DNA of 49,347 bases, taken from assembly GCA_021792455.1 (NCBI GenBank), contig JAJYUP010000011.1, positions 1 to 49,347 of the forward strand, in the 5' to 3' direction. Below are positions 1-49,347 of the stretch, piece after piece. The stretch comes from Actinomycetes bacterium. Its GTDB lineage: Bacteria; Actinomycetota; Thermoleophilia; Solirubrobacterales; Solirubrobacteraceae. The notes beneath the pieces were generated by a model that was given only the letters and a program-made list of their open reading frames with translations, did no database searches and had not been told where the DNA came from. Numbering within the stretch: position 1 is the stretch's first letter; the number at the start of each line of letters is the position of its first letter. The position numbers and the translations under genes are program-made.

Positions 1-75
1 CTCATCGACGCGATCCGTCGCGAGCTTCACCCGACCACCCCGACCGATCAGGCCGCTACCGTCATCGCCGCCTGA
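1..75 (+). CDS. C-terminal end of an unidentified protein (5' end outside window)
   Basis: An open frame runs from base 1 to a TGA at 73-75 and gives 24 residues ending TDQAATVIAA. Nearly every third position is G or C, as in the real genes of this window, which argues for coding. The family cannot be recognised from so short a tail. It overlaps the end of the convergent AbrB-type frame by 14 bp, which suggests that one of the two genes was altered at this junction. Confidence 0.35.
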   Translation, partial: LIDAIRRELHPTTPTDQAATVIAA

Positions 76-331
76 GCATCACACCCCGGACCGCCGCCGA
101 AGCTCTACAGCGAACGGGACATCCTCCCTGTCCTGAGCTGCCGACGCCCAGCGGCTGACCGCGTTCGGATGACCGGGCCAGCAGCAGTCGGCGGCCAGGG
201 TTGGCGAGGATCGCCCTGTTGTGCTCCACGCGGAAAAGCAGCTGGTCACCTTCGTGCAACTGCAGGGCATCGCGCACCGCCTTGGGAATCGTGACCTGCC
301 CCTTGGATGTGACGCGTGCCGAAGAATCCAT
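62..331 (-). CDS. AbrB/SpoVT-type antitoxin-like protein with a degenerate C-terminus
   Basis: 89 residues. Residues 1-45 form a clear SpoVT-AbrB swapped-hairpin DNA-binding domain, with the motif SKGQVTIPKAVRDAL followed by EGDQLLF. This domain is typical of MazE/VapB-like antitoxins and transition-state regulators that bind their own promoter as dimers. The ATG at 331 follows a good AAGGAG ribosome site. After about residue 45 the sequence becomes arginine-rich and unlike family members, and the next frame also stays open, so a frameshift or rearranged 3' end is possible. No toxin gene follows; instead the frame runs into a convergent gene end. It may be an orphan or decaying antitoxin. The domain call is firm, the functional state is not. 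Confidence 0.6.
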   Translation of the reverse strand: MDSSARVTSKGQVTIPKAVRDALQLHEGDQLLFRVEHNRAILANPGRRLLLARSSERGQPLGVGSSGQGGCPVRCRASAAVRGVMLRRR

Positions 332-338
332 ACTGTCT

Positions 339-362
339 CCTTACTTCTATATGTGGGTAAGG
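339..362. promoter_or_regulatory. Inverted repeat overlapping the RBS of the AbrB-like gene (candidate operator)
   Basis: CCTTAC at 339-344 and GTAAGG at 357-362 are perfect inverted arms 12 bp apart. The downstream arm overlaps the ribosome site and lies 8 bp before the ATG at 331. AbrB-type antitoxins commonly repress themselves from such sites; the role here is inferred. Confidence 0.4.
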
Positions 363-456
363 ATCGCGCAGTTCTCTGGCGCCGGTCGTCGTGGCAAGCT
401 GGCGACTGACAGTGCTCAGCCTCCCCCTCCGCGAGCTCGGCCGAGCGAGCTCGCCG

Positions 457-472
457 CCGAGCGAATGCTCGG
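457..472. terminator. Short hairpin downstream of the SAM hydroxide adenosyltransferase gene
   Basis: CCGAGC, loop GAAT, GCTCGG is a perfect 6-bp hairpin about 100 bases past the stop of the minus-strand gene ending at 569. There is no T run, so an intrinsic terminator is only possible. The rest of 332-568 shows no convincing gene on either strand. Confidence 0.25.
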
Positions 473-568
473 TGTTGACCCTTGTGCGGCATTGGAGCAC
501 TCGCCGTCGAGCTGCTCAGAGGCGCGGCGAGCAGCGTCGGGAAGCTCGAGCCTGAGTGCGTGACGAGC

Positions 569-1429
569 TCAGAGGAGGCTGATCGTCAGCTCATCCCCCC
601 GCGCGATCTCGAGCGAAGCCGCTGCCGAGCCTTCCCTGATCGCGAGAGCGAGCATCCCCCGGGAGTCCTCGTAGAGCAGCAGGGCGCCTCGCGGCACGTC
701 GGCGAAGGTCGAGGCGCAGACGGCGACGGCAGTCGCCATCTCGCCGGCAGATGCGCTCTCCCACTCCTCGCGAGGCTCGATGCGGACCTTTGCGCCGAGG
801 CGAGCTGAGATCTGCTCGAGCTGCCTTGCCCTAGCGTCGAGCAGCACGTTGCCAAAGCGGTCGACTCCAAGCACGTGCGTCGCGATCGCCTGCCCGCGGA
901 CCTCGGCTTCAGGCAGCTTCAGGTCCGTCAGCTTCGATGGGTCGATCGGTGCTCCGACGTCTGGGAGGTGCCCTCCCGCGGCAAGGGCAGCGGCGACGGG
1001 GGCGAAGATGTCGCGACCGTGGAAGCTCTTCGAGACCGGCTGCAGACGCTCAGGCGAAGACCCGATGTCGACGGCGCGGGAGGCGCCCCCAAGTGCGCGC
1101 GCCGCTGGCATGAGGAGCCCGTTGTCAGGGCCGACGAGCAGGATGTGCGGCTCGCTCACCTGAATCGCGACCGCCCTCCTGCGCTCCGCACCGACCGCGC
1201 CGACGCCAGGGTCGACGATCGCGAGCAGAACACCTGACGGCAGGAAGCGCACGCAGTCCCGGAGGATCCTCGCCCCTGCCACCAGGTCCTGTGGCGGCAC
1301 GGAATGGGTGATGTCGATCACGCGCGCTCGCGGGCAGCGGCGCGCTATCACCGCGTGGCAGACGCCGACGAACTCGTCCTGAGTGCCGTAATCCGAGAGG
1401 AAGCTGACGACGGGGTGGTCGAGGTCCAC
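569..1429 (-). CDS. S-adenosyl-L-methionine hydroxide adenosyltransferase (DUF62 / SAM_HAT family)
   Basis: 286 residues, normal length for the family. The enzyme hydrolyses SAM to adenosine and methionine, using an activated water. The N-terminal SDYGTQDEFVG, the central DPGVG followed by an arginine pair (about residues 75-85), and FHGRDIF (about residues 140-146) match the conserved segments holding the Asp, Arg and His of the hydroxide-type catalytic triad. The halide-using fluorinase and chlorinase relatives differ at these sites, so a halogenating role is not supported. It lies directly downstream of mscL, with a 13-bp gap, and is probably cotranscribed. The biological role of SAM hydrolysis in such bacteria is unclear. 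Confidence 0.88.
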   Translation of the reverse strand: MDLDHPVVSFLSDYGTQDEFVGVCHAVIARRCPRARVIDITHSVPPQDLVAGARILRDCVRFLPSGVLLAIVDPGVGAVGAERRRAVAIQVSEPHILLVGPDNGLLMPAARALGGASRAVDIGSSPERLQPVSKSFHGRDIFAPVAAALAAGGHLPDVGAPIDPSKLTDLKLPEAEVRGQAIATHVLGVDRFGNVLLDARARQLEQISARLGAKVRIEPREEWESASAGEMATAVAVCASTFADVPRGALLLYEDSRGMLALAIREGSAAASLEIARGDELTISLL

Positions 1430-1442
1430 GCCGAAAGGCTAC

Positions 1443-1865
1443 TCAGGAGGCGAGCTGCGCGGGCTCGAGCGCGCTGCCGCAGTATCTGCACTTCAGCGCG
1501 CCAGCTGGTATGTCACTCGAGAGGCACTGCGGGCAGGTCTTCGTCGGGCCCGGTTCTCCAAAGACCGTGAGCCCCCGCCGACTCTGATAGGCGCGGTAGG
1601 GAACGACGATGAGGAAGTAGACGATCGCGATGAAGACGATGAAGTAGATGACGGCGGAGACGAGCGCTCCGAAGTCGATGAGCTTGCCGTTGACCCGGAC
1701 TCCGATCCCAGCCGTGCTGCTGCCGCCCGCGGCGTTGACGAGTGGCGTTATCACGCTTTCGGTGAACACCTGCACGAGATGGCTGAACGCAAGCGCGATG
1801 ACGAGGCCGACAGCGACGACGATGAGGTCGCCTTTCATCAGGAAGTTCTTGAAGCCTTTGAGCAT
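1443..1865 (-). CDS. mscL: Large-conductance mechanosensitive channel MscL with a C-terminal zinc ribbon
   Basis: 140 residues from the ATG at 1865, which follows AAAAGGAG at good spacing; the frame is open further upstream but that part has no family character. Residues 1-15 (MLKGFKNFLMKGD) and the first membrane helix (about 15-40, AVGLVIALAF) are the MscL signature. A periplasmic loop and a second helix (about 65-90) follow. The channel opens under membrane tension to release solutes during osmotic downshock. The usual C-terminal cytoplasmic bundle is replaced by a CPQC...CRYC zinc-ribbon-like tail (about residues 112-130). Such a tail could anchor the pentamer or bind a partner; that part is inference. 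Confidence 0.9.
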   Translation of the reverse strand: MLKGFKNFLMKGDLIVVAVGLVIALAFSHLVQVFTESVITPLVNAAGGSSTAGIGVRVNGKLIDFGALVSAVIYFIVFIAIVYFLIVVPYRAYQSRRGLTVFGEPGPTKTCPQCLSSDIPAGALKCRYCGSALEPAQLAS

Positions 1866-2124
1866 GAGAGTGACTCCTTTTCGCATTGATCCGCTGTGAC
1901 TTGGTTGGGCGAGAGGGGCGACGCTGAGAGCAGGCGGCAAGCCGGCGAGTCGATGCAGAGGGCGAGGCGCAGCATCGGCGAGAGGATATGGCAGCGGGCA
2001 GACGAACGTGCGTCCTGCCACAATCCTCTCGCCTCGCCTCTCAGAGGCCCAGGTCTCGCTTCAGGGCCGCGCCTGCAGCTTGCGGCGGCGCTCGCACCTC
2101 GAGCAGGTGCTGCTCAGGCCCTGC

Positions 2125-2146
2125 GGGGCGGCGTGAGGGCCGCCCC
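2125..2146 (-). terminator. Strong hairpin just past the MFS exporter gene
   Basis: GGGGCGGC, six-base loop, GCCGCCCC is a perfect 8-bp stem starting 8 bases after the stop of the minus-strand exporter gene. There is no T run, which is common for terminators of G+C-rich bacteria. The remainder of the 1866-2153 gap holds no recognisable gene. Confidence 0.5.
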
Positions 2147-2153
2147 TGCCCTC

Positions 2154-3938
2154 TCAGTCGCCGGCAGCAGCGAGCACCGCCGGAGCAGCCTCCTGCTCCC
2201 TCGACGCCTCAGCAGGCTTCGCCGCCGGCACGTAGTGGTAGTTCTTGCCGATCAGCCAGGAGCAGACGGCCGCGACGAGGCTCGCCCCAATAGCGAAGTC
2301 GAGCGCCTCGTGCAGACCTTTGCCGAAGGGGGCGGAGATCAGGTGCGGGAAGAAGGAGCGCCCCGTCAGGTAGGCCGCCTGGGCGTGGCTCAGATGCGAG
2401 AGCGCACCGCTTGCGGAGAGGAGCTGTTCGACTGGGTTGTAGCCGAGGAACGCCGCGAACACGGAGGAGGTCGGCGGCAGGTGCGAGAGCTTGCCCGCCG
2501 CGCTCGCAGGCACGCCATGCGCCGTCAGCCCGTGGTAGAGCGCGCCTGGCAGGCTCGCGGAGAGCCCGACGATTATCAGCGTGAAGAAGATCCCAATCGA
2601 GAGCACCATCGAGGCGTTCATCATCGTCGCCCCCATCCCTGCGCCCTCCCCCCGTTGGCCTGGCGGCAGCGAGTTCATCACCGCCGCCCTGTTCGGCGAG
2701 ATGAAGATTCCCATCGCGAGCCCGTTGATCAGGATCAGCACAGCAAAGAGTGCATAGGGGAAGTTGATAGGCAGCAGCTCGAGCAGCGCGAAGCTCGACG
2801 CGGCGAGCAGCATGCCCCCCGTCGCGAACGGCCTCGCCCCGAAGCGATCGGAGAGGAAGCCTGAGATCGGGCCCGCAAGGAGGAACCCGCCTGTCAGCGG
2901 GAGCATGAAGATGCCTGCCCACAGCGGCGTGTTCGTGAAGCTGTAGCCATGCTGGGGAAGCCAGATCCCCTGCAGCCAGATGATCAGGATGAACATCAGC
3001 CCGCCGCGCCCGAGCGCAGCCATCAGCGTCGCGAAGTTGCCTGCGGAGAACGCCCTTATTTTGAACAGGGAGATGTTGAACATCGGCGCGCTCACCTTCG
3101 TCTCGATCCAGAGGAAGAGCGCGAGGATCGAGATCCCGCCCCCAAGCGCTGCGATCACCCATGGGTTCGTCCAGCCCATCGTCTGCCCACCGTAGGGCTC
3201 GATTCCGTAGACGATCCCGACGAGCAGCACGGTCAGCCCGATCGCAAAGGTCGCGTTGCCGAGCCAGTCGATCTTCGCCGGCGTGCGCACGCCTTTCTCG
3301 CGGAGGTTGATCACTCCCCAGATCGTCCCTATCACCCCGACGGGAACGGAGATGAGGAACACGAGCCGCCAATCGATCGGCCCAAGCACGCCGCCGAGGA
3401 TCAGGCCTATGAATGAGCCCGCCGTCGCAGCGATCATGTTGGTGCCAAGCGCAAGCCCGCGCTGGTGGGGCGGGAAGGCGTCTGTCAGGATCGCCGAGGA
3501 GTTCGCGAACAGAAGCGCGCCGCCGACCCCCTGGAAGACGCGCATGATGATCATGTAGATCGCGGCGGCACTGCCATGCATCCAGACGATCGAGAGCATG
3601 ATCGAGAAGAAGGCAAAGACGCCGAACCCCATGTTGTACATCCGCACGCGCCCGAAGATGTCCCCGAGGCGCCCAAAGCTCACGACGAGCACGGAGGTGA
3701 TGAGCATGTAGCCCATCAGCAGCCACAGGAAGTAGCTCGTGTTGCCTGGCGTCAGCGGATCGAGCTTTATCCCACGGAAGATGTCAGGGAGCGAGATCAG
3801 CACGATCGAGGCGTCGATCGTCGCCATCAGCACGCCAAGGGTCGTGTTCGAGAGCGTCAGCCACTTGCCCTTGTATGGGTCCTCCACCTGCACGGCGCCA
3901 TTGCTTCGTCCGTTGCGCTGAGGCGATGCCTCTCTCAT
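2154..3938 (-). CDS. MFS multidrug exporter, DHA2 (EmrB/QacA) family
   Basis: 594 residues from the ATG at 3938. The frame extends further upstream but overlaps the tetR gene there and loses family character. The protein begins with a short polar stretch, then helix 1 (TLSNTTLGVLMATIDASIVLISLPDI), which carries the D-A-S-I-V motif of 14-helix DHA2 transporters. The motif-A-like SFGRLGDIFGRVRMYN follows (about residues 70-90). About fourteen hydrophobic segments are visible. Members use the proton gradient to expel drugs, dyes or lipids from the inner membrane. It lies 10 bp downstream of a TetR gene, a usual arrangement for an exporter under local repression. The substrate cannot be read from sequence. 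Confidence 0.85.
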   Translation of the reverse strand: MREASPQRNGRSNGAVQVEDPYKGKWLTLSNTTLGVLMATIDASIVLISLPDIFRGIKLDPLTPGNTSYFLWLLMGYMLITSVLVVSFGRLGDIFGRVRMYNMGFGVFAFFSIMLSIVWMHGSAAAIYMIIMRVFQGVGGALLFANSSAILTDAFPPHQRGLALGTNMIAATAGSFIGLILGGVLGPIDWRLVFLISVPVGVIGTIWGVINLREKGVRTPAKIDWLGNATFAIGLTVLLVGIVYGIEPYGGQTMGWTNPWVIAALGGGISILALFLWIETKVSAPMFNISLFKIRAFSAGNFATLMAALGRGGLMFILIIWLQGIWLPQHGYSFTNTPLWAGIFMLPLTGGFLLAGPISGFLSDRFGARPFATGGMLLAASSFALLELLPINFPYALFAVLILINGLAMGIFISPNRAAVMNSLPPGQRGEGAGMGATMMNASMVLSIGIFFTLIIVGLSASLPGALYHGLTAHGVPASAAGKLSHLPPTSSVFAAFLGYNPVEQLLSASGALSHLSHAQAAYLTGRSFFPHLISAPFGKGLHEALDFAIGASLVAAVCSWLIGKNYHYVPAAKPAEASREQEAAPAVLAAAGD

Positions 3939-3948
3939 CTCGCTCACT

Positions 3949-4752
3949 TCAGGCTCCCTTCCGTTTCGACCTCTGAGGCGCTGTCGCATCCGCGCAGGAC
4001 GCTCTCGCATCCGCGCGGGACGGTGACTCACCCACACCGCCTGCGCCCTCAGAGGCACGATCGACTTCGTGGACCCTGCTCCCTCCCCCTTCTCCTCTCC
4101 CCGCCTGCCCGCGCTCTGAGAGCCCAGCGGCAAGGACGTCGAGGTGGCGCTCGACCTCCTCGTGAAGGCTCCCGTCCCCCCCGCGCTCACACCAAGACAG
4201 CATCGCGACCCGGCTCGCCGTCATCGTCGTCGCGACGACGAGCGAGAGGTAGGGCTCATCGGCCGCCCTGCAGCCCGCTCGCCCTGCAAGTGCGGCGACG
4301 AGCTGCCGCTCCGCCTCCGCCCATGCGGAGGCGAAGTGCGCGAGCAGGTGAGGGTCTGAGCGGATGAGCTCGAGGCGGGCGAGCAGCTCGCTGGGGTGGG
4401 CCTCGAAGCCTGAGAGCGACTGCAGCAGGGCAGCTCTCAGTGCGACGGGCGGGCTCTCTGTGCCTGGCCTTCCCGCGAGCAGGCTGACGAGCTCTGAGAG
4501 CGCGTCAGGATCGAGGCCGCTGATCGCGTCCTCCTTCGAGGCGAAGTAGTTGAAGAACGTGCGCGCTGAGACGTCCGCCGCAGCGGCGATGTCCTCAACC
4601 GTCACGCAGGGCAGGCCTCTGCTGCCGACGAGCTCCACCGCTGCGCGTCGCAGCGCCGCGCGCGTCGCGGACTTCTTTCGCTCCCGCAGCGAGGGGACCT
4701 CGAGCGGCGGGGCGCCCTGTGAGCTCGCTGTCAGGATCCTCTGCGTGCTCAA
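3949..4752 (-). CDS. TetR-family transcriptional regulator
   Basis: 267 residues. The N-terminal helix-turn-helix domain is at about residues 25-75: RAALRRAAVELV, then VTVEDIAAAADVSARTFFNYFASKEDAI, the classic TetR recognition helix. The C-terminal ligand domain is family-variable, and the last 50 residues are polar and probably disordered. It immediately precedes the DHA2 exporter gene (10-bp gap) and is likely its repressor and autorepressor. A perfect palindrome near its promoter at 4832-4859 is the best candidate operator. Confidence 0.88.
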   Translation of the reverse strand: MSTQRILTASSQGAPPLEVPSLRERKKSATRAALRRAAVELVGSRGLPCVTVEDIAAAADVSARTFFNYFASKEDAISGLDPDALSELVSLLAGRPGTESPPVALRAALLQSLSGFEAHPSELLARLELIRSDPHLLAHFASAWAEAERQLVAALAGRAGCRAADEPYLSLVVATTMTASRVAMLSWCERGGDGSLHEEVERHLDVLAAGLSERGQAGRGEGGGSRVHEVDRASEGAGGVGESPSRADARASCADATAPQRSKRKGA

Positions 4753-4815
4753 AGCGAGGCCTCGAGGCGAGCGGAGGGCCGCCTCCTCGATGAAGCGAGA
4801 ACCACCATAAGCTTC

Positions 4816-4859
4816 AGTATAGGAAGATTTGCATCCGCTGCAGGAAGCTGCAGCGGATG
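4816..4859 (-). promoter_or_regulatory. Promoter and palindromic operator candidate of the tetR-exporter unit
   Basis: On the minus strand a -10 box TATACT (4821-4816) lies about 64 bp before the tetR ATG. Upstream, arms of 11 bp (4832-4842 and 4849-4859, core ATCCGCTGCA / TGCAGCGGAT) form a perfect inverted repeat with a 6-bp spacer, covering the -35 region. A TetR dimer bound there would block polymerase; inferred, not shown. The rest of 4753-5022 shows no gene. Confidence 0.5.
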
Positions 4860-5022
4860 TGGCGTGCGAGCGCAGTGTCAGCGCACAGCGACCTCCACGC
4901 CCCTCGCCCCTGCGTGCGTCCGGAGGCCTGAGACCGCGAAGGTGAGCCTGCGAGGAGGGGCGAAGCCTTCGCGCGCGGGCGGTGAGCCTTCGGCGAGGGG
5001 CGGCGCCTTCGCGCGCCGCCGC

Positions 5023-5967
5023 TCAGCTCTCCTTCGTGCTCACGTGCTGGAAGCCGAAGCGTCCCTTTATGCAAAGGTTGCCGCGCGTGATGTCGTGGTC
5101 GTCGGGTGAGGTCACCTTCACGATCTCGTTGTCCTGCACGTGCAGGGTGAGGCTGCACCCGACGCCACAGTAGGGACAGACCGTCTCGGTCTCCCTCTGC
5201 CGGGACTCGTCCCAGCTGCCCGCCTGCCGCAGCTCATGCTCGGTGCGGAACATCAGCGCGCCCGTCGGACAGACGGCGATGCAGTTGCCGCAGTAGACGC
5301 ATGCGGACTCCGGCAGAGGGTTCGCGTACTCGGTCGAGATGTGGGCGTCGAAGCCGCGACCTGCGACGGTGATCGCAAAGGTGTTCTGGTACTGCTCGCC
5401 GCAGGCGTCGACGCACTTGTAGCAGAGGATGCACTTCGAGTAGTCGCGCACGTACAGCTCGTTGTCAACCTTGCTCGGCGTCTGCACCGTCGCTGCGGTG
5501 AGCCCGTCAGGGCGCTCGTGGTGGCCGGCACGCCGCCGCTCGCGCTCAGGGTCGGGGAGCGAAGGCGGACCGAAGCGCTCAGGGTGCGCGTCGTAGAGGC
5601 GCGCGTACTCCTTCGCCTCAGGGGTGATCGAGAGGTCGACCGAGGAGGCGAGGAGCTCGATCACCATCTTGCGGCTCAGACGCACGCGCGGCGAGTCGGT
5701 GAGGATCTCCATGTCAGCCTCGACCTGCCGCGAGCAGGCGGGCACGAGCGTACGCGCGCCCTTCAGCTCGACGACGCAGACGCGACAGACGTTCGCGGGC
5801 TTCAGCGTCGGACCGAAGCACAGCGTCGGCGTGTCGATGCCAAGCTTCTCGCAGGCCTGGAGGATCGTCGAGCCCTCCTGCACCTCGACGCTGCGCCCGT
5901 CGACCTTCAGGGTGACCATCCTCGGCGCCGGTTCACCGGATGCACGCAGAGCGTCGGTCACGAGCAC
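5023..5967 (-). CDS. Formate dehydrogenase Fe-S subunit (NuoG-like N-terminal module plus detached Mo-bis-MGD [4Fe-4S] domain)
   Basis: 314 residues from a GTG at 5967, right after the stop of the NuoEF gene and behind a GGTGGAGGGTGA ribosome site. Residues 17-95 form a 2Fe-2S ferredoxin domain (CFGPTLKPANVCRVC...PAC). Then comes a 4Fe-4S ferredoxin pair (CILCYKCVDAC and CVYCGNCIAVCP). Residues about 260-310 carry CPYCGVGCSL...CIKGRFG, the Fe4S4 domain that normally begins the molybdopterin chain. In NAD-linked formate dehydrogenases these modules and the catalytic domain usually form one polypeptide of about 900-990 residues. Here the chain stops exactly at the domain border, and the catalytic part is a separate gene two positions upstream. 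It should relay electrons from the Mo/W site to the diaphorase. Confidence 0.85.
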   Translation of the reverse strand: MLVTDALRASGEPAPRMVTLKVDGRSVEVQEGSTILQACEKLGIDTPTLCFGPTLKPANVCRVCVVELKGARTLVPACSRQVEADMEILTDSPRVRLSRKMVIELLASSVDLSITPEAKEYARLYDAHPERFGPPSLPDPERERRRAGHHERPDGLTAATVQTPSKVDNELYVRDYSKCILCYKCVDACGEQYQNTFAITVAGRGFDAHISTEYANPLPESACVYCGNCIAVCPTGALMFRTEHELRQAGSWDESRQRETETVCPYCGVGCSLTLHVQDNEIVKVTSPDDHDITRGNLCIKGRFGFQHVSTKES

Positions 5968-7920
5968 TCACCCTCCACCCTTGAAGACACCAAGGCGATC
6001 GATCGCCGACTCGATCGCCGCCGAGGCGGTCTGGCCGAGCCCGCAGATCGAGGCGTCGCGCATCGCCTCGCCGATCTCCGCGATGAGCGCGAGCTCGTCC
6101 TCGACGGTTCCGCGAGGGCGACCAGCGCGCAGGCGTGCAAGCGCCTCCTCCTGGCGCACCGTCCCCACCCGGCAGGGCACGCACTGGCCGCAGCTCTCGT
6201 CGCGAAAGAACGCCGCGATCAGCGCGAGCAGCTCGGGGATCTCAGCGGAGTCATCGAGCGCGATCACGACCCCCGAGCCGAGCGTCGCACCGGCCGCACG
6301 CACATCCTCGAAGGTGAGCGGGAGATCGAGCTGGTCGGCTGTGATGAAGCTGCCAGCCGCGCCGCCGAGCAGAACGGCGCGCAGGCCGGTGCCCGCTCGC
6401 ACCCCGCCTGCGAGATCGAGCAGCTGCCGCAGCGAGGTGCCGAAGGGGACCTCATAGACGCCTGGGCGCTCCACAGCACCCGCGAGGCAGAACAGCTTCG
6501 TCCCCGTCGAGCTCTCCGTGCCGATCGCGGCGAAGGCAGTGCCGCCTTCGAGGATGATCGACTGCACGTTCACGAGGGTCTCGACGTTGTTGACAACCGT
6601 GGGCTTGCCGAACAGTCCGCGCTCGACTGGAAACGGGGGCTTGTTGCGCGGCTCGCCGCGGAAGCCTTCGATCGAGCCGAAGATCGCCGTCTCCTCGCCG
6701 CAGATGTACGCGCCCGCCCCCCGCCGCAGCTCGATCTCGAAGTTGAAGCCCGCACCGAGTATGTCCGAACCGAGGAAGCCGCGCTGAGACGCATGCTCGA
6801 TCGCTCTCCCAAGCCGCCTGAAGGCAAGCGGATACTCGCCGCGCAGATAGATCCAGCCCCGCTCGCAGCCTGTCGCGTACGCCGCGATCGTCATCGCCTC
6901 GATCACGGCGAACGGGTCCGACTCGATGATGAGGCGATCCTTGAAGGTGCCGGGCTCGGACTCGTCCGCGTTGCAGATGAGGTAGTGAGGGCGGCGCGGC
7001 TGCCGCGCAACCGTCTCCCACTTGCGCCCCATTGGGAATGCCGCGCCGCCACGGCCGAGCAGCTTGGAGTCGAGCACCTCTCGGATCACCCCTGAAGGGC
7101 CGAGTGAGAACGCCCGCCGCAGCGCCTCATAGCCGCCGTGAGCGCGGTAGTCATCGAGGCTTTCGGGGTCGACGACGCCGACCCTCGCAAGAAGGCGCAG
7201 ACCGTCCTGCCCCGCCTGGGGCGCGCCGCCGCCATCGGGGCGATCCCCGCGCCCCTGCCTTCGATCGCTGCCCCCGTCCTGCCCGGCCTCGTCTCGGTCT
7301 GTGCGCTTCTGCCGCGCCCCAGCCGTTGCCGACCACGGGGGGCGGCGCTCAGGCGCCGCCCCCCCACCCATCAAAGAAAGCAGGTCCTCGACGCCGACAT
7401 CGGTGAGCTCGAGCTCGAGGGGGTTCTCGCCGGAGTCGATCAGCAGCGCCGCCGGCGCCGCGTCGCACTGACCGAGGCAGGGACTCGCAAGCCAGCAGGC
7501 CGAGCCGACATCGGCCCCCTCCTCGCCAACCTGTCGCTGCAGGGCGTCGATCAGCGCATCTGAGCCCGCGAGCCGGCAGACGAGATCGTCGCAGACATGC
7601 ACGACCCGGGGCGGCTGAGGCTCGAGCGAGAGCATCGCGTAGAAGCTCGCGACGCCGTAGACGTCTGCAGGTGGAACGGTAAGCCGCCGCGAGAGATGAT
7701 TCAGCGCGCCAGGGCTGACGAAGCCGATCCGCTGCTGGAGGTGCTGCAGCGCGGGCAGCAGCTTCTGCCGTTCAGCCCTGACAGAGTGCCCCCCATGCGC
7801 GGAGTGACCATCATCGACCCTGTCGGCGCCCACCCATCGCGACATCGGCGGGCCAAGGAAGGCATCAAGCGCATCCCGCTCGCGCTGCGTCGGCTCTGCG
7901 TCGAGCAGGTGGATGTCCAT
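5968..7920 (-). CDS. Formate dehydrogenase beta subunit: fused NuoE-NuoF NADH diaphorase
   Basis: 650 residues from the ATG at 7920, 1 bp after the catalytic subunit stop, with a GGGAGGAGG ribosome site. The N-terminal NuoE-like thioredoxin domain (about 1-170) has CDDLVC and PCLGQC, ligands of a [2Fe-2S] cluster. A polar linker follows. The NuoF part has GRGGAAFPMGRKWE (FMN), GAGAYICGEETAIFGSIEG (NAD site) and ESCGQCVPCRVGT ([4Fe-4S]). The protein passes electrons from the Fe-S subunit through FMN to NAD+. Such NuoE-NuoF fusions are known as beta subunits of soluble NAD-dependent formate dehydrogenases, as in Methylobacterium FDH1. No membrane segment is seen, so it is cytoplasmic. Confidence 0.92.
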   Translation of the reverse strand: MDIHLLDAEPTQRERDALDAFLGPPMSRWVGADRVDDGHSAHGGHSVRAERQKLLPALQHLQQRIGFVSPGALNHLSRRLTVPPADVYGVASFYAMLSLEPQPPRVVHVCDDLVCRLAGSDALIDALQRQVGEEGADVGSACWLASPCLGQCDAAPAALLIDSGENPLELELTDVGVEDLLSLMGGGAAPERRPPWSATAGARQKRTDRDEAGQDGGSDRRQGRGDRPDGGGAPQAGQDGLRLLARVGVVDPESLDDYRAHGGYEALRRAFSLGPSGVIREVLDSKLLGRGGAAFPMGRKWETVARQPRRPHYLICNADESEPGTFKDRLIIESDPFAVIEAMTIAAYATGCERGWIYLRGEYPLAFRRLGRAIEHASQRGFLGSDILGAGFNFEIELRRGAGAYICGEETAIFGSIEGFRGEPRNKPPFPVERGLFGKPTVVNNVETLVNVQSIILEGGTAFAAIGTESSTGTKLFCLAGAVERPGVYEVPFGTSLRQLLDLAGGVRAGTGLRAVLLGGAAGSFITADQLDLPLTFEDVRAAGATLGSGVVIALDDSAEIPELLALIAAFFRDESCGQCVPCRVGTVRQEEALARLRAGRPRGTVEDELALIAEIGEAMRDASICGLGQTASAAIESAIDRLGVFKGGG

Positions 7921-7921
7921 G

Positions 7922-9955
7922 CTAGGCGTGCACCTCCTCCCTACGAGCCCCGCGTGCCTCGCCTGCAGGTCTCCCGTCCGCCGGGCGTGCCTCGCCTGCA
8001 GGTCTCCCGTCCGCCGGGCGTGCCTCGCCTGCGAGGGTCTCCTCCGCCTGAGCCTGAGGCTCTGCCTTCTCGACGCGGATCGCCGTCGCCTTGAACTCCG
8101 CAGTGCCCGACTTCGGGTCGGTCGCGTCGATCGTGAGGGCGTTGACATCGACCTCGTCCGGGAAGTGCAGCGTCATGAACGCGAGACCTGGCCGCAGCCC
8201 TGGGTCGAGACGCACAGGCGCCTCGACAGACCCCCTGCGGGAGATCACCCTCGCGAGCTCTCCAGGCTGCAGGCCAAGCCTCGATGCATCCTCTGGGCAG
8301 AGATCGAGCGTCTCCCCGCGCCGCAGCGGCGAGCTGTAGCGGTTCGACTGCACCCCTGTGTTGTAGGAGTCGAGCCGCCGGCCAGTCGTCAGCCTGATCG
8401 GGAACTGCTCGTCGAGCTCGTCGATCGGCGCGACCCACTCGGTGACGGAGAACGGCGCCCTGCGACCCTCGACGGGGTCCGCCCACAGACGCCCATGCAA
8501 AAACAGCGAGCCTGGGTCATCCTCGCTTTCGCAGGGCCACTGGATCCCACCGAGCGCCTCGAGGCGCGCCCAGCTCATGCCCCTGTGCATAGGGCTGAGC
8601 GAGCGCAGCTCGTCCCAGATCTCTTCCAGAGTGGGTTCACCCCAATCGTGGCCGAGGCGCCGCGCAAGCTCACAGATGATCCAGTGGTCGTCGCGCGCGA
8701 GGCCCGGCGGGTCGAGCGCCTTGCGCAGCAGCTGGACGCGCCGCTCGCTGTTCGTGACAGTGCCGCCATCAGCCTCACACCAGGACGCCGAGGAGGGCAG
8801 CACGACATCGGCGAGCTCGCAGGTCTTCGTCATGAGGATGTCCTGGACGACGAGGAAGTCGAGCCCTTCGAGCAGCTGAAGGGCCTTCGCAGAGTCGGCC
8901 TCCGACTGGGCGGGGTTCTCGCCGAGCACGTAGAGCGTGCGGAGCTCGCCGCGCTCCATCGCCTCGAACATCTGCGAGAGGTGCCAGCCGCGCTCGGCAG
9001 GGAGCTCCACCCCCCACGAAGCTTCGAAGGCGGCGCGCGCGTCGAGATCGTCCTGGACGTCCTGGAAGCCGGGCAGCATGTTCGGGATCGCCCCCATGTC
9101 GCCGCCTCCCTGGACGTTGTTCTGCCCGCGCAGCGGGTTGACGCCAGATCCGAAGCGGCCGACGTGTCCCGTCAAGAGCGCGAGGTTGATGATCGCGAGG
9201 ACGTTGTCGACAGCGGTGACGTGCTCAGTGACGCCAAGCGTCCAGCAGATGATCGCCCGATCGGCGCGGGCGTAGGCGTGAGCGAGCTGCCTGATCGTCT
9301 GCGCCGGGACGCCGGTGACGCGCTGCCCCTCCTGGAGCGTCCAGCGCTCGAGGGAGGAGCGGAACGCCTCGAACCCGTCCGTCGCGCGGCGGATGAAGGT
9401 CTCGTTGCAGAGCCCGGCATCGATGATCTCGCGGGCGATCGTGTTCGCAAGGGCGATGTCAGTGCCGACGTCGAGCCCAAGCCAGCCATCCGCCCACTGC
9501 GCTGAGCTCGTGCGGCGCGGATCGACGACGTAGAGCTGCGCGCCGCGATGCACGGCCTTCAGCACGTGGTGGAAGAAGATCGGATGTGTCTCGCGCGCGT
9601 TCGACCCCCAGAGGATCAGCAGATCCGTCTCCTCCACCTCTCTATAGGACGACGTCCCGCCGCCCGCACCGAACACCGTCGCCAGACCGACGACGCTTGG
9701 AGCGTGTCAGGTGCGGTTGCAGGAGTCGATGTTGTTCGACCCCATCACCGCGCGCACGAACTTCTGCGCAAGGAAGTTCACCTCATTCGATGCCTTGGAG
9801 CAGCTGAACATCCCGAACGACCGCGTCGTGTCTGCCGCGCGCGCTGAGGACAGCCCTGCCGCCGCGACCTCGAGCGCCTCATCCCAGCTGGCGGGAACGA
9901 GCACACCGCCCCGCCGGACGAGCGGCTCGGTGAGCCGGCCGCGAAACCTCTTCAT
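7922..9955 (-). CDS. fdhF: Formate dehydrogenase catalytic subunit, selenocysteine-containing, lacking the N-terminal Fe4S4 domain
   Basis: 677 residues from the ATG at 9955 (AAGGTGG upstream) to TAG at 7922, reading the in-frame TGA at 9709-9707 as selenocysteine 83. Around it the protein reads NNIDSCNRT-U-HAPSVVGL, the formate dehydrogenase active site, where Sec or Cys ligates Mo/W and the next His is catalytic. Downstream come the molybdopterin domains (WGSNARETHP, GVTEHV, NPLRGQNNVQGGGDMG) and the C-terminal dinucleotide-binding domain. The chain begins at FRGRLTEPLVRRGG, so the usual N-terminal [4Fe-4S] domain is missing; it is encoded at 5023-5967. A 33-bp repeat (11 residues, GEARPADGRPA) sits near the C-terminus. 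A SECIS hairpin follows the TGA and a full Sec cassette lies nearby, so this is not a pseudogene. Confidence 0.93.
9677..9709 (-). promoter_or_regulatory. Bacterial SECIS element and UGA(Sec) codon of fdhF
   Basis: After the TGA (9709-9707) come 11 bases and then CGTCGTC (9695-9689), loop GGTCT (9688-9684) and GGCGACG (9683-9677). That makes a 7-bp stem with one G-U pair. The GGUCU apical loop and the distance from UGA match the E. coli fdhF SECIS bound by SelB. Confidence 0.85.
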
Positions 9956-10072
9956 CTCGACCACCTTCTTCCTTCTCGTTTTGCGCCCAACCGCGACGGC
10001 TGTCTGGTGATCGCGAATGCCTCGCCCGCCACCCAGACCGCGCGGCCGACGCGCGTGAGATTTGCACAAACG

Positions 10073-10101
10073 AGGATACATGCGCGGTGCAGGGCTCTCA
10101 A
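10073..10101 (-). promoter_or_regulatory. Putative sigma-70-type promoter of the formate dehydrogenase genes
   Basis: On the minus strand TTGAGA (10101-10096), a 17-bp spacer and TATCCT (10078-10073, preceded by TG) form a good promoter. It lies in the 244-bp gap between the DUF190 gene and fdhF and implies a leader of about 110 bases. The fdh genes could therefore be transcribed separately from the formamidase unit. Confidence 0.5.
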
Positions 10102-10199
10102 GGCAGCTGGCGCCTGACTCACTCGGTGCATCAGGCGAAAGCCGAGCCCCCTGACGAACGCCAAGCCCACTGGCGGCATCCGAGCCCACTCGCGGAAGC

Positions 10200-11777
10200 T
10201 CAGCGCGCAAGGCGGTAGCCGACGAGCGACCTCGTCCCGCGTGGCGGTGAGCTCAGCAGCTCGAGCTGCAGGATCGAGCGGTGCGGGAGCACGAGCACCC
10301 GGGGAACGAGCTCTGGCCCCTGCGCCACACCGGCGACCATCTCGCTGTGGTGCTCTGGGTGGGGGTGCAGCGTCAGGAACTCCGCGGAGGGACCCTCCTC
10401 GAGCGCCTGAAGGAAGAACTGCTCGCCGTCGAGCAGCGTCACGCGCACGAACGCCTGCCGAGATCCACGGGCCTCCGCGAAGCTGCGCACCTGCGCGTTG
10501 AAGCGCTGCACCCACCCTTCCTGCTCCCCCTGCTCCCTCTCCCCCTGCGCCTGCGCCTGCGCCTGCGCAGCGATGCTGGGGGCGGCACGGCCCGCTCGCG
10601 CTCGCTCGATCGTGACTGGCAGGCGGGCGGCATCAGACTCATCAGAGACTCCCTGCGCGCGTCGGGGGGCGGCCTCAGCCTCACCAGGACCAGCTGCTCG
10701 CCGCTCTTGGTAGGCGAGAACCTCTTTGCAGGTGAGAATGCCGTGCTCGGCGGTCAGCTCGTCGATCAGCGGCCACAGCTCTGCGAGCTTCTCGCCGCGG
10801 TCGATGCAGATCGTGCAGCTTGGCAGGTGGCTTGACAGGCGGCCAAAGCGGTCGCCATGGGCGGGCTCATCGCTCGAGAAGCCCCACTCGCCGAACAGCG
10901 TCGTCGCGCCCGCGCCTCCAAGCTGCCGCAGCTGCCGCGTCAGCTCGCTGTAGAGGGCGTGGCCGCCCACGCGCGCTGAGCGGCGGGTGTAGAGGGAGAG
11001 CATCTGCCAGCCCCCATCGCGCGCCTCCCCCTCACCGCGGCCCTCAGCGTGGCCCTCAGCGTGGCCCTCACCGCGGCCCTCAGCGTCCGGGCGAGGCATG
11101 CCCCCAAGCAGCGCGCCATCGTGCTTGAGCTGCTCGATCGGCTCCAGCGTGATGATCGGGTGCTGCAGGCGGGCGCTCAGGGCGCCCAGCGCCGCGCGCA
11201 GATCGGCGCGCGGCCCGATCGCCTCGATCGCCATCGGGGTGCTTGCGCTCGTCGAGAACAGGCGCGCCTCCCGCCGACGCGAATGGAGCATGCCGTCGAT
11301 GCCGAGAAAGGCGATCGCACCTGGCGCTCCGTAGCGCCGCAGAAGCTCGATCACCACGCGAAATGCGGGCTGCCCTCCGGATCGCTCCGCTCGGCCGCAG
11401 TAGACGGTGAGCTTGCCGGCGCTGCCTGGACCCTCAGGGAACTGCGCGCCGGCGACCTCCTCGCCGCTCGCGAGGTGGGTTGCCTCGAGCGTCACGAGTC
11501 CCTTCTCGATCAGCGCGTCGAGGTCAGGCAGCAGCGCCTCGATCTGCGATCGCTCTCCAAGCGCGATCAGCAGCAGCGGCAGGTCGGTCGAGACATCTGG
11601 GAAGCGCTCTGCGTGGATCCGTTTGTGCGCGCCGAACCCCTCCGCTCCGCGCAGGAGCACCGCGACGGGGATCTCCCGCTGCGCTAGCAGCCGCATCAGG
11701 GCGCCGCTTGCGAGCTCGCCGCCGGCGGTCAGCTCCTCGCCGAAGAAGACCGACAGCTTCAGCGCCTCGGCGATCAT
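10200..11777 (-). CDS. Protein with three DUF190 domains, partner of CrcB
   Basis: 525 residues from the ATG at 11777, overlapping the crcB stop by 4 bp. DUF190 proteins are small PII-like (ferredoxin-fold) proteins often encoded next to CrcB fluoride channels. Three units are visible. Unit 1 (about 1-105) begins LKLSVFFGEEL and contains the AHKRIHAERF segment. Unit 2 (about 125-225) begins KLTVYCGRAER with GAPGAIAFLGIDG. Unit 3 (about 260-360) has YTRRSARVGGHALYSELTRQLRQLGGAGAT. Units are joined by Glu/Gly/His-rich low-complexity linkers. The last 100 residues (VRSFAEARGSRQAFVRV onward) form a further domain I do not recognise. It may sense or gate fluoride export; no biochemical role is established. 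Most relatives have one such domain. Confidence 0.75.
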   Translation of the reverse strand: MIAEALKLSVFFGEELTAGGELASGALMRLLAQREIPVAVLLRGAEGFGAHKRIHAERFPDVSTDLPLLLIALGERSQIEALLPDLDALIEKGLVTLEATHLASGEEVAGAQFPEGPGSAGKLTVYCGRAERSGGQPAFRVVIELLRRYGAPGAIAFLGIDGMLHSRRREARLFSTSASTPMAIEAIGPRADLRAALGALSARLQHPIITLEPIEQLKHDGALLGGMPRPDAEGRGEGHAEGHAEGRGEGEARDGGWQMLSLYTRRSARVGGHALYSELTRQLRQLGGAGATTLFGEWGFSSDEPAHGDRFGRLSSHLPSCTICIDRGEKLAELWPLIDELTAEHGILTCKEVLAYQERRAAGPGEAEAAPRRAQGVSDESDAARLPVTIERARAGRAAPSIAAQAQAQAQGEREQGEQEGWVQRFNAQVRSFAEARGSRQAFVRVTLLDGEQFFLQALEEGPSAEFLTLHPHPEHHSEMVAGVAQGPELVPRVLVLPHRSILQLELLSSPPRGTRSLVGYRLAR

Positions 11778-12142
11778 GCCGCCAGTTCGCCGAGCAGCCA
11801 GCCGAGTGCCGCGAACCCCAGCCCGGCGACCATAGACCCGAACAGGTAGGCGTAGAGCAGAGTCTGCTCGCCGTCTTCGGCGAGACGCTGAGACTCGACC
11901 ATCCACGTCGAGAAGGTCGTGTAGCCGCCGAGAAATCCTGTTCCGATCACGAGCATCAGATTGCTGCTCAGAGACAGCCCTGTCAGCAGGCCGAGAACGA
12001 AGCAGCCCGTCAGGTTGACGACAAACGTGCCGGCTGGAAAGGCTCCTGGGCGCCGCGCGGTGACCACGGCGCCGAGGAAGAAGCGCGACAGCGCGCCAAG
12101 CGCGCCGAAGAGCCCGACCCCGAGCCACACGAGCACGGTCAT
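11774..12142 (-). CDS. crcB: CrcB/Fluc fluoride channel subunit (second of a pair)
   Basis: 122 residues from the ATG at 12142, which overlaps the preceding crcB stop (ATGA). Four hydrophobic helices are visible. GALGALSRFFLG in helix 1, GTFVVNLTGCFVLG in helix 2 and GFLGGYTTFSTWMVE in helix 3 are the Fluc signatures; the Asn of helix 2 and the TTFST segment line the fluoride pores. Fluc channels are dual-topology dimers that let toxic cytoplasmic F- leave the cell. Two adjacent, non-identical crcB genes usually form an obligate heterodimer. Downstream, the DUF190 gene overlaps by 4 bp, so the three genes are translationally coupled. Confidence 0.9.
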   Translation of the reverse strand: MTVLVWLGVGLFGALGALSRFFLGAVVTARRPGAFPAGTFVVNLTGCFVLGLLTGLSLSSNLMLVIGTGFLGGYTTFSTWMVESQRLAEDGEQTLLYAYLFGSMVAGLGFAALGWLLGELAA

Positions 12143-12651
12143 CCGTACCGCCTCCGACGGGCTGCCACGGCACCTGCGATCACGCACAGCACACCGCCTG
12201 CGATGCTCGCGAGCGCGTAGCCGGCGGCAACGCCGCCGTACCCCTCCCGCGCGAGCCGGAGGATGTCGATCTGGAAGGTGGAGAACGTCGTCAGCGCCCC
12301 ACAGAATCCGGTGCCGAGCAGCAGGCGCCAGTAGCGCGTCGGAGCGACGTACTCGGCCAGACGCGCCGTCATCCAGCCGAGCAGCAGCGCACCCGCGAGA
12401 TTGACGATGAACGTCGCCCACGGCCACTGCCCGGTCGGATCAGGAAGCGCCTGGGCGAGACCGGCCCGCGCGAGCGCCCCTATCGCGCCGCCTGCGAAGA
12501 TCGCAAGCACTCGCAGCTGCTGGACACCCAGCGCACGCGGCGCAGGCCCAAGCGCTGCCCGCCGCGGACCTGCCTGCGATCTCTGCGGTCCATCGCTCGC
12601 CCCTGTCGCACGGGCCGTGCCTGAGGCGGCTGGATCGAGCAGGTCCTCCAC
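12139..12651 (-). CDS. crcB: CrcB/Fluc fluoride channel subunit (first of a pair)
   Basis: 170 residues from a GTG at 12651, 9 bp after the fmdB stop. The first 45 residues are polar and unlike other Fluc proteins, so the true start could be later, although no better ATG or GTG was seen. The channel core follows: GGAIGALARAGLAQ, WATFIVNLAGALLLGW and GFCGALTTFSTFQIDI, four helices in all. It probably pairs with the next crcB product as a heterodimer. Its place between a formamidase unit and a formate dehydrogenase is unexpected, since fluoride export has no evident link to formamide. Confidence 0.87.
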   Translation of the reverse strand: MEDLLDPAASGTARATGASDGPQRSQAGPRRAALGPAPRALGVQQLRVLAIFAGGAIGALARAGLAQALPDPTGQWPWATFIVNLAGALLLGWMTARLAEYVAPTRYWRLLLGTGFCGALTTFSTFQIDILRLAREGYGGVAAGYALASIAGGVLCVIAGAVAARRRRYG

Positions 12652-12660
12652 TCGCTCAGG

Positions 12661-12951
12661 TCACGGCCTCGGCAACCGCCGCAGCGTCGGGGTCAGCGGC
12701 AGGACTGGCGTGCGCTTGCGCACGCCAGTCCGTGGCAACGAGGTGACCACGTCCGGGTCGGTCCGGGTCTTCTCCTCGTGGTCAAGCGCAGCTGCCAGCG
12801 CACGGGGAACAGACTTCAGCATCGGCGCGGAGAATACGCGAGTGCTCTGCCCGCTGCAGACAGGGCAGGCGATCCTCTGCGGAGCGCTGCCGAGCGGCAG
12901 GGTGACATCGAAGCGCCCGTCCTGCTCGCACCGGTACTCATACGTGGTCAT
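12661..12951 (-). CDS. FmdB-family zinc-ribbon protein
   Basis: 96 residues starting MTTYEYRCEQDGRFDV, the typical opening of FmdB proteins, with a CPVC pair (about residues 29-32) that forms a zinc ribbon with C8. Homologues beside formamidase genes were named as possible regulators of fmdA expression; proof of DNA binding is lacking. It lies 18 bp downstream of fmdA and is surely cotranscribed. The C-terminal 45 residues are variable and basic. That part contains a perfect 14-bp-arm inverted repeat in DNA at 12702-12731, so its coding sequence may be constrained by RNA structure rather than by protein function. Confidence 0.8.
   Translation of the reverse strand: MTTYEYRCEQDGRFDVTLPLGSAPQRIACPVCSGQSTRVFSAPMLKSVPRALAAALDHEEKTRTDPDVVTSLPRTGVRKRTPVLPLTPTLRRLPRP
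12702..12731 (-). repeat. Perfect inverted repeat inside the fmdB 3' end
   Basis: GGACTGGCGTGCGC (12702-12715), TT, then its exact complement (12718-12731). In RNA this is a 14-bp stem between the fmd genes and crcB, within coding sequence. It could attenuate transcription or stabilise the upstream message; unproven. Confidence 0.6.
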
Positions 12952-12969
12952 CAGACGCCCTCAGCCTGA

Positions 12970-14223
12970 TCAGTTGGCCGAACGCGGGACCTGCAGGCCC
13001 TGCTTCACCTGATGCGGCGCGCCGGCACTCGGGCTGACATCGAAGTCGAAGATCCGCGTCGGGATGTAGACGGTCGCGCATGAGTTCGGGATGTCGACGA
13101 CCCCGGAGAACCGGCCCTCGATCGGAGCCGAGCCGAGGATCATGTACGCCTGGATGTCGGTGTAGCCGAACTTCATCAGGTAGTCGATGGCGTGGTGGCA
13201 GGCGCGCTCGTAGGACAGCTGCGAGTTGAGGTAGTGCTGCTTGCCGCTGAAGTCGACCGACACGCCTGAGAACGCGATCCATTCGCTGTACTGAGGATCG
13301 CGCAGGCCAGGCATGAATATCGCGTTCTCAGAGACGCCGAACGTTTCCATGCCGCCCTTGATGAGATCGACGTGCAGGTCCATGAACCCGCCCATCTCGA
13401 TCGCGCCGCAGAACGTGATCTCACCGTCGCCCTGGGAGAAGTGCAGATCTCCGAAGGAGAGGTTCGCCCCATCCACGAACACGGGGTAGAACACACGGGT
13501 GCCAGCCGTGAAGTTCTTGATGTCCTGGTTGCCCCCGTTCTCGCGCGGCGGCGCCGTACGCGCAGCCTCCCTCGCGACGCGGTCGAACTCCGCACCCTGC
13601 AGGCTGCCGAGGATCGCGCTTTCCGGCAGCGGAGGCAGAGCGAGCGGCGGCACCCTGTTCGGGTCCGTGGCGATCAGGTCCGTCTCGCGCTTCGTCCACT
13701 TCGCAAGCAGCTCCGCAGAGGGAGCAGTGCCCATCAGACCGGGGTGGTGGATCCCGACATACGAGCACTCCGGGATGTGGCGCGAGGTGGCAACGTCACC
13801 GGTGAAGTCCCAGATCACCTTGTAGGCGTCGGGGAAGCGCTCGGTGAGAAAGCCACCGCCGTTCGACGTTGCGAACACTCCAGTGTAGCCCCAGCCCATC
13901 CCGGAGAAGTCGCCCTCGTCCTCCTGGTCGCAGGCGTCGATCTCGAGGATGTCGACGACGAGCAGATCGCCCGGTTTCGCTCCCTCGACGCGGAACGGGC
14001 CCGTGAGGACGTGTACGCCCGGCAGCGGCGCGTTGCGCACATCATCGGCGGAGTCGTCGTTCTTGATCGCGCCGTCGAACCACTCGCGGCAGTCCGCACG
14101 GAACACGTCTCCAGGTTTCACGCTGACAGCGGGTGGAATGTCCGGGTGCCACCGGTTGTGCCCCACGTGCAGCTGGTCGGTGAACTTTTTCGTGTTGTCC
14201 AGCGGCCACAGGTTCTTTGGCAT
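12970..14223 (-). CDS. fmdA: Formamidase FmdA (acetamidase/formamidase family)
   Basis: 417 residues, close to the usual 405-415. The ATG at 14223 follows AGGGAG with 6-bp spacing and is preferred over a TTG two codons earlier that sits on the ribosome site. The opening PKNLWPLDNTKKFTDQLHVGHNRWHPDIPP and the segments GPFRVEGAKPGDLLVVDIL, GIHHPGLMGTAPS, FSQGDGEITFCGAIEMGG and PNSCATVYIPTRIFDFD are family hallmarks. FmdA is a cytoplasmic zinc amidase that hydrolyses formamide to formate and ammonia. Its neighbours fit: an AmiS/UreI amide channel upstream, an FmdB protein downstream, and a formate dehydrogenase at the end of the same strand to oxidise the formate. Activity on other short amides is possible. 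Confidence 0.93.
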   Translation of the reverse strand: MPKNLWPLDNTKKFTDQLHVGHNRWHPDIPPAVSVKPGDVFRADCREWFDGAIKNDDSADDVRNAPLPGVHVLTGPFRVEGAKPGDLLVVDILEIDACDQEDEGDFSGMGWGYTGVFATSNGGGFLTERFPDAYKVIWDFTGDVATSRHIPECSYVGIHHPGLMGTAPSAELLAKWTKRETDLIATDPNRVPPLALPPLPESAILGSLQGAEFDRVAREAARTAPPRENGGNQDIKNFTAGTRVFYPVFVDGANLSFGDLHFSQGDGEITFCGAIEMGGFMDLHVDLIKGGMETFGVSENAIFMPGLRDPQYSEWIAFSGVSVDFSGKQHYLNSQLSYERACHHAIDYLMKFGYTDIQAYMILGSAPIEGRFSGVVDIPNSCATVYIPTRIFDFDVSPSAGAPHQVKQGLQVPRSAN

Positions 14224-14292
14224 ATCCAACTCCCTTCGTTTTGGCGATTGTCAGCCGAGCCCCACCGGGCTCGGGGCACTGCACGATCTGTG

Positions 14293-14398
14293 CTCAGTCA
14301 GGCGCTCGCGCCCACACAGGCCAGCTCACAGACCTCATCGGGGACACTCACCCTCAGTCAGGCGTTCGCGCCGACACGGGCCATCTCACAAGCGTCAT
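14293..14398. repeat. Two imperfect direct repeats of 60-bp period
   Basis: The core CTCAGTCAGGCGYTCGCGCC and the following 25 bases (ACACRGGCC, CTCACA) occur at about 14293-14338 and again 60 bases later at 14353-14398. They fill the 185-bp gap between the amide channel gene and fmdA. No gene is seen there. Confidence 0.7.
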
Positions 14399-14408
14399 GG
14401 CACGACAG

Positions 14409-15101
14409 CTAATACGCGCCCGCGGAAGCGGAGGCGGAAGCAGAAGCGGACGCGGGCGCCCCCACGCCGAGCGAGGGCCGCAGCAGCGCCCAGAAGCCCA
14501 CGAACGTCGCGACGGAGACGGCGGCGATCGCGATCCAGAACGTCTTCGTGATGCCTGAGGGTATGTTCAGCAGGAACAGCGCCGGGACGAGACCGGTGTA
14601 GATCCCCTGCGCGGCGCACCACGCCCCGGTGAACTTCGTGAAGCCTTCCTTGCCGAGGCTCAGCACAACCCAGAACAGGAACCACAGCACCGCCCAACTG
14701 CCCCACAGGACGCCAAGCAGGTCGCCTTCCGCGTTTTTGTTGTGCGCAGCGGCCGCGACGGGGCCGAGCGCGCCCGAGTGGGTGAAGTTCCAAACGGAGT
14801 ATGTGACGGCGGCAAACACGACGAACAGGCAGAACCAGCCCAGCCCCGTCGGGTCGTAGTTGAACTGGTTGGTCATCGCCACATACAGATAGGTGAATCC
14901 AAACAGGAACAGGCCCGAGGCGCCGACGATCTGCGCCTGGTTGCCATTAGCGCTGATGATCAGATACAGCGGCGTTGCAACCTGCAGAAGGCCGACGAAC
15001 AGGTCCATCGGAACCAGCGACTTGCCCTTCACCCATCCGACCAGAGACAGGCCGTTCACGAACAGAACCGCGCCCACGTAGAGAAGCCCAACTGCACCCA
15101 T
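14409..15101 (-). CDS. AmiS/UreI-family amide or urea channel
   Basis: 230 residues starting MGAVGLLYVGAVLFVNGLSLVGWV, typical of AmiS/UreI proteins, with six to seven hydrophobic helices in the inner membrane. FLFGFTYLYVAMTNQFNYDPTGLGWFCLFVV and WGSWAVLWFLFWVVLSLG are the conserved channel segments with aromatic pore residues. GAGGTG lies upstream of the ATG. Family members conduct urea (UreI) or short aliphatic amides (AmiS of the amidase operon). Because the next gene on the strand is formamidase, formamide import is the likely job. The extreme C-terminus is an Ala-Ser repeat (low complexity). It is the first gene behind a strong promoter at 15389-15417. Confidence 0.9.
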   Translation of the reverse strand: MGAVGLLYVGAVLFVNGLSLVGWVKGKSLVPMDLFVGLLQVATPLYLIISANGNQAQIVGASGLFLFGFTYLYVAMTNQFNYDPTGLGWFCLFVVFAAVTYSVWNFTHSGALGPVAAAAHNKNAEGDLLGVLWGSWAVLWFLFWVVLSLGKEGFTKFTGAWCAAQGIYTGLVPALFLLNIPSGITKTFWIAIAAVSVATFVGFWALLRPSLGVGAPASASASASASAGAY

Positions 15102-15571
15102 CTAGCACACCTCACATCCTCGTCTTCGAATTTGACGACACCTCGCACGAAATCTCGGCACGCCGAGCCGCGAGAGATCGCGCAGTGGCCTCCTGCAAGC
15201 CCCCGCCTGACCACGGAGACCGCAGAAGCTCCACCGCCTGCGACCGTGGAGGCGCCACGGCTCGCGGGAGCCCGACGTCTGCCCTGGGACGCTCCCAAAC
15301 GCCCCGGCGATCCGTCCAACGTCTGCGCACTCCACCACGACCGACTCGCCTCCACACTGCACTCGAGCCACAGACATCCAGCGACACCAGAATAAACCCT
15401 TGGGGGCCCGCTGTCAAGCCCCGCGCCACTGGCCCGTAGCGGCGGGGCGAGGCGCACCCTGCACGCCTGCGCGGCCGCCGGAGGGCGAGGCTCCCCGCGG
15501 ACGACGGCGCCTGCGACTGCCGCGAACGTCGGTGCGGAGGGCAGGTGCACAGACCAGCGGCGGCGGCGCGA
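15102..15571. other. 470-bp gap: long amiS leader plus selA 3' spacer, no clear gene
   Basis: From the promoter at 15389-15417 to the amiS ATG there are about 280 transcribed bases. Stems visible in that leader include CCGTGG/CCACGG (15244-15260) and a CTCGGC/GCCGAG palindrome (15154-15167). A 91-codon minus frame starts at 15377, but it has no recognisable family and poor codon use. I could not match the leader to a known riboswitch. The part from 15418 to 15571, just past selA, contains no clear terminator or gene. Confidence 0.4.
15389..15417 (-). promoter_or_regulatory. Consensus-like promoter of the amiS-fmd-crcB unit
   Basis: On the minus strand a perfect -35 TTGACA (15417-15412), a 17-bp spacer and -10 TATTCT (15394-15389). 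The best sigma-70-like promoter seen in the window. It places the start of transcription near 15383. Confidence 0.7.
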
Positions 15572-17020
15572 TCAAGGGCTGCAGATGCGGGCAAGCACCT
15601 CTACGGCGAGCCCCACCTCATCCTCGAGCAGCGTGCGTGGGTCGATCAGAACCTGCCCGTCGCAGATGCGGGCAAGGAGCGCCGGCTCGCCGCTGCGCAG
15701 AGATCTCGCCAGCGCCTGCGCATCGCCGCAGGGGTCTGTGAGCGCGACGGCCGGCCCGCAGAGCTCGAGCAGAGGGAGCGCCCCGCCGCCGACCTTCGCG
15801 ACAGACTCGACCACGTTGCCCCCGGACGCCTGCGCGAGCAGCTGCGCCCGCGCCCGCAGCACATCGACGCCGCAGGAGAGCATCGACAGCACGGGCACCT
15901 CCTCGATCGCCCGCTCAGGGTCGCGATAGATCGCGAGCGTAGCCGCCAGCCCAGCGAGGGGCAGACGCCCTATCCGCATCGCGCGCGCAAGCGGATGACG
16001 CCTGCAGGCGGCGACCGCCTCGGCCGTCCCGACGAGGATGCCGGCCTGGGGTCCCCCAAGCAGCTTGTCGCCGCTGAAGCAGGCGAGCTGCACGCCTGCG
16101 CGCACAGAGCGGGAGACTGACGGCTCCTGCGCGAGCATCTCAGCCACCTGCGCGAGCGCGCGCGCCCCATCGTCCCCACACCTCGCCGTCTCCGCGATCA
16201 TCATCCCAGAGCCGAGGTCGTCGATCACGGGCACCCCGAGCGTGCACAGCTGCTCGATGGAGACATCCTCCACGAAGCCGACCGTGCGGAAGTTCGACTG
16301 ATGCACGCGCAGGATCGCACCTGCCCCACGCGCAAGCGCCTGTTCATAGTCCTCGAGCCGGGTGCGGTTCGTCGTACCGACCTCGATCAGAGGCACTCCC
16401 GCCTGGGCGAGCACATCAGGCACGCGGAATCCGCCTCCGATCTCGACGAGCTGGCCCCGCGAGACGGCGATCCCGCACTCATCTCCGAGCGCTGCGATCG
16501 CAAGCAGTGCAGCCGCCGCGCCGTTGTTGACGACGAGCGCATCAGCGGCCCCCGTCAGCTCGCAGAGGATCCCCTTCACGTGGACATCCCGCGATCCTCG
16601 CCTGCCCGAGGCGAGATCGATCTCGAGGTTCGAGTACCCCCGCGCCGCCTCATCGACCGCCTCGATCGCAGCGGGGGCAAGCGGGGCGCGGCCGAGGTTC
16701 GTGTGAACGATCACCCCTGTCGCGTTCAGCACACGGCGCAGCGTCGGCCGCAGCAGCTCACACGCCTCGGCAGCGAGGTCGCGCTCGTCGGCTGCGCCTG
16801 CAAGCAGCTGCGCTCGGCGCTGCGCAAGCACACGCCTCGCGACGGCGACTGCCTCCGCACGCGTCAGCTCGCGGCGAGCACCCGCACGTTCGGCAACCTC
16901 CTCGGCGAGCCTGTCGACGGCTGGCAGCGCGCGAAGCCGAGCCTGCACGCTCACGCTCGCCGCGCCCTCGCGCGCCTCCTCGCGGGCGCCCCCCCTGGAG
17001 CTCACCTCATCCCCGCTCAC
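15572..17020 (-). CDS. selA: L-seryl-tRNA(Sec) selenium transferase SelA
   Basis: 482 residues from a GTG at 17020, overlapping the selB stop (GTGA). SelA is a PLP enzyme that converts seryl-tRNA(Sec) to selenocysteyl-tRNA(Sec) using selenophosphate. The lysine that holds PLP is in CFSGDKLLGGPQAG (about residue 295). Other family blocks are LRRVLNATGVIVHTNLGRAPL, YSNLEIDLASGRRGSR, VVNNGAAAALL and GGGFRVPDVL. Length and domain order (N-terminal helical domain, then aminotransferase fold) are normal. The gene ends the selD-selC-selB-selA cassette, all on one strand. Confidence 0.97.
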   Translation of the reverse strand: MSGDEVSSRGGAREEAREGAASVSVQARLRALPAVDRLAEEVAERAGARRELTRAEAVAVARRVLAQRRAQLLAGAADERDLAAEACELLRPTLRRVLNATGVIVHTNLGRAPLAPAAIEAVDEAARGYSNLEIDLASGRRGSRDVHVKGILCELTGAADALVVNNGAAAALLAIAALGDECGIAVSRGQLVEIGGGFRVPDVLAQAGVPLIEVGTTNRTRLEDYEQALARGAGAILRVHQSNFRTVGFVEDVSIEQLCTLGVPVIDDLGSGMMIAETARCGDDGARALAQVAEMLAQEPSVSRSVRAGVQLACFSGDKLLGGPQAGILVGTAEAVAACRRHPLARAMRIGRLPLAGLAATLAIYRDPERAIEEVPVLSMLSCGVDVLRARAQLLAQASGGNVVESVAKVGGGALPLLELCGPAVALTDPCGDAQALARSLRSGEPALLARICDGQVLIDPRTLLEDEVGLAVEVLARICSP

Positions 17021-18615
17021 TGGCGGAAGGCCTCAGATCGATGTGCGAGCACCCTAGTGTCGTCTGGAAGACGTCTCGTCACGCGCTCCGCGTCGAGATG
17101 CTCGAGGAACGCCTGGGATGCCTTCCGCGAGATGCCAAGCGCATCGCGCACGCCGGCGAGTCCCGTGGGGCCCTGAGCGGCGAGCAGCTCCGTGATCTCA
17201 GCGCGCACGCGGGCGAGCACATCGGCGTGCGCATACAGACGGCCGCTCACCCTCACGGCGCGTCCTTGCCCTCGCAGCACCGCAAGCGCGGCCCGCCGAT
17301 CCTCCATCTGCGCCTCAGAGAGCATCTGAGGACCGGCATCGAGCAGACGCTGCTCCAGCTCTCCGAGCTCCTCCTCAGCGACGGACGCGCTTCTGACACC
17401 TGCCGTCGCTCTCGCTGCCGTCGCTCGCGGCGGCACACCAGGCTCTGTCGAAGGCGGCTCGCCAGGCTGTGTCGATGGCGGCAGCGCGTGACCTTCGCGC
17501 AGGCTTCGCAGACGAGCGCAGATCTCCGGGCGCGCGCCATGGCGGGCAGCCACAGCGTCGAGAACGCACCCTCCCCCAAGCGTGTCCGGAGGGGCGAGCC
17601 GCCTCACGACGAGGCGATCGCCGTCTAGGGCGAGCAGCGGCCGCTCGAGCCGCAGCTGCCACAGGCCGCTCGCGCGATCGAGCACGCACAGCCTGCCTGT
17701 CACGGCGCGCGTGCCGTGGTGCACCTGGACGCGCTCGCCATGCCTGCCACCGTCGAGCTCGAGCGCGCAGTCCAGGATCTTCGTCTCTGCGCCAAGACCA
17801 GAGGCGACCAGGACATCGCCGCGCCCTGCCTCTGCGGCCCTCACGCCAACGAGGTTGACGGCTACGCGCTGGCCGGCGGCGGCGCGCTCGAGGTGCCGGT
17901 CGTGGACCTCCACCCCCCTCACGCGCACACGCCGTCGGCCTCCCGCCGAGCAGGCCAGCTCGAGCGTCTCGCCGACGCCGATCTCGCCGGACCACAGCGT
18001 GCCGGTGATGACAGCACCCCGGCCCGCGACGGTGAAGGAGCGGTCGACGTGCAGACGAACGGCCGCCGCCTGCCCAGACGCTCGGCTTGGAAGACCGCTC
18101 ACGAGGTCGTCGAGGGCCGAGCGCAGCACGTCCAGGCCATCGCCGCTGCGAGCGGAGCAGGCGACGACAGGGCACCCAGGCAAAAGCCTCGCCGCCTGCT
18201 GCGCGGCAGAATCGGGGTCCGCGAGGTCCGCCTTGCTGATTGCGATCACTCCCCGCTCGATCCCAAGCGCGCGCAGGACCTTCGCATGCTCGATCGTCTG
18301 AGGCATCACGCCGTCATCGGCGGCGATCACCATCAGGAACGCGTCGACACCGCTCGCCCCTGCGACCATCGTGCGCACGAAGCGCTCGTGCCCAGGCACG
18401 TCGATGACTGAGATCTTGCGGCCAGATGGCAGCGTCAGCGGCGCATAGCCGAGAACGATCGTCAGCCCGCGCGCCCGCTCCTCTGGCAGACGGTCGGTGT
18501 CGACCCCCGTCAGGGCCCGCACGAGCGCGGTCTTTCCGTGGTCGACATGTCCGGCCGTGCCAATCGTCAGCGGCCCGGCCGTGCCGACCGTCAGCGGCCC
18601 AGCCGTCGCGCTCAT
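17017..18615 (-). CDS. selB: Selenocysteine-specific elongation factor SelB
   Basis: 532 residues. SelB delivers Sec-tRNA to UGA codons followed by a SECIS hairpin. The GTPase domain shows [14 protein letters not shown] (P-loop), DVPGHERFV (G3) and SKADL (G4). Beta-barrel domains II and III follow. C-terminal winged helices (about residues 405-530, ending [23 protein letters not shown]) bind the SECIS. It is somewhat shorter than E. coli SelB (614), probably with fewer or shorter winged helices. The N-terminus carries a 24-bp repeat at DNA level giving GPLTVGTA and GPLTIGTA just before the P-loop, so part of the first 16 residues is a recent duplication. tRNA-Sec lies 34 bp upstream and selA overlaps downstream. 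Confidence 0.96.
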
Positions 18616-18649
18616 GCGGGGATCGGGGATGGTCGCAGCGAAGCCTCTA

Positions 18650-18741
18650 CGGAGCGACGAAGGAGTCGAACCTTCCCGGCGCGCGATGCGCGCCGCCGAC
18701 GGCTTTGAAGGCCGTTCGGGGCACCGGCCCCGGGCCGCTCC
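18650..18741 (-). tRNA. selC: tRNA-Sec (anticodon TCA), selC
   Basis: 92 nt on the minus strand. An 8-bp acceptor stem (GGAGCGGC with GTCGCTCC, one G-U pair) plus a 5-bp T stem (GAAGG/CCTTC around TTCGACT) gives the 13-bp stack typical of bacterial tRNA-Sec. The anticodon arm ACGGC-CTTCAAA-GCCGT carries TCA. The extra arm is long, with a stem of GGCGCG/CGCGCC. Discriminator G; CCA is not encoded. It sits between selD and selB, as expected for a Sec cassette. Confidence 0.96.
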
Positions 18742-18777
18742 ACGATCCCGCCCTCGCTTGACCGCTGCACGGGCACG

Positions 18778-19830
18778 CTAGCGCACTTCGATCGTCCCAG
18801 GCTCGCCCTCGATCAGGCGGCCGACCACCACCGCGGCTGGAACTGCCGCGTCCGCAGGCACAGCCGCAAGAAGGCCGCCAGAGGTCGTCGCGTCGGTGAG
18901 AAGGCGGCGCCGCCATGCGGGAACGCCGTCGCCGAAGGTGGCGAAGCCTTCAGCCCAGGCAGCGTTGCGACGGCTGCCGCCGGAGACCACCCGCTCGTCG
19001 CAGAGAAGATCCTGCACACCGGTGAGCGCGGGCACGGCGGATGCCTCAACGACGGCTGAGAGCCCGCTCTCACGGCAGAGATGATGCAGATGCCCGAGAA
19101 GCCCGAACCCCGTCACGTCGGTCATCGCGTGGGCTCCCGCCTGCAGCGCAGAGGATGCGGCGAAGTCGTTCAGCTGCACCATCGTCGCGACAGCGTCGGC
19201 GAGAAGCTTCTCGTCGGCCAAGCCGCGCTTGCGGGCGGCTGCGATCGCACCCACGCCAAGCGGCTTCGAGAGCGTGAGCAGGTCGCCTGGCTGCCCGCCG
19301 GCGTTCGTGATCATCTGCCTCGGATCGACGACCCCCGTCACGGCGAGCCCATACTTCGGCTCGGCATCCTCGATCGAATGGCCGCCGACGATCACCGCGC
19401 CCGCCCCGGTGACGACGTCGAGCCCCCCGCGCAGCACGCACGCGAGCACCTCTGGACCCAGCTGCTCGAGCGGGAAAGCGACGATGTTCAGCGCGGTGAG
19501 GGGCCTGCCGCCCATCGCGTAGACATCTGAGAGCGCGTTTGCGGCCGCGATCCGGCCGAAGTCGTAGGGGTCGTCTACGAGCGGGGTGAAGAAGTCCACC
19601 GTCTGCACGAGCGCGAGATCCTCCCTGAGCATGAACACCGCGGCGTCGTCACTGCTCGCTGAGCCCACGAGCAGACGCTCGTCGCGCTGGACCGGAAGCT
19701 GCGCGACGATCGGCAGCAGCTGGGCCGCGGGAAGCTTGCATCCGCAGCCGGCCCCCGCCGCGAGCGAGGTCAGCGACGGCGCGCTTTGATCGGGCTCCCT
19801 CGAGCTCGAGAGGATGGTCGATGCAGCCAT
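18778..19830 (-). CDS. selD: Selenide, water dikinase SelD
   Basis: 350 residues from the ATG at 19830; a TTG three codons upstream is possible but less likely. SelD makes selenophosphate, the selenium donor for SelA, from selenide and ATP. The glycine-rich active-site segment [10 protein letters not shown] (about residues 26-35) carries Cys and Lys; some SelD proteins have Sec in place of this Cys, this one does not. ATP and metal-binding parts are visible: [58 protein letters not shown] and [11 protein letters not shown]. It is the first gene of the Sec cassette, 36 bp upstream of tRNA-Sec. Confidence 0.96.
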
Positions 19831-19911
19831 CGCGAGCAATGCTAGCGGCAGCTGTGCCGCCTGCTTCAGGACCTTCGTTCGCTGCTCAGGAAAGACGCCG
19901 AGCGGGATCGC

Positions 19912-21123
19912 TCACCTCAGCTCCGCGGAGCTCTTGCCAAGCAGATGCCTCGCGACGATCAGCAGCTGGATCTGCTGAGTGCCCTCGAAGATGTCGAGGA
20001 TCTTCGCGTCTCTCGCCCACTTCTCGAGCAGCTCGTCCTCGCCGTACCCGACGCTGCCGCAGAGCTCCACGCACCCGAGCGTCACCTCGACGCAGGCCCT
20101 GCCGGCCTTCGCCTTCGCCATCGACGCCTGCAGCGAGTTTGGCCTGCCGTTGTCGGCCATCCACGCCGCCTGCATCGTCAAGAGGCGGGCGGCCTCCCAG
20201 TCGGACTGCAGCTCGAGCAGCCGCGACGCGGCCGCATGCTGAGCGTGCGCGGGGGCGGCATGATCGACCTCGACCCCCTCCCGCTTCAGCAGCTTCTCCG
20301 TCAGCTCGAGCGCCGCTCTGCCGACCCCAACCGCCATCGCCGCGACAAGCGGTCTCGTGTTGTCGAAGGTCTGCATCGCCCCGCCGAAGCCCTGCTTCAC
20401 GTCGATCTCAGGGTTGCCGAGCAGCGCATCCTTCGGCACCCGGCAGTCCTCGAGCCTGAAGTTCGCTGTGTCGGACGCACGGATGCCAAGCTTGTGCTCG
20501 AGTCGCTCGAGCTTCAGTCCTGGGTTCGAGCGCTCGACGACGAAGGACTTGATCGCCGCCCGGCCCTTCGAGGGGTCGAGGCTTGCCCACACGACGAGCA
20601 GCTCAGCCCTGTCGCCGGCGGTCACGAAGATCTTCTCGCCGTTCAGGACATACTCATCACCGTCGAGTGTCGCCGTCGTCTTGATCGCAGCCGAGTCGGA
20701 CCCAGCCTCGGGCTCTGTGATCGCCATCGCCGCCCAGCGACCGCCATAGCGCTTCAGCTGCTCCTCAGAGGCGACCGAAGCGATCGCAGAGTTGCCGAGC
20801 CCCTGCCTCGGCATCGACAGCAGCAGCCCGACGTCGCCCCAGCACATCTCGATGATCCCGAGCGCCGTCGCGAGGTTCGAGCCGTTGCGGTTGCCCTCGC
20901 CGGCACGATCAGAGCTGCGCCGCACACCGGCGGCGCCCGCCCCCCCGATGCCTCCGCCCTCGTTCATCCCGTCGACGAGCGCGGCGAGCATGTCGAGCTC
21001 CTTCGGATAGGTGTGCTCCTGCAGGTCGTACTTGCGGGAGATCGGCCGCAGCACCTCCTTTGCGACCTGGTGGACCTGGCTGACGAACGGCTTCAGCCTG
21101 CTCGGCGTCTCGAGACTGATCAT
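19912..21123 (-). CDS. Acyl-CoA dehydrogenase
   Basis: 403 residues, normal for the family. FAD enzymes of this type introduce a trans-2 double bond in acyl-CoA. Visible blocks are the mid-domain AITEPEAGSDSAAIKTTA and YVLNGEKIFVTAG (FAD/substrate contacts). The C-terminal DAKILDIFEGTQQIQLLIVARHLLG contains the FEGT segment, where the catalytic base Glu of medium-chain enzymes sits. It is the last gene of the thiolase/FabG4/MaoC operon (19 bp after a second acyl-CoA dehydrogenase). A short Gly/Ser insertion near residues 55-75 is unusual and low in complexity. Chain-length specificity is unknown. Confidence 0.9.
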   Translation of the reverse strand: MISLETPSRLKPFVSQVHQVAKEVLRPISRKYDLQEHTYPKELDMLAALVDGMNEGGGIGGAGAAGVRRSSDRAGEGNRNGSNLATALGIIEMCWGDVGLLLSMPRQGLGNSAIASVASEEQLKRYGGRWAAMAITEPEAGSDSAAIKTTATLDGDEYVLNGEKIFVTAGDRAELLVVWASLDPSKGRAAIKSFVVERSNPGLKLERLEHKLGIRASDTANFRLEDCRVPKDALLGNPEIDVKQGFGGAMQTFDNTRPLVAAMAVGVGRAALELTEKLLKREGVEVDHAAPAHAQHAAASRLLELQSDWEAARLLTMQAAWMADNGRPNSLQASMAKAKAGRACVEVTLGCVELCGSVGYGEDELLEKWARDAKILDIFEGTQQIQLLIVARHLLGKSSAELR

Positions 21124-21142
21124 CTGCTCGCCCTCTCTGTCC

Positions 21143-22519
21143 TCACAGCAGCAGGGCGCCCTCGATCACGCCCACCGCCCTCAGATCCCTGTACCAGCGC
21201 TCGACGGGGTGCTCCTTCACGTAACCGTGGCCACCGAGCAGCTGCACCCCGTCGGAGCCGATCTGCATGCCCTTCGCCGCGCACAGCCTTCTCGCAAGCG
21301 CCGCCTGCCTGCCGATCTGCCTGCCTGTGTCCGCCCTGCTGGCCGCGGCGAGCGTGAGCAGGCGCATGGACTCGCTCTCGATGCCGATGTTCGCAACCGT
21401 GAAGGCAACCGCCTGCCTGTTCGAGATCGGCTCGCCGAATGCGACGCGCTCGTTCACGTAGGGAATGACGTAGTCGAGCACTGCCTTCGCGGTGCCCGTC
21501 GCGAGCGCGCACCAGGCGATCCGGGACCTGTGCACGCACTCGGCGTAGACATCGGGTGCGCCCTCCGCGAGCAGAGCTCCCGCCGGCACCCGCGCGCCTT
21601 CGAGGCAGAGCCGGCCGGTGCTCGCGGGCCGCAGCCCCATCGACGGCTCAGCCTGGATCGAGAGCCCTCTCGTCGAGGACTCGACTATGAACAGTCCCGG
21701 CCGCCGCACCCCAGATCCCTCGATCTGTGCGGCAACGACGAACAGCTCGCACGCCTGTGCGCGAGCCAGCAGCGACTTCACCCCGTCGATCACCCAGTCT
21801 GCGCCGTCCCTCCTTGCCGTGGTGCGCAACAGGAGCGGGTTGAACAGAGGGGCAGGCTCGAGCATCGCAAGCGCAGCTGCAGGTGGACTCTCGCCGGCGA
21901 ACGCGGGCAGGTAGGCGGCCTGCTGCTCTGAGTCCCCCCACCTGCCGATCGCGGTCGCTGCGGCGCCTGGTGCCAGGGCCGCGAAGGCGATGCCGAGATC
22001 GCCATGGGCGAGCTCGATGCCCACGAGCGCTCCTGTGACGGCCGCCTGATGCTCGATGACACCGCCAAGCTGCTCCGGGACGCCAAGCATGCCCACGCCG
22101 AGCTCTGTGAGCTCTGCGAGCAGCTCCTCAGGCGTGGCGAGGGCGGCGTCTGCGTCGCGGGCGACGGGCCTCACCTTCTCCGCGGCGAAGCTGCGAACCG
22201 CCTCCTGCAGCATCTGCTGCTCATCGTCAGGGGTGATGTCGAACAGGCCGCCGGATTTCACGGGCGACTGCCGCGCGGGGCGAGCGAGCCGCTGCACCGC
22301 GGTGAACGTCCTGCTTGCCCTCGCAGCAGACCTGACGCCGTCGCGCGTCGCTCTGAACAGCACGCGCTCCATCCCCTTCCGCGCGCCAAGACGGTCGAGC
22401 AGATCAGAGCCCGCGAGCACCTGAAGCGCGCGCAGAGCCGCGCCCATGCCGCGCTCGAGGATGCCTTCGCTAGTGGCGCCCATCTGCGCCTCTGGGCGCC
22501 CATCTGCGCCTCCACTCAT
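21143..22519 (-). CDS. Acyl-CoA dehydrogenase-like flavoprotein with N-terminal extension
   Basis: 458 residues, about 70 longer than typical because of an N-terminal basic segment before the first conserved helix (DDEQQMLQEAVRSFAAEKVRPVARDAD). ELAHGDLGIAFAAL, RIAWCALATGTAKAVLDYVIPYVNERVAFGEPISNRQAVAFTVA and GVQLLGGHGYVKEHPVERWYRDLRAVGVIEG are clear family blocks. The usual TEP-GSD mid-domain motif is replaced by LAMLEPAPLFNP, so substrate or FAD handling may differ, and the chain ends right after the VIEG segment. The paired genes suggest a heteromeric enzyme, as in FadE pairs of mycobacteria that act on bulky CoA esters; this is inference. It overlaps the dehydratase stop by 4 bp. Confidence 0.85.
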   Translation of the reverse strand: MSGGADGRPEAQMGATSEGILERGMGAALRALQVLAGSDLLDRLGARKGMERVLFRATRDGVRSAARASRTFTAVQRLARPARQSPVKSGGLFDITPDDEQQMLQEAVRSFAAEKVRPVARDADAALATPEELLAELTELGVGMLGVPEQLGGVIEHQAAVTGALVGIELAHGDLGIAFAALAPGAAATAIGRWGDSEQQAAYLPAFAGESPPAAALAMLEPAPLFNPLLLRTTARRDGADWVIDGVKSLLARAQACELFVVAAQIEGSGVRRPGLFIVESSTRGLSIQAEPSMGLRPASTGRLCLEGARVPAGALLAEGAPDVYAECVHRSRIAWCALATGTAKAVLDYVIPYVNERVAFGEPISNRQAVAFTVANIGIESESMRLLTLAAASRADTGRQIGRQAALARRLCAAKGMQIGSDGVQLLGGHGYVKEHPVERWYRDLRAVGVIEGALLL

Positions 22520-23508
22520 CCGAGCCCCCCGTCAGCCTGCGCCATCCGCGCCGGCTCATCGACGAACCCCCGCAGATGCACGATCTCCCGCTTCGGTTCT
22601 GAGAGCAGGAAACGAACCGCGTCCCCATCGAAGGCGACGGACAGCTCGACCGAGCTGGGCAGCACAACGGGCTTCTTGAAGCGAACCTCGACCGCGAACG
22701 CGTCCGGAAGCCTGGGCTGCAGATGGGCGAGGCAGCGAGCCTTCGTCCACATGCCATGCGCGATCGGCGAAGCGAACCCAAGCGCCCTGCTTGCGAGCGG
22801 ATGCAGATGGATGGGGTTGCAGTCGCCAGATACGGCCGCATACCGGCGGCCGAGGTCGGCGCGGATACGCCAGCGGGCAACGGGGCTGGGCGGATGCCCG
22901 CGCCCAACCCCGTCCCCTTCCCCCGGTCCAAGTGAAGAGGCCCCGGGCTCGCTCTCGCGACCCCGCCCACCGTCGGGCGCTCGAGCGCCGAGCCGCAGCA
23001 TCGTGCTCGTCTCCCGCCAGACGAGCTCGCCGTCCACAGAGGCCTCAGAGACGAACGAGAACGTCGCCCCCCGCGGGTGCGGCTGCAGGGAGGTGAGCTC
23101 CGCCGAGATCGCGAGCGGCTCGAGGGCATCTATCGCCCGATGCTGGACGATCCTGTTCGCCACGTGCAGCACGCCCACCGCCCCGAAGGGGAAGGCGTGA
23201 TCCGCCATCAGCGCCATGTGCAACGGGAAGGCGAGCACGTGCGGATAGGTCGGCGGCAGATGCGCCCCCAGGGTGAAGCCGCACACCCTCGAGTAGGCCG
23301 CGAGACGATCGGGCTCAGCCCTCGCCTCTCTCAGCTGAAGGCGCATGCTCGGCGTCTGTCCACCGCCCCCAGGCAGGAACGGCAGCAGCGACGCACCAGG
23401 GATGAGGGGGGCCGCCGCCCTGATGTAGAGGGGCAGCACCCTCGGCGGCGTCTCGAGCGTCCTCGTGCTCGTCGGCGTGCTCGTCGGCGTGCTCGTCGGC
23501 GTGCTCAT
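22516..23508 (-). CDS. MaoC-like double-hotdog dehydratase/hydratase (HtdX-like)
   Basis: 330 residues from the ATG at 23508, preceded by GTGAGGAG; an upstream start seven codons earlier is less likely. The N-terminal hotdog (about 35-170) includes PPTYPHVLAFPLHMALM. The C-terminal hotdog contains YAAVSGDCNPIHLHPLASRALGFASPIAHGMW, the R-specific hydratase signature with catalytic Asp and His. It would hydrate 2-enoyl-CoA or dehydrate 3-hydroxyacyl-CoA. The first 15 residues are a TPTS repeat made by a 12-bp tandem repeat. Neighbours (FabG4-like reductase upstream, thiolase, acyl-CoA dehydrogenases) match the mycobacterial htdX-fabG4-fadA2-fadE5 locus. Confidence 0.88.
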   Translation of the reverse strand: MSTPTSTPTSTPTSTRTLETPPRVLPLYIRAAAPLIPGASLLPFLPGGGGQTPSMRLQLREARAEPDRLAAYSRVCGFTLGAHLPPTYPHVLAFPLHMALMADHAFPFGAVGVLHVANRIVQHRAIDALEPLAISAELTSLQPHPRGATFSFVSEASVDGELVWRETSTMLRLGARAPDGGRGRESEPGASSLGPGEGDGVGRGHPPSPVARWRIRADLGRRYAAVSGDCNPIHLHPLASRALGFASPIAHGMWTKARCLAHLQPRLPDAFAVEVRFKKPVVLPSSVELSVAFDGDAVRFLLSEPKREIVHLRGFVDEPARMAQADGGLG

Positions 23509-23518
23509 CGGGCGCTCC

Positions 23519-24853
23519 TCACGCTCCAAGAAGGCTTTGTCCGCACACCCTGATCACGTTGCCGTTCACCCCGGATGAGGCGGGGTTGGCAAGCCAGGCG
23601 ATCGTCTCCGCGACGTCGACTGGCAGTCCGCCCTGCGCCATGCTGTTCATCCGCCGGCCCGCTTCGCGCAGGCCGAACGGCATCTTCGCCGTCATCTGCG
23701 TCTCGATGAATCCCGGCGCCACCGCATTGATCGTCGCCTGCCTGGAGGCGAGCTCGCCGGCAAGCGCCTGCACCATGCCGATCACCCCGGCCTTCGAGGT
23801 TGCGTAGTTGGTCTGACCGGCGTTGCCGGCAATTCCGCTCATCGAGGAGACGCAGATCACCCGGCCGTTGGCGGCGAGCAGACCGCGGCTCAGCAGCTCC
23901 TCGTTGATCCGCTCCTGCGCCGTGAGATTGACCTCCACAACTGCGCTCCAGCGATCCTCCGGCATCTTCGCAAGCGTCCTGTCCCGCGTGATCCCGGCGT
24001 TGTGGACGACGATGTCGAGCCCACTCGCGAGCCTCTCAGCGATTCGCCGTGGCGCATCATCCTCCGTGATGTCCAGCTCGATCGTCTGGCCGCCGAGCGC
24101 AGAGGCGAGCCGCGATAGCTCCGCAGAGAGCGCGGGCACGTCCAGCAGCATCAGGTTCGCCCCGTCCCTGCGCAGCGTCTGCGCGATCGCGCGCCCGATG
24201 CCACGCGAGGCGCCAGTGACGAGCGCGAGGCGGCCACGCAGCGGCTTCTCCCAGTCGAGCTGCTCGGGAACGGGGGCGACTGCCTCCGAGATGCGGACGA
24301 CCTGGCCGGAGACGTATGCCGACTTCGGCGAGAGCAGGAAGCGCACCGTCGAGTCGAGCATCTGCTCTGAGCAGCCCTGGGCGACGTATACGAGCTGCAC
24401 GGTGACCCCCCTTCCGATCTCCTTTCCAAGCGAGCGGGTGAACCCCTCGAGCGCGCGCTGGGCAGTCGCGTGGCGCGGCGGCAGGCCCTCTGGACGGGTG
24501 CCTGTGACGAGCACCCTGCCCGACGGCTGAAGGCTGCTCACGCTCGGATGAAAGAAGCGGTGCAGCTCGAGCAGCTGCCTCGATTCGGAGATGCCGGTGG
24601 CATCGAAGACGAGTGCCTTCGGAGGAGCCCCGACAGCCGCCTTCGGCGCCCGGATCTCCTCGAGAGTCCGCTCGATTGCCGGGAGCAGGCGGCCGCCAGG
24701 CGCCGCTCCGACGAGCACGGGGCCGCTGACGGTGCCCGCTCCAGGGCGATGGCGCTCGAGGCGCACCGGCATCGGCAGCCCAAGCTGCCTCGCAAGGACG
24801 CGCCCAGGGGGACTGTGAACGATCTGCGCGTAGATGTCCGGCGCACCGCTCAT
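23519..24853 (-). CDS. FabG4-like high-molecular-weight 3-oxoacyl-CoA/ACP reductase
   Basis: 444 residues, about twice a simple FabG and near the 454 of mycobacterial FabG4. The N-terminal part (about 1-200) is a flavodoxin-like non-catalytic domain. The C-terminal part is a short-chain dehydrogenase: LALVTGASRGIGRAIA (NAD(P) site), NAG in VVHNAGITRDRTL, the catalytic Ser in ICVSSMSGIAGNAGQ, then YATSKAG with Tyr and Lys. It reduces 3-oxoacyl or oxidises 3-hydroxyacyl thioesters. It overlaps the thiolase stop by 4 bp and is followed 10 bp later by the dehydratase, so the cluster encodes a whole beta-oxidation-like cycle. Confidence 0.92.
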   Translation of the reverse strand: MSGAPDIYAQIVHSPPGRVLARQLGLPMPVRLERHRPGAGTVSGPVLVGAAPGGRLLPAIERTLEEIRAPKAAVGAPPKALVFDATGISESRQLLELHRFFHPSVSSLQPSGRVLVTGTRPEGLPPRHATAQRALEGFTRSLGKEIGRGVTVQLVYVAQGCSEQMLDSTVRFLLSPKSAYVSGQVVRISEAVAPVPEQLDWEKPLRGRLALVTGASRGIGRAIAQTLRRDGANLMLLDVPALSAELSRLASALGGQTIELDITEDDAPRRIAERLASGLDIVVHNAGITRDRTLAKMPEDRWSAVVEVNLTAQERINEELLSRGLLAANGRVICVSSMSGIAGNAGQTNYATSKAGVIGMVQALAGELASRQATINAVAPGFIETQMTAKMPFGLREAGRRMNSMAQGGLPVDVAETIAWLANPASSGVNGNVIRVCGQSLLGA

Positions 24854-26142
24854 CGAGCGCCCCCAGAGCTCTCGAGCACGGCGAGCACGCCCTGGCCGCC
24901 CGCGGCGCAGATGCTGATGACGCCGCGTCCAGATCCACGCTCATGCAGCGCCTTCGCGAGGCCCGCGAGGATCCTGCCGCCGGTGGCGGCAAAGGGATGC
25001 CCTGCGGCGAGCGAGCCGCCGTGGACGTTGAGGCGATCCGAGTCGAGGATGCCGAGCGCGCGATCGAGACCAAGCCGATCTCGGCAGAAGCGCTCATCCT
25101 GCCACGCCTTCATCGTGCAGAGCACCTGTGCGGCAAACGCCTCGTGGATCTCGTACAGATCGAACTCTTCGAGGCCGATGCCAACACGCTCGAGCAGCCT
25201 TGGCATCCCGTACACTGGTGCCATCAGCAGTCCCTCTCGGCGGTAGACGTGATCGATCGCGGCCGTCTCGGCGTCGAGAAGGTAGGCGAGCACCGGCAGC
25301 CCTCTCTCCTTCGCCCACTCCTCGCTGCTCATGAGCACCGCTGAGGCGCCGTCCGTCAGGGGCGTGGAGTTGCCCGCGGTCATCGTGCCGTCTCGCCCTC
25401 CGAAGACCGGCTTCAGCTTCGCGAGCGCCTCGACGGTCGAGTCTGGCCGCAGGTTCTGATCGCGCTCCAGCCCGAGATACGGTGAGAGCAGGTCGTCCAT
25501 GAACCCCTTCTCGTATGCGGCGGCGAGATTGCGATGGCTTCTGGCCGCAAGCTCGTCCTGCTCCTGTCTCGTGATCCCCCAGTCGGCGGCCATGATCGCG
25601 CAGTGCTCCCCCATCGACAGCCCCGTCCTCGGCTCCTCGTTGCGGGGGATCGCAGGCGCGAGCTGCGCCGGCCTGATCCTCGCGAGCTGCCTGATGCGCC
25701 CCGCCGCCGAGCGCTGCCGGTTGAAGTCGAGCAGGATCTGCCTCAGATCCTCGTTGATCGCAATCGGCGCGTCAGAGGTGGTGTCCGCGCCGCAGGCGAT
25801 CCCTGAGTCGATCTGCCCAAGGGCGATCTTGTTCGCGACGAGCACGGCTGTCTCGAGTCCCGTTCCGCACGCCTGCTGCACGTCGTAGGCCGGAGTCTCC
25901 GGGGAGAGCCGGCTGCCGAGGACGCTCTCTCTCGTGAGGTCGCGGTCGCGCGAGTGCTTCAGCACCGCCCCTCCCACAACCTCGCCAAGTCGTTCCCCAT
26001 CGAGGGCGAACCGCGCTGTGAGCCCATCGAGCACCGTCGTCAACATGTCCTGGTTGGAGGCATGCGCATACGCGCCGTTCGAACGCGCGAACGGGATTCG
26101 ATTGCCACCGACGATCGCGACCCTGCGCGGCTTCTCGATCAA
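24850..26142 (-). CDS. Thiolase (acetyl-CoA C-acyltransferase, FadA2/FadI-like)
   Basis: 430 residues. The nucleophilic Cys lies in VQQACGTGLETAV (about residue 92). GNSTPLTDGASAVL, YEIHEAFAAQVL (His-Glu motif) and the C-terminal NVHGGSLAAGHPFAATGGR with ICAAGGQGVL (His and Cys catalytic motifs) are all present. Thiolases cleave 3-oxoacyl-CoA or, in reverse, condense acyl-CoA units. First gene of the lipid operon; its ATG is 183 bp from the end of a tetR gene lying upstream on the same strand. Confidence 0.95.
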   Translation of the reverse strand: MIEKPRRVAIVGGNRIPFARSNGAYAHASNQDMLTTVLDGLTARFALDGERLGEVVGGAVLKHSRDRDLTRESVLGSRLSPETPAYDVQQACGTGLETAVLVANKIALGQIDSGIACGADTTSDAPIAINEDLRQILLDFNRQRSAAGRIRQLARIRPAQLAPAIPRNEEPRTGLSMGEHCAIMAADWGITRQEQDELAARSHRNLAAAYEKGFMDDLLSPYLGLERDQNLRPDSTVEALAKLKPVFGGRDGTMTAGNSTPLTDGASAVLMSSEEWAKERGLPVLAYLLDAETAAIDHVYRREGLLMAPVYGMPRLLERVGIGLEEFDLYEIHEAFAAQVLCTMKAWQDERFCRDRLGLDRALGILDSDRLNVHGGSLAAGHPFAATGGRILAGLAKALHERGSGRGVISICAAGGQGVLAVLESSGGAR

Positions 26143-26227
26143 CTTCGCTCTCCGTTCACTGGGCGGGATCTCCCTTCACTCGCCTGTCCTTTCACGTCGG
26201 CCACCGTCCATCCACACGGCTGCCATC

Positions 26228-26298
26228 CATCGGCGCGGCGCCTGCTCATCGGCGCGGCGCCTGCCCATCGGCGCGGCGCCTGCCCATCGGCGCGGCGG
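26228..26298. repeat. 19-bp tandem repeat, 3.7 copies
   Basis: CATCGGCGCGGCGCCTGCY repeats at 26228, 26247 and 26266, with a partial copy at 26285. It lies in the gap between the thiolase start and the tetR stop and contains the palindrome GGCGCC, so each copy can form a short stem. No gene is visible in 26143-26325. Confidence 0.85.
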
Positions 26299-26325
26299 CC
26301 GTCCTTCTACGTGACCCCTGCACGG

Positions 26326-27069
26326 TCATTTCGCAGCCGTCTGCCTGCGTGGCCTCTGCCACGTCACCTCATCGCCGGCCCTCGGCTCGGCGGACCGTCC
26401 ACCCTCGCCGCACAGAGCGGGCGCCCTCTTGCCTGAGGCACGCATCCTCAGCCCCGGCTCGACCGTCGCGATCAGCAGGTCGGCGACCTCCGGCGCGGCA
26501 AGTGCCCTGCCCGCCGTCAACCACCACCGCGCGAGCGCCTCAGCGGCGCCGAGCAGCGCGATCGAGACAGCCTCGACCTCGGTCCTCGCGGCGGCTCGCC
26601 TCTCGGGCTGAAGCCGTGCGAGCAGCGAGCCGGCGACCAGGTCCGCGATCCTCGCGCGGTATTCGCTGACTCGCTGCGCGACCGCGCCGACGTGGGCGGA
26701 GGTCTCGTCGAACAGCACCGACCAGGCGGCGCGGTCGGAGTCGAGAAAGTCGAAGAACGCATGCAGCCCCGCACGCAGCGCCTCGGCAGGGTCCCTCGAC
26801 TCGCCGACGGCCGCGGCGATCATCCCGAGCAGCCCATCGCCGACGCGCTCCATGCATGCGATGTACAGGCGCTCCTTGTTGCCGAAGTAGTGGTAGAGCA
26901 GCGGCTTCGTCACACCCACCGCAGCTGCGAGCTCGTCCATCGTCAACTCCGCGTAGCCGCGATCGGCGAACAGGCGGTGAGCGACCGACAGCGTCTGCTC
27001 CATCCGCTCGGCTCGCGTGAGCCGCCTCTTCGGAGCATCTTCGAGGGATGCGACAGCGCCCTTACTCAC
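26326..27069 (-). CDS. TetR-family regulator, likely of the lipid operon
   Basis: 247 residues from a GTG at 27069. The helix-turn-helix domain (about 18-65) has RMEQTLSVAHRLFADRGYAELTMDELAAAVGVTKPLLYHYFGNKERLY, a textbook TetR domain. The C-terminal domain is of the acyl-CoA/lipid-sensing kind by general look only. No ribosome site precedes the GTG; instead a TATAAA box ends 7 bases before it, so the mRNA is probably leaderless. It sits upstream of and on the same strand as the thiolase operon. The final 35 residues are basic and low in complexity. Confidence 0.88.
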   Translation of the reverse strand: MSKGAVASLEDAPKRRLTRAERMEQTLSVAHRLFADRGYAELTMDELAAAVGVTKPLLYHYFGNKERLYIACMERVGDGLLGMIAAAVGESRDPAEALRAGLHAFFDFLDSDRAAWSVLFDETSAHVGAVAQRVSEYRARIADLVAGSLLARLQPERRAAARTEVEAVSIALLGAAEALARWWLTAGRALAAPEVADLLIATVEPGLRMRASGKRAPALCGEGGRSAEPRAGDEVTWQRPRRQTAAK

Positions 27070-27092
27070 ATATAAATTTATATCGCAGTAAG
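27061..27092. promoter_or_regulatory. Extended palindrome over the tetR start: promoter plus operator
   Basis: CTTACT (27061-27066) and AGTAAG (27087-27092) flank the perfect AT palindrome ATATAAATTTATAT (27070-27083), with 3-bp spacers on each side. The element includes the tetR GTG and the likely -10 box TATAAA on the minus strand. Its AT content stands out sharply from the surroundings. Autorepression by the TetR protein is the likely use. Confidence 0.65.
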
Positions 27093-27135
27093 CCAGCCGA
27101 CGCGTTCTCGCGCATCGGCGCCCTCAGGCGGGGGA

Positions 27136-27267
27136 CCAGGCGCGGGGGGATTCACCCCCATACGCTCGCTCGGTGGGACGCTGCCACCCGCGGTCCAGGC
27201 GCGGGGGGATTCACCCCCATACGCTCGCTCGGTGGGACGCTGCCACCCGCGGACCAGGCGCGGGGGG
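27136..27267. repeat. 59-bp direct repeat, 2.2 copies
   Basis: Two near-identical units (27136-27194 and 27195-27253) and a 14-bp partial third unit. Each unit contains GGGGG-ATTCA-CCCCC and GGTGG-N7-CCACC hairpin sequences. They fill the space between the divergent tetR and marR genes. The length is not a multiple of three, and codon use is poor, so this is not coding. Confidence 0.85.
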
Positions 27268-27280
27268 CGTGCCCTTACGA

Positions 27281-27300
27281 TATAATGCTTGCCGGCAAGC
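27281..27300 (+). promoter_or_regulatory. marR promoter -10 box and overlapping palindromic operator
   Basis: A perfect -10 TATAAT (27281-27286) is directly followed by the perfect palindrome GCTTGCCGGCAAGC (27287-27300), which covers the expected transcription start. The TTGCCGGCAA core is of the type used by MarR regulators. No convincing -35 box was seen. Confidence 0.6.
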
Positions 27301-27302
27301 AA

Positions 27303-27815
27303 ATGATCTCCGCACCGCCGACGACGCACACACTGGCAGAAGCAGGCACAGCCGCCCCCGGCACAGACCTCGCCGGGCCCGCCCGCGACGCCGCACCGCA
27401 TCTGAGTGCCGCGATCGGAAAGCTGTCCAGAACCCTTCGCCGCACATCTTCGGTCGCGGGGATGACACCGTCTGAGACAGCAGTTCTGCTGACGATAGTG
27501 CATGAGGGCCCCATCGGCCTCAGCGACCTCGCCGGCATCGAGGCGATCAATCCGACGATGCTCTCACGCATCACCGCGCGGCTCGCCGAAGCTCGGCTGA
27601 TCGAACGCAACCCCGACCCACGCGACCGGCGCGCCGTCATCGTGCAGCCAACGCCAGAGGGTGTTCGCGTGCGCGGCGAGATCCAGGCTGCGAGGACGCG
27701 GGCGCTGCAACAGCACATCGCACGGCTCAGCGTGCAGGAACGGGACGCGCTCAGCGCGGCAATCCCAGCTTTGGAGCGCCTCGCAGAGCTGATCGGGCAG
27801 ACACACAGTCCGTGA
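27303..27815 (+). CDS. MarR-family transcriptional regulator
   Basis: 170 residues from the ATG at 27303. An earlier ATG at 27285 overlaps the -10 box and so cannot be in the mRNA. The winged helix-turn-helix lies at about residues 55-125: MTPSETAVLLTIVHEGPIGLSDLA, NPTMLSRITARLAEARLIERNPDPRDRRAVIVQPT, with the DPRDRR wing typical of MarR. It probably represses itself and the MFS gene, whose GTG overlaps its stop (GTGA), by binding the palindrome at 27287-27300 until an aromatic or drug-like ligand appears. With only about 10 bases between start site and ATG, it is close to leaderless. Confidence 0.88.
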   Translation: MISAPPTTHTLAEAGTAAPGTDLAGPARDAAPHLSAAIGKLSRTLRRTSSVAGMTPSETAVLLTIVHEGPIGLSDLAGIEAINPTMLSRITARLAEARLIERNPDPRDRRAVIVQPTPEGVRVRGEIQAARTRALQQHIARLSVQERDALSAAIPALERLAELIGQTHSP

Positions 27816-29227
27816 GCACCGGGAACCATCAGAACCCCGGGCAGAACGCCCTCGGCGAGCACGACCTCGGGCTCGAGGCCGTCGCGCCGGCACGCGGCGC
27901 GCAGCACGTCGAGACGCGAGGTGCGCAGGACATCGATGATGATGCCAGCGAGCGGGGATCGATGGGACGGCTCCTCGTCGCGGGCAGGGTCACGTTCCAG
28001 GCGCTCGCGATCCCCAACTATCGCCGCTACATCTCAGGCCAGGCGATCTCGATGATCGGGACCTGGATGCAGATGGCCGCACAGGCCTGGCTCGTGCTCG
28101 CGATCACGCACTCTGCAACGACCCTCGGGCTCATCGTCGCCCTCCAGACGCTGCCGATCCTTCTGCTCGGGCCCTATGGCGGCGTCATCGCCGACCGCGT
28201 CGACAAGCGCCGTCTCATGGTCGCGCTTCAGGCGTTGATGGGCCTGCAGGCGCTCGCGCTCGGGCTGCTCACCGTCATCGGCGCTGTCAGGATCTGGGAG
28301 ATCGGCGCCCTCGCGGTGCTGCTCGGCCTCAACAACGCTTTCGAGAACCCGGCGCGGCAGTCGTTCATGCTCGAGATGGTCGGCCCAGACAGCCTCCGCA
28401 ACGCTGTCAGCCTCAACTCGGTGCTCGTCAACGTCGCCCGAAGCGTCGGTCCCGCGATCGCAGGGCTGTTGATCGCAACTGCCGGCGAGGGCATCTGCTT
28501 TCTCCTCAATGCGGCGAGCTTCGCAGCCGTCATCTACTCCCTCATGACGTTGGATCGCTCCGCGCTGTGCCCGACCGAGCCGACTCGCAGGGCACCTCGA
28601 CAGCTCAGAGAGGGGCTCGCCTACGTCAGGCGCACACCCCAGCTGCTCGTGCCGCTGCTCATGATGGCGCTCGCGGGGACCCTCGCCTACGAGTTTCAGG
28701 TCTCGCTGCCGGTTATGGCAAAGCAGGGCCTGCACGTCGGCGCTGCGGGATATGGCTTCATGACCGCAGCGATGGGCGTCGGCGCCGTGCTCGGCGGGCT
28801 CGTCGTCGCGGCGGTTGGGCGCACTGGCGTGAGGACCCTGTCGCTGGCCGCCGCCGCCTTCGGCGTGCTGCTCGCCCTTGCAGCGCTTGCGCCAAGCCTG
28901 CCGACCGAGCTCGTCGCCCTTGCGCTCGTCGGGTGGGCGAGCATCTCGTTCATGGCAACAGGCAACTCGACGATGCAGCTCGCCGCCGCGCCAACGATGC
29001 GCGGAAGGGTGATGTCGCTCTGGTTCGTCGCATTCCAGGGCTCGACTCCAGTCGGCGCTCCGATCGTCGGCTGGGCGATGGCGGTCGCCGGCGCGCGCGC
29101 AGGGCTCGGTCTCGGCGCAGTCACCTGCATGCTCGTCGCCCTCCTCGGCGTTGCCGCCCTCCGCAGTCTGACGGCCGGCCGTGGCGCGCCGCCCTCGACA
29201 GGCACGCCCCAGCCTGCGCAGACCTGA
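27812..29227 (+). CDS. MFS transporter (MFS_3/EntS-like, 12 helices)
   Basis: 471 residues from a GTG that overlaps the marR stop. The first 60 residues are polar; FQALAIPNYRRYISGQAISMIGTWMQMAAQAWLVL (about 65-100) is the conserved start of the MFS_3 family. PYGGVIADRVDKRRLM is motif A, and NAFENPARQSFMLEMV follows helix 4. Twelve hydrophobic segments can be counted. Members export siderophores or drugs. The coupling with marR suggests inducible drug or metabolite efflux. The start codon choice matters: family homology begins near residue 60, so a later start is possible. Confidence 0.85.
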   Translation: MSTGNHQNPGQNALGEHDLGLEAVAPARGAQHVETRGAQDIDDDASERGSMGRLLVAGRVTFQALAIPNYRRYISGQAISMIGTWMQMAAQAWLVLAITHSATTLGLIVALQTLPILLLGPYGGVIADRVDKRRLMVALQALMGLQALALGLLTVIGAVRIWEIGALAVLLGLNNAFENPARQSFMLEMVGPDSLRNAVSLNSVLVNVARSVGPAIAGLLIATAGEGICFLLNAASFAAVIYSLMTLDRSALCPTEPTRRAPRQLREGLAYVRRTPQLLVPLLMMALAGTLAYEFQVSLPVMAKQGLHVGAAGYGFMTAAMGVGAVLGGLVVAAVGRTGVRTLSLAAAAFGVLLALAALAPSLPTELVALALVGWASISFMATGNSTMQLAAAPTMRGRVMSLWFVAFQGSTPVGAPIVGWAMAVAGARAGLGLGAVTCMLVALLGVAALRSLTAGRGAPPSTGTPQPAQT

Positions 29228-29250
29228 GCGCACAGCGGCCCGCGGGCAAT

Positions 29251-29346
29251 CCCATCTGGTGGCGATAGATCCCATCTGGTGGCGATAGATCCCATCCGGT
29301 CGCGCTCGATCCCATCCGGTCGCGCTCGATCCCATCCGGTCGCGAT
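29251..29346. repeat. 20-bp tandem repeat, five copies (GATCCCATC type)
   Basis: Units start at 29251, 29271, 29291, 29311 and 29331. The first two read CCCATCTGGTGGCGATAGAT, the next ones CCCATCCGGTCGCGCTCGAT, so two sequence subtypes are arranged in blocks. They lie between the MFS stop and the rmuC start (29364). Similar GATCCCA units occur at about 40840-40885 before secG. Confidence 0.9.
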
Positions 29347-29363
29347 GTCACATTGATCTGTTC

Positions 29364-30863
29364 ATGAACGTGCTCATCATCGGCTTTGCTCTGCTGCTCG
29401 GCGGCGCCGTCGGCGCAGCCGCAGTCGCCGCGATCCTGCGCGTGAGGTCAGCGCAGCTGCAGGAACAGATGAGCGCAGCCGCCGCCCGAGCGCGGGAGCA
29501 CATCACCGAGGCGCTGCGAGCAGCCTCCAGCGAAGCGCGCGAGCGGATGCGCGACGAAATGGAGGCGCTGTCCGTCCACGTGCTCGAGCGGACGGGCAAC
29601 TCCCTCGCCCAGCGCCTGCAGGCACAGCGGCGCGTCGAGGAGGAGAGGATCGCAGGTGAGCTCGAGGCTCGCACGGAGCAGATCAAGGGCCTGGTCGCGC
29701 CGATCAGCGAGAAGCTCGGCAAGGTCGAGAGCGAGATCGGCAGGCTCGAGCGGGAGCGCAGGCAGGCTGAAGGGGAACTCTCCAACATGGTGCGTCAGCT
29801 GCAGGAGGGCGTCGGCACCCTGCGCGCCGAGACGGGCAACCTCGTCTCCGCGCTGAAGCGGCCATCGACGCGAGGATCCTGGGGGGAGATCCAACTGCGC
29901 AATGTCATCGAGATGGCAGGGATGGTCGAGCACTGCGATTTCTCCGAGCAGAGCACGATCCAAAGCGAGGAGGGCGGAGTGCTGCGGCCGGACGTTCTCG
30001 TCAGGCTGCCGGGTGGGAGGGTCGTAGTCGTCGACTCGAAGGTTCCGCTCGACGCGTATCTCGCGCACCTCGAGGCGGCTGAGGAGGACGAGAGCCGGCT
30101 GCACCTCGCAAGGCATGCCAAGCAGACCAGAGAGCACATAACCAAGCTCGCCTCCAAGGGCTACCAGCGCCAGTTCGACTCCATACCGGAGCTCGTGGTG
30201 ATGTTCATCCCATCTGACGGGATCTATCAGGCGGCGCTCTCGGCTGACCACTCGCTCATCGAATATGGGGTGCGCCAGCAGGTGGTGATCGCGACGCCGA
30301 CGACCCTCATCGGGCTGCTGCTCGCGATCCATCATGGATGGCGACAGGAGCGGATCGCACAGTCGGCGAAGGAGATCGGAGACGCCGCGCGAGAGCTGCA
30401 CAGACGGCTTGGCCGGTTTCTCGACCCGTTCGCGAAGGTCGGCCGACAGCTCGGCTCTGCGGTCTCCGCCTACAACGACGCAGTCGGATCCTTCGATCGA
30501 CGTGTGATCCCGCAGATCCGACGGATAGAGCAGGCGGGCGCCGGCTCTGAGCGGCTGCTCGACGCTCCCGAGCCGCTCGAGAGCATGACGAGAGAGCTCG
30601 CCGCCGAGATCAGCGACGCGGATCGGGCCGAAGCTGAGATCCGCGGGCCGGAGGGAGCCGAGGCTGACATCGGTGCATCGACGGGAGCCGAGGCTGATAT
30701 CGGTGCATCGACGGGAGCCGAGGCTGACATCGGCGGCTCGACGCAGGGAGCCACTCACACCTCGCACGGCGTCCGCGGCGAGCCAGAGGCCGATCGCGAG
30801 CTGCTCACCGTCGCACGGGAGCAGATCCTCGGCGGGGGCCCTCCCCACTTCGCTCGCGACTGA
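29364..30863 (+). CDS. rmuC: DNA recombination protein RmuC
   Basis: 499 residues. One N-terminal membrane helix (about 1-22) is followed by a long coiled coil (about 25-160) and then the RmuC core: GSWGEIQLRNVIEMAGMVEHCDF, RPDVLVRLPGGRVVVVDSKVPLDAYL, VVMFIPSDGIYQAAL and VVIATPTTLIGLLLAIHHGWRQERI. The core resembles a restriction-endonuclease fold; E. coli RmuC limits inversions at short inverted repeats. The C-terminal tail (about 430-470) holds EADIGASTGA repeated by a 30-bp tandem repeat at 30661-30750. The 3' end overlaps the convergent membrane protein gene by 59 bp. Confidence 0.93.
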   Translation: MNVLIIGFALLLGGAVGAAAVAAILRVRSAQLQEQMSAAAARAREHITEALRAASSEARERMRDEMEALSVHVLERTGNSLAQRLQAQRRVEEERIAGELEARTEQIKGLVAPISEKLGKVESEIGRLERERRQAEGELSNMVRQLQEGVGTLRAETGNLVSALKRPSTRGSWGEIQLRNVIEMAGMVEHCDFSEQSTIQSEEGGVLRPDVLVRLPGGRVVVVDSKVPLDAYLAHLEAAEEDESRLHLARHAKQTREHITKLASKGYQRQFDSIPELVVMFIPSDGIYQAALSADHSLIEYGVRQQVVIATPTTLIGLLLAIHHGWRQERIAQSAKEIGDAARELHRRLGRFLDPFAKVGRQLGSAVSAYNDAVGSFDRRVIPQIRRIEQAGAGSERLLDAPEPLESMTRELAAEISDADRAEAEIRGPEGAEADIGASTGAEADIGASTGAEADIGGSTQGATHTSHGVRGEPEADRELLTVAREQILGGGPPHFARD

Positions 30864-31716
30864 GCTCGCTCGGGGCGCTCCGCCTGCCAAGTCGTTCGGG
30901 CGCCCACCATCCGCGCCTGCCGACCTGCAGAGGCCGCTCACGCTCGAAGGCAAGGACCGCGATCATCGCGCTCGCAACAGGGACCGTTGCGGGGAGTTCC
31001 CTCACGGCGAAGAACAGCAGATCGAAGGCAACCGCGAAAGCGGCCGTCAGAAGCGCGACCCGCCGCTGGCGAGCAACCGAGCCCGTCACCGTCATCAGGC
31101 CGCCCAGCAGTCCCGCAACGAAGAAGTCGCCGTAGCCCATCACCGCCGACCCGAAGTTCTCAGACTGCAGCCTTGGCAGCTGCGCGACAGGATGCACCGC
31201 GTTCAAGACGGCGTTCGGCCTCTGAAGCAGATCGATCGAGACGAGCGTCGCATCCGCAACTGCCATCGCCACGATGCCGATTGCAAGCCACCTCGCCGGC
31301 GTTGCGGCCGCAAGCATCGCCCCCAGAGCAGCGCAGCTCAAAGCGCACAGCAGCACCGCCGCCAGCTGCCCTGCGAGGTTCGACTGCGACGCCCACGCGA
31401 TCGCGAACAGCGGGCCGACTGCGATCATCCATCCCGCGCGCGCGCCGACGCCAAGCCAACCCAACGCGAGCGCCGCGGAGATCGGCACGCCGACCAGCGC
31501 AACATAGGTGAGCACCGTCGCGCTCACGTTCGTCGCGATGCCGGCGATCACGAACAGGATGATCGATCCCGCTGGGACTGTCGCCCACAGGCGGCCGCTC
31601 AACCTCGTCCGCCTCAACACTGTGCTCAGGCGCATCACGGCGCGCCTCGACGGCAGGGCGACGATCAAGCCCTGGAGCGCCGACAGCACTCCTATCGACA
31701 GCCAGAATGGAAGCAA
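30805..31716 (-). CDS. Multi-helix membrane protein with GxGD motif, possible presenilin/SPP-like (A22) protease
   Basis: 303 residues from a TTG at 31716 behind GAAGGTG; upstream codons in the open frame do not look coding and would overlap the divergent gene. About eight or nine hydrophobic helices. Asp155 lies in helix AIGIVAMAVADATLVS, GYGD (Asp197) opens the next helix as GYGDFFVAGLLGG, and LPATVP (about 241-246) precedes the last helix. In presenilin and signal peptide peptidases an Asp helix, GxGD about 45 residues on, and a PAL motif before the last helix form the active site, with the same order and similar spacing. The tyrosine before the first Asp is missing and PAL is PAT here, so the assignment is tentative. 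The family was not otherwise recognised. Confidence 0.6.
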   Translation of the reverse strand: MLPFWLSIGVLSALQGLIVALPSRRAVMRLSTVLRRTRLSGRLWATVPAGSIILFVIAGIATNVSATVLTYVALVGVPISAALALGWLGVGARAGWMIAVGPLFAIAWASQSNLAGQLAAVLLCALSCAALGAMLAAATPARWLAIGIVAMAVADATLVSIDLLQRPNAVLNAVHPVAQLPRLQSENFGSAVMGYGDFFVAGLLGGLMTVTGSVARQRRVALLTAAFAVAFDLLFFAVRELPATVPVASAMIAVLAFERERPLQVGRRGWWAPERLGRRSAPSELSRERSGEGPRRGSAPVRR

Positions 31717-31855
31717 CTCGACACCTTCATCACCGCTCCACCATAGACTCAGCAGGTTGCTCGATCCGCACGTCGATAGCGAAGCTCCCAACGGCGAGGC
31801 GCAGCCGAGGCCTCGATCAGCCTCGGCCGGCGGCGCAGACCATCGCCCACAGACC

Positions 31856-32725
31856 ATGCCAAGCGATGGCGATCTGCAGCCCAGCGCGGAGCCCAGCGAG
31901 GGGAACGGTCGCCTCGCTGCCCAACGGGGAGCTGCAGATCCCACGTTCGATCTCAGCGAGGAGGAGGAGGAGGAGGAGGAGGAGGACCCTCGCTCCGGCT
32001 CTCGCCTGCACATCATCGTCGCTGGGCTGATCGCGACGTGTGTGATCGTTGCCGTCCTCATCGGCGTTTTCGCGCGCGGAGGCGGCTCGACGCTCACCCC
32101 GGGGAAATCGGTGCCAGGCACCAAAGCCGCGCTGCGCCTGTTCGAAGGGGTCCCGCAACACGGCCTCGCGCTTGGCGAACCAGGCGCGCCCGTCACCCTC
32201 ATCGAGCTTGCTGACCTGCAATGCCCGACGTGCTCGCAGTTTGCGCAGACGACCCTGCCCACGCTCATCTCCAGCGATGTCCGCCAGGGTCTGCTGCGGA
32301 TCGTGTTCAAGCCGGTCGATGTCCTTGGCGAGGAATCGCAGAGCGCAGCGCAGATCGCGGTCGCGCTCAGCGAGCAGCAGCGGATGTGGCCGTTCATAGA
32401 TCTCATGTACGCGAACCAGGGCATCGCGAACAGCGGCTACGTCACAAGCACCTACCTGCGCGCGCTCGCGCAGGCGATACCAGGCGCTGACATTCGGCGC
32501 GCGCTCGCAGCGGCGCACTCAGCTGCCGTCGATGCGATAGTCGCGCGCGCCTCAGCAGAAGCGAGTCGGATGCGAGCAAAGCCGGGTCCCATCTTCCTTC
32601 TCTCCCGCACGGGCGGCAAGCCGAAGCGCTTCATCCCTGTGAGCGTCCTCGAAGCCGCCGCGTTCACGAAGCCGATCGAAGCGCTGCTTTCGCGAGGCGG
32701 CGCAGCCACGAGAGGGCCGCGCTGA
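31856..32725 (+). CDS. Membrane-anchored DsbA-like thioredoxin-fold protein
   Basis: 289 residues; the ATG at 31856 is the best start, though no strong ribosome site is seen and longer forms are open. A cytoplasmic acidic stretch with nine Glu in a row (about 35-43, a GAG microsatellite at about 31960-31985) precedes one membrane helix (about 51-73). The extracytoplasmic domain begins LALGEPGAPVTLIELADLQCPTCSQF: beta-alpha-beta with a C-P-T-C active site (Cys123, Cys126). GPIFLLSRTGG is the cis-proline region. DSBA/thioredoxin_4 proteins form or isomerise disulfides in exported proteins. It is divergent from the membrane protein gene, 139 bp away. Confidence 0.85.
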   Translation: MPSDGDLQPSAEPSEGNGRLAAQRGAADPTFDLSEEEEEEEEEDPRSGSRLHIIVAGLIATCVIVAVLIGVFARGGGSTLTPGKSVPGTKAALRLFEGVPQHGLALGEPGAPVTLIELADLQCPTCSQFAQTTLPTLISSDVRQGLLRIVFKPVDVLGEESQSAAQIAVALSEQQRMWPFIDLMYANQGIANSGYVTSTYLRALAQAIPGADIRRALAAAHSAAVDAIVARASAEASRMRAKPGPIFLLSRTGGKPKRFIPVSVLEAAAFTKPIEALLSRGGAATRGPR

Positions 32726-32765
32726 ACGAGCGCAGTCATCGTCCGCCAGGCACACGCACCGACAG

Positions 32766-33010
32766 CTGAGCGGGGGCGGCCACAGCTCAGCGGGCGCAGC
32801 CACAGCTCAGCGGGGCCAGCCACACCTCAGCGGACGCGGCCGCAGCTCACCGGGCCAGCCACACCTCAGCGGACGCGGCCGCAGCTCACCGGGCCAGCCA
32901 CACCTCAGCGGACGCGGCCGCAGCTCACCGGGCCAGCCACACCTCAGCGGACGCGGCCGCAGCTCACCGGGCCAGCCACACCTCAGCGGGCGCGGCCACA
33001 GCTCACCGGG
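32766..33010. repeat. 39-bp tandem repeat (minisatellite) between convergent genes
   Basis: Units beginning ACACCTCAG occur at 32822, 32861, 32900, 32939 and 32978, exactly 39 bp apart. More diverged copies start near 32766. Each unit is two related halves of about 20 and 19 bp (ACCTCAGCGGACGCGGCCGC and AGCTCACCGGGCCAGCCAC). The array fills the space between the DsbA-like stop and the NRAMP stop. An open minus frame through it (13-residue repeat) is a by-product of the unit length. Confidence 0.95.
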
Positions 33011-33020
33011 CACGGCATCC

Positions 33021-34679
33021 TCACCTCGTCAGCTGAACCGCCTGGACTATGAGCAGCGCGACCGCGACAGCGAGATACAGTCGCAGGACGAGCATCGCCG
33101 CCTTGCGGCCAGACGACCACTGCACCGGCTCCAGCAGCGCAAGCGGCGGCATCGTCCACTGATGTCGCTTGTCTCTTGGGATAGCGTCCCGCTCGCTCGG
33201 GCTGGGACGTGGGTGCTTCGCGGCGTGGATGCCGGCAATCGCAAGCGACACCACGAGGGCCACTGACAGAAATGTGAACAGCGAGCCTATGTTCACCGAC
33301 GGAAACGCCGTCGCGAAGACGAGGATCAGCGACAGCTCGATGAGCACGCCGACGATCACCGTCGCGAGCGCGTTCAGCCAACGCGGGTTCACCCACGGCC
33401 CGAGCACAGCGCGATCGTTGCAGAGCAGCAGCAGGAAGACGCTTGCGCTTGGCAGCAGCACGCCGGCGAGCGCCTGGACCTCCGTCGTGATCAGCCCGAG
33501 TGGAGCGCCTGGGATCAGGACTATCCCAGCAGCAGCGAGCACCATCGCACTGAACGTCGCGTAGAACGCCTTTGCATCTCTGATGCCGCGGTGCAGGGAA
33601 TGGCTTATCCCAAAGACGTCGCCAAAGGCATAGGAGGTCGACAATGTCACTGACGCAGCCCCAATCAGCGACGCGTTGAGCAGGACGACGGCGAGGAAGC
33701 CGCCGGCGATCGGTGAGACGTAGCGCTTCAGCGCATCTGCGCTCGCACCTGCGTTGAGAAAATGTCCCGCCGCTGGAGTGCCGCCAAATGCGAACGCTGC
33801 GACGGCCATCAGAGCACCAGCGCCGATCACGACAACGAATGCGCCGATGACGGTGTCGAGGCGCTCGTAATTGATCCAGCGGGGCGTTATCCGCTTGTCT
33901 ACGATGTTCGACTGCTGGAAGAACAGCTGCCAGGGAGCAACCGTCGTGCCGACGATGGCGATGATCAGAAGCACGGCGGTCGAGCTCGCGCCACCCTTTA
34001 TGCCTGGGATGAAGGTGTGTTCGGCGATCGCGGCTGCGTGCGGGTGGGCCATCACGACCAGCGGCAGGACGAGGAAGTTCGCGACGATGAACACGTACAT
34101 GAAACGCTCCCAGCTGCGGAAGCTGCCAGTCGATGTGATAGCGATCAGCGCAAGCGCCGCGAGCGGCACCGCGATGTACCTGCTCACACCGAAGTAGCCG
34201 AGCGCGAGGTCGACGCCGATGAACTCCGTGACGATCGTCAGGAAGTTCAGGAGGAACAGGTCACCGACCGAGAACCACCCCCAGAACCGCCCGAAGCGCT
34301 CGTTGATCAGGCGCGCGTGGCCGACTCCCGTCACCGCCCCCAGACGGATCACCATCTCCTGGTTCACTATCAGCACTGGGATGAGCAGCAGCAGCACCCA
34401 CAGAAGGCTTGGGCCGAAGTTCTGACCCGCCTGAATGTAGGTCGAAACACCGCCGGCGTCGTTGTCGCCGACCATCACGATCAGCCCAGGTCCCATGATC
34501 GCGAGCAGCGCCATCAGCCGCGCGCGCCAGCTGTGCCGCGGGTCGAAGTCCGAAGCCCTGATCGTCCCGAGAGCCCCGCGGATGTCGCCGATGTGGGCCT
34601 CGTCGAGCACTGGCGGGACGCCTGCGACACGCTGCTTGGCCTCAGCGGCCTCGGTGACCATCACCTGCTCCTCTGACAT
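33021..34679 (-). CDS. NRAMP-family divalent metal transporter of the magnesium-type (NRMT-like)
   Basis: 552 residues; ATG behind a strong AAAGGAGGT. Eleven or twelve helices fit NRAMP. The canonical metal site DPGN of helix 1 reads DNDAGG (72-77, in GLIVMVGDNDAGG), and the helix 6 Met-Pro-His motif reads AP-W (TVAPWQLFFQQS, about 246-257). Loss of the soft Met ligand is the mark of NRAMP-related magnesium transporters, which accept Mg2+ and Mn2+ but not the usual Fe2+ preference; function by family, not proven here. The upstream gene on the same strand encodes an MgtE-like Mg2+ sensor domain protein, which supports magnesium. The leader between them contains a nested RNA structure. Confidence 0.85.
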   Translation of the reverse strand: MSEEQVMVTEAAEAKQRVAGVPPVLDEAHIGDIRGALGTIRASDFDPRHSWRARLMALLAIMGPGLIVMVGDNDAGGVSTYIQAGQNFGPSLLWVLLLLIPVLIVNQEMVIRLGAVTGVGHARLINERFGRFWGWFSVGDLFLLNFLTIVTEFIGVDLALGYFGVSRYIAVPLAALALIAITSTGSFRSWERFMYVFIVANFLVLPLVVMAHPHAAAIAEHTFIPGIKGGASSTAVLLIIAIVGTTVAPWQLFFQQSNIVDKRITPRWINYERLDTVIGAFVVVIGAGALMAVAAFAFGGTPAAGHFLNAGASADALKRYVSPIAGGFLAVVLLNASLIGAASVTLSTSYAFGDVFGISHSLHRGIRDAKAFYATFSAMVLAAAGIVLIPGAPLGLITTEVQALAGVLLPSASVFLLLLCNDRAVLGPWVNPRWLNALATVIVGVLIELSLILVFATAFPSVNIGSLFTFLSVALVVSLAIAGIHAAKHPRPSPSERDAIPRDKRHQWTMPPLALLEPVQWSSGRKAAMLVLRLYLAVAVALLIVQAVQLTR

Positions 34680-34779
34680 CGGATCTCGACCTCCTTTCTC
34701 ACTGCGTCGGGTCCTCTGATCGGCTTCTCATCGTGATCTCGGATCGCCTCCTCCCATCCTGCGCTCGGAGCGAGCGCTC

Positions 34780-34815
34780 AGCGTCCTTCGATCTTCCAGC
34801 GTCTTTCGATCTTCC
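34780..34815. repeat. 18-bp direct repeat in the NRAMP leader
   Basis: AGCGTCCTTCGATCTTCC at 34780-34797 and AGCGTCTTTCGATCTTCC at 34798-34815 differ at one base. Next to it a 7-bp hairpin (34761-34777). Possible regulator site. Confidence 0.7.
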
Positions 34816-35122
34816 TTTCGAGGTGATCACTCAGTGGGTTCTGCCATCGTCCGCTCGGGACGACCGCTCACCGCTTCATCTCCTCGCCCAGTCGCGGCTG
34901 CCCATCGCCCTCGCCCGACGTCGTGCCAGAGCGCTCAGCAGCGATCGGCGGCAGGTCCGTCGCCTCCGCCGCCGCAGGCATCGCTGCTGCCCGGCGGCGC
35001 ATCACGGAGAGCGGCAGGCGGGCTCAGCCGCCTTCCTGCACCCTCAGCTCGACAGGGCGGAGCACGCGCGGAGCCTGCGCCTGCGCCCGACTGTGGATCA
35101 GATCCTTCTCTTCGACAGCCGT

Positions 35123-35250
35123 GCTACTGGAGCATCAGCGATCGCAGACGAGCTGGGGTACGCGCTGGCGGCGTGGTACTTCGCGGCTGCTCTGAGTCCA
35201 CACCTGCTCCTTTCTGCGTATCGACAACTCCGACGGCTCCACACAGTAGC
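35123..35250 (-). ncRNA. Candidate structured leader RNA upstream of the NRAMP gene
   Basis: On the minus strand GCTACT...GGAGC (35250-35236) can pair with GCTCCAGTAGC (35133-35123): 11 bp with a 4-nt bulge. Inside this, CGATACGCAG (35223-35214) pairs with CTGCGATCG (35147-35139): 9 bp with one bulged A. The two helices are nested with a small junction, leaving about 65 nt inside. This resembles a riboswitch layout, but conserved M-box and yybP-ykoY sequences are not present. In a G+C-rich genome chance pairing must be considered. Confidence 0.35.
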
Positions 35251-35346
35251 AGCGCGGCCATCGCAGCAGCACGCAGGCGACCTCGACCCGAAGCAGCCGC
35301 AGGGCACAGACGATCGACAGCGCAGCGTCCGCCATCTTCTCGGAAC

Positions 35347-35367
35347 GGCGGCGAGATCCTCGCCGCC
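35347..35367 (-). terminator. Strong hairpin just past the MgtE-N/CBS gene
   Basis: GGCGGCGAG, loop ATC, CTCGCCGCC: a perfect 9-bp stem 20 bases after the stop at 35388, without a T run. If it terminates, the NRAMP gene has its own promoter in the long leader. Confidence 0.5.
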
Positions 35368-35387
35368 CGTGATGCCCGCTCGAGGTC

Positions 35388-36647
35388 TCAGTCGCGGGCG
35401 AGACCGTAACGCCTTCGCCAGCCGCCGGGAAGGACCTCCTCCAGCACGTCGTCGACCGTCACCTGGCCCACGATCCTCTGCTCGGAGTCGAGCACGGGCA
35501 GCGCTGTCAGATTGTAGTCGGTCATCGTCCTCGCGACATCTGGCAGGTCAGCGTCGGTCCCGACAGCGACTGGCTCGTGCATCGCGAGCTCGCTCAGGGC
35601 TCCCGCTTCGTCAGCCCTCAGCAGGGCGGCAAGAGGCAGTGCGCTGCGAAGATGCCCGTCCCTGTCGCAGATGTAGAGGACATTCAGGGACTCTGGGGCG
35701 ATATCACAGCTCTTCACGCGCTCGAGCGCCTCGCGAACGGTCATCTCATCCTCGAGCGCGAGGAACTCGACGCTCATCAGGCCGCCCGCCGTCGATGGGT
35801 TGTAGCCGAGCAGCGCTTCGATCTTCTTGCGATGGGGCTGGGGCAGCAGGCTCAGGATCCCCAGCCGGCGCTCCTGGCCGATCTCGGCGATCAGGTCGGC
35901 TGCGGCGTCGGGCTCCATCCGCGCGATCACCGCCGCCACCTGCTCGTTTGGCCGCTCCCTTATGAACTCGAGCCGGTGGTGGTCGTCGAGCTCCTCGAAG
36001 ACGTCCGCCTCCAGCTCCCTGTCCTCGCTCACCGCTTCGATGAGCTCCTCACCCTCGTCGTGGGATGCCGCCTCGACCAGGTCCGCGATCTCCGCCGGGT
36101 GCAGGTTCGCAAGCTTCCTGTGCGAGAAGCGCAGGCGAGCGCTTGGGATGTGGCCGACGAACGGCTCCATGTCGCTCCAGTCGAGGAACGGGCGGTCTTT
36201 GATCAGTCCCTTCAGACGCCGCGGCAGCATCCGCCTCACCTCTGCGGAGCGGCTGGGGTCGAGTCCGACCACCCGCCACCAGCCCTCGATGCTCGCGAGC
36301 TCGATCTCATGGGCAGTTACGAGCCTTGGCGGGTCGGCCTCGACGTCGACGAGCTTGCGACCGAGCACGTCCTCGCGCAGGAGCACCTCTCCTGGCCGCC
36401 GTTCGAACCGACCGAGCGAGAGCTTCTGTCCGGCAAGCCTCGTCGCACCTGGGGCAAGCGAGGCGATCTGCGCGATCGGCACGAAGAGACTGCGCCCGCC
36501 GATGCTCGCCTTCACGCCTGTCACCGGCGGATAGCCGCCATCGGCCAAGCGGACGATCAGATCCTCCACTGACCCGAGCTTCTCGCCTCCCTTGTCGAGC
36601 AGGGGACTGCGCAGAACCGCCGATAGGTGCACGACAGGCTGGGACAA
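35388..36647 (-). CDS. Soluble MgtE N-domain/CBS protein with PRC-barrel-like N-terminus (Mg2+ sensor-like)
   Basis: 419 residues, no membrane helix. Residues 1-170 contain one or two PRC-barrel-like segments (LGSVEDLIVRLADGGYPPVTGVKA; LLREDVLGRKLVDVEADPPRLV). Residues 175-290 match the MgtE superhelical N domain, ending LLGYNPSTAGGLMSVEFLALEDEMTV. A CBS pair follows (LNVLYICDRDGHLRSALPL; MTDYNLTALPVLDSEQRIVGQVTVDDVLEEVLP). In MgtE these parts bind Mg2+ and gate the channel, but the channel domain is absent here. The next gene down the strand is an NRMT-like transporter, so the protein may gate it in trans; inference. Upstream ROK kinase gene is 14 bp away. Confidence 0.85.
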   Translation of the reverse strand: MSQPVVHLSAVLRSPLLDKGGEKLGSVEDLIVRLADGGYPPVTGVKASIGGRSLFVPIAQIASLAPGATRLAGQKLSLGRFERRPGEVLLREDVLGRKLVDVEADPPRLVTAHEIELASIEGWWRVVGLDPSRSAEVRRMLPRRLKGLIKDRPFLDWSDMEPFVGHIPSARLRFSHRKLANLHPAEIADLVEAASHDEGEELIEAVSEDRELEADVFEELDDHHRLEFIRERPNEQVAAVIARMEPDAAADLIAEIGQERRLGILSLLPQPHRKKIEALLGYNPSTAGGLMSVEFLALEDEMTVREALERVKSCDIAPESLNVLYICDRDGHLRSALPLAALLRADEAGALSELAMHEPVAVGTDADLPDVARTMTDYNLTALPVLDSEQRIVGQVTVDDVLEEVLPGGWRRRYGLARD

Positions 36648-36661
36648 CTGGAAGACAGAGA

Positions 36662-37630
36662 TTAGTGCACAGCGCGGCGGCTGATCAGCGTCGCGCCGAT
36701 CGACCCTCCGAGATCGCCGAGCTCGGCGACCCTCACCTCAGGCGGACGACCGTCGTTGAACAGGTGCGGGCTCATCGCCTCAGCGATCCTCGCAGCCATC
36801 GGGCGCCCGAAGCGAGTGCCAAGACCGCCCCCGATCAGGACGAGCTCGAGATCGAGGAGGTTGATCGCAGAGGCGATCCCAGCGCCAAGCGCCCTCACAG
36901 CGCGGTCGATCAGGTGGCGGGCAAGCCCGTCGCCCTCCTCCAGCGCGCGCGCCCAGACCGAGCTTGCCAGGGTCTCTCTGCCCCGCTCTCTCATGATCTC
37001 GAACAATGTGCTTTCTCTGCCGCGCTCGACCTCGCGGAGCGCCTTCAGTTCCATCGCCCGCCGGCCTGCGTACGCCTCGAGGCAGCCGCGCCGTCCGCAT
37101 GGGCAGCGGGCCCCGCCAAGCCGCACGACCATGTGACCGATCTCCCCCGCTCCGCCGCGCCCACGCCACAGGCGACCGTCGAGGATCAGCGCGCCGCCGA
37201 CGCCAGTGCCCCAGAAGACGCCGAGCAGCGACTCGACCCCACGCCCCGCGCCAAGCTCATGCTCCGCGAGCGTCGCGACGTCGACGTCGTTGCCAAGCGC
37301 CGTTGGCGGTCCGAGGCGCTCCGTCAATGCGGGGCCAAGCGCAAACGGCTTCGTCCAGCCAGCGAGGTTCGTGGCGCGCAGCAGTGTGCCTGAGGCGGGA
37401 TCAACCTCACCGGGAGCGCCGACACCCAACCCCGCCAGCTCGCGGGTGTCGATCCCCGCCTGTGCCGCCGCCGCACGCACAGCCTGCTCGATCGCCTCGA
37501 CGACGGCGGGGGGACCACCCGCTGATGGCGTCGCCGCCCGTGCCTTGCCGACGACCTTCGCGCCGTCCCCGTCGACCACGACCGTCTGGATCTTCGTGCC
37601 GCCGAGATCGACTCCGCCGTAGAGGGACAC
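36662..37630 (-). CDS. ROK-family sugar kinase (glucokinase-like)
   Basis: 322 residues from a GTG at 37630. The ATP site is GGVDLGGTKIQTVVVD near the N-terminus. GVGAPGEVDP and NDVDVATLAEHELGAGRG carry the sugar-binding and catalytic residues (ND, with Asp as base). GEIGHMVV...CPCGRRGCLEAYAG is the ROK zinc site with the conserved Glu-His and the CxCGxxGCxE motif. Members phosphorylate glucose or N-acetylated sugars in the cytoplasm. There is no N-terminal winged helix, so it is a kinase rather than a repressor. It lies 6 bp downstream of the transglycosylase gene, so a role with cell-wall sugars is possible but unproven. Confidence 0.9.
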   Translation of the reverse strand: MSLYGGVDLGGTKIQTVVVDGDGAKVVGKARAATPSAGGPPAVVEAIEQAVRAAAAQAGIDTRELAGLGVGAPGEVDPASGTLLRATNLAGWTKPFALGPALTERLGPPTALGNDVDVATLAEHELGAGRGVESLLGVFWGTGVGGALILDGRLWRGRGGAGEIGHMVVRLGGARCPCGRRGCLEAYAGRRAMELKALREVERGRESTLFEIMRERGRETLASSVWARALEEGDGLARHLIDRAVRALGAGIASAINLLDLELVLIGGGLGTRFGRPMAARIAEAMSPHLFNDGRPPEVRVAELGDLGGSIGATLISRRAVH

Positions 37631-37636
37631 GGCGTC

Positions 37637-40471
37637 TCAGTGGCCGCGCAGGCTGTCAGGGATCGCAGCCGGGCTGCGCCTGCGGCTCACCGCCGGCTGC
37701 GGCAGCGCGCCAATCCTGCTCAGCAGGGCACCCCACTGCGTTGAGCTCAGCCCAACGCCCGCTTTCACCGAGCGCGCTCCGCCTGCGCTCGCCGAGATCG
37801 AGGCAGCAGCGCCTGAGGTGGCCTTCGCGGAGATGACGCTCGCCGCGCTCGCCACGGGCCCTGGCCTGCGGGCCGCGAAGCTCAAGCGGATCGAGGCGAA
37901 GCGGTGTGGGTTTGCAACCGTGTTCGCGCTCCCTGGGTAGCGCATCAGGCTTTCGATCTCCGTCGGGGCAAACCGCCCCTGCAGAGTCATCAGGGTCCTC
38001 ACCGTCAGGTCCGTGATCGAGCCCGGCCCCTCATGCCCTGCGATCGGAATGCCGTTCACCTCAGTCAGCTCGATCGCGGCCAGCGGCCCCTGCACACCTG
38101 TGCCTGGCATAGAGAATCCGTGCGAGACCCTGCGCGCACATGAGATCGACCCGACCGTCGGCTTCAAGCCGCTGCGTGAGAGGAAGACGAGCGCGGCGAG
38201 AACCCTGTTGTCGATCGCTGAGACTTCGACGTCGTGACGAGCGCAGGCATCGAGCGAGATGCCGGGGTCGGACAGCACCGCCTGCCGCAGCGCCTTCGTC
38301 GAGAGCAGGAACGCATCGCCGGCGGTGGCCCCAAGCAGGCCGGCGTCGCGGGTTGCTCCTTCGGGATGCAGAGCGGCGTAGAGCTGCCGCCAGGCCTGCA
38401 GCACGGGCTGCACAGCGACGGTGCCTGCGTCCCCCGCTGGTGAGATCGCGATCTCGAACCGCTCGTGCGTGCCCCCCTGCTCAGGGGTGCCCCTGCCGAG
38501 CACCGTCCCCTCGGTCACGACAGCGCCGACCCGCAGCAGCCTCAGGCCGCCTGCGACCTGCCCAAGCGCTTCCGCTCGCCTGATCGCGGCGTGAGCGTAG
38601 GGGTTGTGCGGATCAGCGAACATCCGCACCTTGCCTTGCGAGGTTTGCGCTTCTGAGGCGGGTTCTCCGCCGAGAGCGGCCCCCTTCGCCCTGTTGCCGC
38701 TCGCCAAAGCGGGCTTCAACGTCACCGGTGGCTGAGTTCCTGCGGTCGCAGGCGCTGCCGGTGCGGTGTCGTTCGCAGCGCTCGCGCCGGCAAGGGCGGC
38801 CCCTGGAATTTCTCCCCGACCGTCGAACTCAGGGGCCTCGTATGTGCGCGCGATGCTGCGAAGACCAGCGTAGGTGAACACGTTGCCATAGATGTCCCTC
38901 AGCACGATATAGCGGCCAAGACGCGGCGATCGGCCGATCGCGATGATCTTGCCGTCCTGCACCGCGAGAACGGGGGCACCGCCGCGTGCGCTCAGCTGCG
39001 CGAACCGATCTGCGCCCGCTCCGGCGTGGACGAGCGCTTCGGCGCTCTGCTGAGGCGTGACGGCGATCTTCGAGCCTGGCGCCGATTCCGTGGGCGTCAA
39101 CAACGCGCTCGGCACCTGCGGTGAGTGGCCATCAGACCCTGGCGCGCCCGCAGCGCCGCCCGCCCGCTTCGCTCCCAAGCCTCCGCCAGCCGACCGAGGT
39201 GCTGCGCGCCCGCCTTCCGCGGCGCCGGCGGCGGTCGCGACCGGCGGCGCGTCCACCATCGTTTCGCCGATCGCAAGCGCGTTCCCCGCCGGCAGCTCCC
39301 CCTCCGCGAGCCCCGTCAGCGTCGCGATCACCTCGCTTGGGTAGTCGGCGATCAGCTTCGCCCGCAACAACACAGATTCCACGTAGGCCTTCGAGTGGTT
39401 GTATGCGAACACCGCCGCCGCGAGGCTCTTGCTCGCACCGGCGGCACGCAGGTACCTCGCCGCCGCGAAGATCGCGTCCAGCGGGTTGTAGGGGTCGGCG
39501 TAGCCGGCGTCCTGCACGTCGACGCCATACTGCAGCCAGGTCTGCGGCATGAACTGCATCCACCCGACCGCTCCCGCCGTCGAGACGTTCAGGTCGTTGC
39601 CGTAATCGGTCTCGACTTCGTTGATCGCAGCGAGCACCTGCCAGGGCACACCGTACTGGACGGCCGCCGACTGGTAGATCGGCAGCAGGAACATTGGTAT
39701 GCGGTAGAAGTCGAGCGCCTGAAGCGAGGCGGAAGGGTTGCCGAGCAGCGCGTTCAGCGTTTCCGCCTGCGATGCGACGAGCTGCGGCGCCGGCGCGACG
39801 CTGCCAGGCCCTGAGGTCCCTTTCGCGGGGTGGCGTGCGGAGCCCTGCCGGCGATGACTCCCACCTCTCGAGCGAGCGCTCGCTTTGTGCTTCGATGCTT
39901 CTCTGTGCAGGGGCGCTGTGCCTCCGCCGCCGCCGCTCAGGCGCTGTCCACGCTGCGGCGAGGCCACTGGAGACGACGCGCCGCTTCTCGTCAGTGGCCC
40001 CGTCGCCCTCGAGCTGCTCGAGCTCGTCTGCGTCGCAGAGCTCGAGGTCTCTCCGCTCCCCGTCCCGCTCGGCGTCGGCGCAGTCAGCGTCTGCGTCACG
40101 GTGCGAGTTGTCACAGTCGGCGATTCAGTCGTGGTGAGGCTCGTCGATTCGCTGCTCTGCGTCACTGACCCTTCGGCGCTCGACCCCGTCGTCGTGCTCG
40201 AGTCGCTCGCGGTGGCCGAGGTGCTCGTCGTCGTCGAGGAGCTCGTCACGCTCGTGCTCGTCGTCGCAGTCGATCGTGTGCTGCTCAGTGCTCTCGTCGA
40301 GGTCCCCGAGGTCGAAGAGGCTTCTGCGCTCGAGGCTGACGCTTTCGGTTTAGCCGTCGGGGGGGATCCGCTGGCCAGCGCGTGTCCAGAGCCGCCGATT
40401 CCCGCGACGGTCAGGCTGCCGCCGGTGAGCAGCGAGAGCGTCGCGCGCTTCACCCAGCGCAGTGCGCTCAC
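37637..40471 (-). CDS. Large secreted protein: lytic transglycosylase domain plus degenerate M23-like domain
   Basis: 944 residues from a GTG at 40471 (AAAGGACGAC upstream). A signal peptide (1-34) is followed by a Ser/Thr-rich low-complexity region (about 35-170). A transglycosylase SLT domain (about 255-385) has AAINEVETDYGNDLN (catalytic Glu), GAVGWMQFMPQTWLQYG and AVFAYNHSKAYVESVL. A second domain (about 490-560, VLAVQDGKIIAIGRSPRLGRYIVLRDIYGNVFTYAGL) matches the M23 beta-sheet core, but the zinc-binding histidines are missing (AGL where AHL is usual), so it likely only binds. The C-terminal 250 residues look like a further cell-wall endopeptidase-like region I do not recognise. It should cut or bind peptidoglycan outside the membrane. 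Confidence 0.85.
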   Translation of the reverse strand: MSALRWVKRATLSLLTGGSLTVAGIGGSGHALASGSPPTAKPKASASSAEASSTSGTSTRALSSTRSTATTSTSVTSSSTTTSTSATASDSSTTTGSSAEGSVTQSSESTSLTTTESPTVTTRTVTQTLTAPTPSGTGSGETSSSATQTSSSSSRATGPLTRSGASSPVASPQRGQRLSGGGGGTAPLHREASKHKASARSRGGSHRRQGSARHPAKGTSGPGSVAPAPQLVASQAETLNALLGNPSASLQALDFYRIPMFLLPIYQSAAVQYGVPWQVLAAINEVETDYGNDLNVSTAGAVGWMQFMPQTWLQYGVDVQDAGYADPYNPLDAIFAAARYLRAAGASKSLAAAVFAYNHSKAYVESVLLRAKLIADYPSEVIATLTGLAEGELPAGNALAIGETMVDAPPVATAAGAAEGGRAAPRSAGGGLGAKRAGGAAGAPGSDGHSPQVPSALLTPTESAPGSKIAVTPQQSAEALVHAGAGADRFAQLSARGGAPVLAVQDGKIIAIGRSPRLGRYIVLRDIYGNVFTYAGLRSIARTYEAPEFDGRGEIPGAALAGASAANDTAPAAPATAGTQPPVTLKPALASGNRAKGAALGGEPASEAQTSQGKVRMFADPHNPYAHAAIRRAEALGQVAGGLRLLRVGAVVTEGTVLGRGTPEQGGTHERFEIAISPAGDAGTVAVQPVLQAWRQLYAALHPEGATRDAGLLGATAGDAFLLSTKALRQAVLSDPGISLDACARHDVEVSAIDNRVLAALVFLSRSGLKPTVGSISCARRVSHGFSMPGTGVQGPLAAIELTEVNGIPIAGHEGPGSITDLTVRTLMTLQGRFAPTEIESLMRYPGSANTVANPHRFASIRLSFAARRPGPVASAASVISAKATSGAAASISASAGGARSVKAGVGLSSTQWGALLSRIGALPQPAVSRRRSPAAIPDSLRGH

Positions 40472-41001
40472 TCCGTCGTCCTTTCACGCCCTGAGGCGGC
40501 GCTCGCGACCGGCTGCACGGCTCCTCTCCCCCAACCATCCATTCCGCAAGACAACCATGCCTCGATAAACCTCCGATAACCGCCGCGTCCGTTGCGCGCC
40601 CAGCCTGCGCGCCTGCTGCGGGCGTCGCGGCAACGCCCAGGTGAGGACTGCCGGCAGCGCTCATGCCAGGGCTGGCGGCAGCACCCATGCCAGGGCTGGC
40701 GGCAGCGCTCATGCCAGGGCTGGCGGCAGCGCCCACTGCAGAGGCGCCCGCGCCAGGGCTCAGGAGCGCCGAGTGCGCTTGATCGTGATCGAGGTTTCAG
40801 CAGAATCATGGGGCAGGGCTGCGCGGCTCGACTGTACCGGTCCCACAGGCGTATAGACCGATCCCACGGGCGTATCGGCTCGTGGGGTGGGATCTCTTAG
40901 CGACGTGCAGCACGCCTTGCAGCCCCGCCGTCGACGCTCAGATGCCAATCGGCAGCCGAAGGGCGCTTCACCTCGCCACGAAGCCTGTATCTTCTGCTGT
41001 G
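40472..41001. other. 530-bp divergent gap between the transglycosylase gene and secG
   Basis: It contains a 24-bp tandem repeat (40657-40734) and two GATCCCA-type units at about 40840-40885 (TCCCACAGGCGTATAGACCG, then TCCCACGGGCGTATCGGCTC), related to the array at 29251-29346. Near secG, TATCTT at 40988-40993 may be a -10 box. No convincing gene was found; frames through the repeats are by-products. Confidence 0.5.
40657..40734. repeat. 24-bp tandem repeat, about 3.3 copies
   Basis: Units start at 40657, 40681 and 40705 with a short fourth at 40729. The core reads CATGCCAGGGCTGGCGGCA; the first bases alternate between GCGCT and GCACC. Located upstream of the transglycosylase gene. Confidence 0.85.
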
Positions 41002-41232
41002 ATGCAAACTGTCCTGTCGGTCGTCCAGGTGATCATCGCGATCATCGTCATCTTTCTGGTGCTCATGCACTCTGGGAAGGACTCTGGGCTGTCAGGTGCC
41101 TTTGGCGTCGGCACCGGCACCGGGCCGCTTGGCGGCGGCTCGATGGTCGAGCGCAACCTCAACCGCTGGACGGTGTTCTTCGCGATCCTGTTCGTCCTCA
41201 ACACGATCGTGCTGCTGCGCAAACTCGCCTGA
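41002..41232 (+). CDS. secG: Preprotein translocase subunit SecG
   Basis: 76 residues from the ATG at 41002. Two membrane helices (about 4-24 and 53-73) flank a glycine-rich loop: VLMHSGKDSGLSGAFGVGTGT then GGGSMVERNLNRWTVFFAILF, the SecG signature. SecG sits beside SecYE and helps preprotein movement. No ribosome site is visible; a TATCTT box ends 8 bases before the ATG, so the message may be leaderless. The last codons and stop are repeated downstream by a 26-bp tandem repeat. Confidence 0.93.
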   Translation: MQTVLSVVQVIIAIIVIFLVLMHSGKDSGLSGAFGVGTGTGPLGGGSMVERNLNRWTVFFAILFVLNTIVLLRKLA

Positions 41233-41316
41233 TGGTGCTGCTGCGCAAACTCGCCTGATGGTGCTGCTGGGCAAGCTCGCCTGATCGTGCTTCGCCTGAT
41301 CGTGCTGCTGCTCAGA
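41209..41316. repeat. 26-bp tandem repeat that copies the end of secG
   Basis: Units start at 41209, 41235 and 41261, with shorter remnants at 41287 and 41302. The first copy is the last seven codons and stop of secG (LLRKLA-stop). Later copies lie after the stop and are untranslated. Confidence 0.9.
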
Positions 41317-41321
41317 GGCGC

Positions 41322-41618
41322 CTAACGCTGCTGCTGTGCAGCGGTCTCGAGGTCCTCGATCCTGTCGAGGATCTCGAGCGCCTCGCCGCGCAGCGTCGCA
41401 TCGACAGCTTCGTAGTCCTCCTGCGAATGCTTGCCGAGCTTGAAGTCGAGCTCTGCATCCCTTATCTCCTGATACTTCGCTTCGCGCGCGGCTTCCAGCT
41501 GAGCGAGGTCCCCCGCATGCTTCGCACGCCGGCGGCGTGCCGAGCTCAGCGGCGCGGAGACGATGGCCCCCACCGCGCCGAGCAGCAGGATCAGCAGGAG
41601 CGAGGCAACCGGGCTCAC
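41322..41618 (-). CDS. Small membrane protein with coiled coil, CcmI/CcmH-accessory-like
   Basis: 98 residues from a GTG at 41618, directly after the ccmF stop. One N-terminal membrane helix (about 3-22) is followed by a charged helix. The segment KYQEIRDAELDFKLGKHSQEDYEAVDATLRGEALEILDRI resembles the LRDLE-D---GK-S--DY motif of CcmI N-terminal regions. Such short proteins occur in ccm clusters of actinomycete-like genomes and may help haem ligation to apocytochrome c. The call rests on this motif and on the position behind ccmF. Confidence 0.65.
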   Translation of the reverse strand: MSPVASLLLILLLGAVGAIVSAPLSSARRRRAKHAGDLAQLEAAREAKYQEIRDAELDFKLGKHSQEDYEAVDATLRGEALEILDRIEDLETAAQQQR

Positions 41619-43799
41619 CTACGCACTCACGAGGTCACGCTCGGCTGCGACCGTGCGCCTCGCCGCGCGAGCGCGCACCCGCCGAGTCACTGAGCGAGGT
41701 GGCGGCGAGATCGCGATCAAACCGCCGCCGAAGATGATCAGCGCGCCGATCCAGACCCAGTTCAACAGCGGCTGAACCTTCAGGTTGAACGCAGTCGGAG
41801 GCGTGTGCTTCAGGTATTCCCGCGCGAGGTAGGCAAGCACGATCATGCCGTCTTCCGGCTTGGTGATGGGGATCGTCTTGTTCCCGACTTCGATGATCCG
41901 TTCGAAGCGAGTGGTGCTGATGTCGGGTTCGACAGCGGACCAGATGTTGCGAGCGAGCGTGCTGCTCATCGCGATGTGCGAGACGGGCTGACCGCCGATC
42001 AGATGTCCCACCGAGCCTTGGCTTTCTTCGCCGGAGTCGTAGTAGCTCTCCGTCGGGCGCAGCGTCGCGACGTAGCGCCCGCCCCTGCTCACCCGCAGCA
42101 CCGCGCCGAGGTCGAGGGTCGAGCCGGTGTGAGTGCTGTCCTGTTCAGGCGTGACCGAAGCCGTCGGCTTCACGTACTTGACCTCGTAACCGCCGATCTT
42201 CGCCGATTTGCCGACCGTCAGCCTCGGCTCGAGGCCATGCTGATAGGAGGATGAGGCCGCAACCCCTATGAACAGGATCGCAACCCCGAGATGCACGAGA
42301 TAGCCGCCGTAGCGCCGGCGGTTGCGACTGACGAGTCCGACCAGCGCACGCGGCAACATCTGGCCTGTCGCCGCGCTGCGCACGCGCGCACCCCGCCACA
42401 GCTCCTGAACGACGCCGACGATCACGAGGGCGCACAGGCAGAACATCGCGACCGCAGGCGGTTTCCCAGTCACGCCGAGCGCGACCAGCACGATCGCGGT
42501 CAGCACCGCGCCGAGCAGCGGCAGCGTGAAGTTGCGCATCAGGTTTCGCGCGCTCGACCTGCGCCAGGCGATCAGCGGGCCGACGGCAGACAGCAGCACG
42601 AGGATCAGCGCGAGGGGGACGGTGTAGCGGCCGAACCAGGGTGGACCGACAGACGCCTGCTGGCCCGTCAGCGCCTTCGAGATCAGCGGGAACCAGGTGC
42701 CCCAGAAGATCACGAAGCAGAGCCCCACGAGAGCGAGGTTGTTCAGGAGGAACACGGCCTCCCGGCTGAACATCGAGTCGAGCTTGTGCTCTGAGCGCAG
42801 CAGGGACCTCCTCGAGACTACGAGATAGATCGACCCGACGATCATCGCGCCGATCAGGATCACGAAGGGCACGCCGAGTGTCGCGCCGCCAAACGCGTGG
42901 ATCGAGTCGAGCACGCCGCTTCTGACGAGGAACGTGCCCATGATCGCCAGCGTGCCCGTCGCGAGCACGAGCGAGCTGTTCCAGACCTTCAGCATCCCCC
43001 GCTTCTCCTGGATCATCAGCGAGTGGATGAACGCCGTGCCCGTGAGCCAGGGCAGCAGCGCCGCGTTCTCCACCGGGTCCCAGCCCCAGTAGCCGCCCCA
43101 GCCGAGCTCTGAGTAGGACCAGAGCGCGCCGAGCATGATGCCCCCGCCGAGGAACAGCCAGGAGGCGAGCGCGAACCTCCGCGTCGAGCGGATCCACTCC
43201 ATGTTCACCTTGCGCGCGATCAGCGCGCCCGCGCCGAAGGCGAACGGCACGATGCACAGCGTGTAGCCGGAGTAGACCATCGGCGGGTGGATCATCATCG
43301 TCGGGAAGCGCAGCAGCGGATCGAGCCCTGCGCCTTCGACGGGAGCAGGGCTCAGCGTCTCGAACGGGTTCGCGTAGAAGACCGCAAGCGCGACGAAGAA
43401 GCCATCGAAGGCGAGCAGGATCGCCGTCGCATACGCGCTCACCTCGCGCATCCTGCCTTTCACCAGGAACAGGACGAGGCTCGACCACAGGGAGGACAGA
43501 AGCGCCCACAGCAGCAGCGATCCTTCCTGAGAGGACCACACCGCCCCCATCCGGTAGAGAAGCGGAGTCGTCGCGCTCGAGGTGTCAGCGACCGTCGAGA
43601 AGGTGTAGTCGTTCGTGATGAACGCGATCTCGAGCACGATGAACGCCGTCAGCAGCGTGAGCGCAAGCCCATACACCGCCCTGCGCCCAGAGGTGATCCA
43701 GCGGTCCTCGTCAGCGCGCACGCCGTAGATCGAGGCGCCGATGCCGTACACGCACACGACGAGCGCGACGATCATCGAGGCGAAGCCGAGCGAGGGCAC
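41619..43799 (-). CDS. ccmF: Cytochrome c maturation haem lyase CcmF
   Basis: 726 residues with about 14 or 15 helices. The haem-handling WWD motif is WGGYWGWDPVENAALLPW (about 235-252). MGAVWSSQEGSLLLWALLSS, RFPTMMIHPPMVYSGY and LVRSGVLDSIHAF are other conserved CcmF parts with haem-ligand histidines. The C-terminal periplasmic domain (about 520-680) and last helix match. CcmF joins haem from holo-CcmE to apocytochrome c in system I. Neighbours are ccmE upstream on the same strand and a CcmI-like gene downstream; CcmABC are not in this window. Confidence 0.95.
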   Translation of the reverse strand: MPSLGFASMIVALVVCVYGIGASIYGVRADEDRWITSGRRAVYGLALTLLTAFIVLEIAFITNDYTFSTVADTSSATTPLLYRMGAVWSSQEGSLLLWALLSSLWSSLVLFLVKGRMREVSAYATAILLAFDGFFVALAVFYANPFETLSPAPVEGAGLDPLLRFPTMMIHPPMVYSGYTLCIVPFAFGAGALIARKVNMEWIRSTRRFALASWLFLGGGIMLGALWSYSELGWGGYWGWDPVENAALLPWLTGTAFIHSLMIQEKRGMLKVWNSSLVLATGTLAIMGTFLVRSGVLDSIHAFGGATLGVPFVILIGAMIVGSIYLVVSRRSLLRSEHKLDSMFSREAVFLLNNLALVGLCFVIFWGTWFPLISKALTGQQASVGPPWFGRYTVPLALILVLLSAVGPLIAWRRSSARNLMRNFTLPLLGAVLTAIVLVALGVTGKPPAVAMFCLCALVIVGVVQELWRGARVRSAATGQMLPRALVGLVSRNRRRYGGYLVHLGVAILFIGVAASSSYQHGLEPRLTVGKSAKIGGYEVKYVKPTASVTPEQDSTHTGSTLDLGAVLRVSRGGRYVATLRPTESYYDSGEESQGSVGHLIGGQPVSHIAMSSTLARNIWSAVEPDISTTRFERIIEVGNKTIPITKPEDGMIVLAYLAREYLKHTPPTAFNLKVQPLLNWVWIGALIIFGGGLIAISPPPRSVTRRVRARAARRTVAAERDLVSA

Positions 43800-43923
43800 C
43801 TAGAGCTCCAACGACCGGAGGCAACAGGCGCCGCAGGTCCCGGCCGATGCGAGCGCACACCCCTCGCATGCGCTGCGCGCGCGCCTCAGCGCTCGACCAG
43901 GCATCAGGGCAGACGTCTCCCCA

Positions 43924-44340
43924 TCAGTAGACGTGCTTCTCTTTCGGAGGAGCAGTCTTGTACTTCGAGGGGCACTTCGTGATCAGCGAGTTCGGTTCGG
44001 CGACGTAGCGATCGCCGCTCTTCTGGACGGTGACGATCACCTCTCGCCCTTCCTTGAACGGATCTGGCACCGTGCCTGTGTAGCGCACAGGCACGGACGC
44101 TTCGCCAGCCCTGTCGCGCACGGAGAATGCGAGTACCGCACCCTCGCGTTTGACCGAGTGGGCGACGACCGTTCCCGTCAGCTGGTAGCTGCGGCCGGGG
44201 ACCGCCTCGTAGAGCAGCTGACTTGGCGTGAACGCCGGGTCAGCGGCGCTGAAGCTCGTGTACATCAGCGCTCCGGCAAGGGTCACCGCCGCCGTCAGTG
44301 CGACGATGAGTCTGATCGTTCGCTTTCGCGGATGACTCAT
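43924..44340 (-). CDS. ccmE: Cytochrome c haem chaperone CcmE, cysteine (CxxxY) type
   Basis: 138 residues from the ATG at 44340; the frame is open upstream but MSHPRKRTIRLIVALTAAV is the natural N-terminus with its membrane helix (about 8-28). A beta-barrel (OB) domain follows: YQLTGTVVAHSV, LAFSVRDRAG, VPVRYTGTVPDPFKEGREVIVTV. The haem attachment site is KCPSKY (Cys123, Tyr127), whereas most CcmE proteins have HxxxY. The CxxxY form is known from archaea and Desulfovibrio-type bacteria, where the Cys carries haem, and usually comes with reduced ccm gene sets. The gene precedes ccmF by 124 bp. Confidence 0.93.
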   Translation of the reverse strand: MSHPRKRTIRLIVALTAAVTLAGALMYTSFSAADPAFTPSQLLYEAVPGRSYQLTGTVVAHSVKREGAVLAFSVRDRAGEASVPVRYTGTVPDPFKEGREVIVTVQKSGDRYVAEPNSLITKCPSKYKTAPPKEKHVY

Positions 44341-44447
44341 CGCGCTAAGTATCCCAAACGTCGATGCCCTGCGCGGCGGCTGTCGCCTCAGCACCCGTCG
44401 CACAGGGGCGCTGCGGAAGCTCGAGGAGGTTGCGACCGGAGAGCTGA

Positions 44448-44996
44448 GTGAGCTCGAGCCCAGAGAGGAGTCTCACAGCTGACGACGAAACATCGGATGA
44501 CCCGATGCACCCTCGACTCACGGACCTCCGGCGCGCAGCCGATACCAAGGCAGATGGAGCACCCCCGATGCGAACGCTCATGAAACCAGATCGATTGAAG
44601 CCCGCCGCAAGGAGGCGACCCTCATTCAGAAGACGGCCAGGCTGGAGCGTTCTGCGCCGCCGCACCCGACTCAAGCGGCCGCGGGCGGCACACGCCACCG
44701 AGCGCGCGGGGGCCGCTCTCCAGACCGCCTTTGAGCAGGCGGCAGACGGACGCGGCGGATCTGAGACGAGGGGCGCGCAGGCAACGAGCCGTCGCAGGGA
44801 GCCGGAAGCGGGGTTTGAGGCAGGCGTCGAGCCGGCGGGGGCAGAGGATGCAGAGACGCGGGGGCTCGCGGTCGCCAGGGGCGCCGGCGGCCCCCAGGAC
44901 CTCGGCTCCTACAGCTGCGAGTGCGGTCTCGTCTTCCTCTCACCTGTGTCGACGAGCGTCAGCTGCCCGCACTGCGGCGCCGAGCAGTCCTGGTAG
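44448..44996 (+). CDS. Basic protein with C-terminal zinc ribbon, function unknown
   Basis: 182 residues from a GTG at 44448; the start is uncertain and ATGs at codons 20, 41 and 45 are alternatives. The last 30 residues, YSCECGLVFLSPVSTSVSCPHCGAEQSW, form a compact zinc ribbon (CxC...CxxC). The first 150 residues are rich in Arg, Ala and Glu with no recognised fold, probably disordered. It is divergent from ccmE. The zinc ribbon looks real; the remainder may be a linker or may not be fully translated. Confidence 0.5.
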   Translation: MSSSPERSLTADDETSDDPMHPRLTDLRRAADTKADGAPPMRTLMKPDRLKPAARRRPSFRRRPGWSVLRRRTRLKRPRAAHATERAGAALQTAFEQAADGRGGSETRGAQATSRRREPEAGFEAGVEPAGAEDAETRGLAVARGAGGPQDLGSYSCECGLVFLSPVSTSVSCPHCGAEQSW

Positions 44997-45185
44997 CCGA
45001 CACATCGGCGTGCCGGCGGCATGCCTCGCATCGCGGACCGGTTCGAGCCCGTCGCCAAAGGTGCGGACGGGGCCTGCGGACCGGGGACTGGCATCGCGTC
45101 CCTGCTCGAGGCCGTCGCCAAAGCGGTGCTCGCGCAGCAGATCGGCGCCTGCGGAGAACCGCGCGCAGGCGTCCTGAGACGGCGC

Positions 45186-45617
45186 TCACCGCTGTCGACT
45201 GTCGTAGGGGAGGAGCTTGAATGCGTCGTGCTTGTCGTTCATCGGCCGCAGCGCGCGGAAGCGACGCTCGTCGAGCGTGGCGATATCGGTCGTCTTCACG
45301 TGCGCGGCCAACGCGACGAGAGAGGCGTCCGCAAGCCCCAGCTCGATCGATGCCCACCGTTCGGCGACGTCGATCGTCTCGCGCAGGGCGGAAGGCCACC
45401 ACTCGAGTTGATACGCGCCCCGCTTGAAGTCGTCTCGCAGCGCCATCGCGGCAGAAGCGCCTCCCTGTCGTGAGACGAGATGATCGAGCTCAGCCAAGAT
45501 GAGCGGGGTGCTCACGAGCTCGTCCTCGAGCTCATCCATCCACTCGCGCACGAGCTCGTGGTCCGCATCACGCCTGTCCATGAACGCAAGCACGACCGAC
45601 GTGTCGAGAACGATCAA
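45186..45617 (-). CDS. vapC: PIN-domain ribonuclease toxin VapC
   Basis: 143 residues from a TTG that overlaps the antitoxin stop (TTGA). The PIN fold begins MIVLDTSVVLAFMDRRDADH, with Asp5 as the first metal ligand. Glu in TPLILAELDHLV, Asp in ELGLADASLVALA and Asp in TDIATLDERRF complete the acidic active site. VapC toxins cut specific tRNAs or rRNA and are held by VapB. The pair is bounded by a convergent zinc-ribbon gene downstream and a SWIM gene upstream. Confidence 0.9.
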   Translation of the reverse strand: MIVLDTSVVLAFMDRRDADHELVREWMDELEDELVSTPLILAELDHLVSRQGGASAAMALRDDFKRGAYQLEWWPSALRETIDVAERWASIELGLADASLVALAAHVKTTDIATLDERRFRALRPMNDKHDAFKLLPYDSRQR

Positions 45618-45850
45618 TGCCCGCCGAATCCGGTTTCCGTGAGGTAGCGGTCAGCGTTGCGCGCGAGATCACCTGGCCCCTCGAAGACTCCCGCTGCGCG
45701 CGGACGCGATCTCGGCGCCTCTGCGACGGCTTTCGCCAGCGCATCGCGAATCAGGGCAGCCTTGGTCGTTCCCTTCGCCGAAGCGATCCTGGCAAGTGCA
45801 TGGTCGACATCTGGGTCGAGATAGATGCTCGTCTTCACCACATGGCCCAT
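45614..45850 (-). CDS. vapB: Ribbon-helix-helix antitoxin VapB
   Basis: 78 residues from the ATG at 45850; the long upstream open frame is non-coding. VKTSIYLDPDVDHALARIASAKGTTKAALIRDAL (about 5-38) is a ribbon-helix-helix DNA-binding domain. The C-terminal part (FEGPGDLARNADRYLTETGFG) is the toxin-binding tail with the usual final W/F-G-type residues. It should repress its own operon and neutralise VapC. Confidence 0.88.
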   Translation of the reverse strand: MGHVVKTSIYLDPDVDHALARIASAKGTTKAALIRDALAKAVAEAPRSRPRAAGVFEGPGDLARNADRYLTETGFGGH

Positions 45851-45885
45851 GGTACCACCCGCCACCCGCCACCTGAGAGTCCCGC

Positions 45886-46812
45886 TCAGCCTGAGAGCGC
45901 CCGCCGCTCGGCCGCCGCCGCGAGGTGCGCGTAGATCGGAGCGAGCGGCTCGCTGAGGTTGCCGCCGTCCTCCGCTGCCGGCAACGGGCCAAGCCGGCGC
46001 AGCAGCGCATCTGGAAACTCGCTTGCGAGAGGGCTCACCTGAAGCTGCGCAAGCTGAGGACCGGCGCGCCAGAAGCTGTCGATGAGCTGCGTCAGCGGCA
46101 CTTGCGTCTTTCGCTCGGCATCCCGCTGCTGAACCGCACGCTCGCCGACGGACAGGCCACCAGCTGCCTTCATCCGTCGGGCACGCAGGCTCTGGAGCAG
46201 CTCCTGCTGCGTGCGCCCCCGCAGCGTAAAGAGCGCGAACGGGTCGCCGTCGAGGTGTTCGGCGAGCACGTAATACGCGGCTGCGGTGTGCTTGCACGGA
46301 TTGGCCTCGTCCGGACAGCTGCAGTCCGCGCGCAGCTCCTCGTAGCTCACCGGCAGCAGCGCCAGCTTCGCGCCCGCCAGCACCTCCTCGATGTCACTGG
46401 GCATCTCACCCGCAAGGAGCTTCGCCAGCATCAGCGCTCGCGAGGCGATCGCCTTCTCAGCTCGCCGCCACTGATGCTCGGAGAAGACCGCTGGACGGAT
46501 CCGCACCTTGTAGGGAGTGAACATCGTGCCCTGCACCTTTGCCAGCACGATCCCAGGCTCGACGTCGAGCTCGAGCACCTGCCCGGCGGCCGCGTACTCG
46601 CGGCCTCGCTGCAGCCTCGAGCCGATCCCAAACGACTCGAGCAGGTCGAGGAACCGTCGCGACCACCATCTGCGGGCGAGCTCTGAATCGACGGCATCGC
46701 CGCCGGGCGCTCTCAGGGGCTCGGCGGCAGGCGCCCCGCTCCGGTGGCTGGCGAGCGGGGCCGGCGGCTCGGCGTCAGGCGCCCCGCTCGGATGGCTTGC
46801 GAACGGGGCCAT
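45886..46812 (-). CDS. SWIM zinc-finger protein, helicase partner
   Basis: 308 residues from an ATG overlapping the helicase stop (ATGA). The SWIM motif is ADCSCPDEANPCKHTAAAYYVLAE (about 163-186), CxCx7CxH, a zinc fold for DNA or protein binding. Before it, SRLQRGREYAAAGQVLELDVEPGIVLAKVQGT is the typical N-terminal part. The first 36 residues are a 48-bp DNA repeat (PSGAPDAEPPAPLASH type). SWIM genes coupled to SNF2 helicases are common in actinomycetes, and the pair likely acts together on DNA; the process is unknown. Confidence 0.88.
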   Translation of the reverse strand: MAPFASHPSGAPDAEPPAPLASHRSGAPAAEPLRAPGGDAVDSELARRWWSRRFLDLLESFGIGSRLQRGREYAAAGQVLELDVEPGIVLAKVQGTMFTPYKVRIRPAVFSEHQWRRAEKAIASRALMLAKLLAGEMPSDIEEVLAGAKLALLPVSYEELRADCSCPDEANPCKHTAAAYYVLAEHLDGDPFALFTLRGRTQQELLQSLRARRMKAAGGLSVGERAVQQRDAERKTQVPLTQLIDSFWRAGPQLAQLQVSPLASEFPDALLRRLGPLPAAEDGGNLSEPLAPIYAHLAAAAERRALSG

Positions 46813-49347
46813 CAGGCTGCCACCGCATCTCCTGTCAGCGCTATGAGCTCTCTCAGCGCAGAGGCGTCGAGCTCGGTGAGCCAGCCCTCGCCTGAGCCGA
46901 CGATCTGCTCTGCGAGGTCCTTCTTCTCGGAGATCAGCTGATCGATCCGCTCCTCGAGCGTGCCGACGCAGGTCAGCTTGCGCACCTGCACGTTCTTGCG
47001 CTGCCCGATCCGGAACGCACGATCGGTCGCCTGGTCCTCGACCGCAGGGTTCCACCAGCGGTCGAAGTGGATCACGTGGCTGGCCGCCGTGAGGTTGAGC
47101 CCTGTGCCACCCGCCTTCAGCGAGAGCAGGAACAGCGACGGCCCGTCTGGCGACTGGAAACGCTCCACCATCTGGTCGCGTGCACGCTTCGGCGTTCCCC
47201 CATGCAGGAACAGCACCTCGGCGCCGAGGCGCTCCTGCAGGTGGGCGCGCAGCCGGTGGCCAAACTCTGCGAACTGGGTGAAGCACAGCGCCTTGTCTCC
47301 CTCCGCAAGCGCCTCGGCGAGGATCTCCTCCAGGCGCGTCAGCTTGTCGGAGCGCCCGTCCAGCCGTGAACGGTCCTTCAGCAGGTGGGCGGGATGGTTG
47401 CAGACCTGCTTGAGCTTCATCAGCGCCTGCAGCACGATCCCCGACCGCGCGATCCCCTCCACCTCTTCGATCCGCTGCAGCATCTCGTCCACGACCGCCC
47501 TGTAGAGGGTCGCCTGCTCGGTCGTGAGATGGCAGTCGACGCGCATCTCGATCTTCTCAGGCAGGTCCGAGATGATGTCCCTGTCCGTCTTCAGCCGCCG
47601 CAGGATGAACGGGGCGGTCGCGCGCCGCAGTCGCTGAGCGGCAGCGCCGTCGCGCCAGCGCTCGATCGGCGTGGCGAACTGCTCACGGAAGCTCTCCGCG
47701 GAACCAAGCAGCCCAGGGTTCAGAAAGTCCATGATCGAGTGCAGCTCCGCAAGCCTGTTCTCGACCGGCGTGCCCGTCAGAGCAACGCGGTGAGAGGCCT
47801 CGAGCGATCGGATCGCCCTCGTCTGCTTCGCCTCACGCGTCTTGATGTTCTGCGCCTCGTCGAGCACGATCCGCTCCCACCGGATCTCCGCGAGCGTCGC
47901 CCGATCGCGCAGCGCAAGCGCGTATGTGCTGACGACCAGGTCGCTGTGCTTGGCCGCCCTTGCAAAGGCACGCCCCTTCAGCCGCTCGCGGCCGTGGTGG
48001 ACGTGGAGGAGAAGGCTCGGCGCGAAGCGAGCCGCCTCGCGACGCCAGTTCTCCACGACAGAGACGGGGCAGAGCAGAAGGGTCGGACCGGGCTTGCCGC
48101 GCCTGCTGCGCGCCTGCCCCCCGGCCGCGGACCGCTCGCGCTCGGCGAGCAGGAGCGCGAGCAGCTGAACCGTCTTCCCCAACCCCATGTCGTCGGCCAG
48201 GCACGCCCCCAGCCCGAGGCTTGACATGAAGCAGAGCCAGGCAAGGCCACGCTGCTGGTAGGGGCGCAGCTCTCCCACGAAGGAGGATGGGCTCGGAACC
48301 GCCTGCAGCCGCCGCTCACCGTCTGCCCGCAGCAGCTCCGAAAGCCAGCCCGCCGCCTCGATCTCGACCTCTGGCAGCTCCTCCTGCGCGCCTCCGCTGC
48401 GCACCCCAAGCCCCTCTCGCAGCAGCTCCGCGGCGCTCGCCCTGCCCTTCGCGCGCCTGCCCTTGAAGAACCGCAGCGCAATCTCGACGTCCTCGGCGCG
48501 CAACGCGATCCAGCGCCCCGCCGCCTTCAGAAGCGGCAGCTTCAGCTCCGCGAGCGCTTCGAGCTCGGGCAGCGTCAGCGTCGCCTGCCCGATCGCGACC
48601 CGCCACTCGTATGCGCAGAGGCCGTCTACGCCGAACAGCCCCGCCCCCTCTTCCCACTGCTGCATCGGCTGCGCAGTCAACTTGACCCGGAGACGCTGGC
48701 GCCACCACGGCGGCGTGATCGTCCCGAACCCCGCCTGCTCGAGCAGTGGAACCGCCTCGCGCAGGAAACGATACGCCTGCTCAGCGCTCAAGTCGATCCC
48801 AGTGGGCGCCGACTGCTCGAGCGCGGGTGCGAGGTCTGGCCACAGCCGCAGCGCATGGCCAAGCCCGCCAAGCAGTCGCTCCTGTGGGTTCTCGAGCATC
48901 CGCCCAAGCGCCTGAAGGCGCTCGCTGTGCGCCCACACCTCCGCGGCGGGCACGAGCACGCTTGGGTCCTCCTTGTGCTGCAGCAGGAACTCCACGCGCC
49001 AGGGCTCGGAATCGAGGATCCCTCCAGTCTCAGGGTCGAGCCTCGCCAGGGCGACGACCGACCCCTCCTCCTGTTCTGCCTGCAGGCGAGCGCCGCTGCC
49101 GGTCTCGTCCTCCGCTCCGCCTGGTGCAATCAGCCGGAAGCAGGTGCGGAACATGCGCCGCGCCGTGTAGTCCTGCCCCGCCGCCCACCACTGCTCCAAC
49201 CGCTCGGCGAGCCTCGCCAGCTCGCGCGGATTGCCCTCCACCGTTGGATCCTCGTCGACCAGTGCGAGCAGCCACGCCTCTGAGACACCGGTGGTCACGG
49301 AGGTGAGCTCACCGATGCCCTCGGGCCCACGCTGAAGAAGCTCGCGG
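46812..49347 (-). CDS. SNF2/HepA-family DNA helicase-like ATPase (5' end outside window)
   Basis: At least 844 residues are visible; the frame stays open to the right edge and the sequence upstream of the GTG at 49298 (ELLQRGPEGIGELTS) still looks coding, so the gene continues. Related proteins have about 1000 residues. N-terminal SNF2-associated region, then ATPase lobe 1 with GLGACLADDMGLGKTVQLLAL (Walker A) and IVLDEAQNIKT (motif II), LTGTPVENRLAELHSIMDFLNPG (III), and lobe 2 with LCFTQFAEFG, LSLKAGGTGLNLTAASHVIHFDRWWNPAVEDQA (V) and DRAFRIGQ (VI). It uses ATP to move along or remodel DNA-protein complexes, often in repair or transcription recycling. The overlapping SWIM gene is its probable partner. 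Confidence 0.93.
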   Translation of the reverse strand, partial: RELLQRGPEGIGELTSVTTGVSEAWLLALVDEDPTVEGNPRELARLAERLEQWWAAGQDYTARRMFRTCFRLIAPGGAEDETGSGARLQAEQEEGSVVALARLDPETGGILDSEPWRVEFLLQHKEDPSVLVPAAEVWAHSERLQALGRMLENPQERLLGGLGHALRLWPDLAPALEQSAPTGIDLSAEQAYRFLREAVPLLEQAGFGTITPPWWRQRLRVKLTAQPMQQWEEGAGLFGVDGLCAYEWRVAIGQATLTLPELEALAELKLPLLKAAGRWIALRAEDVEIALRFFKGRRAKGRASAAELLREGLGVRSGGAQEELPEVEIEAAGWLSELLRADGERRLQAVPSPSSFVGELRPYQQRGLAWLCFMSSLGLGACLADDMGLGKTVQLLALLLAERERSAAGGQARSRRGKPGPTLLLCPVSVVENWRREAARFAPSLLLHVHHGRERLKGRAFARAAKHSDLVVSTYALALRDRATLAEIRWERIVLDEAQNIKTREAKQTRAIRSLEASHRVALTGTPVENRLAELHSIMDFLNPGLLGSAESFREQFATPIERWRDGAAAQRLRRATAPFILRRLKTDRDIISDLPEKIEMRVDCHLTTEQATLYRAVVDEMLQRIEEVEGIARSGIVLQALMKLKQVCNHPAHLLKDRSRLDGRSDKLTRLEEILAEALAEGDKALCFTQFAEFGHRLRAHLQERLGAEVLFLHGGTPKRARDQMVERFQSPDGPSLFLLSLKAGGTGLNLTAASHVIHFDRWWNPAVEDQATDRAFRIGQRKNVQVRKLTCVGTLEERIDQLISEKKDLAEQIVGSGEGWLTELDASALRELIALTGDAVAA

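Follow-up and report, generated by a model that had tools for sequence, protein, structure and literature searches.

The Fe4S4 domain of a putative NAD-linked selenocysteine formate dehydrogenase is encoded on a NuoG-like partner chain

Three minus-strand genes on the actinomycete contig JAJYUP010000011.1, which was analyzed as one window of 49,347 nucleotides, very probably encode a three-chain NAD-linked selenocysteine formate dehydrogenase of class I, in which the proximal cluster would be supplied in trans. The split arrangement is real and common to relatives from several bacterial phyla. The preliminary description had placed the catalytic gene at 9955–7922 and the NuoG-like gene at 5967–5023, downstream of a NuoE-NuoF fusion, and all three placements were confirmed. 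The genes and the displaced domain are as follows:

7922..9955, minus strand: catalytic subunit, a selenoprotein Mo/W-bisPGD formate dehydrogenase without the Fe4S4 domain (677 aa)
5968..7920, minus strand: NuoE-NuoF fusion with [2Fe-2S], FMN/NAD site, and [4Fe-4S] (650 aa)
5023..5967, minus strand: NuoG-like electron-transfer subunit with the relocated Fe4S4 domain at its end (314 aa)
5041..5193, minus strand: Molybdop_Fe4S4 domain of that subunit (Pfam; residues 259–309, with C264, C267, C271, C299, and K301)

Domain content and conserved gene order

In the Pfam search, the catalytic chain contained only Molybdopterin (residues 7–432; PF00384, 229.2 bits) and Molydop_binding (residues 521–624; PF01568, 92 bits), and no match to Molybdop_Fe4S4 was found in it. 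Of the 672 positions of TIGR01591 (Fdh-alpha), the catalytic chain covered 52–672 with a score of 633.9 bits, which is under the cut-off of 666.25, possibly because of the 51 missing positions. The Fe-S chain, which comprises Fer2_4 (16–92), a 4Fe-4S dicluster domain (178–237), and Molybdop_Fe4S4 (259–309), covered positions 1–52 of the same model with its residues 262–313 (53.5 bits). The domain cut between the two chains is thus complementary within one formate dehydrogenase model, and the claim that the domain missing from the catalytic gene ends the NuoG-like gene was borne out. As neither half reaches the cut-off of the model, annotation may have missed the enzyme. The NuoG-like, Fe4S4, and Mo parts are not fused but divided between two genes, with the NuoE-NuoF gene in between; the latter contained PF01257, PF01512, and PF10589, so that both modules are present.

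The active-site residues U83 and H84 and R276, G277, and Q278 are present in the catalytic chain, and C79-N80-R81-T82-U/C83-H84 and R276-G277-Q278 were invariant in all 42 aligned catalytic chains. These residues fit the signature 'C/UH RGQ' given for class I formate dehydrogenases in the excerpted text of PMC8808070; the enzyme is filed as a class I variant and not as a standard member, because the N-terminal Fe4S4 domain is absent from the catalytic chain and stands at the C-terminus of the partner. There, C264, C267, C271, C299, and K301 were invariant in 50 of 50 aligned Fe-S chains. As single chains, the predicted catalytic model (pLDDT 81.8) matched FDH1 and FDH-H at TMq 0.83–0.87, and the Fe-S chain, for which the model was weak (mean pLDDT 68.2), structurally matched the formate dehydrogenase alpha chain of Rhodobacter.

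For the related loci, 80 were kept by the scan, 88 entered the module-order count, and 117 catalytic chains were used in the upstream check. The preliminary order of catalytic, NuoEF, and Fe-S genes was recovered, with catalytic, NuoE, NuoF, NuoG-like, and Fe4S4 modules in this sequence at all 75 loci (of 88) showing the five. The other 13 comprised L062, which is unlinked, L082, which opens with a fragment of the catalytic gene, and eleven loci whose first module begins close to a contig end, within 501 nt in ten of them and within 2 kb in L051. The Fe4S4 cluster motif was kept in 88 of 88 Fe-S chains, the Fe-S chain ended 9–54 residues past CxKG in 80 of 80 kept loci, and NuoE and NuoF shared one stop-free frame in 81 of the 83 loci showing both. 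The record titles of the 80 scanned relatives span ten phyla. Among 396 sampled Actinomycetota genomes, up to 40 have the split arrangement. Isolates with the same arrangement include Saccharopolyspora hirsuta, Amycolatopsis azurea, and Comamonas badia. In Halopolyspora, the catalytic gene (G700:C20:24948-26831, minus strand) is unlinked and lies on the other strand, apart from the EF-Fe-S module.

A hidden Fe4S4 region upstream of position 9955, which the preliminary description had raised as a counter-explanation, was rejected: the open frame 10210–9707 of the window contains no CxxC motif, and no Fe4S4 motif was found in any frame within 600 nt upstream of the catalytic gene in 117 relatives, some of which offered less sequence to search.

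Selenocysteine signals, neighboring genes, and the proposed enzyme

The catalytic gene contains an in-frame TGA, and selA, selB, selC, and selD lie nearby on the same strand, as do genes for a formamidase, a zinc-ribbon protein, and an amide transporter:

9707..9709, minus strand: in-frame TGA, selenocysteine codon U83, in the context CNRT-U-HAPSV
9677..9695, minus strand: SECIS hairpin of 7 bp with loop GGUCU, downstream of the TGA (covariation)
12661..12951, minus strand: zinc-ribbon protein adjoining the formamidase (PF09723)
12970..14229, minus strand: formamidase/acetamidase, a possible formate source (PF03069, 560.6 bits)
14409..15101, minus strand: AmiS/UreI family transporter (PF02293)
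15572..17020, minus strand: selA, selenocysteine synthase (PF03841)
17017..18615, minus strand: selB, Sec-specific elongation factor (PF25461 and PF09107)
18650..18741, minus strand: tRNA-Sec, selC (RF01852, 66.6 bits)
18778..19839, minus strand: selD, selenophosphate synthase of the AIRS family, named from family and place (PF00586 and PF02769)

At the position of U83, 100 of the 117 relatives have TGA, 16 have a Cys codon, and one lacks the search motif. The hairpin is evident by covariation only. Pairing was kept in 95.7% of cells, with 25 double-changed cells compared to 6.3 in shuffles, a count reached in none of 500 shuffles, and the GGUCUG loop is common to E. coli fdhF (L222). Single-sequence folding of this region gave a stability no greater than that of shuffles (z 0.08), and Rfam returned no match for it. 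Sec and Cys genes were not distinguished by their mean folding energy over nt 9–48 (−14.5 and −16.2, respectively). The zinc-ribbon protein is presumably FmdB-like. Given the neighboring formamidase and amide transporter, part of the formate may derive from formamide.

In the proposed enzyme, the catalytic chain would bind a bis-PGD metal (Mo or W) via U83 and oxidize formate. The NuoG-like chain would provide the first electron acceptor, the proximal [4Fe-4S], in its C-terminal domain, and would have to dock on the catalytic chain at the place where FDH-H has its own N-terminal domain; the earlier claim that this cluster must act in trans agrees with this reading. From there, two more [4Fe-4S] and a [2Fe-2S], all in the NuoG-like chain, would carry the electrons to the NuoE-NuoF chain with its [4Fe-4S], FMN, and NAD site.

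It is very improbable that the catalytic chain is instead another bis-PGD enzyme such as a nitrate reductase. It also matches other superfamily models, but the second-best reached 386.8 bits, against a cut-off of 1100 for that model and the 633.9 bits obtained with TIGR01591, and the class I active-site residues, an FdhD gene elsewhere in the same genome, and the neighboring formamidase argue for a formate dehydrogenase. In favor of an artefact of assembly or annotation, the source genome is in 242 contigs and 83% complete. The same split was nevertheless found in all 80 kept loci from independent records, isolates included, which excludes chance or assembly error; the artefact explanation, which had been put forward together with the prospect of single-chain relatives, was rejected as having a negligible probability.

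Origin of the split

The split and the gene order of the preliminary 'cut and permuted' chain stood, and its reading as history became doubtful. In the Mo-domain tree, for which outgroups were drawn from Actinomycetota and plasmids only, the catalytic chain was sister to FDH-H-type Fe4S4-Mo chains (100*), apart from the NuoG-fused group, and an AU test rejected a clade with the nearest NuoG-fused formate dehydrogenases sampled (L176, L179, and L189; p-AU 3.4e-6). In the plasmid collection, 150 records matched the Fe-S protein, all below 60% identity, and the five records examined (H1, H3, H28, H33, and H39) were fused alphas.

The Mo-domain tree and the AU test favor a hybrid enzyme formed by complementary loss, in which the Fe4S4 domain disappeared from an FDH-H-type chain and the Mo domain from a NuoG/FdsA-type subunit. 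The best PDB matches also differ between the halves, with HDCR FdhF for the Mo half (493.1 bits) and a formate dehydrogenase alpha of the NuoG-fused type for the Fe-S half (163.8 bits). However, such an origin makes the close end-to-end fit of the chains a coincidence, and the Fe4S4-domain tree (50 columns) did not discriminate between the origins: it joined the split chains with the FDH-H-type actinobacterial family f23 at an unstarred support of 92.5, with p values of 0.23–0.69 for the alternatives. We give it slightly less than an even chance. The end-to-end fit would be explained by fission of a NuoG-fused alpha, in which a tandem EF-alpha duplication and loss of the outer halves would yield the permuted order. 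Fused alphas stood after their adjoining E/F modules in every case examined, and tandem EF-alpha operons occur (L188); the Mo-domain sister group and the AU test speak against fission, which we consider possible but rather doubtful, although a fused ancestor with an FDH-H-like core may lie outside the present sampling. In the tree of the NuoG-like part, the split clade was on a long branch without a clear sister.

The catalytic chain could be a plug-in part: as the diaphorase retains the proximal cluster, one NuoEF/NuoG-like-Fe4S4 module might serve exchangeable chains, such as Sec and Cys isozymes according to selenium supply. Such a role seems unlikely at present; examples that would suit it are Actinoallomurus L052, with tandem Sec and Cys catalytic genes before a single EF-Fe-S set, and Halopolyspora, in which the catalytic gene and the EF-Fe-S module are unlinked.

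Comparison with known systems

FDH1 of Methylorubrum extorquens also has NuoE and NuoF in a single chain. The fold of its catalytic and Fe-S parts is like that found here (PDB 7vw6, 8j83), whereas its alpha unites the NuoG-like part with the Fe4S4 and Mo domains in a single chain. In a Methylobacterium locus (L223), the gene order differs (EF before alpha). A 1719 nt CDS was observed there at the place of NuoE-NuoF.

The nearest catalytic cores are those of FDH-H (E. coli FdhF) and the f23 actinobacterial FdhF chains (L191–L199), the latter with 49–52% identity to the catalytic chain; L191, L196, and L222 also have an in-frame TGA at the corresponding position. These chains differ in having Fe4S4 at their own N-terminus, and no match to NuoE, NuoF, or the NuoG-like protein was found in the stretches fetched around the f23 chains. 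Four loci from genomes of the taxonomic order to which the window belongs (L182, L183, L184, and L190; E-F-U plus Fe4S4-Mo operons) likewise have separate NuoG-like and catalytic genes, but the cut is one domain earlier, with Fe4S4 on the catalytic chain. FdsABGD of Rhodobacter capsulatus (6tg9) and C. necator has a NuoEFG-like electron path to NAD, as predicted here (PMC13397495, in excerpt), and differs in its fused alpha, Cys in place of Sec, separate E and F chains, and an extra FdsD.

According to excerpts of PMC10100899, the catalytic chain of most bis-PGD enzymes includes an N-terminal [4Fe-4S], which certain relatives have lost. Here, the cluster is retained but moved onto another chain, in a clade with titles from ten phyla. 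If docking occurs as proposed, this naturally occurring system would allow the metal site and first acceptor to be taken apart and recombined, which is impossible in fused enzymes. In searches of the open-access PMC literature, we recognized no description of such an Fe4S4 domain transfer, and the excerpts of PMC7176365 make no mention of Fe4S4 on FdhC3, a chain of the formate dehydrogenase FDH3 reported for Actinomycetospora chiangmaiensis in 2020.

In these excerpts, FDH3 is described as a cytoplasmic, NAD-dependent Sec enzyme, and its FdhA3 (WP_084681743), FdhB3, and FdhC3 (WP_018332444), of 640, 614, and 316 aa, compare with the 677, 650, and 314 aa found here, with Sec in alpha in both. 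Formate removal by A. chiangmaiensis was selenium-dependent and all three FDH3 chains were detected; the strain also has two membrane-bound Sec formate dehydrogenases, so the selenium effect is no proof for FDH3 alone. Judged by sizes and composition rather than sequences, FDH3 is very likely the same enzyme type. The preliminary statement that no formate dehydrogenase with this split had been described was not supported: the arrangement is common and very likely not unprecedented.

Division of the formate dehydrogenase between genes

The preliminary description placed the Fe4S4 and molybdopterin domains of a formate dehydrogenase (FDH) in separate genes, and this was borne out by the domain content and a shared match to one FDH model. 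The three genes are consecutive and nearly gapless:

9955-7922, minus strand, catalytic chain (677 aa)
7920-5968, minus strand, NuoE-NuoF fusion (EF, 650 aa)
5967-5023, minus strand, NuoG-like chain (Fe-S chain, 314 aa)

In the domain search, both molybdopterin domains were located on the catalytic chain, which is without the Fe4S4 domain, and the NuoG-like chain carried, in order, [2Fe-2S], 4Fe-4S dicluster, and terminal Fe4S4 domains. The FDH model TIGR01591 was divided between the NuoG-like chain (positions 1-52) and the catalytic chain (positions 52-672). The end of the catalytic chain is a Gly/Ala/Arg-rich tandem repeat (7922-8020) with a pLDDT of about 30; most listed relatives have shorter catalytic chains (620-657 aa counted from the aligned start).

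A scan with the NuoG-like chain as the query, covering one genome from each of 84,980 species, matched at least 543 relatives, of which 80 with a best-segment identity of 60-80% were kept; the counts rest on these 80, and some of the 463 other matches may be fused FDH or NuoG chains. Going by record titles, which may be wrong as many of the 80 are metagenome assemblies, they comprised Actinomycetota (42), Acidobacteriota (15), Planctomycetota (6), Chloroflexota (5), Gemmatimonadota (3), Vulcanimicrobiota (2), Pseudomonadota (2), unplaced (2), and one each of Rokuibacteriota, Spirochaetota, and Thermomicrobiota. Isolates among them include Saccharopolyspora hirsuta, Amycolatopsis azurea, and Comamonas badia.

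We compared 88 loci (the window, the 80 relatives, and comparison loci L200-L206). All five modules were visible in 75, invariably arranged as catalytic > E > F > NuoG-like > Fe4S4, and the remaining 13 were incomplete. The CxxCxxxC...CxKG motif was retained in all 88 Fe-S chains, with the stop 9-54 residues later (median 13). No Fe4S4 motif was found in any frame up to 600 nt upstream of 117 catalytic chains, two of which run to the locus end before an in-frame stop; these chains came from 116 of the 137 loci searched, a qualifying match being missing in 21. Among 396 genomes sampled from the phylum, a catalytic-chain match at E <1e-250 was present in 40, counting that of the window (62-74% identity excluding the window; only part of the 40 were opened). 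Nine more, all in f23, a family of actinobacterial FdhF chains of the FDH-H type, held a chain at 51-55% identity with Fe4S4 on the same chain. The split arrangement is conserved, not accidental, and the split FDH is real and well conserved.

In Halopolyspora algeriensis (L062), neither the 4 kb upstream of the EF/Fe-S module nor the 1.3 kb downstream of it gave a catalytic match. Its catalytic gene (66% identical, TGA present) was found at G700:C20:24948-26831 (genome:contig), minus strand, which would be approximately 12.5 kb from the module if C20 is the same contig, as its number suggests. The catalytic gene and EF were about 2 kb apart in five actinobacterial loci (L058, L059, L069, L073, and L075), and two opposite-strand genes precede EF in L058 and the truncated L051. 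A single polypeptide is therefore impossible from these loci, and the Fe4S4 domain must act in trans.

The Actinoallomurus iriomotensis locus (L052) contains tandem catalytic genes (132-2039 and 2155-4053), one Sec and one Cys, followed by a single EF and Fe-S set. Upstream of the L062 module, a thiamine-diphosphate enzyme gene (751-2487) lies on the opposite strand; its best NCBIfam models, acetolactate synthase and 2-hydroxyacyl-CoA lyase, were both below cut-off. Lyases of the 2-hydroxyacyl-CoA type can produce formyl-CoA, according to PMC7176365.

Selenocysteine and the proposed electron path

An in-frame TGA (9709-9707) occupies the metal-ligand position of the catalytic chain (CNRT-U-HAPSV), and the window also holds tRNA-Sec, selA, selB, and a selD-type gene. 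Among 117 relatives, this codon was TGA in 100 and Cys in 16, the search motif being missing in one. When 69 Sec genes were aligned (68 of 74 identified, plus that of the window), a seven-pair hairpin (columns 15-21/27-33) was 95.7% paired, with double-sided changes in 25 cells versus 6.3 in shuffles (0 of 500 as high); one pair was flipped from C-G to G-C in 14 of 66 distinct rows. Its GGUCUG is also present in E. coli fdhF (L222). The window's own single-sequence fold of this region was not more stable than shuffles, and an Rfam search of it gave no match. Judged by its signals, the catalytic chain is a selenoprotein. Sec is not limited to the split type, since the L176 enzyme (genome G228), a same-class FDH that is NuoG-fused, likewise carries TGA in frame at the Sec codon.

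U83 would hold the bis-PGD metal that oxidizes formate, alongside H84 and R276. The U83 position, H84, R276, and the RGQ signature were invariant in 42 aligned catalytic chains, and these residues fit the class I FDH definition in PMC8808070. Electrons would exit via the Fe4S4 cluster of the partner NuoG-like chain and pass through that chain to NuoF and NAD. K301 of this Fe4S4 domain was invariant in 50 chains; the matching FDH-H lysine lies between cluster and pterin. The motif for the His-liganded extra cluster of NuoG/FdsA, which is off the direct electron path, was absent from all 88 split chains; of 18 further chains examined, 8 had it, and L183 and L184 are two non-fused chains in this comparison. 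The predicted catalytic chain (pLDDT 81.8) matched FDH1 and FDH-H with TMq of 0.83-0.87, and the Fe-S chain, with a pLDDT of only 68.2, first matched Rhodobacter FDH alpha chains; these single-chain models are compatible with the proposed mechanism, in which we infer the docking of the chains, the reaction direction, and the metal identity.

FdhD was found elsewhere in the window's genome. Because the stretch separating the FDH genes from the sel genes encodes a formamidase, an AmiS/UreI transporter, and a zinc-ribbon protein, formamide could plausibly supply the formate. At 10200-12651, two CrcB-family genes adjoin a gene whose product has three DUF190 stretches.

Origin of the catalytic core and the Fe4S4 domain

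In a quick tree search of the Mo domain on 57 rows, with a single support value, the 28 split chains formed a single group (100), whose sister was six FDH-H-type Fe4S4-Mo chains of f23 (100), E. coli FDH-H being next (88). Constraining the split and nearest fused chains together was 87 log units worse (p-AU 3.4e-6, 42 rows). These results, with outgroups drawn only from Actinomycetota and plasmids, argue for an FDH-H-like catalytic core and against its being a severed half of the sampled NuoG-fused enzymes.

The Fe4S4 domain may have arrived either with this FDH-H-like core or on the NuoG-like chain; neither the Fe4S4-domain tree (50 columns only) nor the NuoG-like tree picks its source. Every opened fused alpha, with NuoG-like, Fe4S4, and Mo parts in one chain, was positioned after E/F where these modules were adjacent; seven comparison loci gave no E/F match. 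In loci L182, L183, L184, and L190, from genomes of the window's order, the partition is another one, with the NuoG-like part separate and Fe4S4 on the catalytic chain. Another genome (L188) has two full E-F-alpha FDH module sets in tandem.

Comparison with known enzymes

Literature searches returned no recognised description of the Fe4S4 split, and it is unmentioned in the available parts of PMC13397495 (a 2026 review), PMC10100899, and PMC8808070. The enzyme's predicted chemistry is ordinary; what is unusual is its architecture. PMC7176365 describes Actinomycetospora chiangmaiensis FDH3 as Sec-containing and cytoplasmic, with chains of 640, 614, and 316 residues, all three detected and up 2.2 to 3.1 fold on 2-hydroxyisobutyrate versus acetone, and formate removal as selenium-dependent. 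We take FDH3 for the same enzyme, from chain sizes, not sequences, because the sizes match the split family and 640 residues leave scant space for both Mo and Fe4S4 domains.
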